A DNA stretch of 64,000 nucleotides from contig NZ_CP042913.1 in assembly GCF_008065115.1 (NCBI RefSeq), forward strand, positions 381,211-445,210, given 5' to 3'. This document shows, one piece after another, positions 1-64,000 of this stretch (positions within the stretch are counted from its first letter, which is position 1; every line of letters begins with the position of its first letter). The stretch comes from Bythopirellula goksoeyrii. GTDB taxonomy: Bacteria > Planctomycetota > Planctomycetia > Pirellulales > Lacipirellulaceae. The notes beneath the pieces are model-generated. The model was not told where the DNA came from. It was given only the letters and a program-made list of their open reading frames with translations, and did not search any database. Position numbers and translations under genes: made by a program.

Positions 1-12
1 CGCCTGACCAAT

Positions 13-315
13 TCACGAGACTAGATATCTTGGCGCGGAGAGTGGGCGCAGCAGCTTCATCTGGCGATGACTTTTCCTTGGTTGTAGGTGTCGTGTCGGA
101 CAAGTTACTTCGCTCTCCGAATCGTCATTGGGCGCAGGACCAAACGACAGTCCTGTGAGATCTAGACGGGGAGGCTTGTACCGAAATGCCTGCGCAGGTG
201 TCAATCCAAATTGACTCGCGAGCGTGATAGCAGTGAGTAGAACGCTCGAGTTCGCATGGCGAGTTGGAAAAGGTGCTAGCGAATCAGGAGCTAGTAGGTG
301 GATGCCTTCGGACAT
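13..315 (-). CDS. Possible small hypothetical protein
   Basis: Open frame of 100 codons lying 73 bases downstream of the hydrolase-like gene on the same strand. I do not recognise the product. It has a mildly hydrophobic stretch near residues 25-40 and a basic C-terminus, but no clear signal peptide or motif. No Shine-Dalgarno sequence precedes the ATG. It may be a real small gene of the same transcript or a chance frame; the case for it is only its length and strand. Confidence 0.25.
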   Translation of the reverse strand: MSEGIHLLAPDSLAPFPTRHANSSVLLTAITLASQFGLTPAQAFRYKPPRLDLTGLSFGPAPNDDSESEVTCPTRHLQPRKSHRQMKLLRPLSAPRYLVS

Positions 316-388
316 TCAGAAAATAGAACTGCGAGGGATTTACCCAGGTTTCTCGGAGTACCGCGAAATGTCAGCACTTCACTCTACC

Positions 389-1144
389 TCAAGCAACAAC
401 CGTGCTAGGACAGGCGAGCCCCATCACCCAATTGTTGACATCTGCGAGCATTACATCTGTCAAGCTATCCCCATCTGGATAGAGGTTTAGCGAGACGGAG
501 AAGCCCCCACTGTGCAGCAAGCGGAGGTCGTCCATTACTTGCTCTCTGGTGAATTCGCCTTCCTTCGGCGAAACCGACATCATCAGAGGTAAGCTCCGTG
601 CTGCATTGAGACGGCGAAACGCATGACCACCTCGAGGTACACGACCTCCCAAAGAAATTGCTCCGGCGAATAGTTCTGGATGCTCCAAACCAACTCGCAG
701 GGCCATCGAGCCTCCGACACCATAGCCGGCAACAAAGATGCGATTGTCATGAACATTAAACTGATTTTGCGCGATCTCAATGCACTGCCGCGTACGATGG
801 CAAGATTCAGCTATAGCAGAAGCTGACTGTTCCCACCCAAATCGCCGTTCTTCCTTGCAGGTTCGAAGCGTGCCTCGCGGCGATACCCCGACGTAATTTC
901 TTGAATTCAGTAGGGGCATGACCTGGCGAAGTTCGCCTTCACTGCTGTTGGGGCCATGCAACCACACAATCAGAGGATACGCGTAGCCAGCCTCATAGTT
1001 GATAGGTGCATAGAGGCAATGCGGAATTGAAGTGGCTCGTCGCCTGAGGGGAGTAGAACGTTTTCTTTTTTTAGGCCATGCAGTGAAGCTAGTGTGGGTA
1101 GCAGGGAGAAGAGAAGGCTGGGGAGGTAACAGCGTTCGGATCAT
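389..1144 (-). CDS. Alpha/beta-hydrolase-fold protein, probably non-catalytic
   Basis: 251 residues with the layout of the phospholipase/carboxylesterase branch of the alpha/beta hydrolases. The strand leading to the oxyanion-hole region reads PLIVWLHGPNSS (residues 57-68), and the nucleophile-elbow region reads VAGYGVGGSMALR (138-150). In active members the elbow is GxSxGG; here residue 142 is Gly, so the serine is absent. The usual Asp region (SVSPKEGEF) and the terminal His region (YPDGDSLTD) also lack the expected residues. The N-terminal 40 residues are basic and proline-rich with no signal peptide, which suggests a cytosolic protein. The fold assignment is reasonably firm. The function is unknown, perhaps ligand binding or scaffolding. 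Confidence 0.75.
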   Translation of the reverse strand: MIRTLLPPQPSLLPATHTSFTAWPKKRKRSTPLRRRATSIPHCLYAPINYEAGYAYPLIVWLHGPNSSEGELRQVMPLLNSRNYVGVSPRGTLRTCKEERRFGWEQSASAIAESCHRTRQCIEIAQNQFNVHDNRIFVAGYGVGGSMALRVGLEHPELFAGAISLGGRVPRGGHAFRRLNAARSLPLMMSVSPKEGEFTREQVMDDLRLLHSGGFSVSLNLYPDGDSLTDVMLADVNNWVMGLACPSTVVA

Positions 1145-1752
1145 AGTTGGTTCGCATTAGAGGTGTTGTGCGGAAGTGGTCAGAGACATGTGCTACGCCC
1201 TCGATATCGCTCCTTGACCAACACCGGTGCTTTCCGATTCCACAAGCACAACTTTGCGCCGGTCGCAGTGGATCAGCAAACACACTATCTCAAACACGCC
1301 AGATCTGTCTCAATGCCAATTCTGCTATCTTGCATTCAAATTCACGGCACATGCAGCTCATTCAGCTTTGCTAGCTAGCCCCATCAAGACGTTCCGACGC
1401 GACAAAATCAGTCGAACGACGTAACGATGGGGGTTGTAATCCAGTCGTTGGAAAATGTCAACGTCACGCCTTAAAAACCCACTAACGTCAAGTGCTAGCA
1501 CTCTATATACCTAATACAAAAACCCGGACGAAAGTCGGAATTCGGCACAAGATACGGTACAAAGATTCCAAACTCGGCCACTGGCCGCAACGCAATTTAT
1601 CTCTCACAGAGACTCGCAGGCGCAGAAAAAAGTTTCAATTCTTCTCTACCGTCTCTGCGTAAATATGTTTTCTACAGCCCGCGAGAACCCACAAACTCGC
1701 TTATGTCAGCGGCACAATTCCTAAGTGTGACTTCCGTTTCCGCTTTGCTCAC
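1145..1752. other. Intergenic region, no gene seen
   Basis: About 600 bases between the hydrolase-like gene and the end of mdh. Short open frames on the plus strand have no recognisable content or ribosome binding site. A loose inverted pair around 1605-1665 (CAGAGAC and GTCTCTG) could form a weak hairpin downstream of mdh, but lacks a clear U-tract. I see no tRNA or other RNA gene. Confidence 0.5.
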
Positions 1753-3302
<1,550 letters not shown>

Positions 3303-5384
3303 ATGGCTGATGGCGCGTCTGGCGCTGCGGGTATTGCCCGTCGTTGCCAAGATCTCGTTTTGCCGATTGCCATGATTACCAGCGTGCTGGTGATCCTGGT
3401 GCCGTTGCCTCCCGCGCTGTTGGATGTGCTTCTAGCTGGCAATATCACCGTCTCGGTGATTGTGCTGCTTACGACAGTCTATGTGAAGTCGCCACTGGAA
3501 TTCAGCATCTTTCCTTCCCTGCTGTTGGCCACCACGCTGGCGCGACTCGTCTTGAATGTAGCCACGACTAGGCTGATTCTCACTCGAGCGGCCGTCGATG
3601 GGGAGAACGCGGCGGGAGGGGTGATTACCGCATTTGCGAATTTTGTGGCCGGTGAGGGAAACATAGTCGTCGGGTTGATCATTTTCATCATTATTGTGGT
3701 GATCCAGTTTGTCGTAATCACCAAAGGTGCTACCCGAATCAGCGAAGTCGCCGCTCGATTCTCATTGGATGGCATGCCAGGCAAACAGATGGCAATTGAT
3801 GCCGACTTGAATGCGGGAATTATCGACGAACACGAAGCTCAGCGCCGACGCACAGAAATCACCCAGCAGGCCGACTTTTATGGAGCCATGGATGGTGCCA
3901 GTAAATTCGTCCGTGGCGATGCGATCGCTGGCATCATCATCACCGTGATCAACGTTCTGGGCGGGTTGATTATCGGTGTGGCCGAGCATGGGATGCCGTT
4001 GATGGAGGCAGGTTCCCTCTTTACTCGTCTTACCATTGGCGATGGTCTCGTAAGCCAGGTCCCTGCATTTCTCATCTCTTTGGCTGCTGCATTGCTCATC
4101 ACTCGCAGCACTCGCAGCAGCAATCTGCCTCAAGAGTTTATCCAGCAGATATTTTCGCGTCCGCAAGCCTTGGCCGTGGCGGCCGGGTTTCTTGCTGTGT
4201 TGGTTATGACTGATCTTCCCCGTACGCCGCTGATGGTGATGTGTGCAGCTTGTCTGGGGATGGCCCGCGTATTGACCCAGGCAGAAACACGTAAGAAAAC
4301 CGACGAGGCCACGGAAGCAAGACAACAGAAGCCGCCTGTCGAAGATCGGATTGAAGACTATCTCGCCGTCGACCCAATGGAAGTCGAGGTGGGCGTGGGA
4401 TTGATCCGTCTAGCCGATCCCAAACGAGGTGGTGATTTGCTCGAACGCATCCAACGCGTGCGGCAAAGTATCGCCGCGGAGATTGGCGTCATCATGCCCA
4501 AGATACGGATTCGCGATAATATGCGGCTCGAGCCAAACGAGTATCGCATCAAGATTGCCGATATGCCCGTCGCGCACGATCGGCTGGAACCGGGCTACCT
4601 ATTGGCCATCGACTCAGGAATGACCACCGGGAAGATCGACGGCATCGACACCAAGGACCCCGCCTTCGGCACCGAAGCCAAGTGGATTCAAACATCCATG
4701 CAAGAAAATGCCGAGTTACTGGGCTACACCGTCGTGGAACCGGGGGCCGTCTTAGCCACCCATCTGACTGAAGTCTGCCGGCGTCATGCCGACGAGATTC
4801 TCACTCGCGATTCGGCCAAGCACCTAGTTGACGAACTCAAGCAAACCCAACCGGCTGTCGTCGAAGAATTGATTCCCAATACGATGTCGCTGGCCGAAGT
4901 GCAAAGTGTGTTGCAACTGCTGCTGCGTGAGCAAGTCCCCATTCGACAACTCGCACTCATTTTGGAAACCTTGGGGGACTACGCTCCGAGGACCAAGGAT
5001 CCCGTGTTGCTCACTGAGTATGTCCGCCATCGCTTGGCGCGCCAGATATGTACGCGCTATCGCAACGAGCAAGGAGAACTCTATGTGATCGCCCTCGATC
5101 CGGCCATGGAAGACCGTATTCGTGCTGGGTTCGAACATAATGAGCGGGGATTGTTCATCCGCATGTCGCCGCAAGCAATCGAAGCGACATGCAACTCGAT
5201 TGCCGAGCAGATCACCAAACTAATCACAGCCAATCATACTCCTATTGTGCTAGTCAGCCCACAAATCCGGGCTGCACTCAAGCAAATCACCGAAAACCAC
5301 CTGAGCCAACTCGTGGTTCTCAGCTTTAACGAAATTACCAGAGACACACAGATAGTGACACTGGGATTAGCAAGCGACAATTAA
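3303..5384 (+). CDS. flhA: Flagellar export gate protein FlhA
   Basis: Inner-membrane core component of the flagellar type III secretion apparatus. The N-terminal half holds the expected series of about eight membrane segments. Its conserved cytoplasmic loop shows the FHIPEP-family signature region around ARFSLDGMPGKQMAIDADLNAG. The C-terminal half, from about residue 330, is the cytoplasmic substrate-docking domain, beginning near VGVGLIRLADP. The length of about 693 residues is normal. ATG at 3303 was chosen over a TTG five codons upstream because GGAG lies 7 bases before it. The genes that follow (flhF, flhG-like, fliA) form the usual flagellar regulatory block. flhB is not in the window. 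Confidence 0.96.
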   Translation: MADGASGAAGIARRCQDLVLPIAMITSVLVILVPLPPALLDVLLAGNITVSVIVLLTTVYVKSPLEFSIFPSLLLATTLARLVLNVATTRLILTRAAVDGENAAGGVITAFANFVAGEGNIVVGLIIFIIIVVIQFVVITKGATRISEVAARFSLDGMPGKQMAIDADLNAGIIDEHEAQRRRTEITQQADFYGAMDGASKFVRGDAIAGIIITVINVLGGLIIGVAEHGMPLMEAGSLFTRLTIGDGLVSQVPAFLISLAAALLITRSTRSSNLPQEFIQQIFSRPQALAVAAGFLAVLVMTDLPRTPLMVMCAACLGMARVLTQAETRKKTDEATEARQQKPPVEDRIEDYLAVDPMEVEVGVGLIRLADPKRGGDLLERIQRVRQSIAAEIGVIMPKIRIRDNMRLEPNEYRIKIADMPVAHDRLEPGYLLAIDSGMTTGKIDGIDTKDPAFGTEAKWIQTSMQENAELLGYTVVEPGAVLATHLTEVCRRHADEILTRDSAKHLVDELKQTQPAVVEELIPNTMSLAEVQSVLQLLLREQVPIRQLALILETLGDYAPRTKDPVLLTEYVRHRLARQICTRYRNEQGELYVIALDPAMEDRIRAGFEHNERGLFIRMSPQAIEATCNSIAEQITKLITANHTPIVLVSPQIRAALKQITENHLSQLVVLSFNEITRDTQIVTLGLASDN

Positions 5385-5426
5385 ATGCGGAGTGGGGAAT
5401 TCGGATTGCGGATTGAAAAACCAAAT

Positions 5427-5454
5427 GACTACTGACTACTGACTACTGACTACT
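5427..5454 (+). repeat. Four tandem GACTACT units in the flhF leader
   Basis: Four exact head-to-tail copies of the 7-mer GACTACT in the 133-base gap between flhA and flhF. They are followed by the motif GGGACGACCCGGCTCGCC (5471-5488) and a CTAACCACTAGC-type leader that runs up to the ATG. The function is unknown. It could be a slippage-prone tract or part of a leader element also seen before other genes in the window. Confidence 0.8.
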
Positions 5455-5517
5455 ATGGATGACCGGGGTCGGGACGACCCGGCTCGCCAAATCTCTAACC
5501 ACTAGCATCTAACCTCT

Positions 5518-6681
5518 ATGAACATCTCCACATTTCGCGCGAAATCGATGCAACAAGCCCTAGACATGATCCGTCGTGAGTTGGGGCCAGACGCTACGGT
5601 CCTGCACACGAGAGAGTGTCATGCCAGCCTGTTGGGTCGAATCTTTCTTGGCAGACATTTTGAGGTCGCGGCGTCTAAGGATGCTAATGTCCCGGCTAGG
5701 ATGGTGGTCACCGAAGAAGCCGCGGCAGCTTCTACGTCGAAACCTGCTTCAAATATTTTAGCGGGAGATGACTTCGATTACCGAAATCGCTACCGCAACG
5801 ACTTTCTTGCGGATTCCGGCACGGAAATAGATGAGCTGCAGTTCATGTCGCAACATCTCAGGCAGCAGTCTGCTGACTCGGCCATTCATAAACTTCCTGA
5901 GGCATTGTTCGAGGTTTACACCGACCTGATCGAATCCGACGTGGAAGAACGTGTTGCCCAGCAGCTGCTCCACCATTTGCGCGCCAATGAGACTGTCGAC
6001 TTGCACGATGCGTTTGCGTTGCGGGCTGAGCTCATGCGCAAGATCGAAAGCGAGATCGAAGTAACGGGACCTCTGCAAGTAACATCCGGTGCAGGCAAAG
6101 TAATCGCATTAGTTGGCCCCACGGGAGTGGGCAAGACCACGACAATCGCGAAGTTGGCGGCCAATTTTCGCCTACGTGAGAACAAGTCGGTCGGCTTGAT
6201 CACCGTCGATACTTATAGGATCGCCGCAGTCGAACAGCTTCGTACCTACGCCGACATCATCGACTTGCCTATGGAAGTGGTGAGCACACCACGGGAAATG
6301 CGCGAGGCGGTCGCGAGAATGAAATCCATGGATTTGATTCTGATGGATACTGCGGGACGTAGCCCTCGTGATCAAGTCAGGATTCAAGAACTGAAATCCA
6401 TCCTCTCGGAGGCCAACCCCGACGAAGTTTTTGTGGTTCTCAGCGCTGTCAGTGGAGCCAAAAGTCTGACGACAACGGCTGAGAAATTTGCTTCTGTTGG
6501 TACCACAGGTATCGTTGTTACAAAACTCGACGAGGCCATGGCCTTGGGAAATCTACTCTCCATAGGCCAGGTTAGTCGCCTCCCCATAAGCTACGTGACC
6601 GACGGCCAGAACGTCCCCGACGACATCCAGGTCGCCAATTCACGCAAGTTGGCGGAGTTGATCTTAGGAATCAAGAATTAA
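5518..6681 (+). CDS. flhF: Flagellar SRP-like GTPase FlhF
   Basis: Signal-recognition-particle-type GTPase that sets flagellar position and number. The N-terminal B domain begins with STFRAKSMQQALDMIRRELG, as in other FlhF proteins, followed by a variable acidic linker. The NG domain is from about residue 135. The G1 P-loop GPTGVGKTTT is at about 199-208, the G3 motif DTAGRSP follows, and the G4-like TKLDEA is present. The length of 387 residues is usual. No Shine-Dalgarno sequence precedes the ATG; the leader is pyrimidine- and CTAA-rich. It sits between flhA and the flhG-like ATPase gene, whose product is the expected partner. Confidence 0.95.
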   Translation: MNISTFRAKSMQQALDMIRRELGPDATVLHTRECHASLLGRIFLGRHFEVAASKDANVPARMVVTEEAAAASTSKPASNILAGDDFDYRNRYRNDFLADSGTEIDELQFMSQHLRQQSADSAIHKLPEALFEVYTDLIESDVEERVAQQLLHHLRANETVDLHDAFALRAELMRKIESEIEVTGPLQVTSGAGKVIALVGPTGVGKTTTIAKLAANFRLRENKSVGLITVDTYRIAAVEQLRTYADIIDLPMEVVSTPREMREAVARMKSMDLILMDTAGRSPRDQVRIQELKSILSEANPDEVFVVLSAVSGAKSLTTTAEKFASVGTTGIVVTKLDEAMALGNLLSIGQVSRLPISYVTDGQNVPDDIQVANSRKLAELILGIKN

Positions 6682-6763
6682 TCAGAATTGAGACTCAATC
6701 GGATTCGAGACGACCGGGCTCACCATTAACTGACAAATGTCCACTGACAACTGACAATTCCCC

Positions 6764-7675
6764 ATGCTTGATCAAGCCGACAAACTGAGAATGCTCGTTC
6801 GTGAAACCGTCAAGGAGCATGCTATCCTTCAACCGGGGATTCCTCTGGTAGCTGTGAGCGGCGCACAACGCGGAGTTGGTGCGACCACTGTCGCCCAATA
6901 TCTTGCGCAGGAACTTGCTCAACTCGGCAAACGTGTCGTCTTGGTCGATGCCAATCTGCTTGCTCCGAGATTGACCGCCAGCATGAAGCCATCTCGCAGT
7001 GGTTCTCTTTCCGAAGTCCTAAACGGCCACCGCTCAGTGGCTGAAGTACTCGAACAAATTGGTGAAGGGATCCAGCTCTTGTCTGGCATCGATGTTGATG
7101 GAGAAGTCCCCGAAATGAATCTTCGCGCACTGAAGCGCCTTTTGACGGACCTGCGATCACTAAGAAATGATGCCGATATCATCTTGATTGACACTGGTGA
7201 GGGGATGACTCCCTGGATTGAAAAATTCTGGACCGCTGCCTTGCAGATATTGCTGGTAACCACGGTGCAGTCCTCTTCGGTAATGGACAGTTACGCTGCC
7301 GTAAAACTTGCCCCTTGGGGAGACGTGGACGGCAAACTTCGCCTGGTGGTCAACCAATGTAACGATGTAGATTTGGGCATGCGCGCAAGCGATAGCTTTG
7401 CGTCAACTTGCCGGCGATTCTTGGGAATGCGTTTGCTTGGCGACGCGGCAGTGCTAGCTTCTGACAAACAACTCCACGCTGGGGCAGAAACACTCAGTCA
7501 TCGCTCTCCGTTGCGTCGATCCGTGCGCTTGCTCGCCGCCGACCTGCTCTCACAAGCTTATTTGATCCAAGGGCGCAACACGCAACCACGAAGTAAGTCC
7601 CTTCCGAGCGAGTCGCAAGCAGCTTCGCTTTTCACAGAAACCGAACAAAGAGTCTCCATTGCCGCGAGTCGCTAG
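6764..7675 (+). CDS. FlhG/MinD-like ATPase with altered P-loop
   Basis: 303-residue member of the ParA/MinD family, immediately after flhF, so most likely the FlhG (YlxH) partner that controls flagellar number. An N-terminal helix (residues 1-20) precedes the deviant Walker A region GAQRGVGATT (33-42). In MinD/FlhG the motif is KGGVGKT; here the signature lysine is Gln and the P-loop lysine is Ala40. Switch-like segments LVDANLLAPR and ILIDTGEGM are present. The last 50 residues are low in structure. The missing lysines resemble CpaE/TadZ proteins and suggest weak or no ATP hydrolysis. The family is certain; the flagellar role is inferred from position. Confidence 0.82.
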   Translation: MLDQADKLRMLVRETVKEHAILQPGIPLVAVSGAQRGVGATTVAQYLAQELAQLGKRVVLVDANLLAPRLTASMKPSRSGSLSEVLNGHRSVAEVLEQIGEGIQLLSGIDVDGEVPEMNLRALKRLLTDLRSLRNDADIILIDTGEGMTPWIEKFWTAALQILLVTTVQSSSVMDSYAAVKLAPWGDVDGKLRLVVNQCNDVDLGMRASDSFASTCRRFLGMRLLGDAAVLASDKQLHAGAETLSHRSPLRRSVRLLAADLLSQAYLIQGRNTQPRSKSLPSESQAASLFTETEQRVSIAASR

Positions 7676-7813
7676 CAGACCGCTTGTTTTATTTTCAACT
7701 TCACTCAATACAACCACGCATTATGACGATAACTAATGGAAGTCGGATCGGCTGCACTCGCCCGTTAAACTGGCGCGAATGCGAAAAGTTTGAGGCCCAA
7801 GGAGACTCGTCGC

Positions 7814-8059
7814 GTGGCTCGCACTTATGCCGGCATCTTAGCACTACTGGGATTAATCGTGGTGCTCCTACGCGCCATCAAGGATGGAGCTGGCGTCGAC
7901 GGCACGCTCCTCCAGTCAGTTGCTATGATGGCGCTTCTGGCAGTGGTGGGGACAGTCGTAGGAGCAATCGCTCAGACGACAGTCGATGAGTCAACGAGAA
8001 CTCGCGTGCAGGCAGAGTTGGATGCATTCGAGAACGCCCAAGCCAAGCCAACCAACTAA
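7814..8059 (+). CDS. Small two-helix membrane protein in flagellar block
   Basis: About 81 residues, with two hydrophobic segments (residues about 5-19, GILALLGLIVVLL, and about 34-53, VAMMALLAVVGTVVGAIA) and a charged, soluble C-terminal tail. The GTG start at 7814 was chosen because AAGGAG lies 9 bases upstream; an upstream in-frame TTG at 7790 lacks one. I do not recognise a family. It lies between the flhG-like gene and fliA on the same strand, so a role in flagellar assembly or sigma-factor control is possible but unproven. Confidence 0.7.
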   Translation: MARTYAGILALLGLIVVLLRAIKDGAGVDGTLLQSVAMMALLAVVGTVVGAIAQTTVDESTRTRVQAELDAFENAQAKPTN

Positions 8060-8168
8060 GACATCGGTGCCTGTTGTGGCACCGCGAATAAACAAACGAG
8101 AACGGAATCTCGCTTCCATCTGATTGCCTCGCTGGGGGCAATCAGTTCAAAGCAGCATGGAGGATTGC

Positions 8169-8957
8169 ATGACAACAGCGACTGTCGCACCTGTAGATGA
8201 AATCGCCGAAGTTTGGCATCAGTATAAGAATGATCCCAGCAGTCGTGACTTACGCAATCGACTCGTTGAGCGTTATCTGCCGTTGGTGAAATACAATGGA
8301 GAACGCATCTGGTCGCGGCTCCCGGATGGGGTGGAACTCGATGATCTCATCTCGGCCGGTGTCTTCGGTTTGATGGACGCCATCAAGGCCTTTGACATGA
8401 GTCGCGGTGTTAAGTTCGAAACCTACTGTGTTCCTCGCATCCGTGGTGCCATGCTCGACGAACTGCGAAGCATGGACTGGGTTCCTCGCTTGGTCCGTTC
8501 TAAGGCGAGCAAACTCAGCGCGGCCGTCAAAGCACTCGAAGCGCAGCACGGCCGGCAGCCGACAGAGATCGAACTCGCCGAGAAGATGGAAATCTCCGTT
8601 CAGGAGCTCGAAAAGATGATGTCCGAGGCCAACGCCGTCGGCCTCATCAGTCTCAACAAAAAATGGTACGAGACCGACAGCTACAAGGATGTCCGCGAAA
8701 TCGACATCCTGGAAGACAAAAAGGGCGAAGATCCCACACGTCGAATTCAGAAATCCGACCTCATGCGGCTAGTCACCAAGGGACTTAATCGCAACGAGCG
8801 CCTCATCATCATTCTCTACTACTACGAAGAAATGACGATGAAGGAAATCGGCTCAACTCTCGACCTGAGTGAAAGTCGGGTGAGCCAAATGCACAGCGCG
8901 ATCGTGCAGCGGTTGCAAAACCAGTTAGGAAGACGCCGACCGGAATTCGGCACCTAA
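8169..8957 (+). CDS. fliA: Flagellar sigma factor FliA (sigma-28)
   Basis: RNA polymerase sigma factor of the FliA/WhiG group, for late flagellar and chemotaxis genes. Region 2 reads YLPLVKYNGERIWSRLP, followed by DLISAGVFGLMDAIKAFD and FETYCVPRIRGAMLDELR. Region 3 follows, and region 4 carries a helix-turn-helix around MTMKEIGSTLDLSESRVSQ. The length of 262 residues is normal. ATG at 8169 was chosen because GGAGG ends 5 bases before it; earlier in-frame starts have none. It is the last gene of the flagellar block and is followed by a terminator at 9023-9077. Confidence 0.95.
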   Translation: MTTATVAPVDEIAEVWHQYKNDPSSRDLRNRLVERYLPLVKYNGERIWSRLPDGVELDDLISAGVFGLMDAIKAFDMSRGVKFETYCVPRIRGAMLDELRSMDWVPRLVRSKASKLSAAVKALEAQHGRQPTEIELAEKMEISVQELEKMMSEANAVGLISLNKKWYETDSYKDVREIDILEDKKGEDPTRRIQKSDLMRLVTKGLNRNERLIIILYYYEEMTMKEIGSTLDLSESRVSQMHSAIVQRLQNQLGRRRPEFGT

Positions 8958-9022
8958 CGGCAAGCCAAACCTGTGGCGAGCCGGATGCGCAAGCTTCCGG
9001 TCCCACTCCAACCAACCTTAAG

Positions 9023-9077
9023 CCGCGAGGCGACAGCCGGGCGAGAAATCTCGCTGGGAAGTTGCCTCGCGGTTTTT
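9023..9077 (+). terminator. Rho-independent terminator after fliA
   Basis: Perfect 9-bp GC-rich stem arms CCGCGAGGC (9023-9031) and GCCTCGCGG (9064-9072), directly followed by TTTTT. The 32-base loop contains a smaller internal hairpin GCGAGAAATCTCGC. It lies 66 bases after the fliA stop codon. Confidence 0.85.
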
Positions 9078-9466
9078 CTGTTAGGATAAGGTACTCCTCG
9101 ATCAAACTACGCTTGAACAGTGCGTGGTTTAATTCGGCTGGAAGTCTGCGTACCAGTAGTGGTCTTTCGACGCTTCAAGCACTTACCCGGCCGCTTTCTG
9201 GAAACAAGGTTATGAATAACCTCCTTTTCTCCGCGAGTTGCAAATCCCTGACAAAGTGTAGCAGGTTTTCACGATCGGCAGCGTCTTGCCCCCCAAGTCT
9301 TGCCCAAGTATCTGACAACTTATCCTATTGATTTAGCTGAAAATCTCGCATTCGCTACGAAATTAGGATTCTTTGACGTCCTTTTCCTTACAAGCTAAGA
9401 TGAACTCATTCCATATTTGGCCAAGAAATAGCGACGGATTCTCGCCTTCTTCTGCAAGGATACTAT
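9078..9466. other. Upstream region of the ECF sigma gene
   Basis: Nearly 390 bases without a supported gene. An 89-codon plus-strand frame at 9062-9331 starts inside the terminator and has no recognisable content. The last 20 bases hold AAGGA about 8 bases before the ATG of the ECF sigma factor gene. No promoter could be assigned by eye. Confidence 0.5.
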
Positions 9467-10087
9467 ATGGCAGCCCGTTGCCCAGACGATACTTCTCAGC
9501 TCTTGGCTCGTGTGGCTAAAGGTGATTCCCTGGCGACCGATCAACTATTGGATCGCCACCGTGGCCGTCTGGTTGCAATGATTAAATTGCGCATGGATGG
9601 CCGGCTGACTGCGAGATTCGATCCTTCTGATGTGGTTCAAGACTCACTCACTGAGGCTCACGGTAAGTTGACTAACTATGCACGATCACAACCTATTCCT
9701 TTCTATCCTTGGCTACGCGGAATTGCCTGGCAGCGGCTTATCCAGCTCCAACGTCAGCACTTATATGCAAAACGTCGCTCAGTCAGTCGGGAAGAGCACT
9801 CTCACCAGCTCGCCGATAAATCGGCAGAGTTGCTCGCCGAGAGATTGCCAATGCCCGCGACGCATGCTAGTGGTCATGCTATTCGCAAGGAAATACAAGC
9901 TCGAGTTCATGCAGCTATTCAGCAATTACCTGAAATCTCTCGTGAAATAATCATACTACGTCACTTGGAAGAGATGTCGTTTAATGAGATTACCGACGTT
10001 CTGAAAATGAGCGAAGATGCGATCTATTCACGCTATCGACGTGCAATTGAGAAATTAAGTCGCAGCTTGGCTAAACATGACGACTAG
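9467..10087 (+). CDS. ECF-type sigma-70 factor
   Basis: 206 residues with sigma region 2 (LLDRHRGRLVAMIKLRMD, then FDPSDVVQDSLTEAHGKL) and region 4 (QLPEISREIIILRHLEEMSFNEITDVLKMSEDAIYSRYRRA, whose second half is the helix-turn-helix). The FDPSDVVQD form is typical of the planctomycete ECF groups encoded beside Ser/Thr kinases. AAGGA precedes the ATG. The kinase gene begins 71 bases downstream on the same strand, so the sigma factor is probably controlled by that kinase; the direct partnership is inference. Confidence 0.92.
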   Translation: MAARCPDDTSQLLARVAKGDSLATDQLLDRHRGRLVAMIKLRMDGRLTARFDPSDVVQDSLTEAHGKLTNYARSQPIPFYPWLRGIAWQRLIQLQRQHLYAKRRSVSREEHSHQLADKSAELLAERLPMPATHASGHAIRKEIQARVHAAIQQLPEISREIIILRHLEEMSFNEITDVLKMSEDAIYSRYRRAIEKLSRSLAKHDD

Positions 10088-10158
10088 CAACTTTTGTGTT
10101 TTGTGGTTCCTGAAGCGACCCTATCTGCCCCAGAGATTCCTTTTCCAGTTTCCTATCC

Positions 10159-13100
10159 ATGGCACACACAGAACTATCCGAGATTCAGACTCCGCCTGAT
10201 CTGGAAGCGGCTTTTGATGTTCTTGTGTGCCAAGCCGTAACCCAGCTAGAAAACGGCGACTCGATCAATGTAACCGAGCTTTGTGCAACTTGGCCTCAAT
10301 TAGCTCCACGGCTTCAACAGCTCCTGCCTGCCTTGGAGGCGGTGGCACATCTACGTCCCGCCACCGAGATGATGGGCAATGAATCGGCAGTCAATTCTCG
10401 CGGCTCAGACAGATTATCCTCTTCAGACGGTGACGGAATGCCGCGGGGAGTATTGGGAGACTTCCGGATTCTGCGAGAGCTAGGCCGGGGGGGAATGGGA
10501 ATCGTCTACGAGGCCGAGCAGTTATCACTCGCTCGGCGGGTAGCGCTCAAGGTCCTGCCGTTCGCCGCAATGCTGGATGAGCAGCAGTTAAAACGTTTCA
10601 AGAACGAAGCCCGTGCAGCCGCCACGCTCAAGCATCCTCACATCGTCAGTGTCTATTCTGTAGGCTGTGATCGAGGTGTCCACTACTATGCTATGGAATT
10701 GGTCGATGGTGAGAGTCTTGATCGGGTGATTCACAATTGCCAAAGAGTACAGAGTGGCGGGCAAATCGAAGATAGTAGTAGTGCCTCGGCTGAAACTGTT
10801 GCTGCCGCGCTCTCTACAAAAGATGATGCCAATTCGCCAGGACGCTTTCGCACCCTCGCATTACTTGGAGCAGAGGCAGCCGACGCACTCCAGCATGCTC
10901 ATGACTTAGGCATCATTCACCGCGACATTAAGCCTGGCAACTTGATTATTGATCGAGCAGGCAAAATCTGGATCACCGATTTTGGCCTTGCTCGGATAGA
11001 AGCCGACGCAGGCCTTACGATATCGGGCGACGCACTCGGGACACTGCGTTACATGAGCCCAGAACAGGCTCTTGGGCAAGCTGTTGTAGATTCTCGTTCC
11101 GATATCTATTCACTCGGAGTTACCCTTTATGAACTGTTAACGCTTCAACCCGCATACGGAGGAAACGACCGCAGACAGCTTCTCCAAGAGATCGCGACAA
11201 TCGACCCGCGTCCTCTTCGGCAACTCAATAGCCACATCCCTGTCGATCTCGAAACTATCGTCTGCAAGGCAACGGAACGAGACCCCGTTGATCGATATCG
11301 AAGCGCAAAGCACCTTGCCGATGATTTACGACGATTTTCAGAGAGCAAGCCAATCCATGCCCGAGCTCCTTCGTTGAGTGACAAGATCTTCAAATGGTCT
11401 CGGCGGCACTCGGGACTCGCATGGACGGCACTCGGAATACTTCTACTGGTGCTCGTTGTGCTGAGTCTCGGCACAGTTTTCGTCGCCCAATCTCGTAATG
11501 AGGCCAACCAACAACGCCGGCTCGCTATCGGCGAAAAGAACGTTGCAATAGCGGAACGTAATCGTGCCATGGATGAGCGAAACAAAGCCCTACTCCATCA
11601 ATATTGTGCCGAAATTGTTGCGGGTCAGGTGGATGCACAACAGAAGAACATCGGCGGCTTGCGTACCACTCTTGCAGGACACTTACCACTCGATGGAGCG
11701 CCGGATCGTCGTGGGTGGGAGTGGTATTATTTGAAGACACTTTGTCATCCCGAACAAGTAAGCTTGCGGGATTTCTATCAATTTCAGCATGCTGCCTGGA
11801 GTCCAGACGGAGCCCTTATTGGCACGCCAGGGAAAATTTGGGATAGCGGCACCTACGGTCTCATCGGCACTTGTGATACCACATTTATCTTGCGGCGTTG
11901 TGCTGCGTGGAGCCCCGACAGCCGAAAGCTGGCTTGGGGTGAAGCTAGTAAGCTTAGTAATGTTCATATCTGGGACCGAGAAACAAATGAAGTTGATCTG
12001 CCATCTATTCATGAGGCAAGTGTATGGTGTCTTGCTTGGCGCCCCGATGGAAAGCAGCTAGCTACTGGCTCAATCGACCACTCGGTAAAAATCTGGGATG
12101 TCGCCACACGTTCGGTAGTTCACTCCCTGGAGGTTACTGATAACGTTTCAACAGTGGCCTGGAGTGCCAATGGCAAGCTGCTGGTAGCTGGGGTAGATGG
12201 TGGGGGTGTTTTCGCGTGGAACACGTCAACTGGTACACTTCTGTTTCAATTACCCTCAGAGGCTCAACACACGGGAGTCTCTTGGCATCCCGTAGGCGAA
12301 CATTTGGCTGTTATAGAAAGTCACCGCTGGTTCTTACTTAATTCTACGAACTGGAATATCTCTGAAGAGCACCAACTTTTACGTGGGGGTGTCATTGCGT
12401 GCAGTCCCGACGGCAAGCGTGTCGCCGTATCACATGGCGAAACGATATCTGTCTGGGATCTAGAGGTCGGTCGGTCCATCATCGAGCTGAACGGTCACTT
12501 GCGGGATGTGATTTCCTTGTCTTGGAGTGCTGATAGCTGCAACCTAATCAGTTCCTCGGATGATTGTGAAATCAAAGTGTGGGACGTAAATGCAACTGCA
12601 GATTCGGAAGCTGCTTCAGTCAATTCGCCCATCAACTTGATCTACTGGAAGTCGGATCAAACCCTAGTTGCTGTCAGTGAGAGGGAGAATGTTCTATTCT
12701 CCTGGCAAGAGCTAAAAAAAAGTCCGACTCGAAGTGAACTTCCGACTATTAACGAAGCGTTGTGCTACAGCTCCGACCGAAGTCTTGCGGCTGTGTACTC
12801 AGAGAATCATCATGCGGTTTCCATAGTTGATACCTCGACCAATCAGGTACAGGCATTGTTGCGGTTAACGCAAGACCACCAGCTCTGGAATCTAGGTAGA
12901 CAGCCGTGTCAGTTCTCCTTGGACGGTTCACGACTTGTCATCGCAACCAATTTCGGCGACCAAATCTCACTTAGTTTCTGGGAGATCGACCAAGAACGTT
13001 GCATATCGACATGGTTATGGGAGTGCCACCCAGAGGGAGGTAAAGTCGAGCAAATGACTTGGTCACCGGAGGGGGATTACGTAAGTGTGGTTGGACAAGG

Positions 13101-14319
13101 CGACTTTGGCGACAACGGACGCTTATACTGGGACGACCACTTACACATCATCGAGGTAGCAAGTGGCAAGAGGGTGTTAAAACGGCTTCCAATAGGCGGC
13201 AATAAGCTCTCAATCAGTTCGACGGTTTGGAGCCCCTCATCAAAACTCGTGGGAATCGGAACTGACGAGGGATGTGTTGAAATTGTGAAGATAGGCACAC
13301 AGCAACCAGTGTTTACCAAGAAGATTCACAGGAACTCTGTTCACTCTCTAGCGTGGCATCCCATTGAGAACCGATTGGCATGTTCGTCCTCAGTTGGCAT
13401 CATGAAGATAATCTCGGCAACTTCAGGTCAATCACTCTTGACCTTTTCACTTCGCGACAAAACTACCTCTTGCCTAGCGTGGAATCCAAACGGTCAGCTA
13501 TTAGCTGCGGCAACCAACAGAGGCAACGTAAGTATGTTCGACGCCTCACGAGGATACGACATTGCCTCGGGGAACAGACAAGGAGAATTAGCCTGGGACT
13601 ACTACGAATTAGCCCGCTCAACAACAGGTGATGGGTCACGGGCAGCCTTAAGGGAGGTGTTGCGCCATGCACCAGACACTATGGCGTTTTGGGCTATGCG
13701 AGGGAACGCCAATGCGATGCTAGATGAGTTCGAGCAGGCTGCAGACGAGTTTGCAAAACTTAACACGGCTAAGAATAGTCAATCGATTCTAGCAGCCGTT
13801 AGTCGAGCATTGTGTCTCCGTGCAGCCGGAAATATTCCAGCGTTTCAGAGGGAGTGTCGAGTTCTAGCGTCCAAGTATGCAGCAGACCCCGAGCCAAATA
13901 GCAGAGAGACTGTTGCAATGCTCTGTACGGCCACTCCTTATTCCTCGGTGGACCCTGCTAGACTTTTAATGATGGCAAGTTACGAGATTCCAAAACCTGA
14001 AATTGATAAACATAATAGTATCTTAATTGGTGCATGCCTAATGCGAGCTGGACAGGATGAGAAGGGGGCGCTCATTCTGACGAAAAAGTCGCAATCGTAT
14101 CTCCCCGGTGGAAATGCAAGGAATTACATCGATCAGGCATATACACTCTATTTTCTCGCTCTGGCCCGACATCACCTAGGGCACACCTCGCAAGCTCGGC
14201 GACTGCTTGCCGAGGCAAACGAACATGCCTCCCAGGCTGGCGATCTCCAATGGAATTGGCGTGACCGCGTGAATCTCGGCGGTTTACGTGACGAAGTCAC
14301 CGCCGCTCTCGCCCCGTAG
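10159..14319 (+). CDS. Receptor-like Ser/Thr kinase with WD40 repeats
   Basis: 1386 residues in four parts. A short N-terminal helical domain (about 1-90) resembles those of planctomycete kinases linked to ECF factors. The kinase domain spans about 95-400, with glycine loop GRGGMG, VALKVL lysine near 131, HRDIKPGN near 254, DFG near 274 and MSPEQ in the activation segment; all key residues are present. A roughly 45-residue Ser/Ala-rich insert separates the lobes. One membrane span lies at about 420-442. Beyond it come numerous WD40-like repeats (WSPDG, VWDV and IWD motifs) to about residue 1140, then a TPR-like helical tail. It probably senses a signal outside the cytoplasm and acts on the upstream sigma factor. 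Confidence 0.93.
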   Translation: MAHTELSEIQTPPDLEAAFDVLVCQAVTQLENGDSINVTELCATWPQLAPRLQQLLPALEAVAHLRPATEMMGNESAVNSRGSDRLSSSDGDGMPRGVLGDFRILRELGRGGMGIVYEAEQLSLARRVALKVLPFAAMLDEQQLKRFKNEARAAATLKHPHIVSVYSVGCDRGVHYYAMELVDGESLDRVIHNCQRVQSGGQIEDSSSASAETVAAALSTKDDANSPGRFRTLALLGAEAADALQHAHDLGIIHRDIKPGNLIIDRAGKIWITDFGLARIEADAGLTISGDALGTLRYMSPEQALGQAVVDSRSDIYSLGVTLYELLTLQPAYGGNDRRQLLQEIATIDPRPLRQLNSHIPVDLETIVCKATERDPVDRYRSAKHLADDLRRFSESKPIHARAPSLSDKIFKWSRRHSGLAWTALGILLLVLVVLSLGTVFVAQSRNEANQQRRLAIGEKNVAIAERNRAMDERNKALLHQYCAEIVAGQVDAQQKNIGGLRTTLAGHLPLDGAPDRRGWEWYYLKTLCHPEQVSLRDFYQFQHAAWSPDGALIGTPGKIWDSGTYGLIGTCDTTFILRRCAAWSPDSRKLAWGEASKLSNVHIWDRETNEVDLPSIHEASVWCLAWRPDGKQLATGSIDHSVKIWDVATRSVVHSLEVTDNVSTVAWSANGKLLVAGVDGGGVFAWNTSTGTLLFQLPSEAQHTGVSWHPVGEHLAVIESHRWFLLNSTNWNISEEHQLLRGGVIACSPDGKRVAVSHGETISVWDLEVGRSIIELNGHLRDVISLSWSADSCNLISSSDDCEIKVWDVNATADSEAASVNSPINLIYWKSDQTLVAVSERENVLFSWQELKKSPTRSELPTINEALCYSSDRSLAAVYSENHHAVSIVDTSTNQVQALLRLTQDHQLWNLGRQPCQFSLDGSRLVIATNFGDQISLSFWEIDQERCISTWLWECHPEGGKVEQMTWSPEGDYVSVVGQGDFGDNGRLYWDDHLHIIEVASGKRVLKRLPIGGNKLSISSTVWSPSSKLVGIGTDEGCVEIVKIGTQQPVFTKKIHRNSVHSLAWHPIENRLACSSSVGIMKIISATSGQSLLTFSLRDKTTSCLAWNPNGQLLAAATNRGNVSMFDASRGYDIASGNRQGELAWDYYELARSTTGDGSRAALREVLRHAPDTMAFWAMRGNANAMLDEFEQAADEFAKLNTAKNSQSILAAVSRALCLRAAGNIPAFQRECRVLASKYAADPEPNSRETVAMLCTATPYSSVDPARLLMMASYEIPKPEIDKHNSILIGACLMRAGQDEKGALILTKKSQSYLPGGNARNYIDQAYTLYFLALARHHLGHTSQARRLLAEANEHASQAGDLQWNWRDRVNLGGLRDEVTAALAP

Positions 14320-14529
14320 CGAATTAGGGCAAATTCTCAGCCGTTATGCCCAATTCTTAGGAATATTCGACAGATTCCCCCCTTCGACTGCAGGACTATG
14401 GATAGGGGAATTGCGCCCAAATCCAGCTGGGCCTCAAGGGTACAGGGGACGCGTTTTCTTAAATATACGTACTATTTTGAGCCCATTTTCTGGGCGCCAT
14501 TTACTTATTCCTTGATTGGACCACTCAAG

Positions 14530-17500
14530 ATGAAATCGTATCTCGTCACTGCCTCGCTGCTTTGCTTAGGCTTTGCTTGTTCAGTCGCAACGGCTGCCGA
14601 TGTCACCAGCACCTGGGATGGTTCGACCAACACCTGGTCGGATGATTCTCACTGGGACAGTCTGCTGTTTCCCAATAATGGAAATGGAGGACTGACTTAC
14701 GAGGCACTGATTTCAGGCGGAACGGTCACATTGGATCAGGATATTAGCATTGAAAATCTGCAACAGACGAATGGAACTATTACAGGAAGTTCTGATCTGA
14801 CCATCTCAGGTTTCACGACATGGACGAGGGGCACGATGAGCGGTACGGGGACCACGCGCGCCAACGGCGGCCTGGACCTGAGTGGCAGCCTACCCAAGAA
14901 CCTTGATGGCCGCGTCCTCAACAATGCCGGCGCTGCCACCTGGGCGGCCGGCCAATTCATTACCGGCAATGGAGCGGTGCTCAACAACCAGCTCGGAGCG
15001 ATATTCGATACCAACTTCGACGGCGAAATCTTCGACGGCTTCATCGGTGCTCCATCGCAAATCAACAACGCCGGTACCTTCACCAAAAGCGGCGGGGCAG
15101 GCGCGACCAGATTCCATATCGCATTCAACAATACCGGTGCTGTTAACGTTCAGTCAGGTACGCTCAGTCTATCGGGAGGCGGAACAAGCAGCGGTAGCTT
15201 CGACGTGTCAGCCGGCAGCACATTGCAGATATCGAGCGGCGTAAGCTTCGTAGCTGGTGCAAGTGTGACTGGCGCTGGAACGCTGGACATCAGCAATGGT
15301 ACTTTGACTGCATTAAGTGATCTCGAACTTACGAATCTAGCTCTCACGAACTCCTCAGCCACTATCGATGGTACATCGACAATCATCGCTTCGGGCATGC
15401 TGACTTGGACGAGGGGCACGATGACTGGCGCAGGCATAACCAATGCCAACGGCGGCCTGGACCTGAGTGGCAGCAACTCCAAGACCCTCAATGGTCGCGT
15501 CCTCAATAACGCTGGCGCTGCGACCTGGACGGCCGGACAAGTTTTGACCGGAAATGGAGCGGTGTTCAACAACCAGCTCGGGGCGACATTCGATACTAAC
15601 TTCGACGGAGAAATCTTAAACGGCTTCGGTGGTGCTCCATCGCAAATTAACAACTCCGGTACTTTCACCAAAAGTAGCGGAGCGGGCGCGACCAGAATCC
15701 ATATCGCATTCAACAATACCGGTGCTGTTAACGTTCAGTCAGGTACGCTCAGTCTATCGGGAGGCGGAACAAGCAGCGGTAGCTTCGACGTGTCAGCCGG
15801 CAGCACATTGCAGATATCGAGCGGCGTAAGCTTCGTAGCTGGTGCAAGTGTGACTGGCGCTGGAACGCTGGACATCAGCAATGGTACTTTGACTGCATTA
15901 AGTGATCTCGAACTTACGAATCTAGCTCTCACGAACTCCTCAGCCACTATCGATGGTACATCGACAATCATCGCTTCGGGCATGCTGACTTGGACGAGGG
16001 GCACGATGACTGGCGCAGGCATAACCAATGCCAACGGCGGCCTGGACCTGAGTGGCAGCAACTCCAAGACCCTCAATGGTCGCGTCCTCAATAACGCTGG
16101 CGCTGCGACCTGGACGGCCGGACAAGTTTTGACCGGAAATGGAGCGGTGTTCAACAACCAGCTCGGGGCGACATTCGATACTAACTTCGACGGAGAAATC
16201 TTAAACGGCTTCGGTGGTGCTCCATCGCAAATCAACAACGCCGGTACCTTCACCAAAAGCGGCGGGGCAGGAACGACTTATTTCGGTCTCGCCTTCAGCA
16301 ACACCGGTAACGTTAACGTCAACAGCGGGACGCTAAAGCTCGGAGGATTTGTCTCTAACGCGGGATCGATGAATATTCAACCTAGTAAGACTCTAACTCT
16401 AGACGCAGGGTTCATCAATCACGGAGCAGGAATTGTCACTGTTGACAACGGCCACCTTACCATGGCTTCACTGGCCACGAATGACGGTGCATTAATCATT
16501 GAGAATGTCTCTGCTGCTACTCTAGCTGCAAATTTAATCAACGCCGGAACCATCGATGTTGCAGCCCTGTCGAACCTGAATGTAGGTGGAGCCTATTCAG
16601 GCACAGGCAACATCGAAATCGATGATTCCCAGTTCACCGTCGAAGGAAACGCCGCGATTGGTGGAACGCTAAATATCAACAATACTTCGACAGCTCGATT
16701 CGAAGCGGGCGGAAGCAACAGCGGAGCGATAAGTATTCTGACGGATTCTTCATTGGCGATTGATGGTGCGTTTGCAAACGATGGCGCAATACTCGTGGAC
16801 TCTGGAGGGCAATTAAATCTCGACTCGAATCAGCCGTTTGACAATCCAGGGACGCTGGAGGTTCACGAAGGTACTGTCGCGATTCCTAAGTCGAACAGTA
16901 TTGCGGTCCATCCACTGGCGCCACTCCAGTTAATCGCTGAGGCAACACTTACGGAGGGTACCTGGATCGCCAGGGGAAACAGTTCGATTGTGCTTCCCCA
17001 AATCTCCGGTGGAACGCCCTTTGAGCTTCGGCATACCGATGCCATGGTAATTCTGGATGGTCCTAGCTCCGCTATGCCTGCGATTGACGGACTATGGACG
17101 AATGCAGGGACACTGGAACTGCGCGGCGGGCGCGATCTACTTTTGACGGGTCGGCCACCAGACGCATCTCCTGGATCTTTCGCATCGCCCTTTGTGAACT
17201 CGGGCATTATTCACCTAGGAGTAGGAAGCACGCTGTCACTTGGCCAGGAAGGCATCTCAAACGGAAGTGGATCTCGCGTGGAAGGTGAAGGCGTGATCGA
17301 GGGAAGCGTTTCAGCACACGGAACGACGTTCTCGAGCAACGGGTCACTATCGATTAATCAGGGATCCCTATCGATATCGACCTCGGTGAGCAACTTGACT
17401 GCCGGCACGTTGGCGGTCAACGTTCCCATGTATGTTAACAACGGAGGCCACTTTGTTATCGCCGACGGGGCAACTCTAGGAGGAACGGGCATCTTAGAAT

Positions 17501-20106
17501 TGCAAGATGGCTTGGTCACCATCGATGGAACGCTCGACAAGCAAGTGCGAATAGTCGGTCCCGTAGTAGTAGGGGGGACAATCTCCGACGCCACTCTGGA
17601 CAGTGCCGTTGTCACGACCCCTCCGAGTGGAGGTGGATTCGGACTGGTAAATTGCTTTGGCGAGAACACTATCGAATCGGGCGTCGTGAATATCGATGGG
17701 CAGTTGCTTGTTAACGATGGCACACTGACACTGGGTGCTGGAGCGAGTATTTTCGGGCCAGGGGCGATCGATGTCAAAGCGTTGGCGTCTGCGGTTGTCT
17801 TTGGCAATCTGGCATCTACCGGCAATGCGACCATCACCGGATCGTTGGCCGTCGAAGCTGGCGCCACGGCCCAGGCCACAAATTGGAATTTTGTTGGGAA
17901 CAGCCTAGTAAATGTTAAAGGCAGATTAAAATCGCCCAATCCCGTTACGGTTACTGGCACAATAATAGTGAGTGACGGCGGAGAGACCGACGTTTCCGAT
18001 GTGACATTGGCCGAGTTTGCCAAAGCCAAAGGCCTGGGCAAGTTTGCTGGGAATGTCAAGTCTAAGTCAAACGCTGTTATCGCCCCCGGAAGCAGTCCCG
18101 GCATGTTGACGGTCGGCGGCAACATGACATTTGAAGGGGGATCGATCTTCGAACTCGAAATCCGCGACGCCCAAGGAATCTCCGGCACCGACTACGATCT
18201 TCTGGCTGTCGAAAGCGATATTATCAACATCGGCACCACGATTGAACCGATGATCATTTCTCTCAATACGCTCGATCTGCTCGATGAACCAGGTCAGGCG
18301 ACCAACTTCGATAACTCCCAAGACTATTCCTGGACCATTGCCACAGCCATCGGCACAATCAGCGGATTTTCCGCTGGCACTTATGTGTTTGACGAGAGTG
18401 CCTTTCTAAACGACCTGGGCAGCGGCGCACTCTTTCTATCGCTCGGTGATTCCGGCCACGCCCTAAACGTGGTTTTTTCTGCCAATGGTCTGCCGAATCT
18501 CAGCACTGGCGACTTCGACCAAGATGGCGACGTGGATGGCCGCGACTTCCTCACCTGGCAACGAAACCCTGCTATTGGATACCTCGCTAACTGGCAGGCC
18601 AACTACGGTCGCAGTGCTACTCAATCGGCACTCAGCGTGGCAGTTCCCGAACCTTCCTCGCTGGGCACGATGGTCTGTCTGACCCTGGCTTGCGTGGCTT
18701 GCCTAAGGCACTCTCACTTGCAATTTGAAAAAAGAAAGCTGATCCCATCGGTTGCCATTCAACACCTTGCCCTCTTGGGATGGGGCTGCTGGCTGGCACT
18801 GGTTGTTGGCTCAACTCCGGCAAGCGCAGTGCTCGTTGTCAATGAAGGCGAGCAATTGAGTGGCAGCTCGGTAATCCAGGAAGATGTCATTAACCATGGC
18901 GCGGTGATGGGGTTAGGTCCTGACCAACGGTTGGTTTTCGGCGAGGGCTACACCCTCACAGGTGCCGGCTCGTTGGAATACACGCTTTCACTGGGAACCT
19001 ACTCGCCAGGGAACAGCCCAGCCGTCGTCACCGGCACCAATCAGCAATTCGGCGGCACGGTCCAGATCGAACTGGGAGGTGCGCTACCCGGTTTTGGGCC
19101 AAACAATCACGATCAAATTAATGACACAGCTACCCTTGATTTGCTGTCCTCTTCAACCTTGAGCATCCTGCCCTACAACGGATTCGTACCAACGGCGGGG
19201 GACATGTTCACCCTCTTCACTTGGCAAACAGAGCTCATCGGTTCGTTTGGCTCGGTCGTGATCGACCCCTTCTTCGCCACCAATGGGTTGACTTTTCAAA
19301 TTGACGTGATCAATCCCAGCAGCTCTGGCAGCCTCGTATTGACCGCTGTCCCAGAGGCGAACGCCGTTCTTATCTGGTCTGCGCTGGCGGGTGTGGTTCT
19401 GATTACCAAGTTCTACTCTTTTCTCGTGCCACGTCGTCTTCGTTCTATTTCGACTTTGTGTTTCTCACTTGCTTGTTCGTTGCTTCTCAACAACAGTTTT
19501 GTGCAAGCTGACCTGTTCGTCATCGATCCCACGGTGGTGGCAGTCGGTCACGATTCACCTAGCGACGGCGTCTTTGATTCGTTCTCAGGTCCAGCCGGCA
19601 CGGTACTCAACAATGAATACAGGCCATCGAACATGCCCTCGTTCGAAGATCGCACGACACTGCAATTCTCCTTGAGTTCGATCTCAGGAACCATTTCTTC
19701 AGCCATTTTGACTCTTTTCGAGAATGGACGAGGAGGACTGCCATTGGTCAGCTTCTACGGCTATCAGGGTGACGGAACGCTGAGTTTGTCAAACTTCGAA
19801 GTCGGCAGCAAACCGCTAGTAGCCCAAGTGCAAACTTCTCTCGACAGCGTAGCCAACAATGCCGCCCTCAACTCGATCGACCTCACGAGCTTCGTGCAGC
19901 AGGCATACACAATGGGTGCCTCGCACATAGGAATCACCAGCCGAGTCGACACAGGCTCACTCGGGTTCTTCTACTCGGCCACTCCTAGATTCACCCCAAC
20001 GTTGAACGTCACCGCCGTGCCGGAGGCCAGCGCGGTGCTGGTTTGGTCTCTGCTCACTTTGGGGGCGTTATTGCGAAGTGGCCTGAACGATAGCAAAAAT
20101 CAGTAA
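14530..20106 (+). CDS. Three-module PEP-CTERM surface protein (in-frame fusion)
   Basis: 1858 residues from the ATG at 14530, chosen because a signal peptide starts there (MKSYLVTASLLCLGF, cleavage after ATAA). Module 1 (to about residue 1395) is a beta-repeat protein with three related 195-residue units, then a dockerin-like DFDQDGDVDGRDFLTWQ motif and a PEP-CTERM tail (VPEPSS, hydrophobic stretch, RH). Module 2 (about 1397-1632) begins with a second signal-peptide-like segment ending PASA and resembles the end domain of the next gene; it closes with a VPEA variant of PEP-CTERM. Module 3 (about 1633-1858) has another signal-like segment ending FVQA, a DNRLRE-like domain, and a final VPEA tail. 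No stop codon separates them. Exosortase substrates are anchored outside the cell. Whether one chain or three are made is unknown. Confidence 0.85.
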   Translation: MKSYLVTASLLCLGFACSVATAADVTSTWDGSTNTWSDDSHWDSLLFPNNGNGGLTYEALISGGTVTLDQDISIENLQQTNGTITGSSDLTISGFTTWTRGTMSGTGTTRANGGLDLSGSLPKNLDGRVLNNAGAATWAAGQFITGNGAVLNNQLGAIFDTNFDGEIFDGFIGAPSQINNAGTFTKSGGAGATRFHIAFNNTGAVNVQSGTLSLSGGGTSSGSFDVSAGSTLQISSGVSFVAGASVTGAGTLDISNGTLTALSDLELTNLALTNSSATIDGTSTIIASGMLTWTRGTMTGAGITNANGGLDLSGSNSKTLNGRVLNNAGAATWTAGQVLTGNGAVFNNQLGATFDTNFDGEILNGFGGAPSQINNSGTFTKSSGAGATRIHIAFNNTGAVNVQSGTLSLSGGGTSSGSFDVSAGSTLQISSGVSFVAGASVTGAGTLDISNGTLTALSDLELTNLALTNSSATIDGTSTIIASGMLTWTRGTMTGAGITNANGGLDLSGSNSKTLNGRVLNNAGAATWTAGQVLTGNGAVFNNQLGATFDTNFDGEILNGFGGAPSQINNAGTFTKSGGAGTTYFGLAFSNTGNVNVNSGTLKLGGFVSNAGSMNIQPSKTLTLDAGFINHGAGIVTVDNGHLTMASLATNDGALIIENVSAATLAANLINAGTIDVAALSNLNVGGAYSGTGNIEIDDSQFTVEGNAAIGGTLNINNTSTARFEAGGSNSGAISILTDSSLAIDGAFANDGAILVDSGGQLNLDSNQPFDNPGTLEVHEGTVAIPKSNSIAVHPLAPLQLIAEATLTEGTWIARGNSSIVLPQISGGTPFELRHTDAMVILDGPSSAMPAIDGLWTNAGTLELRGGRDLLLTGRPPDASPGSFASPFVNSGIIHLGVGSTLSLGQEGISNGSGSRVEGEGVIEGSVSAHGTTFSSNGSLSINQGSLSISTSVSNLTAGTLAVNVPMYVNNGGHFVIADGATLGGTGILELQDGLVTIDGTLDKQVRIVGPVVVGGTISDATLDSAVVTTPPSGGGFGLVNCFGENTIESGVVNIDGQLLVNDGTLTLGAGASIFGPGAIDVKALASAVVFGNLASTGNATITGSLAVEAGATAQATNWNFVGNSLVNVKGRLKSPNPVTVTGTIIVSDGGETDVSDVTLAEFAKAKGLGKFAGNVKSKSNAVIAPGSSPGMLTVGGNMTFEGGSIFELEIRDAQGISGTDYDLLAVESDIINIGTTIEPMIISLNTLDLLDEPGQATNFDNSQDYSWTIATAIGTISGFSAGTYVFDESAFLNDLGSGALFLSLGDSGHALNVVFSANGLPNLSTGDFDQDGDVDGRDFLTWQRNPAIGYLANWQANYGRSATQSALSVAVPEPSSLGTMVCLTLACVACLRHSHLQFEKRKLIPSVAIQHLALLGWGCWLALVVGSTPASAVLVVNEGEQLSGSSVIQEDVINHGAVMGLGPDQRLVFGEGYTLTGAGSLEYTLSLGTYSPGNSPAVVTGTNQQFGGTVQIELGGALPGFGPNNHDQINDTATLDLLSSSTLSILPYNGFVPTAGDMFTLFTWQTELIGSFGSVVIDPFFATNGLTFQIDVINPSSSGSLVLTAVPEANAVLIWSALAGVVLITKFYSFLVPRRLRSISTLCFSLACSLLLNNSFVQADLFVIDPTVVAVGHDSPSDGVFDSFSGPAGTVLNNEYRPSNMPSFEDRTTLQFSLSSISGTISSAILTLFENGRGGLPLVSFYGYQGDGTLSLSNFEVGSKPLVAQVQTSLDSVANNAALNSIDLTSFVQQAYTMGASHIGITSRVDTGSLGFFYSATPRFTPTLNVTAVPEASAVLVWSLLTLGALLRSGLNDSKNQ
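15113..15647 (+). repeat. Tandem duplication inside surface gene, copy 1
   Basis: First copy of a 585-bp-period tandem duplication. This 535-bp stretch is identical, base for base as far as I can read, to 15698-16232. It encodes one 195-residue beta-repeat unit. A more diverged related unit lies just before it (about 14800-15112). Confidence 0.92.
15698..16232 (+). repeat. Tandem duplication inside surface gene, copy 2
   Basis: Second copy of the 585-bp duplication, in frame. Its 3' flank (from 16233) matches the end of the diverged unit at about 15060-15105 better than it matches copy 1. This suggests unequal crossover or gene conversion between units. Confidence 0.92.
18705..18720 (+). promoter_or_regulatory. 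Candidate internal ribosome binding site and TTG start
   Basis: AAGG at 18705-18708 lies 9 bases before an in-frame TTG (18718-18720). A product from this TTG would begin with a basic n-region (QFEKRK), a hydrophobic core and a PASA cleavage site, which is a normal signal peptide. It could allow module 2 of the fused surface protein to be made separately. This is a weak site and would need experimental support. Confidence 0.3.
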
Positions 20107-20164
20107 ACCTAGTTTCTTATTTGAACTTATGACTTCGAAACCAACCTACACGAGGTAATACCTT

Positions 20165-23100
20165 ATGAAAACTTTGTCTCTGAGACTAACAACGATCGGC
20201 ATATTGGTCCTGGCCCTGAACCTGCAGAGCGATGCTCAGGTCTTTCAATACGACGGCCATAGCACAACAGACAACCTGTGGTCCACAGCCACCAATTGGG
20301 TGGGCAACGTGGCACCGACCGGGGGAGCAACCACTGAGATTCACATTCTCGACAACGTGGCGTTTGTGGGTAGCTCAAATCAGGGTATTGGTACGCCACT
20401 GGATCTCAACGTGCTTTCCTTCCAGATGCCTACCGATGCTTCGCATCAGATAACTGGCAGTCCGCTACGGTTCACGGGCACCGCGCCCACGATCAATGTA
20501 GAGGACGGCCCGAGCTCGAGAGCTGTTGCTAACGATCTAGTTCTTGACGCCAATTTGACTGTTGCCATAGAGCAAGACATCTACCTATCTGGGGCAATCA
20601 GTGGTAGTGGCGGAATCCTTGCCGTTGGGAATAGTACCTTAGATTGGTTGAATCTCTCTGGTTCCTCAGCAAATACGTATGCAGGAATTACCCAGGTTCA
20701 AGGAATGGATCTGTATCTCAACAAGTCGAACAACGTGATCGCCGTCCCGGGAGATATAGAAATCAGCCATGGGGGATCTCTCCGTCTGGCTGGTGACAAC
20801 CTAATCGCTGCCACGGCAAACCTTATGCTGCTGGGTGGCACTTTCCAGCAGAATCAAGCGCAAACTCTCAACTCGATTGTCATCGACACGAGCGTGGCGT
20901 CGTCTGCGATCTACTTATACAATGCGTTTGAACCACTGGTAGTTACTGGCTCGATTACTCAAACAGGTCCCGGCTTTGGTTATTTGGGCTCATCCACCGG
21001 CAATCTCAACGGCAAGCTAGATCTCAACGGCGGTACGAAAGTCTTCGATATCGACGGGGGAACGCTTACGATTGCTGCCATCGTGCAGAATGGTGGCATC
21101 GACAAGCAGGGGTCCGGCACGCTTAGCCTCTCAAATACGAACACTTACACAGGTGGAACGACTGTCACGGCAGGGAGACTGCGGGGAAACACGAATGCAT
21201 TGATCGGAAATATTCCCAACAGCGGTGTTATAGAATTTGCGCAGAGCTCTTCAGATACCTATTCGGGCGTAATATCGGGAACGGGCTCCTTCGAAAAGAC
21301 AAACGGCGGCACGCTCACCCTCGGGGCCGCGCAGACTTACACCGGTTCCACCACGGTATCGCAAGGAAGCCTCGCCATCGGTGGTAATGAATTCATTGCC
21401 GACTCCTCCGACTTGATCGTGTCGAACAGTGGCACGTTTGATGTAGCAACGTTCAACGAAACTGTGGGAACGGTAACCATCTCGAGTGGGAGCATAATCG
21501 GCAGCGGCGTACTGAACGGCAGCTCCTACGACGCCCAGGGTGGGACGGTCTCTGTAGCCCTGGCTGGCACCGGTACTCTTACCAAGACCACGAACGCGAC
21601 GTCGACGCTCTCGGGCAACAACACCTACCAAGGTGGGACCTTCGTCAATCAAGGGACGCTCGTTTTAAGTGGTGACGAGCGGCTCGCCGACACGGGTTCG
21701 GTAGAGGTTAGCAGCGGCACCCTGCAAGTAACAGGCACAGAGACTGTCGGAGCTGTGACCTTCAATAGCGGCACGATCAATGGCAATGGAAAGTTGATCG
21801 CGTCCTCTTTTGCGGTCCAATCAGGCTCGGCTCAAGTTGAGCTGAGTGGCTCAGGGGCTTTGACCAAAACCGGCACAGGGAGCTTTATTGTCTCTAATTC
21901 AGCGACCTATTCCGGCGGTACGTTCGTCAACGCAGGCACTTTGCAACTTTCCGGATCTGAACGCCTTCCCGACGCCGGGGCCGTGGAAATCAATGGCGGC
22001 AATTTGATTGTGTCTGGTAGCGAATCGATTGGGGCACTCACACTCATCGACGGGAACGTCAGCAGCGGCACGTTAAATGCCACCAGTCTCGATGTTCGCA
22101 AAGGCATCATCACCAGCAGGCTTACCGGCACGGCGGCACTGACCAAGTCAACGTCCGATACGGTAACCTTACGCGGATTTAGCAACAACTATTCGGGTGG
22201 AACGACCGTCAACGCAGGGATTTTGGCCGGTTACACTTCCGCTCTCCAGGGGACGATCGTTAACAATGCCACGGTGCGTTTCGAAAGCAGCTCTGGTACT
22301 TTCAACGGCGTCATCTCAGGTACCGGCAATGTGGAAATCAATACAGGTGTTGCCTACTCGGCAGTGAACACCTATACCGGAGGCACAACAATCACTTCGG
22401 GCTACCTGTATACGGATTCAAGCTACGTACCGGGCGACGTGGCAATGAGCAACGGTACGCTATATTTTAACGACAGCGGCGCGGGCGCCTTTGCCAATGC
22501 CATCACAGGCACGGGTGTGGTCTACTTGCAAGGCACCGGCGAAGTGACCCTCTCGGGCAACAACACTTTTTCAGGAGTCACTTATCTAACACAAGGGGGA
22601 CTGGCTATCGGCAGCAACTCAGCCATCGATGGAGGATCGACGCTGGTCATGTATCCTGGTGCGACGATTCGCGCGGAGGGAGCGACTCGAACACTGGCTA
22701 GCCCATTGGACATCTCTTTCGGTGGCTCGCCACATACGTTTGGTGGCAGCGAAGACCTGACGTTTATCGATACGACGCCTATTTCCCTCCAGTTCGACCA
22801 TCAGTTGATATCTACCAACTCGGCCACCACAACTATCGATGCGGCAATTTCTGCCCCACTGGGGTCTGTGATTCATGCCTCGGCAGGCAATTTCGTCTTG
22901 GGCAATCCTAACAGCTTCCTCGGGTTCCAATCGCTCGGCACGCTGCTCATCGACAGCGGCGCGACCCTGACCCTGCGTTCTGCGGGATACGTCGACTTGG
23001 GAGCACTCACACCGCTGGCCGGTGGCACGTTGGCAACGGTCAATGGTGTTTCGTTGGGAGCCAGTGAAAACATCGTCGGCAACGGCACGGTCTCCGGACC

Positions 23101-24076
23101 CGTGGCCGCACAGATTGGCTCGGTGATCGCCGCCACTACGGGCAACTTGACCTTGGGAGACAGCACCGCAGTCGCCGGGTTCTATAGCGATGGTGAACTG
23201 CGGACCAGACAACATACCGTCACGATCAACGACGCCAATGAGGCAGTCCTCGGCTCGCTCACTACGCTGGGCGATGGCGCGAGCGGCGGCACACTTGTAG
23301 CCGGTGCGGCGACGGTCGGTGATACCGCCCCGCACTTCCTGGTCGAACAAGGCAAAAACGTCACCGGCCGCGGCACCATTGAAGGCAACTTCAAGAACAA
23401 CGGCCACGTAATCGGCGATGGCACCGCCACGGGTGAGCGGATTGCCTTTGGTTCCGACTGGACCGTGAGCGGCATCGGCACCTTTGAGAACACGTTGGTG
23501 CTGGGCACCTTCGCCCCCGGCTTGAGTCCGGCCATTGTCGCAGGAGAAAACTTCAGCTTTGCCGGCATGGTCGAAATGGAACTAGGTGGAACCACTCCCG
23601 GTTCGGGCTCCAACAATCACGATCAGATCATCGACGCGGCAACGATGGAACTGCTCTCCGGTGTGGACCTGGAACTCAAGCCCTGGCACGGCTTTCAGCC
23701 GCAAGTGGGCGACAGCTTCAAACTCTTACTTTCCGATCAGAACCTGCTCGGTACGTTCGACGAAGTCATGGTCGATCCTTATTTTCAGGCTCTCGGCATC
23801 GACTTCGATCTGCACTACACCGCGAACTCACTAACGGCCGTCGCCGTCGCTGCGGGACTTGCGGCAGACTTCGACGCCGACGGCGACGTCGATGGCCGCG
23901 ACTTTCTAATTTGGCAACGAAATCCAACTCTTGGGGGTCTTGATGATTGGCATGCGAATTTCGGGGACGTCGCACCTCTCTGGGCAAGTACTAGTGCGAT
24001 TCCTGAACCAAACTCACTTCTGTTAGCCACACTCGCCTGTTCAATGTGTTTCCTGCGCCGCAGAGCGAATCATTGA
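20165..24076 (+). CDS. Autotransporter-type beta-strand repeat protein with PEP-CTERM
   Basis: 1303 residues. The signal peptide is at 1-24 (MKTLSLRLTTIGILVLALNL, cleavage near SDA). About seven copies follow of the autotransporter-associated beta-strand repeat (PATR; forms such as GTLTLGAAQTYTGSTTVSQG and NNTYQGGTFVNQGTL), which build a beta-helix. The end domain resembles module 2 of the upstream gene (NNHDQI, then GVDLELKPWHGFQPQVGD). It closes with DFDADGDVDGRDFLIWQ, then a PEP-CTERM tail (IPEPNS, hydrophobic stretch, RRR). There is no outer-membrane barrel, so it is an exosortase-type surface protein rather than a true autotransporter. GAGG lies about 10 bases before the ATG. Confidence 0.9.
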   Translation: MKTLSLRLTTIGILVLALNLQSDAQVFQYDGHSTTDNLWSTATNWVGNVAPTGGATTEIHILDNVAFVGSSNQGIGTPLDLNVLSFQMPTDASHQITGSPLRFTGTAPTINVEDGPSSRAVANDLVLDANLTVAIEQDIYLSGAISGSGGILAVGNSTLDWLNLSGSSANTYAGITQVQGMDLYLNKSNNVIAVPGDIEISHGGSLRLAGDNLIAATANLMLLGGTFQQNQAQTLNSIVIDTSVASSAIYLYNAFEPLVVTGSITQTGPGFGYLGSSTGNLNGKLDLNGGTKVFDIDGGTLTIAAIVQNGGIDKQGSGTLSLSNTNTYTGGTTVTAGRLRGNTNALIGNIPNSGVIEFAQSSSDTYSGVISGTGSFEKTNGGTLTLGAAQTYTGSTTVSQGSLAIGGNEFIADSSDLIVSNSGTFDVATFNETVGTVTISSGSIIGSGVLNGSSYDAQGGTVSVALAGTGTLTKTTNATSTLSGNNTYQGGTFVNQGTLVLSGDERLADTGSVEVSSGTLQVTGTETVGAVTFNSGTINGNGKLIASSFAVQSGSAQVELSGSGALTKTGTGSFIVSNSATYSGGTFVNAGTLQLSGSERLPDAGAVEINGGNLIVSGSESIGALTLIDGNVSSGTLNATSLDVRKGIITSRLTGTAALTKSTSDTVTLRGFSNNYSGGTTVNAGILAGYTSALQGTIVNNATVRFESSSGTFNGVISGTGNVEINTGVAYSAVNTYTGGTTITSGYLYTDSSYVPGDVAMSNGTLYFNDSGAGAFANAITGTGVVYLQGTGEVTLSGNNTFSGVTYLTQGGLAIGSNSAIDGGSTLVMYPGATIRAEGATRTLASPLDISFGGSPHTFGGSEDLTFIDTTPISLQFDHQLISTNSATTTIDAAISAPLGSVIHASAGNFVLGNPNSFLGFQSLGTLLIDSGATLTLRSAGYVDLGALTPLAGGTLATVNGVSLGASENIVGNGTVSGPVAAQIGSVIAATTGNLTLGDSTAVAGFYSDGELRTRQHTVTINDANEAVLGSLTTLGDGASGGTLVAGAATVGDTAPHFLVEQGKNVTGRGTIEGNFKNNGHVIGDGTATGERIAFGSDWTVSGIGTFENTLVLGTFAPGLSPAIVAGENFSFAGMVEMELGGTTPGSGSNNHDQIIDAATMELLSGVDLELKPWHGFQPQVGDSFKLLLSDQNLLGTFDEVMVDPYFQALGIDFDLHYTANSLTAVAVAAGLAADFDADGDVDGRDFLIWQRNPTLGGLDDWHANFGDVAPLWASTSAIPEPNSLLLATLACSMCFLRRRANH

Positions 24077-24103
24077 CTCACAACTTATCCCCAGGACCAC
24101 TAA

Positions 24104-25165
24104 ATGAGAACTACAACTTATCGCCTGCTGCCCTCGGCAATACTCTTTGTCGTATGGTGGGGTGGGTATTTCGAGGCTGCGTCTACTTCGAGCCAGGCAG
24201 CATCAGTCGGGTTCGATTGGGATCTTGTCGCAAGTGACGTGCACCCTACGTTAAAATACTTTCCTTCGGCGACCTCAGCCAATGTATTTGGCTTCGGGCC
24301 ATTTGAATTCCTCCAGGGAGCCCTTGGTACGTCCAACAATATTTTCGGCCTGCCAACCGTATTGGCTTCGGTGAGAGGAAATCCCAGCAATCTGACTTTC
24401 GAATTCGGTAATTTCACGCTCCCTTTGCCAGGCCCTAATACAACAGCCATGCCGCTTGACGAAGGCAGTTACGAAGATGGTGACGCCACGGGGACCGCTG
24501 TGCAAATCTATCTGCCTGGAGCCATGCCAAACTTCGACAACACGCTCTTCGTCAAAAACGCCGGCACAACAGTCGCCCAAGGGCGAGTCACGAGGGTGGT
24601 CATCGAAACCATCATTGCGGGCCCCCCCAAGCCCATTCCCAGTTCACCAGGTTTCTTTGTCCTCGACCTGCAGTCTACCGGCTACGCCGAATATGAACTC
24701 GACGACTCGCTCGGCGTCGACACAACTATCTTCGACACCTTGTTCGAACTCTCCGACGGCACCGTAAAGGGTGTCGTCGATCTGGACGTGTTCGGCAATG
24801 CCGGCACGGGTGGCGATCCAGCACTGTTCACTTCTCAGGGCCTATTGCCAATCTTCACGGCCGACTTCGATATCGATGGCGATGTCGACGGACATGACTT
24901 TCTCGTCTGGCAGCGCCACTTCGAAAGTGGTTCATCGCAAATAACCGGCGACGCCAACGAAGACAGCTTCAACGACGAAGTTGATCTTGCGATCTGGGAA
25001 TATCAATACGGTGCCGGAGGCACGCCGTTAAAAGCCGCTAATGCGGCAGTTCCCGAGCCAAGCTCGCTGCTACCCCTGACGCTTGCCATTGCTTACTGGA
25101 TTGGAATAGCAAGGAACGGGACTCATGGCATATTCGTCCGGGTGACCACAGGTTGGAACCACTAA
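24104..25165 (+). CDS. PEP-CTERM protein with paired dockerin-like motifs
   Basis: 353 residues. The N-terminus has a signal-peptide-like segment (LLPSAILFVVWWG). The middle 200 residues are a beta-rich domain that I do not recognise. Two calcium-loop motifs follow, DFDIDGDVDGHDFLVWQ and GDANEDSFNDEVDLAIW, which together look like a complete type I dockerin-like pair. VPEPSS and a hydrophobic segment form the anchor, but the tail after it is unusually long (about 20 residues, ARNGTHGIFVRVTTGWNH). It lies 27 bases after the previous gene and 18 before the next, so the cluster is probably one transcript. Confidence 0.85.
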   Translation: MRTTTYRLLPSAILFVVWWGGYFEAASTSSQAASVGFDWDLVASDVHPTLKYFPSATSANVFGFGPFEFLQGALGTSNNIFGLPTVLASVRGNPSNLTFEFGNFTLPLPGPNTTAMPLDEGSYEDGDATGTAVQIYLPGAMPNFDNTLFVKNAGTTVAQGRVTRVVIETIIAGPPKPIPSSPGFFVLDLQSTGYAEYELDDSLGVDTTIFDTLFELSDGTVKGVVDLDVFGNAGTGGDPALFTSQGLLPIFTADFDIDGDVDGHDFLVWQRHFESGSSQITGDANEDSFNDEVDLAIWEYQYGAGGTPLKAANAAVPEPSSLLPLTLAIAYWIGIARNGTHGIFVRVTTGWNH

Positions 25166-25183
25166 TCAGCAGAAAGCTACTAC

Positions 25184-28100
25184 ATGAAACTCTTCAAATG
25201 CCTTCGTTACTCGGCCGTCTTACTGTTTACATGCCATCTCGCTCATGCCGCCAACACGGTCGACCCAGACAGTCTTGGGTCAACCGACGTGGTGCAGGAT
25301 CCGGACGGCACGCCGGTCACGCTCTCTAATCCATTGCTAGACCCGTTGTCACTGGGCGCTGACAACCTTGCGATCGGCAATACGGGCAACGGGGAATTAT
25401 CGATTGATGCCGGCAGCAGCATATCAAATTCAATAGGTTACGTTGGCTATCAGAGTACGTCCGTCGGAACCGTGACTGTAGAGGGCGCGAACTCAGTCTG
25501 GACCAATACAGGCAGCTTGAGTATTGGATATTTCGGGAGCGCTACACTGAATATCTTGGATGGGGCAGAAGTGACCACGGGCACCACCGGTGCTGTTGCC
25601 ATTCAAGGAGCTTCTGACGGGATCGTGAACGTGCAGGGTTTGAACTCGACTTGGACGGTGGCGGGAAATCTGTTCGTAGGTGCCAGTGGCACGGGCACAC
25701 TCAACATTGAGAACGGTGGAACCGTCACGAATGCATTTACTGGGCGAATCGGATCAGGAGGGGTGGGTTTCATCAACGTTATAGGCGTGGATTCATCGTG
25801 GACAAGTTCGGGGGGTCTCATCGTCGGGCAAGGTGGAAATGGCACTCTCAGCATTGAGAACGGCGGATCGGCCGCAGGATCCTACATCAGAGTGGCAGAT
25901 CTTCCCGGTTCCACAGGCAGCGCCACAGTCGACGGCGCTGGATCGATCTTGTCCACCAATTTCTCGTTGTCGATAGGCGGTTCTGAAGTAGCTTCCGGTG
26001 GCATAGGCACACTCAATCTCAACAATTCGGGGATGGCCACTGTGGTCGGGACGACCAGACTATGGTCCGGCGGGACACTCACGATGAATGGTGGTACTCT
26101 CACCACAGGTTCATTCACAAATACAAGTGGCGGCACACTGGATTTCGATGACGGCGAATTGATCGTCGATGGGGGTACTTTCAATCAAGGCACAGCCAAC
26201 CTTACACTCGATGGCGCTATGCTAACTGACAACCCCACACTCACGCTCATCAATGGTGCCTCGACTGCCAACGTGGGGTCCGTCTATCTAGGTGAAACCG
26301 ACAGCGGCACTCTGAATGTCCTGTCGGGTAGCACACTCACCAGCAGTGTCTCGTCGATTGGCCGCCAAGTAGGAACCACAGGCGCAGTGACCATTGACGG
26401 CACGGGTTCAACATGGACACTCAACACGCCAGCCGGAAATCAGGGACTGTACGTAGGCAACAGTGGCGACGGCACACTGACGATCTCCAATGGTGGAGCA
26501 GTATCCAATAGTTTCATTCACATTGGAGACAAGACAGGGTCCTCAGGCCTTGTCACTGTCGATGGAACGGGCTCAACCCTGACCAATACCGGCAATCTCT
26601 TGATCGGTAACAATAGCGATGGTACCCTCAACATTCAGAATGGAGGTTCTGTCTCCGGTTCCGGACATGCCTATATAGGCTCTCTCAGTGGATCCACTGG
26701 CACCGCCACGATTACCGGTGCTGGCTCTTCTTGGACTACTCAATCCAACAATATTGTTGTCGGTGGCCTAGGCGAAGGGACACTCAATATTTTAGATGGA
26801 GGCAGCGTATACAATGGGTTCGGTTACGTCGGTTGGGATACCGGAGGCGACGGGGGGACAGTTAATGTTGATGGCACTGGTTCCAACTGGACCAACCATG
26901 AGTTGTTTATTGGCGCTGGTAGCAATGGAACACTTAGTATCACTGACGGCGGTAATGTTTCCAACGGTTGGGGCTACATCGCGGCCGGCAGTGCTTCCAC
27001 AAGTAGTGCTACTGTCGACGGAGTTGGCTCGACTTGGACTAGTACAAGTGATTTCAGCGTCGGTCACGGCGGCAATGGGACCCTTACCATTCAAAACAGC
27101 GGTAGTGTATCGGTCCTGGGGACAGGAAACACCTATATTGGAAATTTGGCTGGTTCTACCGGAACGGTCACAGTCGATGGTACGGCTTCGAGCTGGACGA
27201 ATTCGGGCGGGATTATCGTCGGTAATGGAGGCGACGGCACACTTGATGTCACGGACGGCGGCAGCGTGTCCAATACCACCGGGCGAATTGGCAATCTCGC
27301 TGGCTCGACCGGTTCAACCACCGTAACCGGTCTTGGCACTTCATGGATTAATACTACAGACCTGAGAGTCGGTAATTCCGGCGAAGGAACATTGTCGATT
27401 CAATCTGGCGCCACTGTGTCAAACACAGCGGGATCGATTGGTCATTCGCTTGGTGCCGTTGGCGATGTCACTGTCAGCGGCATGGGTTCGATGTGGGTAA
27501 GTACGGGAAACCTGATAGTCGGAAACAGTGGTGATGGCGAATTGATAATCCAGAATGGCGGCAGTGTTTCAAATGTGGAAGCACGTATCAGCAATGGAGG
27601 CAGTGCCACAGGATCTGTCACCGTCAATGGCACAGGATCGATGTGGACAAACACGAGCAAACTCATTGTTGGCAATAATGGTACCGGTACCGTGGCTGTC
27701 CAAAACGGCGGTACAGTCTCCAGTTCCACCGGAGAACTCGGAGAGGTGACCGGCTCAAGCGGCACTGTGATAGTCGATGGAAGTGGCTCTGCCTGGAATA
27801 TCTCCGGCTTGCTCACAGTGGGAAACACTGGTAGCGGGGCTGGCATTCTCAACATCTCCGCAGGCGGTGAAGTCACTAATGCGAGCGCTCGCCTTGGAAG
27901 TAGCAGCATTTCCACTGGCACTGTCACGGTTGACGGTACCGCTTCGACGTGGACCAACACCGACTCGCTTTACCTGGGCGGCAATGCCACGACAGCGGGG
28001 GGCACGGGCACACTGAGTATCACCGATGGCGGACTCGTCACCGTGGCTAATACCACGAAACTCTGGGGCGGCGGCGACTCACTTACCGTCGACGGCGGCA

Positions 28101-30853
28101 CGCTGCACACCGGCAGCCTCACTCGCGGCAATGGCAGCACCTTCAACTTCCACGATGGTGAAATCTTTGTTGATGGCGGCGCCCTGGAAATACAGTCCTC
28201 GCTGCTATCCGTCGACGGAAACAACCTGGATGACCATCCCACGCTGACGCTCCAAAACGGTGCGTCCTCAGTCAACCTCCAGTCGACATCGCTGTGGGTA
28301 GGCGAATCCCATCGAGGCTCGCTCAACATCTTGGACGGAAGTTCGATCACTAGCGGTCAAAGTTTGATAGGCTATTTTCCCGATTCGATGGGAACGGCTA
28401 TTGTGGACGGCCCCGGATCGCAATGGACAATACCTACGCAACTTATCCAAGTGGGGAGTTCCGGCAACGGAGCTCTCGAAATCACAAATGGCGGAAGCCT
28501 CTCGGTCGGATCAACCTCATATATTGCTGCGGGAAGTCAATCCGGCTCCGTACTTGTGTCCGGGAGCGGGTCGAATTGGAACACTGCGGAAGACCTTCAC
28601 GTTAGCTATGCTGGGGTCGGAGGACTACGTATTCAAGATGGCGGCGTTGTATCGAATCAGATCGGTTATGTCGGTTACCTCTCCGAATCAACGGGTTCCG
28701 TTGTCGTCGACGGGGCAGGTTCCGTTTGGAACAATGTCAGTGAATTAAACGTCGGGTATAACGGAAACGCAACAATTGAAATTTCCGACGGTGCAATGGT
28801 GATAAGCCTACATGCCTACATTGGCCGCAATGCTGGTTCAACCGGGACCGTAACCGTCAGCGGCCTCGAGTCGACCTGGAATATGGACGGGTACTATCCG
28901 ATTATCGGCTTTGCCGGCGATGGAACGCTCGAGATCCTAGATGGCGGCAGCGTCTCCAGCCGCTACGGGTACGTTGGCTATCAGACCGGTGCAACCGGCG
29001 GAGTAGTCGTCGAGGGCGTGAATTCCAACTGGTCGTTAGAACAGCCGATATTTATCGGTGTATCGGGTGGCCACGGCACATTAACGATCCGAAACGGCGG
29101 CAGCGTATCGAGTAGCGCCAGCTCCTATGTCGGCCATGCGGGCAGCGCCGCTCGGGGCATTGTTACTGTCAGCGGCATCGGTTCCACCTGGACGAATGCA
29201 GGCGATGTCTACGTCGGCGGATACTCAAGTACTGCCGGTGCCTTCGGAAACCTTTCCGTTCACAATGGTGGACTAGTTGATGTTACGAATTCGCTGACCG
29301 TGTGGGAAACGGGACAAGTTAACCTGTCCACCGGCACGATTAACGCCATCGACTTCGAACTCGCCGGCGGAACGCTCAGTGGATTCGGAACCGTCAACGC
29401 CAACATCTCCGGCGGCTCCACCATCACCGCCGCTGGCGGCGTGCTCTCTGTTGGCAACGAGTCGAGCACAAGTGGATTTAACTATTCCGGCAATACGATC
29501 ATCACCACCTCCGGCACGCTCGAAATCCTCGATGCCGACTCAGCCGAGATGGGAACCCTGACTGTGCTCAACGGCGGTGCATTGGTTGGTCGCAACGGCA
29601 TGACTCTCGGCGTCGGCGACACACTCAGCGGCTACGGCATTGTCGTGGGTGATGTCACCGGCCCCGGCAACAATCAAATCGCCTCGATACCTCTCGGCAC
29701 GGTCGACTTTCGTGGCACGCTCGATGTCGGTAGCAATACGGCTAATATTTATTCGCAAGGGCGTCCGATAATTAATGGCACTCTTCATTTCGAGGGGGGT
29801 ACACTCGTCACGCCGACGAACAGTATACTTGTCGGCAACAATGGCAAAATTAAAGGCCACGGCGACCTATCCGGAATTATTTTTCTTGGCGATATTGGAT
29901 CTACGATCCACTCAGAAGGAGAGCTGCTGACGCTGGTCGTTGGCAATGGCACTGCTCCCAACGGTTTCTACACCAACGGCAATATACAACTCGAGGACTC
30001 CACTACGCTCTTGTTGGAAGACCTCAACGACGCTGTCCTAGACTCGGGAGCGTGGGTGTTTTTGGATTCAGGGATCGGGGGAGGGCCATCTCCCACCAAC
30101 ACAACCCTTGCAGCCGCCAATGGCTTAACGCTCAATTATGGCGGAAACATCACCGGTGTTGGAAATGTGGATACGCCCAACGATCCAGCCAAGCCTTTCA
30201 TCAATAATGGCCATGTTGTCGGTTTGCAACCATCAGAACCCATCTATCTAACCGGTTATGTCAAAGGTGTCGGCACTCTCGACAACGTCGTGATCACCGG
30301 CACCGACGCTCCCGGTTTCTCTCCTGCAACGGTCAACCGTGGTAGCGTGGCTTACGATGGTGTGTTGGAGATTGAAATCGGAGGAACGTCACTCGGCAGC
30401 TTTGATCGACTGCAACACATTATCGGCGCTGGAATTGCCAATCTAGGCGGTACGCTCGACGTATCGCTCTTCAAAGGGTTTACACCATCCCTAGGTGATA
30501 CGTTTGAGATCATCACGGCCACCTCCATCCAGGGTACATTCGCAAATGTCGTGCTACCACAACTCGCCAGTCCGCTGGCATGGAGCCTCAACTACCAAAG
30601 CAACTCGGTATCGCTGGCGGCCATCCTGGACGGTGATTTTGATTTCGATGGCGACGTCGATGGCCGCGACTTTCTAATTTGGCAACGAAATCCTAGCGTT
30701 GGCAACTTGAATGATTGGCAAAGCAACTACGGCTTCATCACCCCACTCTTGGCCAGCAGTTCGGCAGTTCCCGAACCGAGTTCGCTGCTACTAGGAGCTT
30801 TGACGATTGGATTATTCCTAATCCATCGGAAGAAATCTATTTGTCTCACTTGA
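25184..30853 (+). CDS. Giant T5SS/PEP-CTERM-type repeat surface protein
   Basis: 1889 residues. The signal peptide (MKLFKCLRYSAVLLFTCHL, cleavage after AHA) is followed by about 21 tandem repeats of 40-50 residues with the pattern TVDGxGSxWTNxGxLxVGxxGxGTLxIxxGGxV. I recognise this as the T5SS/PEP-CTERM-associated repeat family. The repeats fall in three blocks (about 4, 11 and 6 copies) split by GTLTTGSFTN-type spacers. A C-terminal beta domain, the DFDFDGDVDGRDFLIWQ motif and a PEP-CTERM tail (VPEPSS, hydrophobic, HRKK) end the protein. It should form a long surface fibre or beta-solenoid. Its stop lies 2 bases from the stop of the convergent esterase gene. Confidence 0.9.
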   Translation: MKLFKCLRYSAVLLFTCHLAHAANTVDPDSLGSTDVVQDPDGTPVTLSNPLLDPLSLGADNLAIGNTGNGELSIDAGSSISNSIGYVGYQSTSVGTVTVEGANSVWTNTGSLSIGYFGSATLNILDGAEVTTGTTGAVAIQGASDGIVNVQGLNSTWTVAGNLFVGASGTGTLNIENGGTVTNAFTGRIGSGGVGFINVIGVDSSWTSSGGLIVGQGGNGTLSIENGGSAAGSYIRVADLPGSTGSATVDGAGSILSTNFSLSIGGSEVASGGIGTLNLNNSGMATVVGTTRLWSGGTLTMNGGTLTTGSFTNTSGGTLDFDDGELIVDGGTFNQGTANLTLDGAMLTDNPTLTLINGASTANVGSVYLGETDSGTLNVLSGSTLTSSVSSIGRQVGTTGAVTIDGTGSTWTLNTPAGNQGLYVGNSGDGTLTISNGGAVSNSFIHIGDKTGSSGLVTVDGTGSTLTNTGNLLIGNNSDGTLNIQNGGSVSGSGHAYIGSLSGSTGTATITGAGSSWTTQSNNIVVGGLGEGTLNILDGGSVYNGFGYVGWDTGGDGGTVNVDGTGSNWTNHELFIGAGSNGTLSITDGGNVSNGWGYIAAGSASTSSATVDGVGSTWTSTSDFSVGHGGNGTLTIQNSGSVSVLGTGNTYIGNLAGSTGTVTVDGTASSWTNSGGIIVGNGGDGTLDVTDGGSVSNTTGRIGNLAGSTGSTTVTGLGTSWINTTDLRVGNSGEGTLSIQSGATVSNTAGSIGHSLGAVGDVTVSGMGSMWVSTGNLIVGNSGDGELIIQNGGSVSNVEARISNGGSATGSVTVNGTGSMWTNTSKLIVGNNGTGTVAVQNGGTVSSSTGELGEVTGSSGTVIVDGSGSAWNISGLLTVGNTGSGAGILNISAGGEVTNASARLGSSSISTGTVTVDGTASTWTNTDSLYLGGNATTAGGTGTLSITDGGLVTVANTTKLWGGGDSLTVDGGTLHTGSLTRGNGSTFNFHDGEIFVDGGALEIQSSLLSVDGNNLDDHPTLTLQNGASSVNLQSTSLWVGESHRGSLNILDGSSITSGQSLIGYFPDSMGTAIVDGPGSQWTIPTQLIQVGSSGNGALEITNGGSLSVGSTSYIAAGSQSGSVLVSGSGSNWNTAEDLHVSYAGVGGLRIQDGGVVSNQIGYVGYLSESTGSVVVDGAGSVWNNVSELNVGYNGNATIEISDGAMVISLHAYIGRNAGSTGTVTVSGLESTWNMDGYYPIIGFAGDGTLEILDGGSVSSRYGYVGYQTGATGGVVVEGVNSNWSLEQPIFIGVSGGHGTLTIRNGGSVSSSASSYVGHAGSAARGIVTVSGIGSTWTNAGDVYVGGYSSTAGAFGNLSVHNGGLVDVTNSLTVWETGQVNLSTGTINAIDFELAGGTLSGFGTVNANISGGSTITAAGGVLSVGNESSTSGFNYSGNTIITTSGTLEILDADSAEMGTLTVLNGGALVGRNGMTLGVGDTLSGYGIVVGDVTGPGNNQIASIPLGTVDFRGTLDVGSNTANIYSQGRPIINGTLHFEGGTLVTPTNSILVGNNGKIKGHGDLSGIIFLGDIGSTIHSEGELLTLVVGNGTAPNGFYTNGNIQLEDSTTLLLEDLNDAVLDSGAWVFLDSGIGGGPSPTNTTLAAANGLTLNYGGNITGVGNVDTPNDPAKPFINNGHVVGLQPSEPIYLTGYVKGVGTLDNVVITGTDAPGFSPATVNRGSVAYDGVLEIEIGGTSLGSFDRLQHIIGAGIANLGGTLDVSLFKGFTPSLGDTFEIITATSIQGTFANVVLPQLASPLAWSLNYQSNSVSLAAILDGDFDFDGDVDGRDFLIWQRNPSVGNLNDWQSNYGFITPLLASSSAVPEPSSLLLGALTIGLFLIHRKKSICLT

Positions 30854-30855
30854 TC

Positions 30856-32379
30856 TCAGTGATTATCAACCGTCACTCCCGGCCAATCGTCCGTACGAAA
30901 TGGAGTCAGTGGCAGACCGACCATATCGTACATGTTGCAAACTGGGTTATCTGCCCATGCATAGCGTACTGCTACAGGGTCAGTGACTTTGCTGCTGGAG
31001 ACTTCGATGCGCCCATCGTCCAGGATTTTCGCGTCGGCCTTGACGAACTGCTTGTCCGCTCCGGCAATCGTAAAGCCGATGGGCTCGTTCACGTCAAAAG
31101 GTCGCCAGCCGCCGTCGACATGGTCGAAACTCAAGATTATCTTGCCATCTTGCTTTTCCATGGAACTGAACCTTGGGCTGTGCGTGGCGATCTTCTTGCC
31201 GTACTGATTGGCCAACGCCCAGCGGGCCAACCGTTGTCCGACGGTAACCTTGTTACGAGGATGAATGTCTTTGCCTTCGCCCACGTCGATGATGACGGCT
31301 TCGCCCGTGTTCGGCAGTTTATCCATCGTCATCGTCTGGGCCTCACGCAGCTCTGCCCAGCCGCTCTCACTTGGCTCTGGTTTTTCCGCTCCGAAATCCG
31401 CCAATTGGACCCAATAAAATGGGAAATCACCCTCTTTCCATTCGTTGCGCCAATTAGTGATCATCAAGGGAAACAAATCGCGATACTGGTACGCGCGGCC
31501 CGCATTCGATTCACCTTGATACCAAATGACGCCCTGAATTCCGTAGCCCAGATGGGACTTGAGAATTCCATTGTAGAGATTGCCAGGGCGTTGATTTCCT
31601 TTCATTTGATGATTCTTGAAATTCGCTAGTTGTTTTTTCTCTTCTTCGGTCAAGTCGGTTTTGGCGGTGAGCGATTCATATTGTTCTTCCATTTTTTGCC
31701 AACGCTCGAGAGACGGTTGATACTCGTCACTTGCTTCCAGCAACTCTCGATTAACCCAGGCGTCCGCCGCAGAACCACCCCAGGAATTGTTAATCAAGCC
31801 AATGGGCACGTCGAGGGCCTGTTCAAGTTCGCGTCCAAAGAAATATCCCACCGCTGAGTAACTTCCAACGGTGGAGGGAGAACAGACTTGCCACCGCGCA
31901 TCGGGATGAGTCCAGACAGGCTCCTGACTTCCCGTGTTGGGGAAGTTAACCATGCGAATGTTGGGGTAGTTCGCCGTCGTCTTCACGAGGTCGGCATCGA
32001 AGCAATTGTTTACAGCCCATTCCATGTTCGATTGTCCAGAGCAGATCCAAACCTCACCCACTAGGACGTCGCCAATCGTAATGGTGTTCTTTCCGGCAAT
32101 GACCAATTCGTGAGGTCCACCTGCCTCTAGTGGATCCAACATCACACTCCAAGTGCCATCCTCTCCCGCCGTCGTATCCACAGTCTGGCCATCAATCTTG
32201 ACGGAAACCTTTTCGCCAGGTTCTGCCTTGCCCCACACTTTGTTTTGCTGCTTCTGCTGCAGTACCATGTGCTCACTAAAGATATTGGGGACTGAAACCT
32301 CGGCACGACTGACAAGTGCCGCACAAGAAACAGCGCCCATGAAAAAGCAAACTGCTGAGAGAGATCGGAACAATTTCAT
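30856..32379 (-). CDS. Sialate O-acetylesterase family protein
   Basis: 507 residues. The signal peptide runs to about residue 26 (cleavage near SRA), so the protein is periplasmic or exported. An N-terminal immunoglobulin-like strand domain (IFSEHMVLQQ, VWGKAEPGEKV) is followed by the SGNH-type esterase domain. The block I motif GQSNMEW has the nucleophile Ser117, and the oxyanion region LINNSWGGSAADAW and WYQGESNAG follow. The catalytic Asp/His block was not pinned down by eye. The family removes acetyl groups from sialic acids or, in planctomycetes, probably from algal or other acetylated polysaccharides. It is convergent with the surface protein cluster and is probably transcribed alone. 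Confidence 0.93.
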   Translation of the reverse strand: MKLFRSLSAVCFFMGAVSCAALVSRAEVSVPNIFSEHMVLQQKQQNKVWGKAEPGEKVSVKIDGQTVDTTAGEDGTWSVMLDPLEAGGPHELVIAGKNTITIGDVLVGEVWICSGQSNMEWAVNNCFDADLVKTTANYPNIRMVNFPNTGSQEPVWTHPDARWQVCSPSTVGSYSAVGYFFGRELEQALDVPIGLINNSWGGSAADAWVNRELLEASDEYQPSLERWQKMEEQYESLTAKTDLTEEEKKQLANFKNHQMKGNQRPGNLYNGILKSHLGYGIQGVIWYQGESNAGRAYQYRDLFPLMITNWRNEWKEGDFPFYWVQLADFGAEKPEPSESGWAELREAQTMTMDKLPNTGEAVIIDVGEGKDIHPRNKVTVGQRLARWALANQYGKKIATHSPRFSSMEKQDGKIILSFDHVDGGWRPFDVNEPIGFTIAGADKQFVKADAKILDDGRIEVSSSKVTDPVAVRYAWADNPVCNMYDMVGLPLTPFRTDDWPGVTVDNH

Positions 32380-32585
32380 CAGGTTACCTCGCCGGTTGGA
32401 ATAGAATTGGAGAATCTTAGGTGCCCTATGGTAGCAGAAGCACCCCCGATTGGCGAAGAGGCTGAACAGAAATCGTGCTTAATCCAGAAAGGATATTGCC
32501 AATATATGGCTCCGTCCCCGACCCAAGAATTACCGATTGTTGCTGAACGGGAAGTGATCCCAATCTACGGTACTGTGATAGGCGC

Positions 32586-33437
32586 TTAGGCTGCCCGCGA
32601 AAGTCGGGGTGGACGGATGGTGTGGCCTTCAAGATCGGTCATCTCGGCAAGTCCCATCTTGGCAACGCTCAGGGCCAGATCTCGTCGATGCGAGACGTCA
32701 GTCGGCTGTTTGGTCACTTCGCTCCATTCCCAGATGGAGGCCTCAGGATGTATCCCAACTCGGATACCATGACGATGGGCACGGAAGAAAAACTCTTCGT
32801 GGCAATCGTCCCGTAGTTCTGGATCCCAACCACCCATTGCTCGCACTCGATCAGTACGAGCAACATAAAACGATGGCACCAAATCGCACCACCAGAAACC
32901 ACTACCTTGCGAGCGCGAACCAGGCAGCAAAGTGAGCCGATCGCCGGCGATCTCCATCAGTCCGTGCTTGCTCTGCGGAGTACGCGAAACAAAAAACCAG
33001 AGCCGCTTTCGGCACGTAACGACATTACCGCCCGCGATGTCGAGTTGGTTGTTCGCAACTAAATCTACAAGACTCTCCAGCTGAACTGCCTTATGCATCT
33101 CGGCTTGCTCATTGATCACCAGGAACTGAGGAGTCCGCACGCGTGCTAGCAAAGCGTTCAGGCATGCCGCCTGACCTTTTTCACTCGGCAATCGCAGGAT
33201 TTCAGCATTGTTGTACGGCGTTGGCTCCACTCCATCATCTGCTACGAGGACTTTCATGGTGGGATGATAGCGGCGAATGCTTTTCAGCAATCTGCCAATA
33301 GCACGAGGTCGATCAAAGGTGCGAATAATTGCCGTCAATTTTGCCAGATCGGAAGCAGCCACAGTGACACCTGCGAATTTGAAGAAAAATGCATAGATGG
33401 GTCGCCCCGTACTACGGGGCATTCCTTCTTTGAACAT
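32586..33437 (-). CDS. Glycosyltransferase family 2-like protein
   Basis: 283 residues in a GT-A fold resembling the B4GALNT-like branch of family 2. AIIRTFDRP starts the nucleotide-binding strand, VLVADDG follows, then GQAACLNALLARVRTPQFLVI and the acceptor-side FYVARTDRVRAMGGWDPEL with EEFFFRAHRHGI. Where active homologues have an acidic DxD-type metal motif after the FLL/FLV strand, this protein reads NEQAEM, so metal and donor binding may differ or be lost. No membrane segment is seen. The start is uncertain: ATG at 33437 has no Shine-Dalgarno sequence, and a GTG at 33362 has AGGTG 5 bases upstream. Confidence 0.78.
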   Translation of the reverse strand: MFKEGMPRSTGRPIYAFFFKFAGVTVAASDLAKLTAIIRTFDRPRAIGRLLKSIRRYHPTMKVLVADDGVEPTPYNNAEILRLPSEKGQAACLNALLARVRTPQFLVINEQAEMHKAVQLESLVDLVANNQLDIAGGNVVTCRKRLWFFVSRTPQSKHGLMEIAGDRLTLLPGSRSQGSGFWWCDLVPSFYVARTDRVRAMGGWDPELRDDCHEEFFFRAHRHGIRVGIHPEASIWEWSEVTKQPTDVSHRRDLALSVAKMGLAEMTDLEGHTIRPPRLSRAA

Positions 33438-33551
33438 CGCCCAATAAGATCAGCAGGATGAGTATTTTGCTGACAAACGCTAGTGCTTGGGACACTTTGC
33501 TAGACTGCCAAGGCAGCAAAGGCTACGCAGACTGCCAGGATGACCCTCGCG

Positions 33552-33576
33552 TATTTCCCGGCCTGCGTGGGAAATA
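33552..33576. terminator. Hairpin in the spacer downstream of the C45 gene
   Basis: An 8-bp perfect stem (TATTTCCC and GGGAAATA) with a 9-base loop. It lies 10 bases past the stop of the minus-strand C45 acyltransferase gene. There is no proper U-tract on that strand, so its role as a terminator is only a suggestion. Confidence 0.3.
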
Positions 33577-33586
33577 AGGCCAATTG

Positions 33587-34711
33587 CTACCGAGGAGACA
33601 AAAGGTCTTTCAACTCCAGTCGATGCAATTGATGTCCTGAGCTCGGCGGGGTTCCCAGCGACAAGTGCAGTACTAACTCACGTGGCTCGAACACCATCGT
33701 TTGAAGAGTCAACTCTCCTTGATTCGCTTGATGCAGATAGCTTTGAATGTCACTAACACCGAGTGTCACATTGTCTTGCGCACGGTTCAAAACATCATAG
33801 CGCCAGCACTCCCGATCGGTCGCAAGCCCCGGCATGCAAAAATGATTCGTACAGGGGAGCAGGGCGTTAGCAGAATCACGGCGGAGCGTTTGTTTGGGGG
33901 TGATTTCAAACACGGCGCCCGAATTGCGATCACACACGGCCAAGTTGGCTCGCGTGGTTGCTTGAGTACGACTCAGAAGCGCTTCCGCTTCGGCGATGGT
34001 CGTACACTCTTCGAGGATCTGGCGAAATACTAGCATCATCGGCACGCCCGTTGGTTCAAACCGAACGGAACCATCTGCCGCGTCTTCTACATCTAGTGTC
34101 GCCACGCAGAGCCCCGCATCGTTCATTCCCGAAAGTACGCCCATCAAGCCGGGAAATCCCACAGCAGCAAATGCATGTTTATCGGTGGGCCGGATCACCA
34201 TGACCACACCGTAGCGATCAAGCAATCCAAACGCCGGAAAATCAAAGTTCCGACCAAAGAGCGGTCCACCAGTCGCACTCCGTTCAGGCTCTACGATTAA
34301 TGATGAGCAGCCGACTCGCCGTAGCTCAAGTAGAGTGTTAGCTACAGCAAGGATGTCATCATCGAGCTCTGCCTGATTTGTTGCTCCTCCGATCTCTTGG
34401 AGATAATCCGCAGGAGAGTTCTTCATCAAAGTCTTCCCCGCCGATACGGCAAAAGGCCAAAGGAACTCGTAGCCGCATTCTGCCAACATCCGCCTGGGGA
34501 AGCCAAATAGTTCGGCCCCCGGCTTCGCCAATATGCCGGAATGTTGCTGGCCGATCTCGGCAGGTGTCCCCTGTAGAATGACAACGGGAATCGAGTCGAC
34601 AATTCGCAGTTCACCCTGGCCAAAGCGGGTAGGCTGATAAACACCTTCCGCATGGAGACTACCGCAGGAGAGGAGCGCCACTATTAAGAACAAGTTTTTT
34701 CGGGCCCACAT
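33587..34711 (-). CDS. C45-type autoproteolytic acyltransferase/hydrolase
   Basis: 374 residues of the acyl-CoA:6-aminopenicillanate acyltransferase (peptidase C45) family of N-terminal nucleophile hydrolases. The segment RRVGCSSLIV holds the probable self-cleavage and nucleophile Cys135, followed by PLFGRNFDFP and later GMNDAGLCVATLD, as in the family. The start at 34711 gives a signal peptide (MWARKNLFLIVALLSCGSLHA) with AGGGA upstream; the earlier in-frame start at 34792 would put the signal peptide inside the protein. It is probably exported. The substrate is unknown; related enzymes hydrolyse amide bonds of acylated amino acids or bile-type conjugates. It is divergent from mobA. Confidence 0.85.
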   Translation of the reverse strand: MWARKNLFLIVALLSCGSLHAEGVYQPTRFGQGELRIVDSIPVVILQGTPAEIGQQHSGILAKPGAELFGFPRRMLAECGYEFLWPFAVSAGKTLMKNSPADYLQEIGGATNQAELDDDILAVANTLLELRRVGCSSLIVEPERSATGGPLFGRNFDFPAFGLLDRYGVVMVIRPTDKHAFAAVGFPGLMGVLSGMNDAGLCVATLDVEDAADGSVRFEPTGVPMMLVFRQILEECTTIAEAEALLSRTQATTRANLAVCDRNSGAVFEITPKQTLRRDSANALLPCTNHFCMPGLATDRECWRYDVLNRAQDNVTLGVSDIQSYLHQANQGELTLQTMVFEPRELVLHLSLGTPPSSGHQLHRLELKDLLSPR

Positions 34712-34871
34712 TTTCGCTTCGTCCCTTTTTGATTTCTCGTCTCGATGATGTTGAAAACGACTTTTTGCATTATAACAGTGTTGTACAGACAACCAATGTC
34801 ATCTCTGGAATGCTCGCATTTCGCTCCGCGAGAACAGCGATTCCTTCGCAGTGTGAAAGGCAACTAATAGT

Positions 34872-35477
34872 ATGAACCGTGGTGCCATCATTCTCTGTGG
34901 AGGCCAGTCGGAGCGAATGGGCACTGACAAGGCCTTGTTACCTTTCGGTGACGAAACCCTGCTAGAGCGCGTCGTTCGATTGGTCAGCAAAGCTGTTGAC
35001 CCACACCACATCGTCGTGGTGGCGGCTACCGGTCAGCAACTCCCTGAGCTTCCTCGAGAGGTATCCCTTGTCCGCGACCAACAGTCATTTGAAGGACCCC
35101 TCGCCGCACTTGCTGCGGGCATGCGCAAGCTGGAGGGTCGCACAGCGGCAGTCTTCGCCACTGGTTGCGACACACCGCTCCTCGAGCCAGCTGTGATCGA
35201 CCAGCTCTTCGCCGAACTCGGCGAGTTTGCCGTGGTCGTCCCCCAGGATACAGAGCGGTTCTACCCACTCTCGGCAGTCTACAGCATGGCAATTCTTGCC
35301 GAGGCTCAGCGCCAACTTGTCACCGGAGGACGTTCGCTGCATGGACTCGTGAAGGAGGTTTCTGCTCATCGCATCCCTCTAGAGTGCTTTCGCGCAGCCG
35401 ATCCGCGGCTTGCTTCCTTTGTGAATATCAACACACAGACAGACTACGAAGCATTGTTGGCAAAGAAAACTCCTTGA
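34872..35477 (+). CDS. mobA: Molybdenum cofactor guanylyltransferase MobA
   Basis: 201 residues. It transfers GMP from GTP to molybdopterin to make the guanine dinucleotide form of the cofactor used by DMSO-reductase-family enzymes. The N-terminal signature GGQSERMGTDKALLPFG binds the nucleotide. The metal-binding region ATGCDTPLL and a C-terminal VNINTQTDYEAL are as in MobA. The length is normal. No molybdoenzyme gene lies in the window. Confidence 0.92.
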   Translation: MNRGAIILCGGQSERMGTDKALLPFGDETLLERVVRLVSKAVDPHHIVVVAATGQQLPELPREVSLVRDQQSFEGPLAALAAGMRKLEGRTAAVFATGCDTPLLEPAVIDQLFAELGEFAVVVPQDTERFYPLSAVYSMAILAEAQRQLVTGGRSLHGLVKEVSAHRIPLECFRAADPRLASFVNINTQTDYEALLAKKTP

Positions 35478-35615
35478 AGCAGTGGTTCTGGATGTACAGA
35501 AATTTGCTCAAAATTGATCCTTTGCGCCAGCACGACTTTCCGAGAGAATCGTTCTTTTGGCCGGGGGCGAGGACGCCCCGGCTCGCCCCCAGCCTCTAAC
35601 AACTAGCCGCTACCT

Positions 35616-36821
35616 ATGGATATGCATCAACTTACTCGCCAGCTCCAAGTCAAGAACGATTCGAAGATTGTGTTGCTCGTCGCCGATGGCCTCGGCGGAC
35701 TGCCGCAGAAGCCTGGAGGGCAGACCGAATTGGAGACGGCCAAGACGCCGAACTTAGACGCACTAGCGAAGCAGGGGGTCTGCGGCGGGAGCATACCGGT
35801 GAAGCCTGGCATCAGCCCCGGTAGTGGTCCTGGCCATTTGGGACTCTTCGGCTACGATCCACTTCAATACCTCATTGGCCGTGGAGCCCTGGAGGCCACC
35901 GGCATCGGTTTCGCGCTCGGAGAAAACGATGTCGCTATTCGCGCCAACTTTTGCACAATTGATTCCACTGGTAACATCACCGACCGTCGTGCTGGCCGCA
36001 TCCCCACAGAAGAAAGTGCTCCTCTGGCAATTAAGTTGCGCGAGGTTTCGATTCCAGGAGTTGAGGTGTTTGTCGAGCCCGTGAAAGAGCATCGTTTTGT
36101 CGTTGTGCTGCGTGGGTCGGGACTTGGCGGCAACGTGGCGGATACCGATCCACAGGCAACCGGCGTGCCGCCGCTGGCGCCTCGTGCCACGAACCCCGAC
36201 AGCGAGAAGACGGCCGAAGTTGCTGCTGAGTTTATCAAGCAGGCGAAAGAGATTCTCGCCGGACAGCCGAAGGCAAACTGCTGCACTCTGAGAGGTGTTT
36301 CGGCTAAGCCGAATCTTCCCAGCTATGAAGAAGTGTACGGCCTGCGCGCCTGCGCGATTGCCGTCTATCCCATGTACAAAGGTTTGGCTCGTCTGGTGGG
36401 GATGGACATCGTCGGCCAGGCCCAAACTCTCGACGAGCAGATGGCCGTACTCGAAGAAAACTGGGCAAAGTACGATTTCTTTTTCATCCACTTTAAATAC
36501 ACCGACAGCACCGGCGAAGATGGTAATTTTGACGCCAAGGTGAAGCGCACCGAAGAAGTCGACGGATGTGTTCCACGAATAATGGCGCTCAAGCCCGATG
36601 TATTTATCTGCACTGGAGACCACAGCACACCGAGCATGTTGGCAAGTCACAGTTGGCACCCGGTGCCAACTCTCCTTGTTGCCGAGCATTGCCGTACCGA
36701 TTCGTGCGAGAGCTTTGGAGAACAAGAATGCCTTCGTGGTGGCCTGGGCCAATTCGAGGCGAAGTATTTGATGCCGCTTGCGCTCTCTAACGCTGGTCGC
36801 CTGAACAAATTCGGGGCTTAG
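35616..36821 (+). CDS. apgM: 2,3-bisphosphoglycerate-independent phosphoglycerate mutase (archaeal type)
   Basis: 401 residues of the alkaline-phosphatase-superfamily mutase that interconverts 3- and 2-phosphoglycerate in glycolysis. The first metal-binding Asp is in LLVADGLGGLP. The phosphorylated serine region is SPGSGPGHLGLFGYDP. Later metal ligands are in ICTGDHSTPS and SHSWHPVP. The length matches the ApgM group rather than the longer GpmI. The start has no Shine-Dalgarno sequence and follows a leader resembling those of flhF and aroC. Its stop codon is 1 base from the stop of the convergent GH10-like gene. Confidence 0.94.
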   Translation: MDMHQLTRQLQVKNDSKIVLLVADGLGGLPQKPGGQTELETAKTPNLDALAKQGVCGGSIPVKPGISPGSGPGHLGLFGYDPLQYLIGRGALEATGIGFALGENDVAIRANFCTIDSTGNITDRRAGRIPTEESAPLAIKLREVSIPGVEVFVEPVKEHRFVVVLRGSGLGGNVADTDPQATGVPPLAPRATNPDSEKTAEVAAEFIKQAKEILAGQPKANCCTLRGVSAKPNLPSYEEVYGLRACAIAVYPMYKGLARLVGMDIVGQAQTLDEQMAVLEENWAKYDFFFIHFKYTDSTGEDGNFDAKVKRTEEVDGCVPRIMALKPDVFICTGDHSTPSMLASHSWHPVPTLLVAEHCRTDSCESFGEQECLRGGLGQFEAKYLMPLALSNAGRLNKFGA

Positions 36822-36822
36822 C

Positions 36823-38304
36823 CTAAAGGAGCGATTTGCGCAAGTCGCGCATCAGGTCCAGAGTAGGCTTGCCCTTTTGCTTCGCATCGAACAGCCCGGC
36901 ATGAGGGAACTCATGGGGCTCCGCATCGGTGAGTTGGTTCCAGAGCACTACCTGCACAGCCGAACGCGCTAGCAACAGCGGAAGCACAGAACCCGCCCAA
37001 TAGCGTTGGGGGTCTTGATCCGATTGATGCGATCCAGCGGGCATGTTGACTTCAATATTCTTTCTTGCAGCCGGATCGCGACTGCTATCGCTCGCTGTAG
37101 AAATACATACCATGAGCGGCAATCCCCACATACTCCACTGATCGAGCAGCTTGCCCCACTCGATGGTAGGCCGATGAAAGCTACCACCCGGATCGTACCC
37201 GGCATTGATTTCCAGAGCAAAACCTGAAATCCCCAAGTCGGCCCTCACCAACGCATCTGCATAGTGAGAAGGAGCAAGATCATCACTTTGAACGGCCAGA
37301 TACTCTCCCCATGGTTGGTCGAACGACACAACGGTTGGAGTACGAGGATCAAGGCGGCGAACCAGATCCAGTGCATTTGCTACCAAGTGCAATCGCTGTT
37401 CTTCTTCGAGAGAAAGCATCTTCCCAGTATTAATTCGTGATGCCACGACCCACAAATGCACACGTCCGGCGTACCGAGAAACGACGGCACGGACATGGTC
37501 GAGAAGCAACTGCATCAAATTATCGAAGTCTCCATCCCATAGCACCATCCAATCAGGAATACCTCGATCATCCAGTTGCAGCAAAGGTCCCGCCGAGACT
37601 TTGAGGCCTGCCTTCTGACACCAAGCGAGTTGGTCGTCTGTCTGTTTCCAATTGCGCTTTCCCTCACTCTGTTCGATGGCTCTCCAAGAAATGGGGAGTT
37701 GAATAATATTGCAGGCCTCGACGAGCTTGCGGCGGATTTCGACGTTGGGCAACTTAGGGCCCAGGTTAACTCCCATAAGCGTCGATACGGGAGTTTGCTG
37801 CAATCGAGAGGCGGTTGCCTGGCGAGAATACTCGGCCACCAACTCTTCCGAAGTTCTAAGTGCCAGATCAATTGCAGCTTCGGCCTTCTCAGCAGCCAAA
37901 GCAGGATTACTTTGATTTGTAGCGGCTCGGGAGAACAGTAGCGTGGCGTCAGAGAGTTGTTCTTCCAAGAGTGCCGGTGTCTGCATCCCCAGCCACTGCC
38001 AGATGAAGAGTCGATTGCGAATCCTTTGGATCAGGCCCCGAGCCAATTCCACTTCGAGCTGATAGGGCAATTCACGCTCCATCAGCGTGGCAGTCGCCAG
38101 AAAACATTGTCCCTGGCCATCGACTACCCAGGGGACGTAGAGGCTCCCCGACTCGTTGTTGGATCGTTCGACTACCAGCTCATCATCTTGCCAGCGAGTA
38201 CGAGTTGCCCAAGGGATTTCTTCAGCTCCCGCAACATAGATGCGTTCCAGGCCACCTTCCGGTATGCGACTTGGATCCTGTAGTCGAAATCGCAATTGTC
38301 CCAT
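36823..38304 (-). CDS. GH10-like barrel protein, acid/base residue not seen
   Basis: 493 residues. The N-terminal 170 residues are a beta-rich domain and helices. The remainder looks like a TIM barrel related to GH10 xylanases (MGVNLGPKLPN, PISWRAIEQSEGKRNWKQTDDQLAWCQKAGLKVSAGPLL). The strand that carries the acid/base Glu in GH10 (WDVVNE) reads LWVVASRIN here, so that Glu is missing. The strand FALEIN may keep the nucleophile Glu. No signal peptide is present, which is odd for a xylanase. ATG at 38304 was chosen over 38331 because AGGA lies about 10 bases upstream. Function unknown; probably not a normal xylanase. Confidence 0.8.
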   Translation of the reverse strand: MGQLRFRLQDPSRIPEGGLERIYVAGAEEIPWATRTRWQDDELVVERSNNESGSLYVPWVVDGQGQCFLATATLMERELPYQLEVELARGLIQRIRNRLFIWQWLGMQTPALLEEQLSDATLLFSRAATNQSNPALAAEKAEAAIDLALRTSEELVAEYSRQATASRLQQTPVSTLMGVNLGPKLPNVEIRRKLVEACNIIQLPISWRAIEQSEGKRNWKQTDDQLAWCQKAGLKVSAGPLLQLDDRGIPDWMVLWDGDFDNLMQLLLDHVRAVVSRYAGRVHLWVVASRINTGKMLSLEEEQRLHLVANALDLVRRLDPRTPTVVSFDQPWGEYLAVQSDDLAPSHYADALVRADLGISGFALEINAGYDPGGSFHRPTIEWGKLLDQWSMWGLPLMVCISTASDSSRDPAARKNIEVNMPAGSHQSDQDPQRYWAGSVLPLLLARSAVQVVLWNQLTDAEPHEFPHAGLFDAKQKGKPTLDLMRDLRKSLL

Positions 38305-38572
38305 GTAGTAAGTTTCCTGGTACGTCCACACTTGCCCAAGGTGTGTGGGCGACTTGCGTGCTTAAACCGATAGTCTAACACCTAATCTTATGGAGGGGGA
38401 ATGCCAACGATTTTTTCTGCAAACGGAATTTTCTAGCCGTCGGTGGCAACTCGTAGCTGCATCGCGGAAAGGGGTGCCCGCAGACAAACTATTCCGCTAT
38501 ATTTGAAGTCTAACTCCCGGTGGACTTCACTACACTCGAATTCTAGCAAGTGCCTGCATCTGGAAACTTAAT

Positions 38573-39463
38573 ATGACTTCACCACTCTTACAAACCGAAT
38601 TGTCCGGTCTCCCAGTCACCCGCGGAAAGGTCCGCGATGTGTACGACTTGGGCGAGAATCTCCTTTTGGTGAGCACCGACCGGATCAGTGCATTTGATTG
38701 GGTTTTGCCCACGGGAATCCCCGACAAGGGGCGCGTACTGACCCAACTCAGCAACTTCTGGTTCAAGCATCTCAATATCCCTAACCATCTGCTCGAAACC
38801 GAAGTCGAAGCGATGAACCTGCCGGCCGACTCAGACTTGGAATCTCTTTCTGGTCGCACGATCCTCGTGCGCAAGACCGAAGTCGTGCCGATCGAGTGCG
38901 TAGTCCGTGGGTTTATCTCGGGTTCGGCTTGGCAAGAATATTATAATACGGGCAAAGTGTGCGGGATCGAACTACCCACGGGGCTTGAAGAATCTGCCCG
39001 GCTACCCTCCATGATTTTCTCACCCGCCACCAAGGCAGCAAAAGGGGAGCATGACGAGAACATCACGTTCGCTGAGATGTGTGATCGAGTGGGGGTTGAT
39101 CTCGCCGATAGGCTAAGACACTTGAGTATCGAAACCTACCAACAGGGTGCCGCACACGCGCATGAGAAAGGAATCATCGTCGCCGACACCAAATTTGAAT
39201 TCGGCGTAGTCGGCGGAGAAATCATCCTTGTCGACGAAGTATTGACACCTGATAGCTCCCGATTCTGGCCAGCCGATCTTTATGAACCGGGCCACGCGCA
39301 ACCTTCGTTCGACAAACAATTCGTGCGCGATTGGCTCTCTGAGAGTGGCTGGGACAAAGACAGCCCCCCCCCCGAACTCCCCGAAAATGTAGTCGCACGA
39401 ACTCGCGAAAAATACATCGAGGCCTACGAGCGAATCACCGGCGAACCGTTCGCGTGGAAATAA
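38573..39463 (+). CDS. purC: SAICAR synthetase PurC
   Basis: Phosphoribosylaminoimidazole-succinocarboxamide synthase of the purine pathway, joining CAIR and aspartate with ATP. 296 residues, with the N-terminal KVRDVYDLGENLLLVSTDRISAFD, then FISGSAWQEY, and IVDTKFEFG-like text (IVADTKFEFGVVGGEIILVDEVLTPDSSRFW) with the conserved metal and substrate residues. The length fits the yeast-type/long bacterial subgroup. There is no obvious Shine-Dalgarno sequence. The insertion sequence starts 76 bases after its stop. Confidence 0.96.
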   Translation: MTSPLLQTELSGLPVTRGKVRDVYDLGENLLLVSTDRISAFDWVLPTGIPDKGRVLTQLSNFWFKHLNIPNHLLETEVEAMNLPADSDLESLSGRTILVRKTEVVPIECVVRGFISGSAWQEYYNTGKVCGIELPTGLEESARLPSMIFSPATKAAKGEHDENITFAEMCDRVGVDLADRLRHLSIETYQQGAAHAHEKGIIVADTKFEFGVVGGEIILVDEVLTPDSSRFWPADLYEPGHAQPSFDKQFVRDWLSESGWDKDSPPPELPENVVARTREKYIEAYERITGEPFAWK

Positions 39464-39529
39464 GCGAGCCCGAAGCGGTATTGCCAGGAGTTCTAGACCT
39501 TACTCCATCGACACTCGGCAACTCGGGGC

Positions 39530-39557
39530 ACTAACATTCTAGGAGAACTGCAAAGTC
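39530..39557. repeat. Left target duplication and inverted repeat of the IS
   Basis: The 10-bp target duplication ACTAACATTC (39530-39539) is followed by the left terminal inverted repeat (39540-39557), whose inner 14 bases are AGAACTGCAAAGTC. It matches the right end at 16 of 18 positions. Confidence 0.88.
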
Positions 39558-40782
39558 AGGAATTGAGCAGCTGGAGCCCGTTGGCGGGGCACCAGGCAAT
39601 GTAGTCCGCCGCAGCTCGAACGGGTAAGTTGGGGTCGGATCGTAGCCGATGGATCGAGAGGGCGGCGTTGTTGATCGCCGCCATGCAAGCAGAGAGACCT
39701 GGCCGACGGGTATGGTGACGATCCTCGTCCCACCAGCGGTCTTTCAGAAAGTGCAAGCTGTTTTCTATTCGCCAGTGCTGGCGAACGTGCCGCAAGAGAT
39801 CGGCGGCGGTGACCTGATTGGGATCAAGGCTGCTCACATAGTAGCGAGTATCATGCAGAACGATTTTGCCATCATCAGCACGTAACTCACGATCTACACG
39901 CAGAGCAATTTGACAACCGGACAGATCGAGCGTCTCCCGGATATAATCCGCGTTGTCTAAATCCACCCATAAACGACGGGTTTCCTGCAAGGCCCCTTTT
40001 TTTCGGTCGTCTTGGCTGCCGGCATTCGCTCGGCAGCTTGGGCGAAGCAGTGTTCTAAAGCGTCAAGCGTATCCCCCTGGTTGGCCTCGATCTGTAACAA
40101 ATAGTCGCGATTCTTTTTGCAGATCAGCTCGGCCAACGGACGCTGGGCGAACATCGCGTCACCAGTGATTAGCTGTAACATCGGATAGGTGTCGAGCAGT
40201 GTTTGCAGATGACGACGCAAGAGGGTCGGTTCGTTGGTTTTCTCGGCCCCAGTCGACCATTGGCCAACAACTGCTTGCAGGTCATGCACAAACGCGTTGA
40301 GCATATGCAGCGGACGACCGTTGTCGTCAAGTCCTTGCTTAGCCGTTTTCCCGTCGACGGCAACCACTCCTTCGCTGGGCGTTTCCGTTAAACAGTTCCG
40401 CAACCAGACGTCCAACGCTGCTTGAAACTCAGACACACTACATTGGGCCAACGTGCGGCTAAGCGTGGTGGCACAAGGGGGTTCATCTCGATCAAATCCT
40501 AGCGGCTCCTTGAGTTCATTCCAGTGAATGCCGGCCCAGCGAACGAGCACTTCCATTTCGCGAATCCGAGCCAGCATTCCCAGCAACATGAGAGTAACGA
40601 TGCCAGCAAACGGATGTCGCACGCCCCGTGGGCAACAGGGATCGTCGAGTTGAGAAAACGCGTCGAGAAGAGTTTCAGTATGCACCGTAAAGGCTCCTTC
40701 CAAGAAAAGAGCCCCCCTGATATGCCTATCTACGGGGTGAATACGGCTTAGGTTCGGCTAAAAAGACTTTGCAGTTCTTCTG
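39540..40782 (-). mobile_element. ISAs1-like insertion sequence, 1243 bp
   Basis: A complete element between purC and aroC. It has 18-bp terminal inverted repeats (16 of 18 matching), flanking 10-bp direct repeats ACTAACATTC, and a transposase of the ISAs1 family on the minus strand. The size is normal for that family. The intact target duplication indicates insertion without later rearrangement. It lies in intergenic DNA and does not disrupt a recognisable gene. Confidence 0.93.
39556..40685 (-). pseudogene. ISAs1 family transposase in two frames
   Basis: The first part (40685 to about 40010) holds the family's N-terminal domain (DPCCPRGVRHPFAGIVTLMLLG) and the start of the DDE domain (VVAVDGKTAKQG, then LITGDAMFAQ). 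The second part (39990-39556), in the -1 frame, holds the rest (DTRYYVSSLD, then QHWRIENSLHFLKDRWWDEDRHH, with the catalytic Glu). The switch is at a run of seven A then four G (about 40001-40015); the upstream frame ends soon after at a TAG. Either one A was lost from an original A8, or -1 slippage on A AAA AAG joins the frames. GTG at 40685 was chosen for its GGAG 8 bases upstream. Confidence 0.88.
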
Positions 40783-40792
40783 ACTAACATTC
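40765..40792. repeat. Right inverted repeat and target duplication of the IS
   Basis: The right terminal inverted repeat (40765-40782, inner part GACTTTGCAGTTCT) is followed by the second copy of the target duplication ACTAACATTC (40783-40792). Confidence 0.88.
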
Positions 40793-40963
40793 CTGGCTCG
40801 CCTACAGCTAGCACCCCGCCTGCAGCTTTGCCTATCCTTTCATAATTCGCCATTCATTGTAGAATGACTCCTTGCTTCGACTTGCAGGAAAGCTAGCGAG
40901 AAAGTACTCTCCCGCCCGGACCCTATCTGTTTTCTAGCCACTAACCTCTAGCCTCAAACTCCT

Positions 40964-42103
40964 ATGCTCCGTTATTGGACCGCCGGTGAATCCCACGGCA
41001 AAACATTGATTGCCCTGGTGGATGGTTTCCCCGCAGGGGTGACGATCGACACCGATGTAATCGACGTGGAACTCAAACGTCGTCAGGGTGGCTATGGTCG
41101 CGGAGGTCGACAACGGATCGAGACCGATAAGGTTGACGTGCGGACGGGTGTCTGGCACGGCATGACCCTGGGCAGCCCGATTGCGCTGGAAGTAGTTAAC
41201 CGCGACTACAAGCTCGAACGACTCGACGATCTGCCGCGCCCTCGACCAGGTCACGGCGATCTCACCGGTGCGATCAAGTTTCTCGGTAGCATCCGTGGAA
41301 TCCTGGAACGGGCATCGGCGCGCGAAACGGCTGTTCGGGTAGCAGCTGGTGCACTTGCTAAACAATTGCTCTCCGCGTTCGATATCACAGTCTTCGGCTA
41401 CGTTACCGAGGTGGGGGGAGAAGAAATCAAACCAGTCGAGGGAACGCTGGACGAATTGCGCGCGATCCGCGATAAGAGTGAATTGTATGGTTTGAACCTG
41501 GAACGCGATCCCGCAATCAAGGCACTCATCGACCGCGCCGGCAAGGACGGGGACACGCTCGGCGGCATCATCGAAGTGCGGGTCGATGGTGTTCCCTTCG
41601 GCTTGGGAACGCATGCTCAGTGGGACCGCAAGCTTGATGGCCGACTAGCTCAAGCAGTGATGGCCGTCCAGGCGATCAAAGGGGTCGAAATCGGCATGGG
41701 TTTTGAAGCCGCTCGTCGTCCTGGTTCCCAAGTGCATGATCCCATTCATTATGACGCCAGTAAGAAAGAGACATCCAGTCTTGGCTACACGCGTCCCACG
41801 AACAATGCCGGCGGTTTGGAAGCTGGCATGACCAACGGACAGCCGATCGTGATTCGAGCAGCCAAGAAACCGATCAGCACTCTGGCCAAGCCGCTTGAGT
41901 CAATCAACCTCGACACCAAAGAACCCGAAGAAGCTAGCTACGAACGGAGCGACGTCTGTGCAATCTCCGCTGCAAGCGTAATCGTCGAAAATGTTGTGGC
42001 CTTTGAGGTCGCCTGTGCCGTCGTCGATAAATTCGGCGGTGACAACTTGCCTGAAATGTTAGGCCGCTACGAACTGTTTTTGAAAATGGCCCGCGATCGA
42101 TAA
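40964..42103 (+). CDS. aroC: Chorismate synthase
   Basis: Converts 5-enolpyruvylshikimate 3-phosphate to chorismate, the last step of the common aromatic pathway, using reduced FMN. 379 residues. The N-terminal signature is GESHGKTLIALVDGFPAG, then RRQGGYGRGGRQRIETDKV, HGDLTGAIKF and ERASARETA. The C-terminal region SNVCAI-type (RSDVCAISAASVIVENVVAFE) is intact. The start is preceded by a CTAACC/CTAGCC leader with no Shine-Dalgarno sequence. Confidence 0.97.
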   Translation: MLRYWTAGESHGKTLIALVDGFPAGVTIDTDVIDVELKRRQGGYGRGGRQRIETDKVDVRTGVWHGMTLGSPIALEVVNRDYKLERLDDLPRPRPGHGDLTGAIKFLGSIRGILERASARETAVRVAAGALAKQLLSAFDITVFGYVTEVGGEEIKPVEGTLDELRAIRDKSELYGLNLERDPAIKALIDRAGKDGDTLGGIIEVRVDGVPFGLGTHAQWDRKLDGRLAQAVMAVQAIKGVEIGMGFEAARRPGSQVHDPIHYDASKKETSSLGYTRPTNNAGGLEAGMTNGQPIVIRAAKKPISTLAKPLESINLDTKEPEEASYERSDVCAISAASVIVENVVAFEVACAVVDKFGGDNLPEMLGRYELFLKMARDR

Positions 42104-42149
42104 TCAGTTTCTCCTCCAGATACCAATCATCAACCACTAGGGAACACGG

Positions 42150-43391
42150 ATGTTCTCGATGCATGAAAGAACTCAGCGCCGGATTTGTCGCGTCGTATAC
42201 GTTCTGGTGAGCATAGTGCCCACCGTTCTTGCGGTGGCCTTCGTGCTCTACTTTCACCGCCCCTGGCAGGAGCGTGATTGGCAGCAACGGCTTGAGAACA
42301 ACCTCCACGTTCGCGCCAGTGTCTCTCAAGTGACAGCCCCTCGCCCTGGTGGACGAGATCTCTACGACATCCGTCTCGCTGACCTGTCGTCGCGTAAAAA
42401 AATCGCTTCGATCGACAAGCTACAACTGCTTTCTGATGGTTCTGTTCATTCTGGACAAGTCGAATTGACTTTCCAAGAGTTGAACGAACTTGCGAGAATT
42501 GTGCAAAATTGGTTCGGAGCAGATGAGCCTGCCTCAGCCGATTTCACAGCGGATAGACTATTGCTTTCTCGTGGCGAGGACGAGGTTTGCGTACTAACGA
42601 ATGTCCAATTATCCATCGACGGTGCCACTACGCAAAACCGCAAGTTGTCTTTTCAAGCCAACTTGAATACTGAGCAGTCCAGACAAGCCTGTGTACGAAT
42701 TCAAGGCGAGCGAGATACCGCTGGCTACTGGGATGTCTTTCTGGACTGCCGAGAATGCCAGATACCAGCTTGGTACTTCACGGACTTTCTTCCCGGAGCA
42801 ACTCGATGGAATAATGCACGCTTCGGCGGAACAGTGCGGTTGCATTGCGAGAATAACAATGTGGAAGGCTCCTTGGAGGGTACTTTTACTTCAGTAGATC
42901 TTCAAACATGGCTCGGCGAAGATTCCCCTCATAAGCTTCGTGGCACAGCCAATCTGCAACTGGATAAATGCTCGTGGGTCAACCATCGAGTCGTTGAGGT
43001 GCAAGGATCGCTTAAATCAGAGCCCGGTCAGATTGGTCACTCGCTCATCTCAGCACTAGCAAACTCACCGTATTGTGAATTGGGTAAGAGTTTTACAGGC
43101 TCTTTGTCGGACGAGATACTATCTTTTGAAAAACTCGCCTGTAGTTTTAGCTTGAATGCGGCCGGGCTGACGGTCACCGGCAATTGTCTCGCTCCCTCGC
43201 CTGAAATGGCTGGATGTCTCTTGATTAGTGACAGTAGACCTCTGCTCGTACAACCGACGTGTCCTCATGTGCCTTTGCCTTACTTTGTGCAGGTCTTCTG
43301 CCCACTAGAAAAATATTGGCTTCCCGGAATGCGTAGGGCAGTAGATCTGGCAGAACTCTTGCCGGAGCCAGAACATGCGATCAAGAAATAG
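42150..43391 (+). CDS. Membrane-anchored protein of unknown function
   Basis: 413 residues with one N-terminal membrane segment (about residues 16-36, VVYVLVSIVPTVLAVAFVLY) and a large, mostly beta-type domain outside the cytoplasm. The body alternates short strands and is reminiscent of AsmA/DUF-type membrane-anchored beta proteins (for example TADRLLLSRGEDEVCVLTNVQLSIDG, and later FGGTVRLHCENNNVEGSLEGTF), but I cannot name a family. It starts 46 bases after aroC on the same strand and may share its transcript. It ends 102 bases from the convergent cyclase gene. Confidence 0.75.
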   Translation: MFSMHERTQRRICRVVYVLVSIVPTVLAVAFVLYFHRPWQERDWQQRLENNLHVRASVSQVTAPRPGGRDLYDIRLADLSSRKKIASIDKLQLLSDGSVHSGQVELTFQELNELARIVQNWFGADEPASADFTADRLLLSRGEDEVCVLTNVQLSIDGATTQNRKLSFQANLNTEQSRQACVRIQGERDTAGYWDVFLDCRECQIPAWYFTDFLPGATRWNNARFGGTVRLHCENNNVEGSLEGTFTSVDLQTWLGEDSPHKLRGTANLQLDKCSWVNHRVVEVQGSLKSEPGQIGHSLISALANSPYCELGKSFTGSLSDEILSFEKLACSFSLNAAGLTVTGNCLAPSPEMAGCLLISDSRPLLVQPTCPHVPLPYFVQVFCPLEKYWLPGMRRAVDLAELLPEPEHAIKK

Positions 43392-43493
43392 TTCTTCTAG
43401 ACTTCTCGATCACCTGGCCGGTGGACAACGTCCGCCGGGCAGTCTCAGACAAAAGTCATGGTCCGGCTAGGTAAAACCTTCACAACAACGAGT

Positions 43494-44936
43494 TCATTTT
43501 TCAAGAATATCAACTACTGAATCTCTATTCCCGGTACCATTATCTGAAGCTCTCCGACCGATTTCTGCTTGGCGCATTGCCGTAGCTTGATTCGCCAAAA
43601 AACGTGCCGGTAAGCTTGAATCAAGTTTCACGAGTTCAGATAATAGCGCCTCGACCTGTGCGAATTCACCCGCTTCGTAGTTTTGCAGTGCTTGGGTATA
43701 TTGCTCGAGATGCCTCATACGTTCCGCCAAAGAACTTGGTGGATAGACTGCAAATAATTCCACCGGTTTCTCCAGTCCGGGTAGCCGAGCCGTACAAACC
43801 CGTAGGGTAAGGAATTTGTTCGTCAGTTTCTTCTGTGTGGCTCCCGTGATGAGCACTGGTGTCTCAAGCTGCTTTGTTGCACCCTGAACTCGACTGGCTA
43901 GGTTGACGTTGCTTCCTCGTGGCCCGTACTTCAAGCGACTCTGAGTCCCCGCGTTGCCTACCAACACTTCCCCCGTGTGTATGCCAATGCCCAATTCCAA
44001 GGGAGCTTGAATCGTGGGTAGCCACTTCTCAGAGACGTGTGTCAAGGTATCAGACATTGCAAGTGCCGTCCCACATGCCAAGTCTGCCTGTTCGGATTGG
44101 TCGAGTGGTGCATTCCACATCGCCAGCAGTCCGTCGCCGAAGTAGTCCACTATAATGCCTGCATGCTCAATCACCGCTGCGGTGAAAACTTCCATCACAT
44201 CGCCGAGCAGCCGATAGCACTTGTCCGGTGGCAGACTCTCCGCCAAAGAAGTAAATCCGCGTAAATCGGAAAACAGCAGCGTTACTTCTCGTAGTTGGCC
44301 AGCAAGACACTCCGGATGGCGTTGAATATGCCCCGCAACTGTCGGTGAGAAGGCCTGTTCCAACAACGCAAGGCTGCGTGCAGCGGCAGTCTCTTGCTTG
44401 ATACGTGAAATTCCCACCGCAAGCGATTCGGCCAGCACCTGGAGCATCCGCGCTTCGAATGGCCGTATACCCCTCCGCCGGTTTTCTCCGGAATGGTGGC
44501 GCAAGCCATAGACACACCCTATCAACCCACCTGAAGAATCAAGTACTGGCGCGATGGCAATAGAATGCGATTCGCTGCCTCCTGATTCATCCTCAGAATT
44601 TGTTTGAAAATGAGTGACAGGGTTTTCTACGAGCATCGCCAAGATTGTTGGATCAGTCTCCACCTCCTGCGAGGAATCGATACCGTCAGTAGCAAGCTCT
44701 ATCCAACTCCCACCTTCTGACTGATTTTCACAACTCAATACCCAGGTAAAATCGAAACCGATTGTGTCTACAGCAAAGCGTGCAGCGTCAGCAAAGAAAG
44801 CTGGCGAGTCAGCAGACGCCCGTTGCAACTGGGCGATGGCCGACAGCCACCTGCTCCAGGTACGTGACGAAGGCCCATCAGTAAGGGTCACGTGCTCCTC
44901 GGGTTGCATCAAATCTGTGAGCGCAGAGTTATCCAA
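43494..44936 (-). CDS. GAF-domain class III adenylate/guanylate cyclase
   Basis: 480 residues. The GAF-like sensory domain is at about 25-190 (AIAPVLDSSGGLIGCVYGLRHH, MLQVLAESLAVGISR). The catalytic domain is at about 225-400, with the first metal Asp in LLFSDLRGFTSLAES and the second in VDYFGDGLLAMWNAP. The transition-state Asn/Arg pair is in SNVNLASRV. The base-selecting Lys/Asp are not canonical, so cAMP versus cGMP cannot be read off. The last 80 residues are helical. The start is a TTG with AGGT upstream. It is divergent from a redox gene series that includes a cyclic-nucleotide-binding protein, the obvious receiver of its product. Confidence 0.9.
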   Translation of the reverse strand: MDNSALTDLMQPEEHVTLTDGPSSRTWSRWLSAIAQLQRASADSPAFFADAARFAVDTIGFDFTWVLSCENQSEGGSWIELATDGIDSSQEVETDPTILAMLVENPVTHFQTNSEDESGGSESHSIAIAPVLDSSGGLIGCVYGLRHHSGENRRRGIRPFEARMLQVLAESLAVGISRIKQETAAARSLALLEQAFSPTVAGHIQRHPECLAGQLREVTLLFSDLRGFTSLAESLPPDKCYRLLGDVMEVFTAAVIEHAGIIVDYFGDGLLAMWNAPLDQSEQADLACGTALAMSDTLTHVSEKWLPTIQAPLELGIGIHTGEVLVGNAGTQSRLKYGPRGSNVNLASRVQGATKQLETPVLITGATQKKLTNKFLTLRVCTARLPGLEKPVELFAVYPPSSLAERMRHLEQYTQALQNYEAGEFAQVEALLSELVKLDSSLPARFLANQATAMRQAEIGRRASDNGTGNRDSVVDILEK

Positions 44937-45218
44937 TGGGGGGACCTATTCGTGTAAGAATGGGGGTACGCAGCATTGAGCATCGAGTTGTCGTGCTGGA
45001 TCTGGAAACTAAAGGGGTCTGTATTCCTTGCCGTTATCAGAAGATAGGTTATTTGGCACTGCTTCGATGGCGATACCTCCCTCAAAACCCATACCACCGA
45101 CCGCTAGCAGTGACTGCGATTTGTTCTCGACACATACTCGAGGTTGCGAAATAATGCCGTTCTTTGGCCTACTGCTGGCGCGGGAAGGCGATAGTTTGAG
45201 TTCTTGCAAGGATGCAAT

Positions 45219-46448
45219 GTGGATTGGCAATCGCTAGGCATGATTTCAGGCGCGGCTCTTTTGGGGGTGAGCGGGCTTCAGTCGCTTGCTGCCACAATCG
45301 CGAACGGCTCACGGAAAACCCGCCTCCGTCACCGTTACCAGGACCAACGGGCACGTTTCCAACAACAGCTTGCGAGCGAACTAAAATTTGCCCGTGCCAG
45401 CAAGCCGATTTTCCGTGCCTGGGCAGGAGAACGACCGTTGCGTGTCGCGGCGGTTGTCGATGAAGCCGTCGGCTACAAGAGTTTCTATCTGGTCGCCGCC
45501 GATGGCCGGGCCTTGCCCCACTTTGAGCCGGGACAGTACCTGACCTTCAGCCTTCGCGTTGATCCTCAACTCAAGCCAATCGTGCGGTGCTACTCTCTCT
45601 CCGAGCGCCCAAGAGAAGATTACTACCGCGTAACCATCAAACACACCGGGGCAGGGCAGGGGAGTAGCTATTTCCATAGCAGGGTGAAAGTCGGCAGCGT
45701 GCTCAATGTGCAGGCACCCCAGGGAGCCTTTTTCCTCGACCCCACAGACCAATTGCCCGTTGTACTGATCGCGGGGGGTGTCGGGATCACGCCCCTACTG
45801 AGCATGGCAAGTTCCATCGCCCACGAGCAGAGTCCTCGGGGCGTGTTCCTCTTCGCCGGTTTCCGCAATAGCAGCGAACACCCATTTCAGGAACAACTTT
45901 CTGCACTGACAGAACACGAAAACATCCACTACGACATCACTTATTCGCGTCCAAGCGCGGAAGACTTAATAGGGCGCGACTATCAATACCAAGGTCATGT
46001 TAATATCGTCCGACTGAGGCAGGTACTGCCGTCAAGCAACTTTCGTTTTTACCTTTGTGGCCCGGGCGCCATGATGGAGCAACTTGTTCCAGGACTCTTG
46101 AATTGGGGTGTTCCCGAAAAGCACATACACTTCGAAGCTTTCGGCCCTGCAACTGTTAGACGGATGAGAAAGCCAAGCAACGCGTCCTGCGATCCTTGTC
46201 GTGTCGAATTTGCCAGATCAGAAACCGATCTTCTTTGGTCAGGAGATTTTGCCGCATTGCTGGACTTGGCTGAAAGTGCCGGGATTGCTCTCGATTCCGG
46301 CTGCCGCGCGGGCAACTGTGGACAATGCCTTGTGAAGGTCCGCAATGGAAAGATCATTCACAGTAAAACACCTGGAGTACCACTTGGCGATGATGAGTGT
46401 CTTACTTGTATTGGCCAGCCCCAAGGCGAAGTTGTGCTGGATGCCTGA
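45219..46448 (+). CDS. Ferredoxin-NADP reductase-like protein with C-terminal 2Fe-2S domain
   Basis: About 409 residues. A hydrophobic N-terminal segment (about 8-28, ISGAALLGVSGLQSLAATIA) may anchor it to the membrane. The FAD domain has the RCYSLSERP motif and FEPGQYLTF. The NAD(P) domain has IAGGVGITPLLSM and YLCGPGAMM. The C-terminal plant-type ferredoxin has ligands CRAGNCGQC plus a distal Cys in ECLTC. The layout is like Hmp-type/phenol hydroxylase reductase proteins. GTG at 45219 was chosen for AAGGA 6 bases upstream; ATG at 45240 is an alternative. Its TGA abuts the ATG of the cytochrome gene (TGAATG), so translation is probably coupled. Confidence 0.9.
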   Translation: MDWQSLGMISGAALLGVSGLQSLAATIANGSRKTRLRHRYQDQRARFQQQLASELKFARASKPIFRAWAGERPLRVAAVVDEAVGYKSFYLVAADGRALPHFEPGQYLTFSLRVDPQLKPIVRCYSLSERPREDYYRVTIKHTGAGQGSSYFHSRVKVGSVLNVQAPQGAFFLDPTDQLPVVLIAGGVGITPLLSMASSIAHEQSPRGVFLFAGFRNSSEHPFQEQLSALTEHENIHYDITYSRPSAEDLIGRDYQYQGHVNIVRLRQVLPSSNFRFYLCGPGAMMEQLVPGLLNWGVPEKHIHFEAFGPATVRRMRKPSNASCDPCRVEFARSETDLLWSGDFAALLDLAESAGIALDSGCRAGNCGQCLVKVRNGKIIHSKTPGVPLGDDECLTCIGQPQGEVVLDA

Positions 46449-47492
46449 ATGAATTGGCGAACCGATAATTTGTGGAGTCTTGTCGGAAGGTATTTCCTGA
46501 TTGCCCTGGGGGCGAGCTGCGCACTATCTGCCAAAGCCGTCGAACACGAGGTTGGCTTGAACCCAATCATCCACGACCCCAGCAAGATTCTCGGTCCCGA
46601 CTCCTGCACCAAATGCCATGAGAAGGAGATGCAATCCTGGCACGGCACGCCTCACTTCTCAACCTTCGACTCGCTACATCGCAAGCCCGAGGCAAGAGCC
46701 ATTGCGGACCGACTGGGACTTGCGAGCATCAAGCGAAATGACACCTGCGTCGCTTGTCACTACACCGAGCAGCAAGTCGGCGAGCGAGTCCGTGTTGTTG
46801 CTGGTGTCTCGTGCGAGTCGTGTCATGGCGCTGCGCAGGATTGGATCGCACTGCACAACGACTATGGCGGCCCAAACATCACCAAGGAGAGCGAAACCCC
46901 TGAACACCGCCAACAGCGGATTGAAACAAGCGTCCAAGCCGGCATGAACAATCCCGCGAATCTCTACCTTATCGCCCGGCAATGCCTTGCATGCCATACA
47001 ACTCCCGATGAAGCACTGGTCAACGTCGGTGGTCATGCCGCCGGGAGCAAAGACTTTGAGCTCGTCTCTTGGTCACAGGGGATGGTACGGCACAATTTCC
47101 TCCGAACCGGCAGCGCATTAAACGCCGAGTCGACGCCCGAACAACTTCGAGTAATGTATGTTGTCGGTATCCTGGCCGATCTCGAAGCAAGCCTCCGCGC
47201 CACCGCTGCAGCTACCTCAAAATCCCCCTTCGGCATAGCCGCCGCCCAACGTGCGGCAGGACTAAAGCACAAGCTGTACGAAATCGACCAGCTCGTCACC
47301 GATACCTATATCAATGATGCCCTCGATGCAGCACTGGGCGTGCCACTAAAACTCAACCACAGCGCCGAACTCAACGCCGCCGCCGATACCATCGGTAAGT
47401 CTGCCTACGACTTCGCCGCCGAGGCCGACGGCAGTAAACTTGCTGCAATCGATCCGCTCTTGCCAACACCAAACCATTTCAAGAATCAATAG
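46449..47492 (+). CDS. Tetraheme c-type cytochrome (c554-like)
   Basis: 347 residues with an N-terminal signal segment (LVGRYFLIALGASCALSAKA) and four heme-binding motifs: CTKCH, CVACH, CESCH and CLACH. The spacing and the text SCTKCHEKEMQSWHGTPH are like the cytochrome c554 family, found in periplasmic electron carriers. The C-terminal 130 residues are helical and heme-free. It is translationally coupled to the flavin reductase gene and lies 15 bases before the ferredoxin gene. It probably passes electrons between the membrane partners of this operon in the periplasm. Confidence 0.92.
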   Translation: MNWRTDNLWSLVGRYFLIALGASCALSAKAVEHEVGLNPIIHDPSKILGPDSCTKCHEKEMQSWHGTPHFSTFDSLHRKPEARAIADRLGLASIKRNDTCVACHYTEQQVGERVRVVAGVSCESCHGAAQDWIALHNDYGGPNITKESETPEHRQQRIETSVQAGMNNPANLYLIARQCLACHTTPDEALVNVGGHAAGSKDFELVSWSQGMVRHNFLRTGSALNAESTPEQLRVMYVVGILADLEASLRATAAATSKSPFGIAAAQRAAGLKHKLYEIDQLVTDTYINDALDAALGVPLKLNHSAELNAAADTIGKSAYDFAAEADGSKLAAIDPLLPTPNHFKNQ

Positions 47493-47507
47493 AGTGAAAT
47501 TAATTTC

Positions 47508-49253
47508 ATGTCACTCCTAGAACTAGCCGTCGAGCGCCCGCAACGCTGGGATGTCCCCTTTGGCGATGCCATGGGGGAAGCTGAGGTCGATCAACTTTTG
47601 GAACTCGACCCATTTTACGAGATGGACCCGACGTCGTTTCCGGCGGCGCTTCCACTACGCGAAATACTCAAGAATGATACCCGGATCAACTACTACCCCG
47701 TTGGCGGGATCATCGTTAGAGAAGGTGACTACGGCAACAGTGCGTTTCTCGTTTTACGAGGTAAAGTGCAGGTTGTACTCTCGGGTCTCGATCCTGAGTT
47801 GCTTGGTCGGCAACCCATCCGGAAACAAGGGTTTCTCAAATCACTCGCCCGCATGTGGCGTAATCCGAATCTGCCAGAAGTTCGCGAGCAAATCCGTGCT
47901 CGGCAAGACCTCATCGTCAATGATAGTGATGAAGTGGCCGATCTATCCCAGACTCGTGTATTTCTACAGGATATTCCCCGTGTATTGGGGGACTCTCGGA
48001 CAGTGACTCTCAAGCCGGGCGAACTCTTTGGTGAATTGGCCGCACTCACACGAACTCCGCGCTCGGCCACGGTGCTGGCCGAGGGTGACGCTTGGCTCTT
48101 GGAAATCCGCTGGCAAGGCTTACGCGACTTGATGCGTCACACCGACTCTCTCCGCCAGCACGTTGAGCAACTTTACCGCCAGAACAGCCTGCGAGTCCAT
48201 CTCCGCGAGACACCGCTTTTGTCACAACTACCTGCCGAAGTACTGGAAAAAGTCGTCGCGGAAACCGACTTTGAATCTCACGGCAACTTTGAATGGCACG
48301 CCACGTTTGATAAAACTAGTCAGAGACACGGTGAGGCAATCATCACCGAACCGCTCATAGCCGAGGAAGGCTCGCTGTGCGATGGCATCTTGCTCGTGCG
48401 TTCTGGTTTTGCACGACTCAGCCACCACTTTGGCAGTGGCCAACGCACGGTTGCCTATCTAGGGAAGGGGCAGGTATTCGGCTTGAACGAGGCGATTGGA
48501 TCGGCCTTGGGTACTCTGCCGGTTACACTAACCCATTCCCTGCGAGCTCTGGGATACGTAGACGTACTACGGATTCCTCAGCGAGTGCTCAATGAACATG
48601 TATTTCCCCATTTCTCACGTGAGGCCTTAGCCGAGATTGCCAAGAAGCACGCCATCTCCTGCACCACCGAGCAATGCGAACCGTCGAACGGACAGCATGG
48701 CGGCGAACAACCACGAATCGATACGCCACTGTTGGAATTCTTGGTGGAGCGAAGGCTCATCAACGGCCAGCAGGCGATGCTTATCGACCTAGATCGCTGC
48801 ACGCGCTGCGACGATTGCGTGCGAGCTTGTGCCGCCACCCACAACAATAATCCTCGTTTTGTTCGGCAAGGCGAGCGCCATGGCCCATTCATGATTGCTC
48901 AGGCTTGCATGCACTGCGCAGACCCGGTTTGCATGATCGGCTGCCCCACCGGCGCGATCGGTCGCGACATGGCTACCGGAATCGTCCGTATCAACGACCT
49001 CACCTGCATCGGTTGCAGCACCTGTGCCAATAGCTGCCCCTACGACAACATCAACATGGTCGAAGTCCGCGACCGCAGCGGCGCGATTCTCGTCGATCAA
49101 AACACCCATCAGCCAATTCACAAGGCGACCAAGTGCGATCTCTGCGCCGATCAGTCTGGCGGCCCCGCCTGTCAGCGGGCCTGCCCCCATGATGCCTTGG
49201 TGCGCATGGATTTGGGTAACTTAGGTCAACTTTCCGACTGGGTGGGCCGCTGA
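47508..49253 (+). CDS. Cyclic-nucleotide-binding protein fused to four-cluster ferredoxin
   Basis: 581 residues with no signal peptide, so probably cytosolic. The first cyclic-nucleotide-binding domain spans about 40-220, with a roughly 70-residue insert. Its phosphate-binding cassette GELAALTRTPRSATV (from about 175) keeps the Glu and Arg that hold the cyclic phosphate. A second, degenerate domain lies at about 240-380 (VFGLNEAIGS, no Arg). From about residue 427 comes an HydN/DmsB-type ferredoxin with four 4Fe-4S motifs: CTRCDDCVRAC, CMHCADPVCMIGC, CIGCSTCANSC and CDLC...CQRAC. It reads as a nucleotide-gated electron carrier. The last 34 bases of its coding end are repeated at 52542-52575. 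Confidence 0.93.
   Translation: MSLLELAVERPQRWDVPFGDAMGEAEVDQLLELDPFYEMDPTSFPAALPLREILKNDTRINYYPVGGIIVREGDYGNSAFLVLRGKVQVVLSGLDPELLGRQPIRKQGFLKSLARMWRNPNLPEVREQIRARQDLIVNDSDEVADLSQTRVFLQDIPRVLGDSRTVTLKPGELFGELAALTRTPRSATVLAEGDAWLLEIRWQGLRDLMRHTDSLRQHVEQLYRQNSLRVHLRETPLLSQLPAEVLEKVVAETDFESHGNFEWHATFDKTSQRHGEAIITEPLIAEEGSLCDGILLVRSGFARLSHHFGSGQRTVAYLGKGQVFGLNEAIGSALGTLPVTLTHSLRALGYVDVLRIPQRVLNEHVFPHFSREALAEIAKKHAISCTTEQCEPSNGQHGGEQPRIDTPLLEFLVERRLINGQQAMLIDLDRCTRCDDCVRACAATHNNNPRFVRQGERHGPFMIAQACMHCADPVCMIGCPTGAIGRDMATGIVRINDLTCIGCSTCANSCPYDNINMVEVRDRSGAILVDQNTHQPIHKATKCDLCADQSGGPACQRACPHDALVRMDLGNLGQLSDWVGR
49210..49243 (+). repeat. 34-bp direct repeat, copy 1 (in ferredoxin gene end)
   Basis: The end of the CNB-ferredoxin coding region (encoding LGNLGQLSDWV). 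An identical 34-bp copy is at 52542-52575, just upstream of the cytochrome b gene. The two copies bracket the two minus-strand genes between them. Confidence 0.93.
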
Positions 49254-49263
49254 TCTTGGAGCA

Positions 49264-49351
49264 TGTGCGCAGCCCCGCTGGGGTTGGGGGCTCGGTGTTA
49301 AATCGCTAACCCAGGATGCGCTGCGCGCCTCTGGCTGTGGAGTTTAACACC
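49264..49351. repeat. Compound palindromic intergenic element
   Basis: An outer inverted pair GGTGTTAAA (49294-49302) and TTTAACACC (49343-49351) encloses an imperfect GC-rich hairpin (CCAGGATGCGC...GCGCGCCTCTGG). It is preceded by the small palindrome CCCCGCTGGGG (49273-49283). It sits just after the ferredoxin stop, at the left edge of the inserted segment. Similar elements are common in planctomycete intergenic DNA, as far as I recall; that family link is from memory. Confidence 0.6.
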
Positions 49352-49450
49352 TTCGGCGTACACAATGGCACTTTTGGGTTGCGGCCAGGTGTCGCGCTAG
49401 GTAACTCCGAAAGTAGATGGCATAGGAGGTTTACACCCCATTGGCGGTCC

Positions 49451-50575
49451 TTATTCCCTGCTGCTCGTCGTGAGACTGTGAACACGAGCAAAGACACTGG
49501 CCTGTTTATTGTCATTCCAAACTTGCTGAGATTCCTCGTGCGTCAAATCTGCCAACCGACCTAGCAGCATGAATGCCATAGACCCGTGTACCGTTTGCCA
49601 ATTCGACATTTCAATCAGGCTCGGTATGGAATTCTTCCTTACTTGCCGCAAGACAACTTGGCTTCCATCTAGGTTCAAGAGTAAGCCAACCGCTTTGTTC
49701 CTATCAGACCAATCCACGGAGTCGAGCAAGTTAACTGCATTTCGCACCAGCTCTATTGGAGGATTCAGCGATACCTCCGGGTGAGATGCAGCAATTTCGA
49801 AAATTATAGACAAGGCACGTGTTGAGTTGTTACGCACTGTCGAATTAGAGTCGCTCATGGCCGCGACGAGTTCGTGAACTACTTGCAACTTATCTGGTGC
49901 ATAGGCGATCACTTGAGCAGCGATTGCTCTTTGCTTTCCGTCATGTGAGGTGTGCAAGACATCAACCAATCGGCTCCAATGTTTCTGAGCGAGTGGAACA
50001 AATGCTTGCTGAGCAGCTCGAAGGTCAGAGTCTTCAGATAAAGAATGTCCCATCGTTCGGTCTTCGCCAAACAGGCCGCTCGCTGCTGCCTTTGCAAATG
50101 CCTGTTGCATTCTGCTATTCGCTGCCAGTATTTCAGAAGGAAGAGTTGCGGCTCCACTTGGTGCCTGCTTGTACTCCAATTGCTGAATCCCCGGTTCTAC
50201 TATGCCCAGATACACAACCATGCCAAGCTTGTCACCTTTGAGCAACATGCCGTAGATTGCTGCAAAACTCGCTTTGTGTACACCGGGGACAGCTTCGATT
50301 CGACGAATCACCTCAGCCACGTTTATCTCATCACCGGCAATGTTCGCGAGATTGTCTCCAACTTCCAACTCCGAAGCTTTGATGACCGCCTGCTGTGATA
50401 CTGAACGCAAACCAAAAGTCTCGATGCGAGCAATGATTGGCTTGGTTTCGGGAGCCGCAACATCGTCAGCCGAAGTGGCTGTTTCGACAGGGAATGAGAA
50501 AGTCGGCACGAGAGTGATGGCAAGGGAATAGCACCAGAACAATGCGTATCTTTGACCTGATTTAAGTCGTGCCAT
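49451..50575 (-). CDS. Exported POTRA-domain and HEAT-repeat protein
   Basis: 374 residues. A signal-like N-terminus (ALFWCYSLAITLVPTFSF) is followed by a POTRA-like domain at about 48-110 (ARIETFGLRSVSQQAVIKAS, then AEVIRRIEAVPGVHKASFAAI), the pattern of BamA/FtsQ-type modules. The second half is helical with HEAT-type repeats (GKQRAIAAQVIAYAPDKLQVV, NSTVRNNSTRALSIIFEIAA). There is no barrel. It lies 80 bases downstream of the S41 protease gene on the same strand, so the two probably act together outside the cytoplasm. The function is unknown. Confidence 0.75.
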   Translation of the reverse strand: MARLKSGQRYALFWCYSLAITLVPTFSFPVETATSADDVAAPETKPIIARIETFGLRSVSQQAVIKASELEVGDNLANIAGDEINVAEVIRRIEAVPGVHKASFAAIYGMLLKGDKLGMVVYLGIVEPGIQQLEYKQAPSGAATLPSEILAANSRMQQAFAKAAASGLFGEDRTMGHSLSEDSDLRAAQQAFVPLAQKHWSRLVDVLHTSHDGKQRAIAAQVIAYAPDKLQVVHELVAAMSDSNSTVRNNSTRALSIIFEIAASHPEVSLNPPIELVRNAVNLLDSVDWSDRNKAVGLLLNLDGSQVVLRQVRKNSIPSLIEMSNWQTVHGSMAFMLLGRLADLTHEESQQVWNDNKQASVFARVHSLTTSSRE

Positions 50576-50655
50576 TTCTTATTCTTCTAGTATATTTGGA
50601 ATAAGCAAGGTGATATTCTATCGATTCCTAAGATGCCGATATAGATGAGTCTAAC

Positions 50656-52149
50656 TCAACGTGTGGGCTTCTGGGATAAGTCCTTCCGTTCAGCAGAGCG
50701 AACAAACTCGATAGCACGCGCGAGAATTTCATCTTCGTTTGAATCTTCCGAAACATCAACCACGATATCTGGAGGAAATCCGATTTCTGAATAGTCTTGG
50801 CCCGTTGGAGATAGCACGGTCGGTTCGCCTCGAAAGGTGATCATCCGACCATCGGCGAGTTTCTCAAATTCCTTGCCGCAAAGAGCCCCTGCCGTAGTCT
50901 GGCCAATCACTGTGGCCCGCCGATTGTCATGCAGGGCCAGCGCTAGCATCTCAGCACAGCTTGCCGTGTTTTGGTTCGTCAGCAGAATGACTCGAACGAT
51001 TAAAGATCCTGGCTTTGACTTGAACGCAACCCGCCTACCGTTTTTGAACTGAAAAATCTGGAGGTACTTTTCGTCGAGAAAGATATCAGCCACGCCGTTT
51101 GTTTCTTCGGGGCGACCAGCACTATTGTCTCGTAGGTCGAGTATGATGGCTGGCGTTGTAAGAGTCACATGTTCGCGAACAAGATTCTTTACCCGCATTG
51201 CAATTCCGGATCCTTCGAAATCGGGAATCTTGATGTAGACAATTCCTGGGTCGATCACACTCGCCTTGATCCTTTCCGCAGCGGACTCTCTGCGGATGTT
51301 AAATGTGAGCGTTTGGGCACCTCGCTCGATCGTCATGCTCAAGTTAGTCCCAGTAGCACCTCTTAAGGACCTCAAAGCATCTGCAATTGTTTTTATTTCG
51401 GCGACGTCTTTGGTATTCACCCGCAGAACCACATCGCCATCCCGTAACCCCGCCTCAGCAGCGAGGGTGTCAGGCAAGACCTTGATGGTTGGCCAGTCGC
51501 TGGCATCTATACCGAGCAATCCACGCTCTTCACTCGGCTTGCTGCGCGCCTCAATCAAGTTCGTAAGCCATTCCGCTTGAGGTACGCCGAGTACTCCCGC
51601 AACCTTTGATCCAGTGGCACTGAGCATCGCAGGCAGGCCCGCGTTGACCAGTTGGTCTCGCTTCACCTCACCGTCGGCAATCGCCTCAATCTCGTTGAGG
51701 ACTAGTTCGAAGCTCTTGGTCTGAGAAGCAGTATCTACCCAGGAGTTGCGTTGAGAAGCGGGGATGTTGGTATGCCCCAGCGATTCGATTTCCTTGCAAA
51801 CCGCGTCAATGGTATGTCGCACAAGTTCCTCCGTCTTCTGCACTGGATACGCGTGAGCCAAGAGAACCGAGAGTGTGTAGTCAAGAGCGTTAGGAAAAGT
51901 ATCAACGACCTGAGCATCTCGACTCCTCTCTATCGCCTCGACAATCTCCTGCTCCTTGCCATAGACGAGCACTTCAGTCTCGGTGTTGGTTGACGTCTCC
52001 AGCTGCGACGATACGGCTGGTGGCACACCCAGACAACTAGAGAGAATTAGGAGGGTTCCCGCCTTAAGAAAGAGAGGAAGAGTCTGTGGCTTACAATCCC
52101 GAACGCCATTGCGCTCGCTAATCACAGATTCTGATCTTGAATGAAACAT
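50656..52149 (-). CDS. S41 family C-terminal processing-type protease with PDZ domain
   Basis: 497 residues. The N-terminal export signal is after a basic stretch (LPLFLKAGTLLILSSCLGVPPAV). A helical region is followed by a PDZ domain (about 225-300, LPDTLAAEAGLRDGDVVLRVNTKDV). The S41 catalytic core contains DLRDNSAGRPEETNGVADIFLD and the serine motif NQNTASCAEMLALAL. In CtpA-type enzymes the Lys general base lies in a TFGKG motif; here that place reads TTAGALCGKE, so the Lys is shifted or absent. It probably forms an operon with the POTRA/HEAT gene. It is periplasmic by inference. Confidence 0.85.
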   Translation of the reverse strand: MFHSRSESVISERNGVRDCKPQTLPLFLKAGTLLILSSCLGVPPAVSSQLETSTNTETEVLVYGKEQEIVEAIERSRDAQVVDTFPNALDYTLSVLLAHAYPVQKTEELVRHTIDAVCKEIESLGHTNIPASQRNSWVDTASQTKSFELVLNEIEAIADGEVKRDQLVNAGLPAMLSATGSKVAGVLGVPQAEWLTNLIEARSKPSEERGLLGIDASDWPTIKVLPDTLAAEAGLRDGDVVLRVNTKDVAEIKTIADALRSLRGATGTNLSMTIERGAQTLTFNIRRESAAERIKASVIDPGIVYIKIPDFEGSGIAMRVKNLVREHVTLTTPAIILDLRDNSAGRPEETNGVADIFLDEKYLQIFQFKNGRRVAFKSKPGSLIVRVILLTNQNTASCAEMLALALHDNRRATVIGQTTAGALCGKEFEKLADGRMITFRGEPTVLSPTGQDYSEIGFPPDIVVDVSEDSNEDEILARAIEFVRSAERKDLSQKPTR

Positions 52150-52541
52150 CGCAAAGCTCTTCCTCTATTATTGTAATCTCTTTGGAGTCTGCCGTCGATG
52201 CATCAGACTCCAATTGCTAAGGGGTAACGCCGTCGCGCATAGGCGTTATCCGTTCCAAGTATCGAGAAAAGCTTGGGATGGGGCTGCCACCTACTCTATT
52301 TGATTCATTGCGGCGGCGGCCCAATCCGCTGTACTTACAGTAGTTGGCTAAAATCCGCCGACACTTCGAAAATCCCTTACAGTGCAATTGTTACAGATCG
52401 ATGATTTGCCGAAATCATCGCAATCGCCCCCTAGGAAGGATACAGGACGATACCCACGAGCAATCATACAGTCGGGCCACAATTTGACCTCCTACTGCGT
52501 TTGAATTCACTGCATTACAGCACATTGGGGCAACGACAAAC

Positions 52542-52575
52542 ATTTGGGTAACTTAGGTCAACTTTCCGACTGGGT
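52542..52575 (+). repeat. 34-bp direct repeat, copy 2
   Basis: Identical to 49210-49243. Reading on in the same frame gives SDWVSC and a stop, close to the SDWVGR end of the intact gene. It is therefore a remnant of a coding end, not a random repeat. Confidence 0.93.
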
Positions 52576-52668
52576 CAGCTGCTAACTCAACCGCACCACT
52601 CTTCGCAGTTCTACCGCGACAAGGTACCTTAGAAACTCCAGAGGACGTTGCTAGTCGATCCTGCTTAG

Positions 52669-52689
52669 CCGGACTGCCACGCAGTCCGG
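52669..52689. repeat. GC-rich palindrome, copy 2
   Basis: Perfect 9-bp stem CCGGACTGC and GCAGTCCGG around a loop CAC. It is the reverse-oriented relative of 3118-3138. The single stem difference (C/G to T/A) is compensated on both arms. A second palindrome (GGGCGTGGCCC) follows at about 52699-52709. Confidence 0.7.
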
Positions 52690-52753
52690 GAACCCGTAGG
52701 GCGTGGCCCTCCGGCTGGGAAGATCGACTCACAGTTTTATATTCCAGAGTGCC

Positions 52754-53578
52754 ATGAATTCGTTCGCTAGTCGGAGACTACGAAACAGCGTCTTGACGCT
52801 AGTCGCTGCCATGGCGGTCGTGGGGTACGCCTGGTGGAGTGCAGGGCGGCTGGAAAGTCCAGGATTTGCGACCGGCTATCTATTGCTGGGATGCATTGCG
52901 TTTCTCGCACTGTACAACACCCGCAAGAAACTCCCCGTGCTTGCCTGGACTACCTCGGCAGGCTGGTTGCAAGCACACATTTACATCGCTCTCTTTTCGG
53001 CCATAGTGTTTGGCACTCATATCGTTTGGCGATTCCCCAGTGGCTACCTGGAAACCACGCTTTCTCTTATGTACGTGGTGACGTTTGTAAGTGGCCTCAT
53101 AGGGCTCTATTGGACACGTACCATCCCGCCAAAGCTAGCGCGCGTGAGTGAAGAGTTTCTCTACGAGCGTATCCCTGCATTGCGCACGGAGGTTCAAACA
53201 CGTGCCCAGGAGGCGGTTCTGGAAACGGTCCGCAGCACCGGCAGCGAGACCCTAGGCGACTTTTACACACAGCGTGTCCAAGGCTATTTAGAAAAACCAC
53301 GTGGCCTCTACTACTGGCTTCGGCCCACCAGCAGTGTACGAAAGAGATTACTTGCAGAATTGACCGAGGTCACTCGCTATCTCTCAGAACCTGAGCGAAA
53401 AGCTAGCGAGAAACTTTTCGCTCTGATCCGTCGCCGCGATGATTTGGATTTCCACGCCGCTATGCAGTGGCGTCTCAAGGCCTGGCTCTTTGTGCATATC
53501 GGCCTCACGTATCCACTACTTTTGATTGCCTGTCTTCATGGTTGGCTTGCCCATTTGTTCTACGGGGGAGCGTTGTGA
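52754..53578 (+). CDS. Membrane b-type cytochrome-like protein
   Basis: 274 residues with about four or five membrane segments: near 12-29, 40-57, 70-92, 104-122 and a C-terminal one near 248-270. His residues lie in the membrane segments (LQAHIYIALFSAIVFGTHIVW and FVHIGLTYPLLLIACLHGWL), spaced as heme ligands in cytochrome b561/ferric-reductase-like proteins. A charged loop of about 110 residues sits between the fourth and last segments. ATG at 52754 was chosen because the upstream extension is not hydrophobic. It overlaps the decaheme gene by 4 bases (GTGA). It probably links the quinone pool or cytosolic donors to the periplasmic hemes. Confidence 0.82.
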   Translation: MNSFASRRLRNSVLTLVAAMAVVGYAWWSAGRLESPGFATGYLLLGCIAFLALYNTRKKLPVLAWTTSAGWLQAHIYIALFSAIVFGTHIVWRFPSGYLETTLSLMYVVTFVSGLIGLYWTRTIPPKLARVSEEFLYERIPALRTEVQTRAQEAVLETVRSTGSETLGDFYTQRVQGYLEKPRGLYYWLRPTSSVRKRLLAELTEVTRYLSEPERKASEKLFALIRRRDDLDFHAAMQWRLKAWLFVHIGLTYPLLLIACLHGWLAHLFYGGAL

Positions 53579-55581
53579 GAGAACCGCTCACCCTCGAACA
53601 GGGAGACAACTACGAACGCCCCAATCAAAAGTGGGTCTGCGGTCTGGCCGAAGTGGGCCCCTCATGTCCGTTGGGTCCCGGTGGGAACGGACATTGTCCC
53701 CAGTCAGCCGCCTGCCATCCACTTCGTGACGGAGACCGCTGGCATTGTAATCGCTCGCCGCTCCGCGGTGGAGAATGTGAAAGGGGACCAACTCCTGAGG
53801 GCGGGTGTTGCCTTCGCTATGAGTGTCATCCGGTGCGTTCGCTCCGAGCAAAGCGGGGTCGATTCGTCGTTGGCTGTCTAGTGGCGACCTTCGGTGCGCT
53901 CTTTCTTCTGCTGAGCAGCAACAAGCGGAACGAAATGATTGCGCCAGGAAAGCTCTCCGTGCATCATGCCCAATTATTGGAGCGGGGCGAAGACAAGACG
54001 AACCGTTGCGCCAGTTGCCACGCCGCCGGAAACCAAACGATGAGCGAGTGGCTGGCCCATATAGCCGACCCCGCTCTCGCCACTCCAACACAAAGCATGC
54101 TTTGCATGGAATGCCACAAGAACGACTTCCCTCTCGAGGCGGCGCTTTGGGCACATAATATCGATCCTCTCATCTTGCTCGCCCAGAGCGAGTCGGAGCC
54201 CGATCATCACGACCCAGGGCTACCGCCCACGGCTAATAAGGGTTCCTTCGAGACGAATTTCACCCGTTGCCGCGATCCTACCACCGCCATCGCATGCAGC
54301 ACTTGCCATCAAGAACACCTTGGCCCACAGCACAACCTAACTGCGATCAGCGACCGTTCATGCCAGGCATGCCACCGCAATCAATTCCATAGCTTTGCCA
54401 CCGACCATCCCGAGTTCCACAATTGGCCAGAACATCGACGCACGCGAATCGCCTTCGATCATGCTCTCCACGAAGCAAAGCATTTCCCCGCAGAGAAACA
54501 TTCCTTCTCCTGCAGCGACTGCCATCGTCAGGATCCCAGCGGAGGGTTCCAGGAAACGCTTGACTACGAATCTACCTGTTCAAAGTGTCACGACAGTAAG
54601 ATCCAAGCAAGTTGGGCTACGGGTGTACCCGCAATCTCGCTGCCTATGATTGACGTTGACTCATTGGAAGCAGCAGAACACGACATTGGACCTTGGCCCG
54701 AGAACGCAATGGGAGATTTCGACGGCGCACTTCCCCTGTTCACGAAACTCTTGTTACTAGTTGATGCTCAAGCCGCCGAGGCAATAGACACGCTAGGAGC
54801 CGACTTTGATTTCTACGACATCGATCCCAATGACCCCGTACAATTGACGGCAGCAGCAAACCTCATCGACGCCACCAAACAGTTAATTGCCGATCTACAA
54901 ACCAAAGGCCAAGCGGCTATCGGCACACGACTGGAGAGACTACTAGGTCGATCCGTCACTCCCACCGAACTAGCGGCCGCCACAGCGCATCTCTCGCCCG
55001 CCAGCATTGCGGTCGTCGCCGAGGATTGGCTAGGCGGAGAAAACGGCGATTCCTCAGAAGGCAATAACCCCGAGCGAGTTACTGCAGGAGGTTGGTATAC
55101 TGATCCCATAACGCTCAGTCTCCGCTATCGCCCCACGGGACATGCCGACGCTTTTCTAACTGCCTGGATCGACATTCTGGCAGAAGCCAGCGGAGGCGAG
55201 CACAATACTGCCGCGAATAAATTGCTTGACCAAGCGATGAAACCAACTGCCGTCGGCATGTGCGGCAGTTGCCACAGCATCGATCGCTCAGATTCAGGCC
55301 AGTTGAAAGTCAATTGGTTTGCCAAGCAATCAAACGAACACGGTACCCCGTTCACCGTCTTCTCCCACGCCCCGCATGTTATGCAAGCCGAATTGGCTGA
55401 CTGCACCGCCTGTCACCGAATGAATGCATCGGCCAAGGTGATGGACACCTACACCCAAACTGATCCCGACAAGTTCACTCCCGAGTTCCACGAGTTAACC
55501 CGCCAAGACTGCGCCGAATGCCACACTCCCAATGCCGCAGGCGATAGCTGCACGCAATGTCACCGCTATCACGTGCGTTAA
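53575..55581 (+). CDS. Decaheme cytochrome c with Cys-rich cytoplasmic domain
   Basis: 668 residues from a GTG that overlaps the preceding TGA. Residues 22-84 contain nine cysteines in a pattern with two CxxGPxxxGxC units (CPLGPGGNGHC and CERGPTPEGGC) plus RDGDRWHCNR; this domain is unfamiliar to me and probably binds metal or an Fe-S cluster. One membrane span is at about 95-115 (FVVGCLVATFGALFLLLSS). The rest is periplasmic with ten CxxCH motifs: CASCH, CMECH, CSTCH, CQACH, CSDCH, CSKCH, CGSCH, CTACH, CAECH and CTQCH. A roughly 200-residue heme-free insert separates the sixth and seventh. It is the last gene of the redox series. Confidence 0.9.
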   Translation: MREPLTLEQGDNYERPNQKWVCGLAEVGPSCPLGPGGNGHCPQSAACHPLRDGDRWHCNRSPLRGGECERGPTPEGGCCLRYECHPVRSLRAKRGRFVVGCLVATFGALFLLLSSNKRNEMIAPGKLSVHHAQLLERGEDKTNRCASCHAAGNQTMSEWLAHIADPALATPTQSMLCMECHKNDFPLEAALWAHNIDPLILLAQSESEPDHHDPGLPPTANKGSFETNFTRCRDPTTAIACSTCHQEHLGPQHNLTAISDRSCQACHRNQFHSFATDHPEFHNWPEHRRTRIAFDHALHEAKHFPAEKHSFSCSDCHRQDPSGGFQETLDYESTCSKCHDSKIQASWATGVPAISLPMIDVDSLEAAEHDIGPWPENAMGDFDGALPLFTKLLLLVDAQAAEAIDTLGADFDFYDIDPNDPVQLTAAANLIDATKQLIADLQTKGQAAIGTRLERLLGRSVTPTELAAATAHLSPASIAVVAEDWLGGENGDSSEGNNPERVTAGGWYTDPITLSLRYRPTGHADAFLTAWIDILAEASGGEHNTAANKLLDQAMKPTAVGMCGSCHSIDRSDSGQLKVNWFAKQSNEHGTPFTVFSHAPHVMQAELADCTACHRMNASAKVMDTYTQTDPDKFTPEFHELTRQDCAECHTPNAAGDSCTQCHRYHVR

Positions 55582-55643
55582 CCGCGATGCGGCAGTCGAG
55601 TCCTGCTCGATGAAGCAAGGCGCGGATATTCTAGCACCAATGA

Positions 55644-56441
55644 TCACTTTCTCGTCGCACGTGTCGCCCCGGTCGATATCCCGCCATCGACCAGCAGCGT
55701 CTGTCCCGTCACATACTGGCTCGCATCTGAAGCAAGAAACAAGAGTGCCCCATCCAAGTCGTGCGGCTCGCCCGGTCGTTTGAGTGGGATGCGGTCCACG
55801 AGGTATTCCACCCACTCGGGGTCTTCGTAGAGCACTTCATTCTGCTTCGTCTTGAACCACCCCGGCGCGAGGCAATTCACAGTAACCCCGTGGCGTCCCC
55901 AATCGTCGGCCAGACTCATTGTGAGTTGTTTGATGCCGCCGCGACTCGCACAGTAGGGTCCCAGCCCAGCGTAGCCGGCCACGGAAGTGACCGACCCGAT
56001 ATTGATGATCCGCCCCGACTGCTGGGGAATCATGTGCCTGGCGACCGCTTGCGCGACGAAGAACGGCCCACGCAGGTTGGTGTCGAGAACCGTGTTCCAT
56101 TCTTCCCATGTGATATCGAGCGCCGGCTTGCGAATATTACAGCCGGCGTTGTTCACTAAGATGTCAATCTTGCCAAAAGCGTCGAATGCAGCGCTCGCCA
56201 TGTTTTCGATGCTGCCGTACTCAGTTACATCAAGTTCCAGGGGAACCGCACGACAACCTGATGTCACTAACTCACTTTGAAAAATACTTAGAGATGAAAG
56301 CTGTCGACTGGTAATCAGCAGGTCAGCCCCCGCACCAGCCAGCGCTCGAGCGAAGTATTGCCCCAATCCTCTGCTGGCACCTGTGACGATGGCTACTTTG
56401 CCAGTCAGATCAAACAGATTTGTTGTCATCGCATCACTCAT
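55644..56441 (-). CDS. Short-chain dehydrogenase/reductase (gluconate 5-dehydrogenase-like)
   Basis: 265 residues. The cofactor motif TGASRGLG is at about 20-27, NNAG at 97-100, and the catalytic Ser near 150-153. The catalytic Tyr163 is in YCASRGG; the normal YxxxK lysine is Arg167. The sequence is like 2-deoxy-D-gluconate 3-dehydrogenase or 5-ketogluconate reductase (IdnO) proteins. Its ATG overlaps the stop of the zinc dehydrogenase gene by 4 bases (ATGA). With the permease gene upstream this makes a three-gene sugar-acid operon. Confidence 0.9.
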   Translation of the reverse strand: MSDAMTTNLFDLTGKVAIVTGASRGLGQYFARALAGAGADLLITSRQLSSLSIFQSELVTSGCRAVPLELDVTEYGSIENMASAAFDAFGKIDILVNNAGCNIRKPALDITWEEWNTVLDTNLRGPFFVAQAVARHMIPQQSGRIINIGSVTSVAGYAGLGPYCASRGGIKQLTMSLADDWGRHGVTVNCLAPGWFKTKQNEVLYEDPEWVEYLVDRIPLKRPGEPHDLDGALLFLASDASQYVTGQTLLVDGGISTGATRATRK

Positions 56442-57469
56442 GGTTTCAACACCACCTTCATCAGTCCAGGTTCACCATTGAACAATCGTTCGAACCACTC
56501 CGGGCCCTCATCGAGATTTGCTGTCGCTGAGATTAGTGGAGCAACTTGTACTGCACCCGATACGATCAGTTCCAGACACTCCGGGTATTCGCCACTCGAG
56601 GCACACGTGCCACGCAGTGTGAGTTCACGCGTCACCACGGCTTGCAAAGGCAAGGCAACCTCCGGGGCGAGATTTCCCACCAAGGTCACTGTCCCCCCGC
56701 GGCGCACTGCCTGCACTGCCGTTTGCACCGTTGCTGTGATCCCCACCACCTCAAACGCATGGTCCAATCCCTGGCCGTCGTGGGCCTCAATGAGTCGGTC
56801 CACGAGATCATCCTCGCTTGCCAAGATAGTTTCGTCAGCACCCAGTGCGAGGGCCAATTCCAACCTCCGTTGATCTTGATCCACGGCATACACCTGACTG
56901 CATCCGTAGTGTTTGAGCACTTGCACGACCAGCAATCCGATCATGCCCGTGCCAACCACGACTGCCGTTTCGCCTCGCACCAATTCCGAACGCCGCACCG
57001 CATGTACTGCGACCGACACAGCTTCCAGCAAGGCAGCATGCTCCATCACCAAATCATCAGGCAACCGGTAAAGAATCCGCGCCGGCACCGCCACCATCTC
57101 GGCAAAAGCCCCATGTCGCCGGTACTCTCCGCACGATACTCCGAGCACCTGCCGATCGTCGCACAGATTTATTTTTCCCTGCTGGCAGTAGGCACACTTC
57201 CCACAGGAGATCGTCGAATCAAAAGTAACCCGATCCCCTTCGCGAAAGTCAGACACCGCCGATCCAACTGCAGAGATCGTCCCCGCCGCCTCATGTCCCA
57301 TCACCAGCGGCGGAATTCGTCTTCCCGTCGAGCCATCAAAACCATGGATATCACTTCCACAAATCCCACAAGCCGCCACCCGCACCAACACCTCATCAGC
57401 GCCTGCCACCGGATCTGCCAACTCCGAAATTTCCAACTTCCCCGGCTCAGTAAGCAGTAGCGCTTTCAT
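56438..57469 (-). CDS. Zinc-dependent medium-chain dehydrogenase (idonate/sorbitol type)
   Basis: 343 residues. The catalytic zinc ligands are in CGICGSDIHGF and GHEAAG. The structural zinc cysteines are in CGKCAYCQQGKINLC. The Rossmann motif VVGTGMIGLL and acidic residue YAVDQDQRR suggest NAD. It is similar to L-idonate 5-dehydrogenase, sorbitol or threonine dehydrogenases; the exact substrate cannot be read from the sequence. It is placed between a GntP permease gene and a gluconate-5-dehydrogenase-like gene, which fits oxidation of a sugar acid or polyol followed by reduction or isomerisation. Confidence 0.9.
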   Translation of the reverse strand: MKALLLTEPGKLEISELADPVAGADEVLVRVAACGICGSDIHGFDGSTGRRIPPLVMGHEAAGTISAVGSAVSDFREGDRVTFDSTISCGKCAYCQQGKINLCDDRQVLGVSCGEYRRHGAFAEMVAVPARILYRLPDDLVMEHAALLEAVSVAVHAVRRSELVRGETAVVVGTGMIGLLVVQVLKHYGCSQVYAVDQDQRRLELALALGADETILASEDDLVDRLIEAHDGQGLDHAFEVVGITATVQTAVQAVRRGGTVTLVGNLAPEVALPLQAVVTRELTLRGTCASSGEYPECLELIVSGAVQVAPLISATANLDEGPEWFERLFNGEPGLMKVVLKP

Positions 57470-57509
57470 GACTGGCTCTCGACTCTCGACTCTAAGTTCT
57501 CAGCAATTA

Positions 57510-58880
57510 TCACACCAAAGGCATCACATTCGCCAGCAACACGGTAAACAACATTCCCGAGATCCCCGCCAGGGCCAGCATAGGAGACCATGATTTCAGC
57601 GCCTCTCGTGGTGTTAGTCCTCCCATACGAGAAAAAACCCAAAAGCCGCTATCGTTCATCCACACCCCTACCATCGAACCACAACCGATCGCAGCTGCCA
57701 AGTACACCTTGTCGTAGGCCAGTTCCATATCGACGGTCATCGCTGCCAGCATGCCACTGGCAGTAATCATGGCCACCGTCGTAGAACCCTGAGCGATTTT
57801 CAGCATGCTGGTGATTCCAAAAGCGAGCCACAAGAGGGCGATTCCTGTTACGGGTTGACTGTCCCCCGAAGCCAATGTCTGGATCGCTTCAGCGACGTTG
57901 GCCTCTTTGAGCATTGCTCCAAAAGCCCCGCCAGCCGCGGTGATTAAGATGATCGGTCCCGCATCCATCAGCGAAGTCTCTAAAAGTTCTGAAACCCTTT
58001 TCGAATCGGCACCTGTCTGACGGCGGAACACCCACATTGCCGCAGTCGCGGCCAACATCATGGCCAGTAGAGGATTGCCCAAGATCGCAGACACTTGAAC
58101 AAGCATGTTTTCTGAATCCCACTCCGCACGACTAACAACGGTATTCGCCGTGATCAACAGAATCGGCAACGTGATCGGTAGCGATGCGGTCCACAAACTT
58201 GGTTTGGGCGTATCCGGTTCTGCATGATCGTGCCCCAGTGGCCCCTGATCAGCGGCATTGCCTAAAATCAATCTTCGATCAATCCAGTGGGCATACAGGA
58301 GGCTCACCAGAGCAACCACCATTCCTACCAACATGCCGATGAGAATCATGAGCCCCATATCCACACCTAGATTATCTGCCACAGCCAGCGGACCCGGCGT
58401 CGGAGGCACCAAGGTATGCGTCGCTGTGCCACCCGCCCCGATTGCCAGCAGATACTTCAGATAGTTCTTCTGGGTCCGTTCATGCATCGACTTGGCAATC
58501 GGAAACAGCAGATAGAACACCGTATCGAAGAACACGGGGATCGAAAGCACGAACCCACTGGCAGTGAGAGAAAGGCCCCCCCGCTGTTGTCCAAACAATC
58601 GCAGGCACGCTAGTGCAAGTCGGTCTGCCGCTCCACTGTCAAGCATGCACTTGCCGATCACCACAGCCATCGCGATCGGGATGCCTATCTTCCCCGCAGT
58701 CACTCCAAACGCTTCCGCCACCCGACTGATCCTCTCGACTGCCTCGCCAGGAGCCAGCAAACTCACGACGATGGCCGCTGTCACCATGGCAAAGAAGGCA
58801 TGGAGCCTCAGGACGACAATCATCCCCACGACGATTGCAATACCCAGCACGAGAATCCACAGCGGCGAAAGAAGAGGCAT
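57510..58880 (-). CDS. GntP family gluconate-type permease
   Basis: 456 residues with about 12-14 hydrophobic spans. Family hallmarks are AGGTATHTLVPPTPGPLAVA and AQGSTTVAMITASGMLA. It imports gluconate or a similar sugar acid with protons across the inner membrane. ATG at 58880 (MPLLSPLWILVLG) was preferred to the earlier TTG at 58910 because the protein then starts at the first span. It is the first gene of the operon and lies 40 bases before the zinc dehydrogenase gene. Confidence 0.92.
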   Translation of the reverse strand: MPLLSPLWILVLGIAIVVGMIVVLRLHAFFAMVTAAIVVSLLAPGEAVERISRVAEAFGVTAGKIGIPIAMAVVIGKCMLDSGAADRLALACLRLFGQQRGGLSLTASGFVLSIPVFFDTVFYLLFPIAKSMHERTQKNYLKYLLAIGAGGTATHTLVPPTPGPLAVADNLGVDMGLMILIGMLVGMVVALVSLLYAHWIDRRLILGNAADQGPLGHDHAEPDTPKPSLWTASLPITLPILLITANTVVSRAEWDSENMLVQVSAILGNPLLAMMLAATAAMWVFRRQTGADSKRVSELLETSLMDAGPIILITAAGGAFGAMLKEANVAEAIQTLASGDSQPVTGIALLWLAFGITSMLKIAQGSTTVAMITASGMLAAMTVDMELAYDKVYLAAAIGCGSMVGVWMNDSGFWVFSRMGGLTPREALKSWSPMLALAGISGMLFTVLLANVMPLV

Positions 58881-59016
58881 GTGTAAATGAATAAAAGAAG
58901 AAGTTGGCAAAAAGTCCGCCCAGTATAGCGCACCAACTCCAACTCAGAAACCCATCTCCTCGTTAAGCCGCACTCCGAACGGAAGCGATATCTTGCTTTA
59001 CTTTTTCTGTATTCTG

Positions 59017-60627
59017 CTACTTCTTTGTATTGGGCGCTTGCAGCAAGTTAGTAAATTCCTCCCTCACCTCAATCCACTTGGCCTTCAGTTTTTTGACCAT
59101 CTCGGGATTCTCTTCAGCCAGGTCATGATTCTCCGCGCGATCAGTGCCAAGATCATACAATTCCCATGGATCCCCTTTGGCAGCCACGATTTTCCAATTG
59201 TCCTTTCGCAGAGCCCGATTCCCTTCGTGATACCACCAGAGGGCGTCTCGCGGGATAATCACATCGGTACCCAACGCGGCAGCCAAGTTTCGCCCGGGAT
59301 TTGGTGGAAGATGCTCATCAGCATACTCGCTGGGCCACTCACCTCCTGCTAGCCCAACTATGGTAGGAGCCAAGTCGATTACATGGGCGGGTGTGTGGCG
59401 TAACTCACCCGAAGCATGAATTCCATCTGGCCAGTGTACGACGAGCGGGGTGGCAATTCCTCCCTCATGAACCCAAGTCTTGTGCCGTCGAAACGGGGTA
59501 TTCGATGCGCTGGACCAACCAGGACCTAAACACAAGAACGAATCCTGCGAACCCGGCATCGCTTCTGGATCATGCCCATCCCCGCGCACCATGATCTCCG
59601 CGCTTCCCCCGTTGTCGGAGAAGAACAGGATCACCGTGTTGTCCAGTTGGCCCATCTCACGAATTTGATCGATCACGCGCCCTATCTCGCGGTCCATACG
59701 ATCAACCATCGCGGCATGAATTTCCATCTTAGCAGCCTGAAACTCCTGTTGCTCTGTGGTCAAGCTATCCCATGCCAATTCACGATTAACCTCACCCGCC
59801 CCTAACTGTTCGATGGCTTCGGGGAAATCATAAGGAGGCCCAATCTCCGGCTCTAGCGACGAAAGCTCACCCGGCAACCCCAGCAGTTTCTGAATCTTAA
59901 CCCAACGCTCCTTGCGTAGTTCGTCCCATCCCGAACCGTAGCGACCTTGGTACCGGGCAATGTCCTCTGCCGGCGCTTGCAAGGGGAAATGGGGTGCGAT
60001 GAAAGCCAAATATTCAAAGAATGGCTGATCGGGATGCTGCTCTTCATGCTGCTTCAGAAACTCAATCGCATAGTCGGCAATCACGGTGGTCGCGTAGAAA
60101 TTGTCGGTGAGCGATTTGGCAGGCAACTGCCTGTCATCCAAGTAGTGCAGTGTTGGTGTGAAATAGTGATCGTAGTCGTTGAAGTAATACGAATGGTCAA
60201 ATCCTCCCCCCATTGGACTCCCGTCGATGTGCCACTTGCCGGAGTGATAAGAGCGATATCCCCTAGGTTTCAACATGTGGGGAAGCAACCGTGCCCAGGA
60301 AGGACGCTTTCCTCGACTACGTGCATTGTTGTCAACGCCCGGCAAGGCATCCCGTCCTACTTGTTGGGGATAATAGCCTGATAGCAAACTAGCTCTGGTA
60401 GGCCAGCAGCGGCCGCAATTATAGAACTGAGTGAACTTCAATCCATTCTCAGCAAGTGCGTCCAGATTCGGAGTCGAAATCTCGCTACCGTAGCAGCCCA
60501 GATCGGAATACCCCAGGTCATCTGCTAGGATAACCAAAAAATTTGGTTGCTTGGCAGCCCAGGCATTGACACTTGTAGCAAATAGGACCGAAACCAAGAA
60601 GTACGCTCTAGACAAATAGCAGATCAC
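59017..60627 (-). CDS. Secreted Cys-type sulfatase
   Basis: 536 residues of the arylsulfatase family. A signal peptide (YFLVSVLFATSVNAWA) starts directly at a GTG at 60627 that has GGAGG 7 bases upstream; the earlier in-frame start at 60693 would bury it. The active-site motif CWPTR (Cys74) is the CxPxR form that is turned into formylglycine by an anaerobic maturase or FGE. Metal ligands are in LADDLGYSDLG and FFSDNGG. The HxxK-type region (YHSGKWHIDG) is present. It probably removes sulfate from polysaccharide. No maturase gene is in the window. Confidence 0.94.
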   Translation of the reverse strand: MICYLSRAYFLVSVLFATSVNAWAAKQPNFLVILADDLGYSDLGCYGSEISTPNLDALAENGLKFTQFYNCGRCWPTRASLLSGYYPQQVGRDALPGVDNNARSRGKRPSWARLLPHMLKPRGYRSYHSGKWHIDGSPMGGGFDHSYYFNDYDHYFTPTLHYLDDRQLPAKSLTDNFYATTVIADYAIEFLKQHEEQHPDQPFFEYLAFIAPHFPLQAPAEDIARYQGRYGSGWDELRKERWVKIQKLLGLPGELSSLEPEIGPPYDFPEAIEQLGAGEVNRELAWDSLTTEQQEFQAAKMEIHAAMVDRMDREIGRVIDQIREMGQLDNTVILFFSDNGGSAEIMVRGDGHDPEAMPGSQDSFLCLGPGWSSASNTPFRRHKTWVHEGGIATPLVVHWPDGIHASGELRHTPAHVIDLAPTIVGLAGGEWPSEYADEHLPPNPGRNLAAALGTDVIIPRDALWWYHEGNRALRKDNWKIVAAKGDPWELYDLGTDRAENHDLAEENPEMVKKLKAKWIEVREEFTNLLQAPNTKK

Positions 60628-60853
60628 GAAACTGCCTCCATTTGAGGTTTTGCAAAGCGAGATGGCAAGAGTATAGCAACTCCACCGCAGCATCGCAGGG
60701 ACCGCTCCTCCAGGGTAGGCCCCATTGTAAAGTGCAGCCTAAAAAATAGGTTCGGCCGCAACCCGAAGGGGAGCGCCTCTCACATTGGCAGCAATGCACA
60801 ATGGAGCGCGAAGAGTCTACAAAGCAGAGTGAAGAAACACAAGAATAGCCGAG

Positions 60854-61300
60854 TTACAACACCTGCGTATCGCTCACACCCAGATCATTTTTGAGTTGCG
60901 GCAGAATAGTCTGGCGAAGCTGACTATCTAAGCGGGCGTACTTACCAAGCTCGTCGGCAATTTCGGTATCGGTCATTCCTGCCCCGCGGGCATAGAGTCC
61001 CACGTCGAAGGCAGCGATGCGAACTCCGACCAGTACCAGTCGCAAATCCGCCAAAAGAAGCTGCTTGTCGTTGCGATCCAATTCCTGGTCTTCGGCTAGC
61101 CGTGATTGCCATTGTCGTAGTCGGCCGGCCAACTCTCCGAACTGTTCGCACTGTTCTCGAAACCCTGCTACTCCATCTTGATCCGGCCTCGCCTGGCAAC
61201 CCACCATTGCTGCAAAGTCGCTATTTCGCGCATCGGCAGCTTCGATCGCTGTCTCAATATACCCTTCCATCGCCAGTTCCAAGATATCGGTGTGAATCAT
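60854..61300 (-). CDS. Hypothetical helical protein
   Basis: 148 residues, acidic and almost entirely helical by composition, with no signal peptide or membrane segment. Many Arg/Gln/Leu/Glu heptad-like stretches (FGELAGRLRQWQSRLAEDQELD, LLLADLRLVLVGVRIAAFD) suggest a coiled coil or helical bundle. I do not recognise a family. It is transcribed alone by appearance, between the sulfatase and the barrel-like gene. Confidence 0.65.
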   Translation of the reverse strand: MIHTDILELAMEGYIETAIEAADARNSDFAAMVGCQARPDQDGVAGFREQCEQFGELAGRLRQWQSRLAEDQELDRNDKQLLLADLRLVLVGVRIAAFDVGLYARGAGMTDTEIADELGKYARLDSQLRQTILPQLKNDLGVSDTQVL

Positions 61301-61537
61301 CGTGAAGCCTCGAGAGTTGCAGATAAAGACAAGAGCTGAAGAGCGCCCGAGACGCGCCCTCCTTACAGCCTAGTCACGAGATGCAAGGGGAGCAAGAAAA
61401 ACGGTCCTTGCGGAACCGATTTTTCCAAATTTGGCAATCAGGAGTGCAAATAGATGTCGTCCTATGATGGGATTCCGCATATTACAGCAGCTTCCAACCG
61501 CCAACTATTCTCAGCCGTTGGCTAGCAAACCGCTAAA

Positions 61538-63493
61538 TCAGAATTTCCGCCGCAGCTCCATTCGTGCCCCGGCAATGTCGGGACTGTCTTCAAACACGCC
61601 ATACATCGCGTCGGTGCGGAAAATGAGCGTATGGCTCAGCGGCTTTTGGAACCGCAGTCCCACGGAATACTGGTCACCGACGGCGACGCGGGTATCTGGC
61701 GAATCCATCACCTGCACGGTGGCGGCTTCGAGGATTAATTGCTGTTCGAAGCAGTTGCCCAAGAGATCGATACCCACCGCGCCGCCAAAGGTGTTGTTGC
61801 CGGTGGCATCGAGGGTGGGATAGCCAGTCAACAGATCGCTCTCAAAGTTGATGCCGGTGTTCTTGAGTGGTCCCTGCAGACGTGCGACTGATTGGGGATG
61901 TCCAAAGCCAGCAAAAAAGTTTGCATAGGGAATCACGTTGTATGGATTTCGAGTTAGGAAACTATTCTCGACCAACAGCAGCAAGCCATCAGCCGTGCGA
62001 TCCTCCTGCGGCAGATCTTGCCCCACGTTGACAATCATCCGCAGCGAGTTGGAGACAAGATTCGCATAGCGACGCGTATAGCTCGCGCCAAGGTTGTGAT
62101 AACTGCGGCCCAGATTTTCGGTGTCGTCGAGAAAGGCGTAACCAATCTCAGCGTAACCACCTTTGCTTTCGATAAAGGTGGTGAGTCCCACCATGTTCGC
62201 TGCCCGGTTGTCTCCATCGAATGCGATGTTGCTGGTAATTTCGTCCAGGCCGACGAACAAAGTGGTGTCAAAGTTGGACCAATCGAGCAGAGGATTATTG
62301 CGTGCCGGGATCGTGGCGGCAACACCGAGAAAGGCGTCTTCCATCCAGACACCATTCTGAAACAACAGTGGCATCAGTCCCACGGCAAACGGCAAATTGA
62401 ACGAGGCATATTGGTCGGTGAATCCGCCGATGATATAGCCCAGATCTCCTTCAAAGAAGAGTGTGTCCGTGCGTTGATCCCAAAAGTCCCAGGCGTCGTT
62501 GGTGGATAACTGGCCATTGTCATAGATGATGCTGTTGAATTCGTTCCCCTCATCCAACGGTCCCATGAACATGTGGATTCGCTCGGTGGCGGTGATGGCC
62601 CAGTCGAATTCGAGATTGAGTCGGTTCGCCCAGATCGTTTGTTCGTTGGCAACGTTTTGGTTGTAAGCAAGAGCGGAACGATAGTCGCCATACACATAGA
62701 ACTTCTGTTGCGTCAGATTCGTGCAGCCAAATGCCGTCCCGGAGCGGGGCAGGGGGCCCGTTTCGTAGAAGGGTAGGCCCCATTCAATCGCGGGACGTTG
62801 AATAGGGTTCATGTATTTTCCGCCATAGATGGCCAACTCGCCGCACGAATCCCAACCGAATTGGCCATAATAGGGGTCCGGCGAGAAGTCGCCGCTGTTG
62901 TACTGAGCCCTGCAGCTACGTGGGTCGTGACACTGCTTGCCAACTACCATGATGCCACCGTCGAGCTCCGCCGGGGTCGGCAATCGCTCCCACGGAGGTG
63001 CATGCGCCGAGACCACTGCAGGGGCAATCGGTGAGGTAATGCCATAGCGTGTCGGTCCGCGCATATAACCAGGTGCACTCGGAGGAGGCGAAAAGCCAGG
63101 TGCCGGTTGGCACTGCGGTCCATGGAAAAGTAGCGGCGGACCAACGATTGGCCGAGTCACTGCAGGGAAGTCGAGAAAGAGGGAAGATTGCAATGGCGAA
63201 TACGTCCACCATGGAAAAATCGAAGAACGATGCCCCGCGATGTTGCCAACCGGTGGCAAAGCCCAAAATTCATCGGGTCTGGCAACAGTCGTAGGTTGTG
63301 CACTCTTGCCCGTCACGGGTTCAATAGCCGGCAGTGGCCGAACAGCTGGTGAGGGTGTCGCCACCGATTCCGGCGCAGCAAAGAGTTCCTCTGCCTTCGC
63401 GTTCTGCCAGCCTCCCAACGCAATCACCAGCAACACCGCACAGCAAGCGCGGAATGTCGATGTAAATTTCAAGTTGGAACGGTGGTGAATCAT
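61538..63493 (-). CDS. Probable outer-membrane beta-barrel protein
   Basis: 651 residues. The signal peptide has its core at about 15-33 (RACCAVLLVIALGGW, cleavage near AKA). A Pro-rich linker of about 170 residues follows. From about residue 240 alternating strands with aromatic edges (RLNLEFDWAI, EGDLGYIIGGFTD, GGYAEIGYAFLDD, ARMELRRKF) suggest a porin-like barrel; the C-terminal residue is Phe, as in many barrel proteins. I know of similar uncharacterised planctomycete proteins but not of a function. It may be paired with the partial gene upstream, 11 bases away on the same strand. Confidence 0.78.
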   Translation of the reverse strand: MIHHRSNLKFTSTFRACCAVLLVIALGGWQNAKAEELFAAPESVATPSPAVRPLPAIEPVTGKSAQPTTVARPDEFWALPPVGNIAGHRSSIFPWWTYSPLQSSLFLDFPAVTRPIVGPPLLFHGPQCQPAPGFSPPPSAPGYMRGPTRYGITSPIAPAVVSAHAPPWERLPTPAELDGGIMVVGKQCHDPRSCRAQYNSGDFSPDPYYGQFGWDSCGELAIYGGKYMNPIQRPAIEWGLPFYETGPLPRSGTAFGCTNLTQQKFYVYGDYRSALAYNQNVANEQTIWANRLNLEFDWAITATERIHMFMGPLDEGNEFNSIIYDNGQLSTNDAWDFWDQRTDTLFFEGDLGYIIGGFTDQYASFNLPFAVGLMPLLFQNGVWMEDAFLGVAATIPARNNPLLDWSNFDTTLFVGLDEITSNIAFDGDNRAANMVGLTTFIESKGGYAEIGYAFLDDTENLGRSYHNLGASYTRRYANLVSNSLRMIVNVGQDLPQEDRTADGLLLLVENSFLTRNPYNVIPYANFFAGFGHPQSVARLQGPLKNTGINFESDLLTGYPTLDATGNNTFGGAVGIDLLGNCFEQQLILEAATVQVMDSPDTRVAVGDQYSVGLRFQKPLSHTLIFRTDAMYGVFEDSPDIAGARMELRRKF

Positions 63494-63504
63494 CGAGTAG
63501 CTGG

Positions 63505-64000
63505 CTATTGAATCTCAAACTCATAGGAACTGTGATGGAAATCGGTGATCCCTTCGTTCATCGCCCGCTGCATCTCCATCGTCGCACCGCAAAACCGCAT
63601 GAAGTAGATGGGCTGCGTCCGCATCCGCAACCGGAAAGAGAGCCGATAGTAACCAGGCTCCTTGATTAACTCGGCTGGGATTTTGTAGGGAGCCCGACGC
63701 GAACCGAGCGGTGCGAGCGACCGACCTTCCATACGAATAAAGGGAGGATGATTCATCACGGAAATCGGCTGCGCCCCCGGACGCAAGTAGGGCAACTGGT
63801 CGATGTCGACATTCACGGGCAAGAAGAATTCACGATCAGTACCTGTGGCTCCCGTGATGAGGAACATCGTCTGTAGATTGAATAATTGCCAATCGTAGGG
63901 AATCCGTTTGTTGCGGACATCTTCGGAGTGAATGTCCGCTACGTCCCCCCATCGATCCGTGTAACCCGATTCCCATACTCGTTGCCCACGCGGCCCAATC
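63505..64000 (-). CDS. Partial gene, unknown protein (runs off window)
   Basis: The frame is open from the window edge to the stop at 63505, so only the C-terminal 164 or so residues are visible. An internal Met at 63867 is probably not the start, since the upstream sequence (WESGYTDRWGDVADIHSEDV) continues in frame without a stop. The text YYRLSFRLRMRTQPIYFMRFCGAT looks beta-rich, of a cell-surface or c-type-cytochrome-associated kind, but no motif is decisive. It is followed 11 bases later by the barrel-like gene. Confidence 0.7.
   Translation of the reverse strand, partial: IGPRGQRVWESGYTDRWGDVADIHSEDVRNKRIPYDWQLFNLQTMFLITGATGTDREFFLPVNVDIDQLPYLRPGAQPISVMNHPPFIRMEGRSLAPLGSRRAPYKIPAELIKEPGYYRLSFRLRMRTQPIYFMRFCGATMEMQRAMNEGITDFHHSSYEFEIQ

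Follow-up and report, generated by a model that had tools for sequence, protein, structure and literature searches.

An iron-sulfur subunit with predicted cyclic-nucleotide-binding domains in a putative porin-cytochrome conduit of Planctomycetota, and its possible control by a neighbouring cyclase

The locus described here lies in a 64,000-nucleotide stretch of contig NZ_CP042913.1 of the planctomycete Bythopirellula goksoeyrii (assembly GCF_008065115.1, forward strand, positions 381,211 to 445,210), referred to below as the window. A class III nucleotide cyclase of 480 amino acids with a GAF-like N-terminal region (43494..44936, minus strand; PF00211, Guanylate_cyc, 2.1e-19) is encoded divergently from a FAD/NAD(P)H reductase with a C-terminal 2Fe-2S domain, Fer2 (45204..46448, plus; PF00970, PF00175, PF00111), which is followed by a tetraheme c554-type cytochrome (46449..47492, plus; PF13435 1.6e-16, four CxxCH motifs) and by a protein in which cyclic-nucleotide-binding (CNB) and ferredoxin domains share one open reading frame (47508..49253, plus; cNMP_binding 7.4e-25 and several Fer4 models), hereafter the fusion. 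A HEAT-repeat protein (49451..50575, minus; PF13646 and PF13513, both below cut-off) and an S41 protease with a PDZ domain (50656..52149, minus; PF03572 1.9e-25) precede a predicted inner-membrane diheme b-type cytochrome with invariant His and WX3HX13H motifs (52703..53578, plus) and a decaheme c-type cytochrome (53467..55581, plus; ten CxxCH motifs, PF14522). Further along lie a porin-like outer-membrane protein with a C-terminal Phe, orthologous to a recurrent outer-membrane protein (OMP) gene (61538..63493, minus), and the C-terminal end of a pentaheme cytochrome (63505..64000, minus; five CxxCH motifs when complete), whose gene runs past the end of the window. A first-pass annotation of the same DNA had named the cyclase and its divergent orientation, the flavin and 2Fe-2S reductase, the tetraheme and decaheme cytochromes, the fusion and the membrane b-type cytochrome, all of which were recovered. 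It was largely right as a whole, except that its six genes do not form the single run it described, the HEAT-repeat and S41 genes being interposed, that the set does not end at 55581 but extends to the porin-like and pentaheme genes, and that the redox set is less novel than it held.

A search of 140 other loci at 1e-10 returned no homologue of the HEAT-repeat and S41/PDZ genes (49451-52149), which rules them out as members of the system and, on sequence grounds, makes them intruders outside the conserved set. With these two opposite-strand genes in between, the window, where the fusion and membrane-protein genes are 3.45 kb apart, is the sole exception among 133 loci that hold both; in the other 132 the two genes lie on the same strand, no more than 300 bp apart, with the membrane protein downstream, and this tight pairing excludes a chance neighbourhood as the origin of the redox core. 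Of the 113 distinct loci with an upstream flank of 3.5 kb or more, 91 carry the reductase gene, whose product has a hydrophobic N-terminal stretch by eye. Where both flanks are 8 kb or longer (84 distinct loci), 46 loci have an orthologue of the OMP-like gene, and in 44 it is paired with the pentaheme gene; four relatives of the porin-like protein gave no Pfam match. A Mariprofundus locus (L125) holds the reductase, the C554 cytochrome, the fusion, the membrane protein, the C10 cytochrome and the OMP.

Assignment of the membrane protein as a b-type cytochrome rests on four histidines, H92/H106 and H265/H279, that are invariant in a 34-row alignment (34/34). The window protein (P0007) carries W88/H92/H106, W261/H265/H279 and the motif SGLIG, and among 131 orthologues two WX3HX13H motifs were present in 123 and SGXXG in 116. 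Its AlphaFold2 model (pLDDT 94.4) contains five long helices (3-30, 36-58, 67-88, 97-130 and 211-269), possible membrane helices; the first ATG of the reading frame is at 52754. For the decaheme cytochrome, conservation starts only near residue 49, about 53611, so that the true start is probably near 53.6 kb and the frame, opening at 53467, is likely too long at its N-terminal end; the N-terminus of the frame has a Cys-rich segment and one transmembrane helix by eye. The models of the MtrC/OmcA and DmsE decaheme families, TIGR03507 and TIGR03508, matched only the tetraheme protein, far below cut-off.

The fusion bears tandem CNB domains, the first (CNB-A) with an intact phosphate-binding cassette (residues 171-187; 48018..48068, plus) and the second (CNB-B) with a degenerate one, followed at residues ~423-570 by four predicted [4Fe-4S] clusters. 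The four clusters claimed in the first-pass annotation thus stand, whereas the eight-iron class it gave them is replaced by the 16Fe type of HydN, DmsB, HybA and NrfC. In an alignment of 138 orthologues, which span Planctomycetota, Pseudomonadota, Verrucomicrobiota, Nitrospinota and others, the 16 cluster cysteines are each missing from one sequence at most (137/138 or better), and the intactness of the cassette, also claimed earlier, is borne out: G175 and E176 are kept in 138/138, R185 in 132/138 and Ser/Thr186 in 118/138, with the Glu and Arg at the canonical spacing of nine residues. By this measure the cassette of a putative redox carrier is under strong constraint. The AlphaFold2 model of the fusion (mean pLDDT 79.5) places the CNB domains with those of PKG and PKA regulatory subunits, its best Foldseek matches being 4z07 (PKG I beta with cGMP, E 9.4e-17) and PKA R chains. 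The tandem CNB-A/CNB-B fold and a canonical CNB-A cassette are common to both, and the Ser/Thr after the cassette Arg occupies the position associated with cGMP in PKG and CNG proteins; the fusion differs in a ~60-residue insertion in CNB-A, in the degenerate cassette of CNB-B, in the poor superposition of the two domains together (rmsd 10 to 19 across the two-domain Foldseek rows) and in its output half, a four-cluster ferredoxin where PKG has a kinase. An Fe-S subunit with tandem PKG/PKA-like CNB domains appears, from its sequence, to be the new point of this analysis; among the matches listed in searches of open-access papers, none described a CNB domain on an Fe-S protein or ferredoxin of a cytochrome conduit.

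Among the 110 distinct loci whose upstream flank reaches 4.5 kb or more, 33 have a divergent cyclase upstream of the fusion, and as far as seen such loci are confined to Planctomycetota. In a sample of 248 genomes of the window's class, 33 encode the b-type cytochrome at 186 bits or more, namely the 32 in which the fusion was found at E 1e-100 and one further fusion-bearing genome (G549) that this search missed and that was found on reading the region (further misses are possible); 14 of the 33 fusion-bearing genomes have the divergent cyclase. On a 100-row tree, linkage is explained by 8 changes, 5 or more of them forced by supported branches; shuffled labels require 27 on average. A chance neighbour is unlikely when 33/110 within 4.5 kb upstream is set against the 6 class III cyclase matches in the 6.47 Mb window genome and against the downstream side, where a cyclase within 6 kb was seen in four main-family loci (L136, L139, L152 and L153, among L017-L162), a comparison that involves related loci and carries no formal p-value. 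Two cyclase architectures occur at conduit loci, one GAF-like and one with an FHA domain, the latter in genus g10, where all seven FHA-cyclase loci have no reductase gene nearby. Related cyclases also stand near a distant CNB-ferredoxin subfamily (L057, L192, L196, L199 and L204). The cyclase is not specific to the conduit cluster: an alignment of the linked cyclases matched 175 of the 248 class genomes at 1e-40. Of 20 chosen strong-match cyclase loci, some on short contigs, 13 showed no partner for the cyclase, 2 paired it with nothing but a C554-type cytochrome, 4 with the distant CNB-ferredoxin and 1 with that of the main family. No divergent cyclase was seen beside the fusion or redox genes in the named loci outside Planctomycetota, where the cassette is still kept. 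The refuting condition set with the first-pass annotation, a cyclase unlinked to the redox genes in other genomes, gave a mixed answer: outside Planctomycetota the named loci keep the fusion and redox genes without such a neighbour, and 13/20 of the cyclase loci are solitary.

Shared regulation is frequent among divergent gene pairs, and the position of the cyclase could accordingly reflect common promoter control or an inherited gene order, its product acting through another receptor such as a transcription factor or a CNB-bearing ABC ATPase. This explanation, which is considered rather improbable, agrees with the abundance of the cyclase family away from the conduit and with the ABC ATPase (L001) encoded elsewhere in the genome, the only one of seven window-genome CNB proteins, apart from the fusion, with a canonical cassette by eye. 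It is opposed by the recurrence of the neighbourhood with two cyclase architectures and with the distant CNB-ferredoxin subfamily, and by the sole Crp-type HTH protein among the seven (L003), which has neither the cassette Glu nor the Arg by eye, a finding that makes a purely transcriptional reading less convincing.

Loss of the cassette Arg gives a second view of the linkage. Arg185 is kept in 32/32 aligned cyclase-linked loci and lost in 6/106 that showed no linked cyclase (of the 106, 27 have less than 4.5 kb upstream); one of the six has a short flank. These losses amount to few events, and the difference between 6/106 and 0/32 is non-significant alone. Within genus g271, L205 has both a linked cyclase and the Arg, and its sister clade (L169, L172 and L173) has an Arg-to-His replacement and no linked cyclase. 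The three Arg-to-His species keep cyclase-domain matches elsewhere (23.5-38.4 bits, Pfam cut-off 21.9), including, in each, one weak cyclase-domain gene 12-13 kb from the fusion in a frame of ~920 aa; the sister species (G549) has a similar gene ~16 kb from the fusion, and the f2 genomes with Arg loss also carry cyclases elsewhere. The weak cyclase-domain gene has a probable counterpart in the window genome (L082), where the one ORF scanned, of 678 residues, did not match the cyclase model. Whole-genome loss of cyclases in the Arg-to-His species is ruled out by the PF00211 matches above cut-off, and their retention slightly lowers confidence in the preferred reading, in which the fusion is the receptor of the cyclase product, and in the more specific form of it given below.

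The CNB domains may alternatively sense another ligand, or serve only as a scaffold for dimerisation or docking, in which case the adjacent cyclase would not be their signal source. Such a role, judged unlikely though the strongest competitor, has a precedent in the CNB folds of trypanosomatid PKA, described as binding nucleosides and not cyclic nucleotides (PMC10959531), and would suit a CNB-B without canonical cassette and a cassette that is kept in many loci without linked cyclase. It sits poorly with the near invariance of the cassette Glu and Arg, with the recurrence of the cyclase neighbour and with the retention of the Arg in every aligned cyclase-linked locus.

In the window cyclase the metal-binding Asp (D224, D268) and the transition-state residues (N345, R349) are all present; three linked cyclases (L019, L148 and L114) have Val or Ala in place of the transition-state Asn. 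The purine-specifying pair is Asp264/Gly338, and this D/G pair occurs in 21/21 window-type and 7/7 genus g10 linked cyclases aligned. Among solved chains the nearest in sequence is 2w01 (E 8.8e-28), presumably the guanylyl cyclase Cya2 of Synechocystis. The window cyclase has in common with Cya2 an acidic side chain at the Lys site together with a Gly at the second purine site; the linked cyclases differ from Cya2 in having Asp for Glu and a GAF-like or FHA region for CHASE2. Guanylyl cyclases are described with Glu at the first purine site and a variable second residue, the pair of Cya2 being E-G (PMC4215837). With Asp264 in place of that Glu the window cyclase is left unclassified as to guanylyl cyclase activity, and its Asp264/Gly338 likewise departs from the Lys plus Asp/Thr pair of adenylyl cyclases, Asp at the Lys site being the usual residue of neither. 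Its product, as the ligand, is perhaps cGMP; the Val that follows the cassette Arg in eight linked loci does not speak for cGMP. The GAF sensor of the first-pass annotation holds as a GAF-like region but does not reach the Pfam cut-off (E 0.027, 15.4 against 22.4 bits); PF01590 matched at E 0.1 or better in 5/21 aligned cyclases (best 0.0002), and an FHA sensor region was present in 7/7 genus g10 cyclases.

The gene content, the fusion, the conserved cassette and the recurrent cyclase neighbour are features of the sequence, and from them we infer ligand binding, the identity of the ligand, gating, the direction of electrons and the extracellular partner. The likely task of the cytochrome set is to carry electrons between cell interior and outer membrane: the cytosolic NAD(P)H/FAD/2Fe-2S reductase would connect to the cytosolic four-cluster Fe-S protein, this to the diheme b membrane protein, and the latter to the deca-, tetra- and pentaheme cytochromes and the porin at the outer membrane. 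CNB-A of the Fe-S subunit would bind a cyclic nucleotide, which may change docking or cluster geometry and so gate the flow between reductase and membrane; in many Planctomycetia the divergent upstream cyclase, with its GAF-like or FHA sensor region, would make the ligand. That the Fe-S subunit of such a conduit is a cyclic-nucleotide receptor gating electron flow, with the linked cyclase supplying the ligand, perhaps cGMP, is given a little under an even chance. Points against it are the conduits outside Planctomycetota that keep the cassette beside no divergent cyclase, the many cyclase relatives away from the cluster, the three linked cyclases lacking the transition-state Asn, the unusual Asp at the Lys site, the small number of Arg losses, the cyclase-domain genes retained where the Arg is lost, the Val after the Arg in eight linked loci and the missing reductase gene of the g10 loci. 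A more specific form, in which cGMP or a related product of the sensor-cyclase opens or closes the flow through a PKG-like Fe-S receptor and no new transcription is needed, is held more tentatively; the receptor half would here be widespread over several phyla and the cyclase half an add-on of Planctomycetia. Coupling could also run in reverse: oxidation or reduction of the Fe-S clusters would alter nucleotide affinity, and the protein would act as a reporter or buffer of the signal and not be gated by it. Allosteric coupling is two-way in principle, yet the fusion adjoins the membrane-cytochrome gene in nearly every locus, as for an electron carrier, and this reversal is thought very improbable.

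Known targets of second messengers are ion channels, kinases and transcription factors. If a cyclic nucleotide did gate an electron-transfer chain directly, respiration or extracellular electron transfer would prove to be controlled in a new way, and cyclases of Planctomycetes would gain a clear target. Orthologues with His for the cassette Arg provide natural controls.

The first-pass annotation had known of no described system with this arrangement; its redox part, however, matches PCC4, which He et al. put forward as a putative conduit of porin and cytochromes (2017; PMC5566968); the name PCC4 also occurs in PMC13264449. Judged by gene content and motifs, the redox genes would encode a PCC4-type Subgroup II conduit. 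Shared with that subgroup are multiheme cytochromes with 4, 5 and 10 hemes, the paired WX3HX13H motifs and the SGXXG of the inner-membrane protein, and an Fe-S gene of family PF13247 upstream of the inner-membrane protein gene (PMC5566968), the window fusion (P0004) matching PF13247 with 38.0 bits (cut-off 26.2). For the porin of that subgroup the OMP-like gene is the candidate, and for the five transmembrane helices of its inner-membrane protein the five long helices of the model. Subgroup I has no Fe-S gene, holders of PCC4 include Planctomycetes and Zetaproteobacteria, and the electron-transfer model is presented as hypothesised (PMC5566968). The window set differs in being interrupted twice and in having a cyclase at its head; the sections on PCC4 name no regulator, and the main text of that account lacks the terms 'cyclic nucleotide', 'cNMP' and 'cyclase' (PMC5566968). 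The membrane protein also resembles ferric reductases and NADPH oxidases (FRD) in its two HX13H helices (the third and fifth) with two predicted b hemes and in the reductase encoded nearby, a parallel also drawn for PCC4 by He et al. (PMC5566968). In Verrucomicrobia, a related phylum, clusters with a proposed conduit of porin and periplasmic multiheme cytochromes are similar in plan and differ in periplasmic cytochromes with eight heme sites; the words 'cyclic' and 'ferredoxin' are absent from the text describing them (PMC5615132). Taken with these systems, the sequence comparison suggests that the redox conduit is the part already known, as PCC4, and that the CNB-bearing Fe-S subunit and the recurrent linked cyclase are the new parts.

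The first-pass annotation placed a nucleotide cyclase divergently from a set of redox genes, and this was confirmed at 43494-49253, where a class III cyclase gene (43494-44936, minus strand) is divergent from plus-strand genes encoding a reductase, a tetraheme cytochrome and a fusion of cyclic-nucleotide-binding (CNB) domains with an Fe-S ferredoxin (45204-49253). The fusion gene is followed on the minus strand by genes for a HEAT-repeat protein and an S41/PDZ protease (49451-52149), which interrupt the conserved set. Next, at 52703-55581 on the plus strand, come the genes of a membrane protein in which four His are conserved and of a decaheme cytochrome. An outer-membrane-like protein is encoded 6 kb beyond the decaheme gene (61538-63493, minus strand), and a pentaheme cytochrome gene extends from 63505 out of the window. 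Ahead of its membrane helix, the decaheme cytochrome and its orthologues carry a Cys-rich N-terminal segment (53611-53860 in the window) with repeated CxxGPxxxGxC-like units, which matched nothing in a Pfam search and may be a cytosolic site, for a metal or an Fe-S cluster, that contacts the fusion protein. Elsewhere in the window, an ORF resembling by eye a transposase fragment (39957-40703) adjoins a chorismate-synthase-like gene (40964-42103).

The closest named relative of the fusion protein belongs to Bythopirellula polymerisocia (86% across the best segment), in which about 52 kb separate the fusion gene from the membrane-protein gene, assuming that contig C5 is one and the same for both. 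A protein search at 1e-20 gave matches in 77 of 392 genomes of the phylum, a distant CNB-ferredoxin subfamily included, and a scan across named genomes yielded at least 537 relatives, of which the best 80 belong to Planctomycetota, Pseudomonadota, Verrucomicrobiota, Nitrospinota, SAR324, Omnitrophota and Poribacteria. Neighborhoods were counted over 137 distinct main-family loci (two duplicates removed), taking those with sufficient flank and applying score cut-offs. Where the flank sufficed, the membrane protein occurs in 126 of 128 loci, the decaheme cytochrome in 111 of 114, the tetraheme cytochrome in 101 of 122 and the reductase in 91 of 113, and pentaheme and porin-like genes co-occur in 44 of the 84 loci with at least 8 kb on each side. 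Fusion and membrane-protein genes lie on the same strand and at most 300 bp apart in 132 of the 133 loci that have both, the sole exception being the window. Among 248 genomes of the class, membrane-protein matches of at least 186 bits were found in 33, namely the 32 in which the fusion was found at 1e-100 and G549, which is also fusion-bearing; weaker matches occur in 35 further genomes.

The distant subfamily (L052-L076, L192, L196, L199, L204) often has a weaker relative of the membrane protein nearby and sometimes the same kind of cyclase, and its phosphate-binding cassette keeps Glu in all 24 aligned rows and Arg in 20 of them. Long inserts separate the two CNB domains in the fusion proteins of L046, L050 and L051; they contain an FHA domain (by Pfam in L046 and L051, by eye in L050), which is also found on some linked cyclases.

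Seven CNB proteins (eight matches) are encoded in the window genome. Judged by eye, the canonical cassette is kept only by the fusion and by the ABC transporter ATPase L001 (C1:3057541-3057795), whose CNB domain is C-terminal, and is absent from L003, the sole CNB protein with a Crp HTH. This distribution argues against a classical CRP route for the cyclase signal, as far as CNB receptors are concerned; L001 is a possible further cyclic-nucleotide target.

In the window cyclase the two metal Asp are present, as are the transition-state residues, and D264/G338 is the purine pair that specifies the substrate. The D/G pair recurs in 21 of 21 aligned window-type linked cyclases and in 7 of 7 of genus g10, and the transition-state Asn is lost in three of the aligned linked cyclases. 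AC enzymes have K-D at these positions, GC enzymes E with a variable partner and Cya2 E-G (PMC4215837), and E488K confers AC activity on Cya2 (PMC5995499); set against these, the D/G pair makes cGMP a plausible product. FHA domains are present on the seven g10 linked cyclases, and the 21 window-type enzymes include five with a GAF match and two with FHA (E 0.1 or better). In the g10 loci (L024-L029, L031) the reductase gene is absent from the cluster and the FHA-cyclase lies divergently upstream of the tetraheme gene.

Of 110 loci, 33 have a divergent cyclase at most 4.5 kb upstream. Among the fusion-bearing genomes of the class sample the count is 14 of 33 (the window genome, G430, G474, G490, G549, G152, G528 and seven of g10), the loci of two of the 19 others, L178 and L187, having less than 4.5 kb upstream, and no named locus outside Planctomycetota scored positive, some flanks being short. 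These counts are not population frequencies, since the loci were picked by similarity. In part of the Planctomycetia, the linked cyclase could supply the ligand of the fusion.

The cassette Arg, R185, is kept in all 32 cyclase-linked loci of the aligned set and lost in 6 of 106 others, of which 27, including L178 (one of the six losses), have less than 4.5 kb upstream. Within genus g271, G549 (L205) has both linked cyclase and Arg, and the sisters L169, L172 and L173, a single clade (support 100/100), have His for Arg and no linked cyclase. The genomes of these sisters contain one or two PF00211 matches each, scoring 23.5 to 38.4 bits (Pfam cut-off 21.9) versus 57.5 for the G549 linked cyclase; in each, one match is 12-13 kb away from the fusion, and a similar gene is found about 16 kb away in G549. 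Across the four g271 species (G470, G518, G534 and G549), this cyclase-domain gene near the cluster is thus at a distance of 12-16 kb, and its frame measures about 920 aa; frames of similar size also occur in other genomes. The remaining Arg losses (L177, L178, L181) fall in a clade without nearby reductase and tetraheme genes, with cyclases elsewhere in the genomes. The co-variation of linked cyclase and cassette Arg, involving few events, is suggestive only.

In the mechanism proposed from these gene products, electrons would be exchanged along a chain of NAD(P)H, the flavin/2Fe-2S reductase, the four-cluster fusion, the membrane protein with its two b hemes, the periplasmic cytochromes and the porin complex. 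Ligand bound in CNB-A, the cassette-bearing domain, would shift the hinge between the CNB module and the ferredoxin and so open or close docking. Gene content, the fusion, its conservation and the gene neighborhood are established from the sequences, and binding, gating, electron direction and partner contacts are proposed. In the hypothesis of He et al. (2017; PMC5566968) electrons enter from an extracellular donor; the reductase in the window set would allow electron output too.

The first-pass annotation knew of no described system with this arrangement, which is real, conserved and mostly as it described; the conduit, however, is already a described candidate system, since the gene content of the window fits the putative porin-cytochrome conduit PCC4. 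As presented in PMC5566968, PCC4 comprises a porin, multiheme cytochromes of 4, 5 and 10 hemes and other redox genes, its inner-membrane protein has two WX3HX13H motifs and SGXXG, and in Subgroup II, reported from Zeta-, Gamma- and other Alphaproteobacteria and Planctomycetes, a PF13247 Fe-S gene precedes the membrane-protein gene; Subgroup I has no such Fe-S gene. Every testable gene-content feature is found in the window. Of 131 membrane-protein orthologues, 123 have the two WX3HX13H motifs and 116 have SGXXG. The terms "cyclic nucleotide", "cNMP" and "cyclase" have no occurrence in the main text of PMC5566968, and no paper reporting a cyclic-nucleotide receptor on a PCC4-type conduit was found in the literature searched. 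Compared with PCC4, the window set encodes a candidate conduit that is already known, and the second-messenger receptor built into it is apparently unreported.
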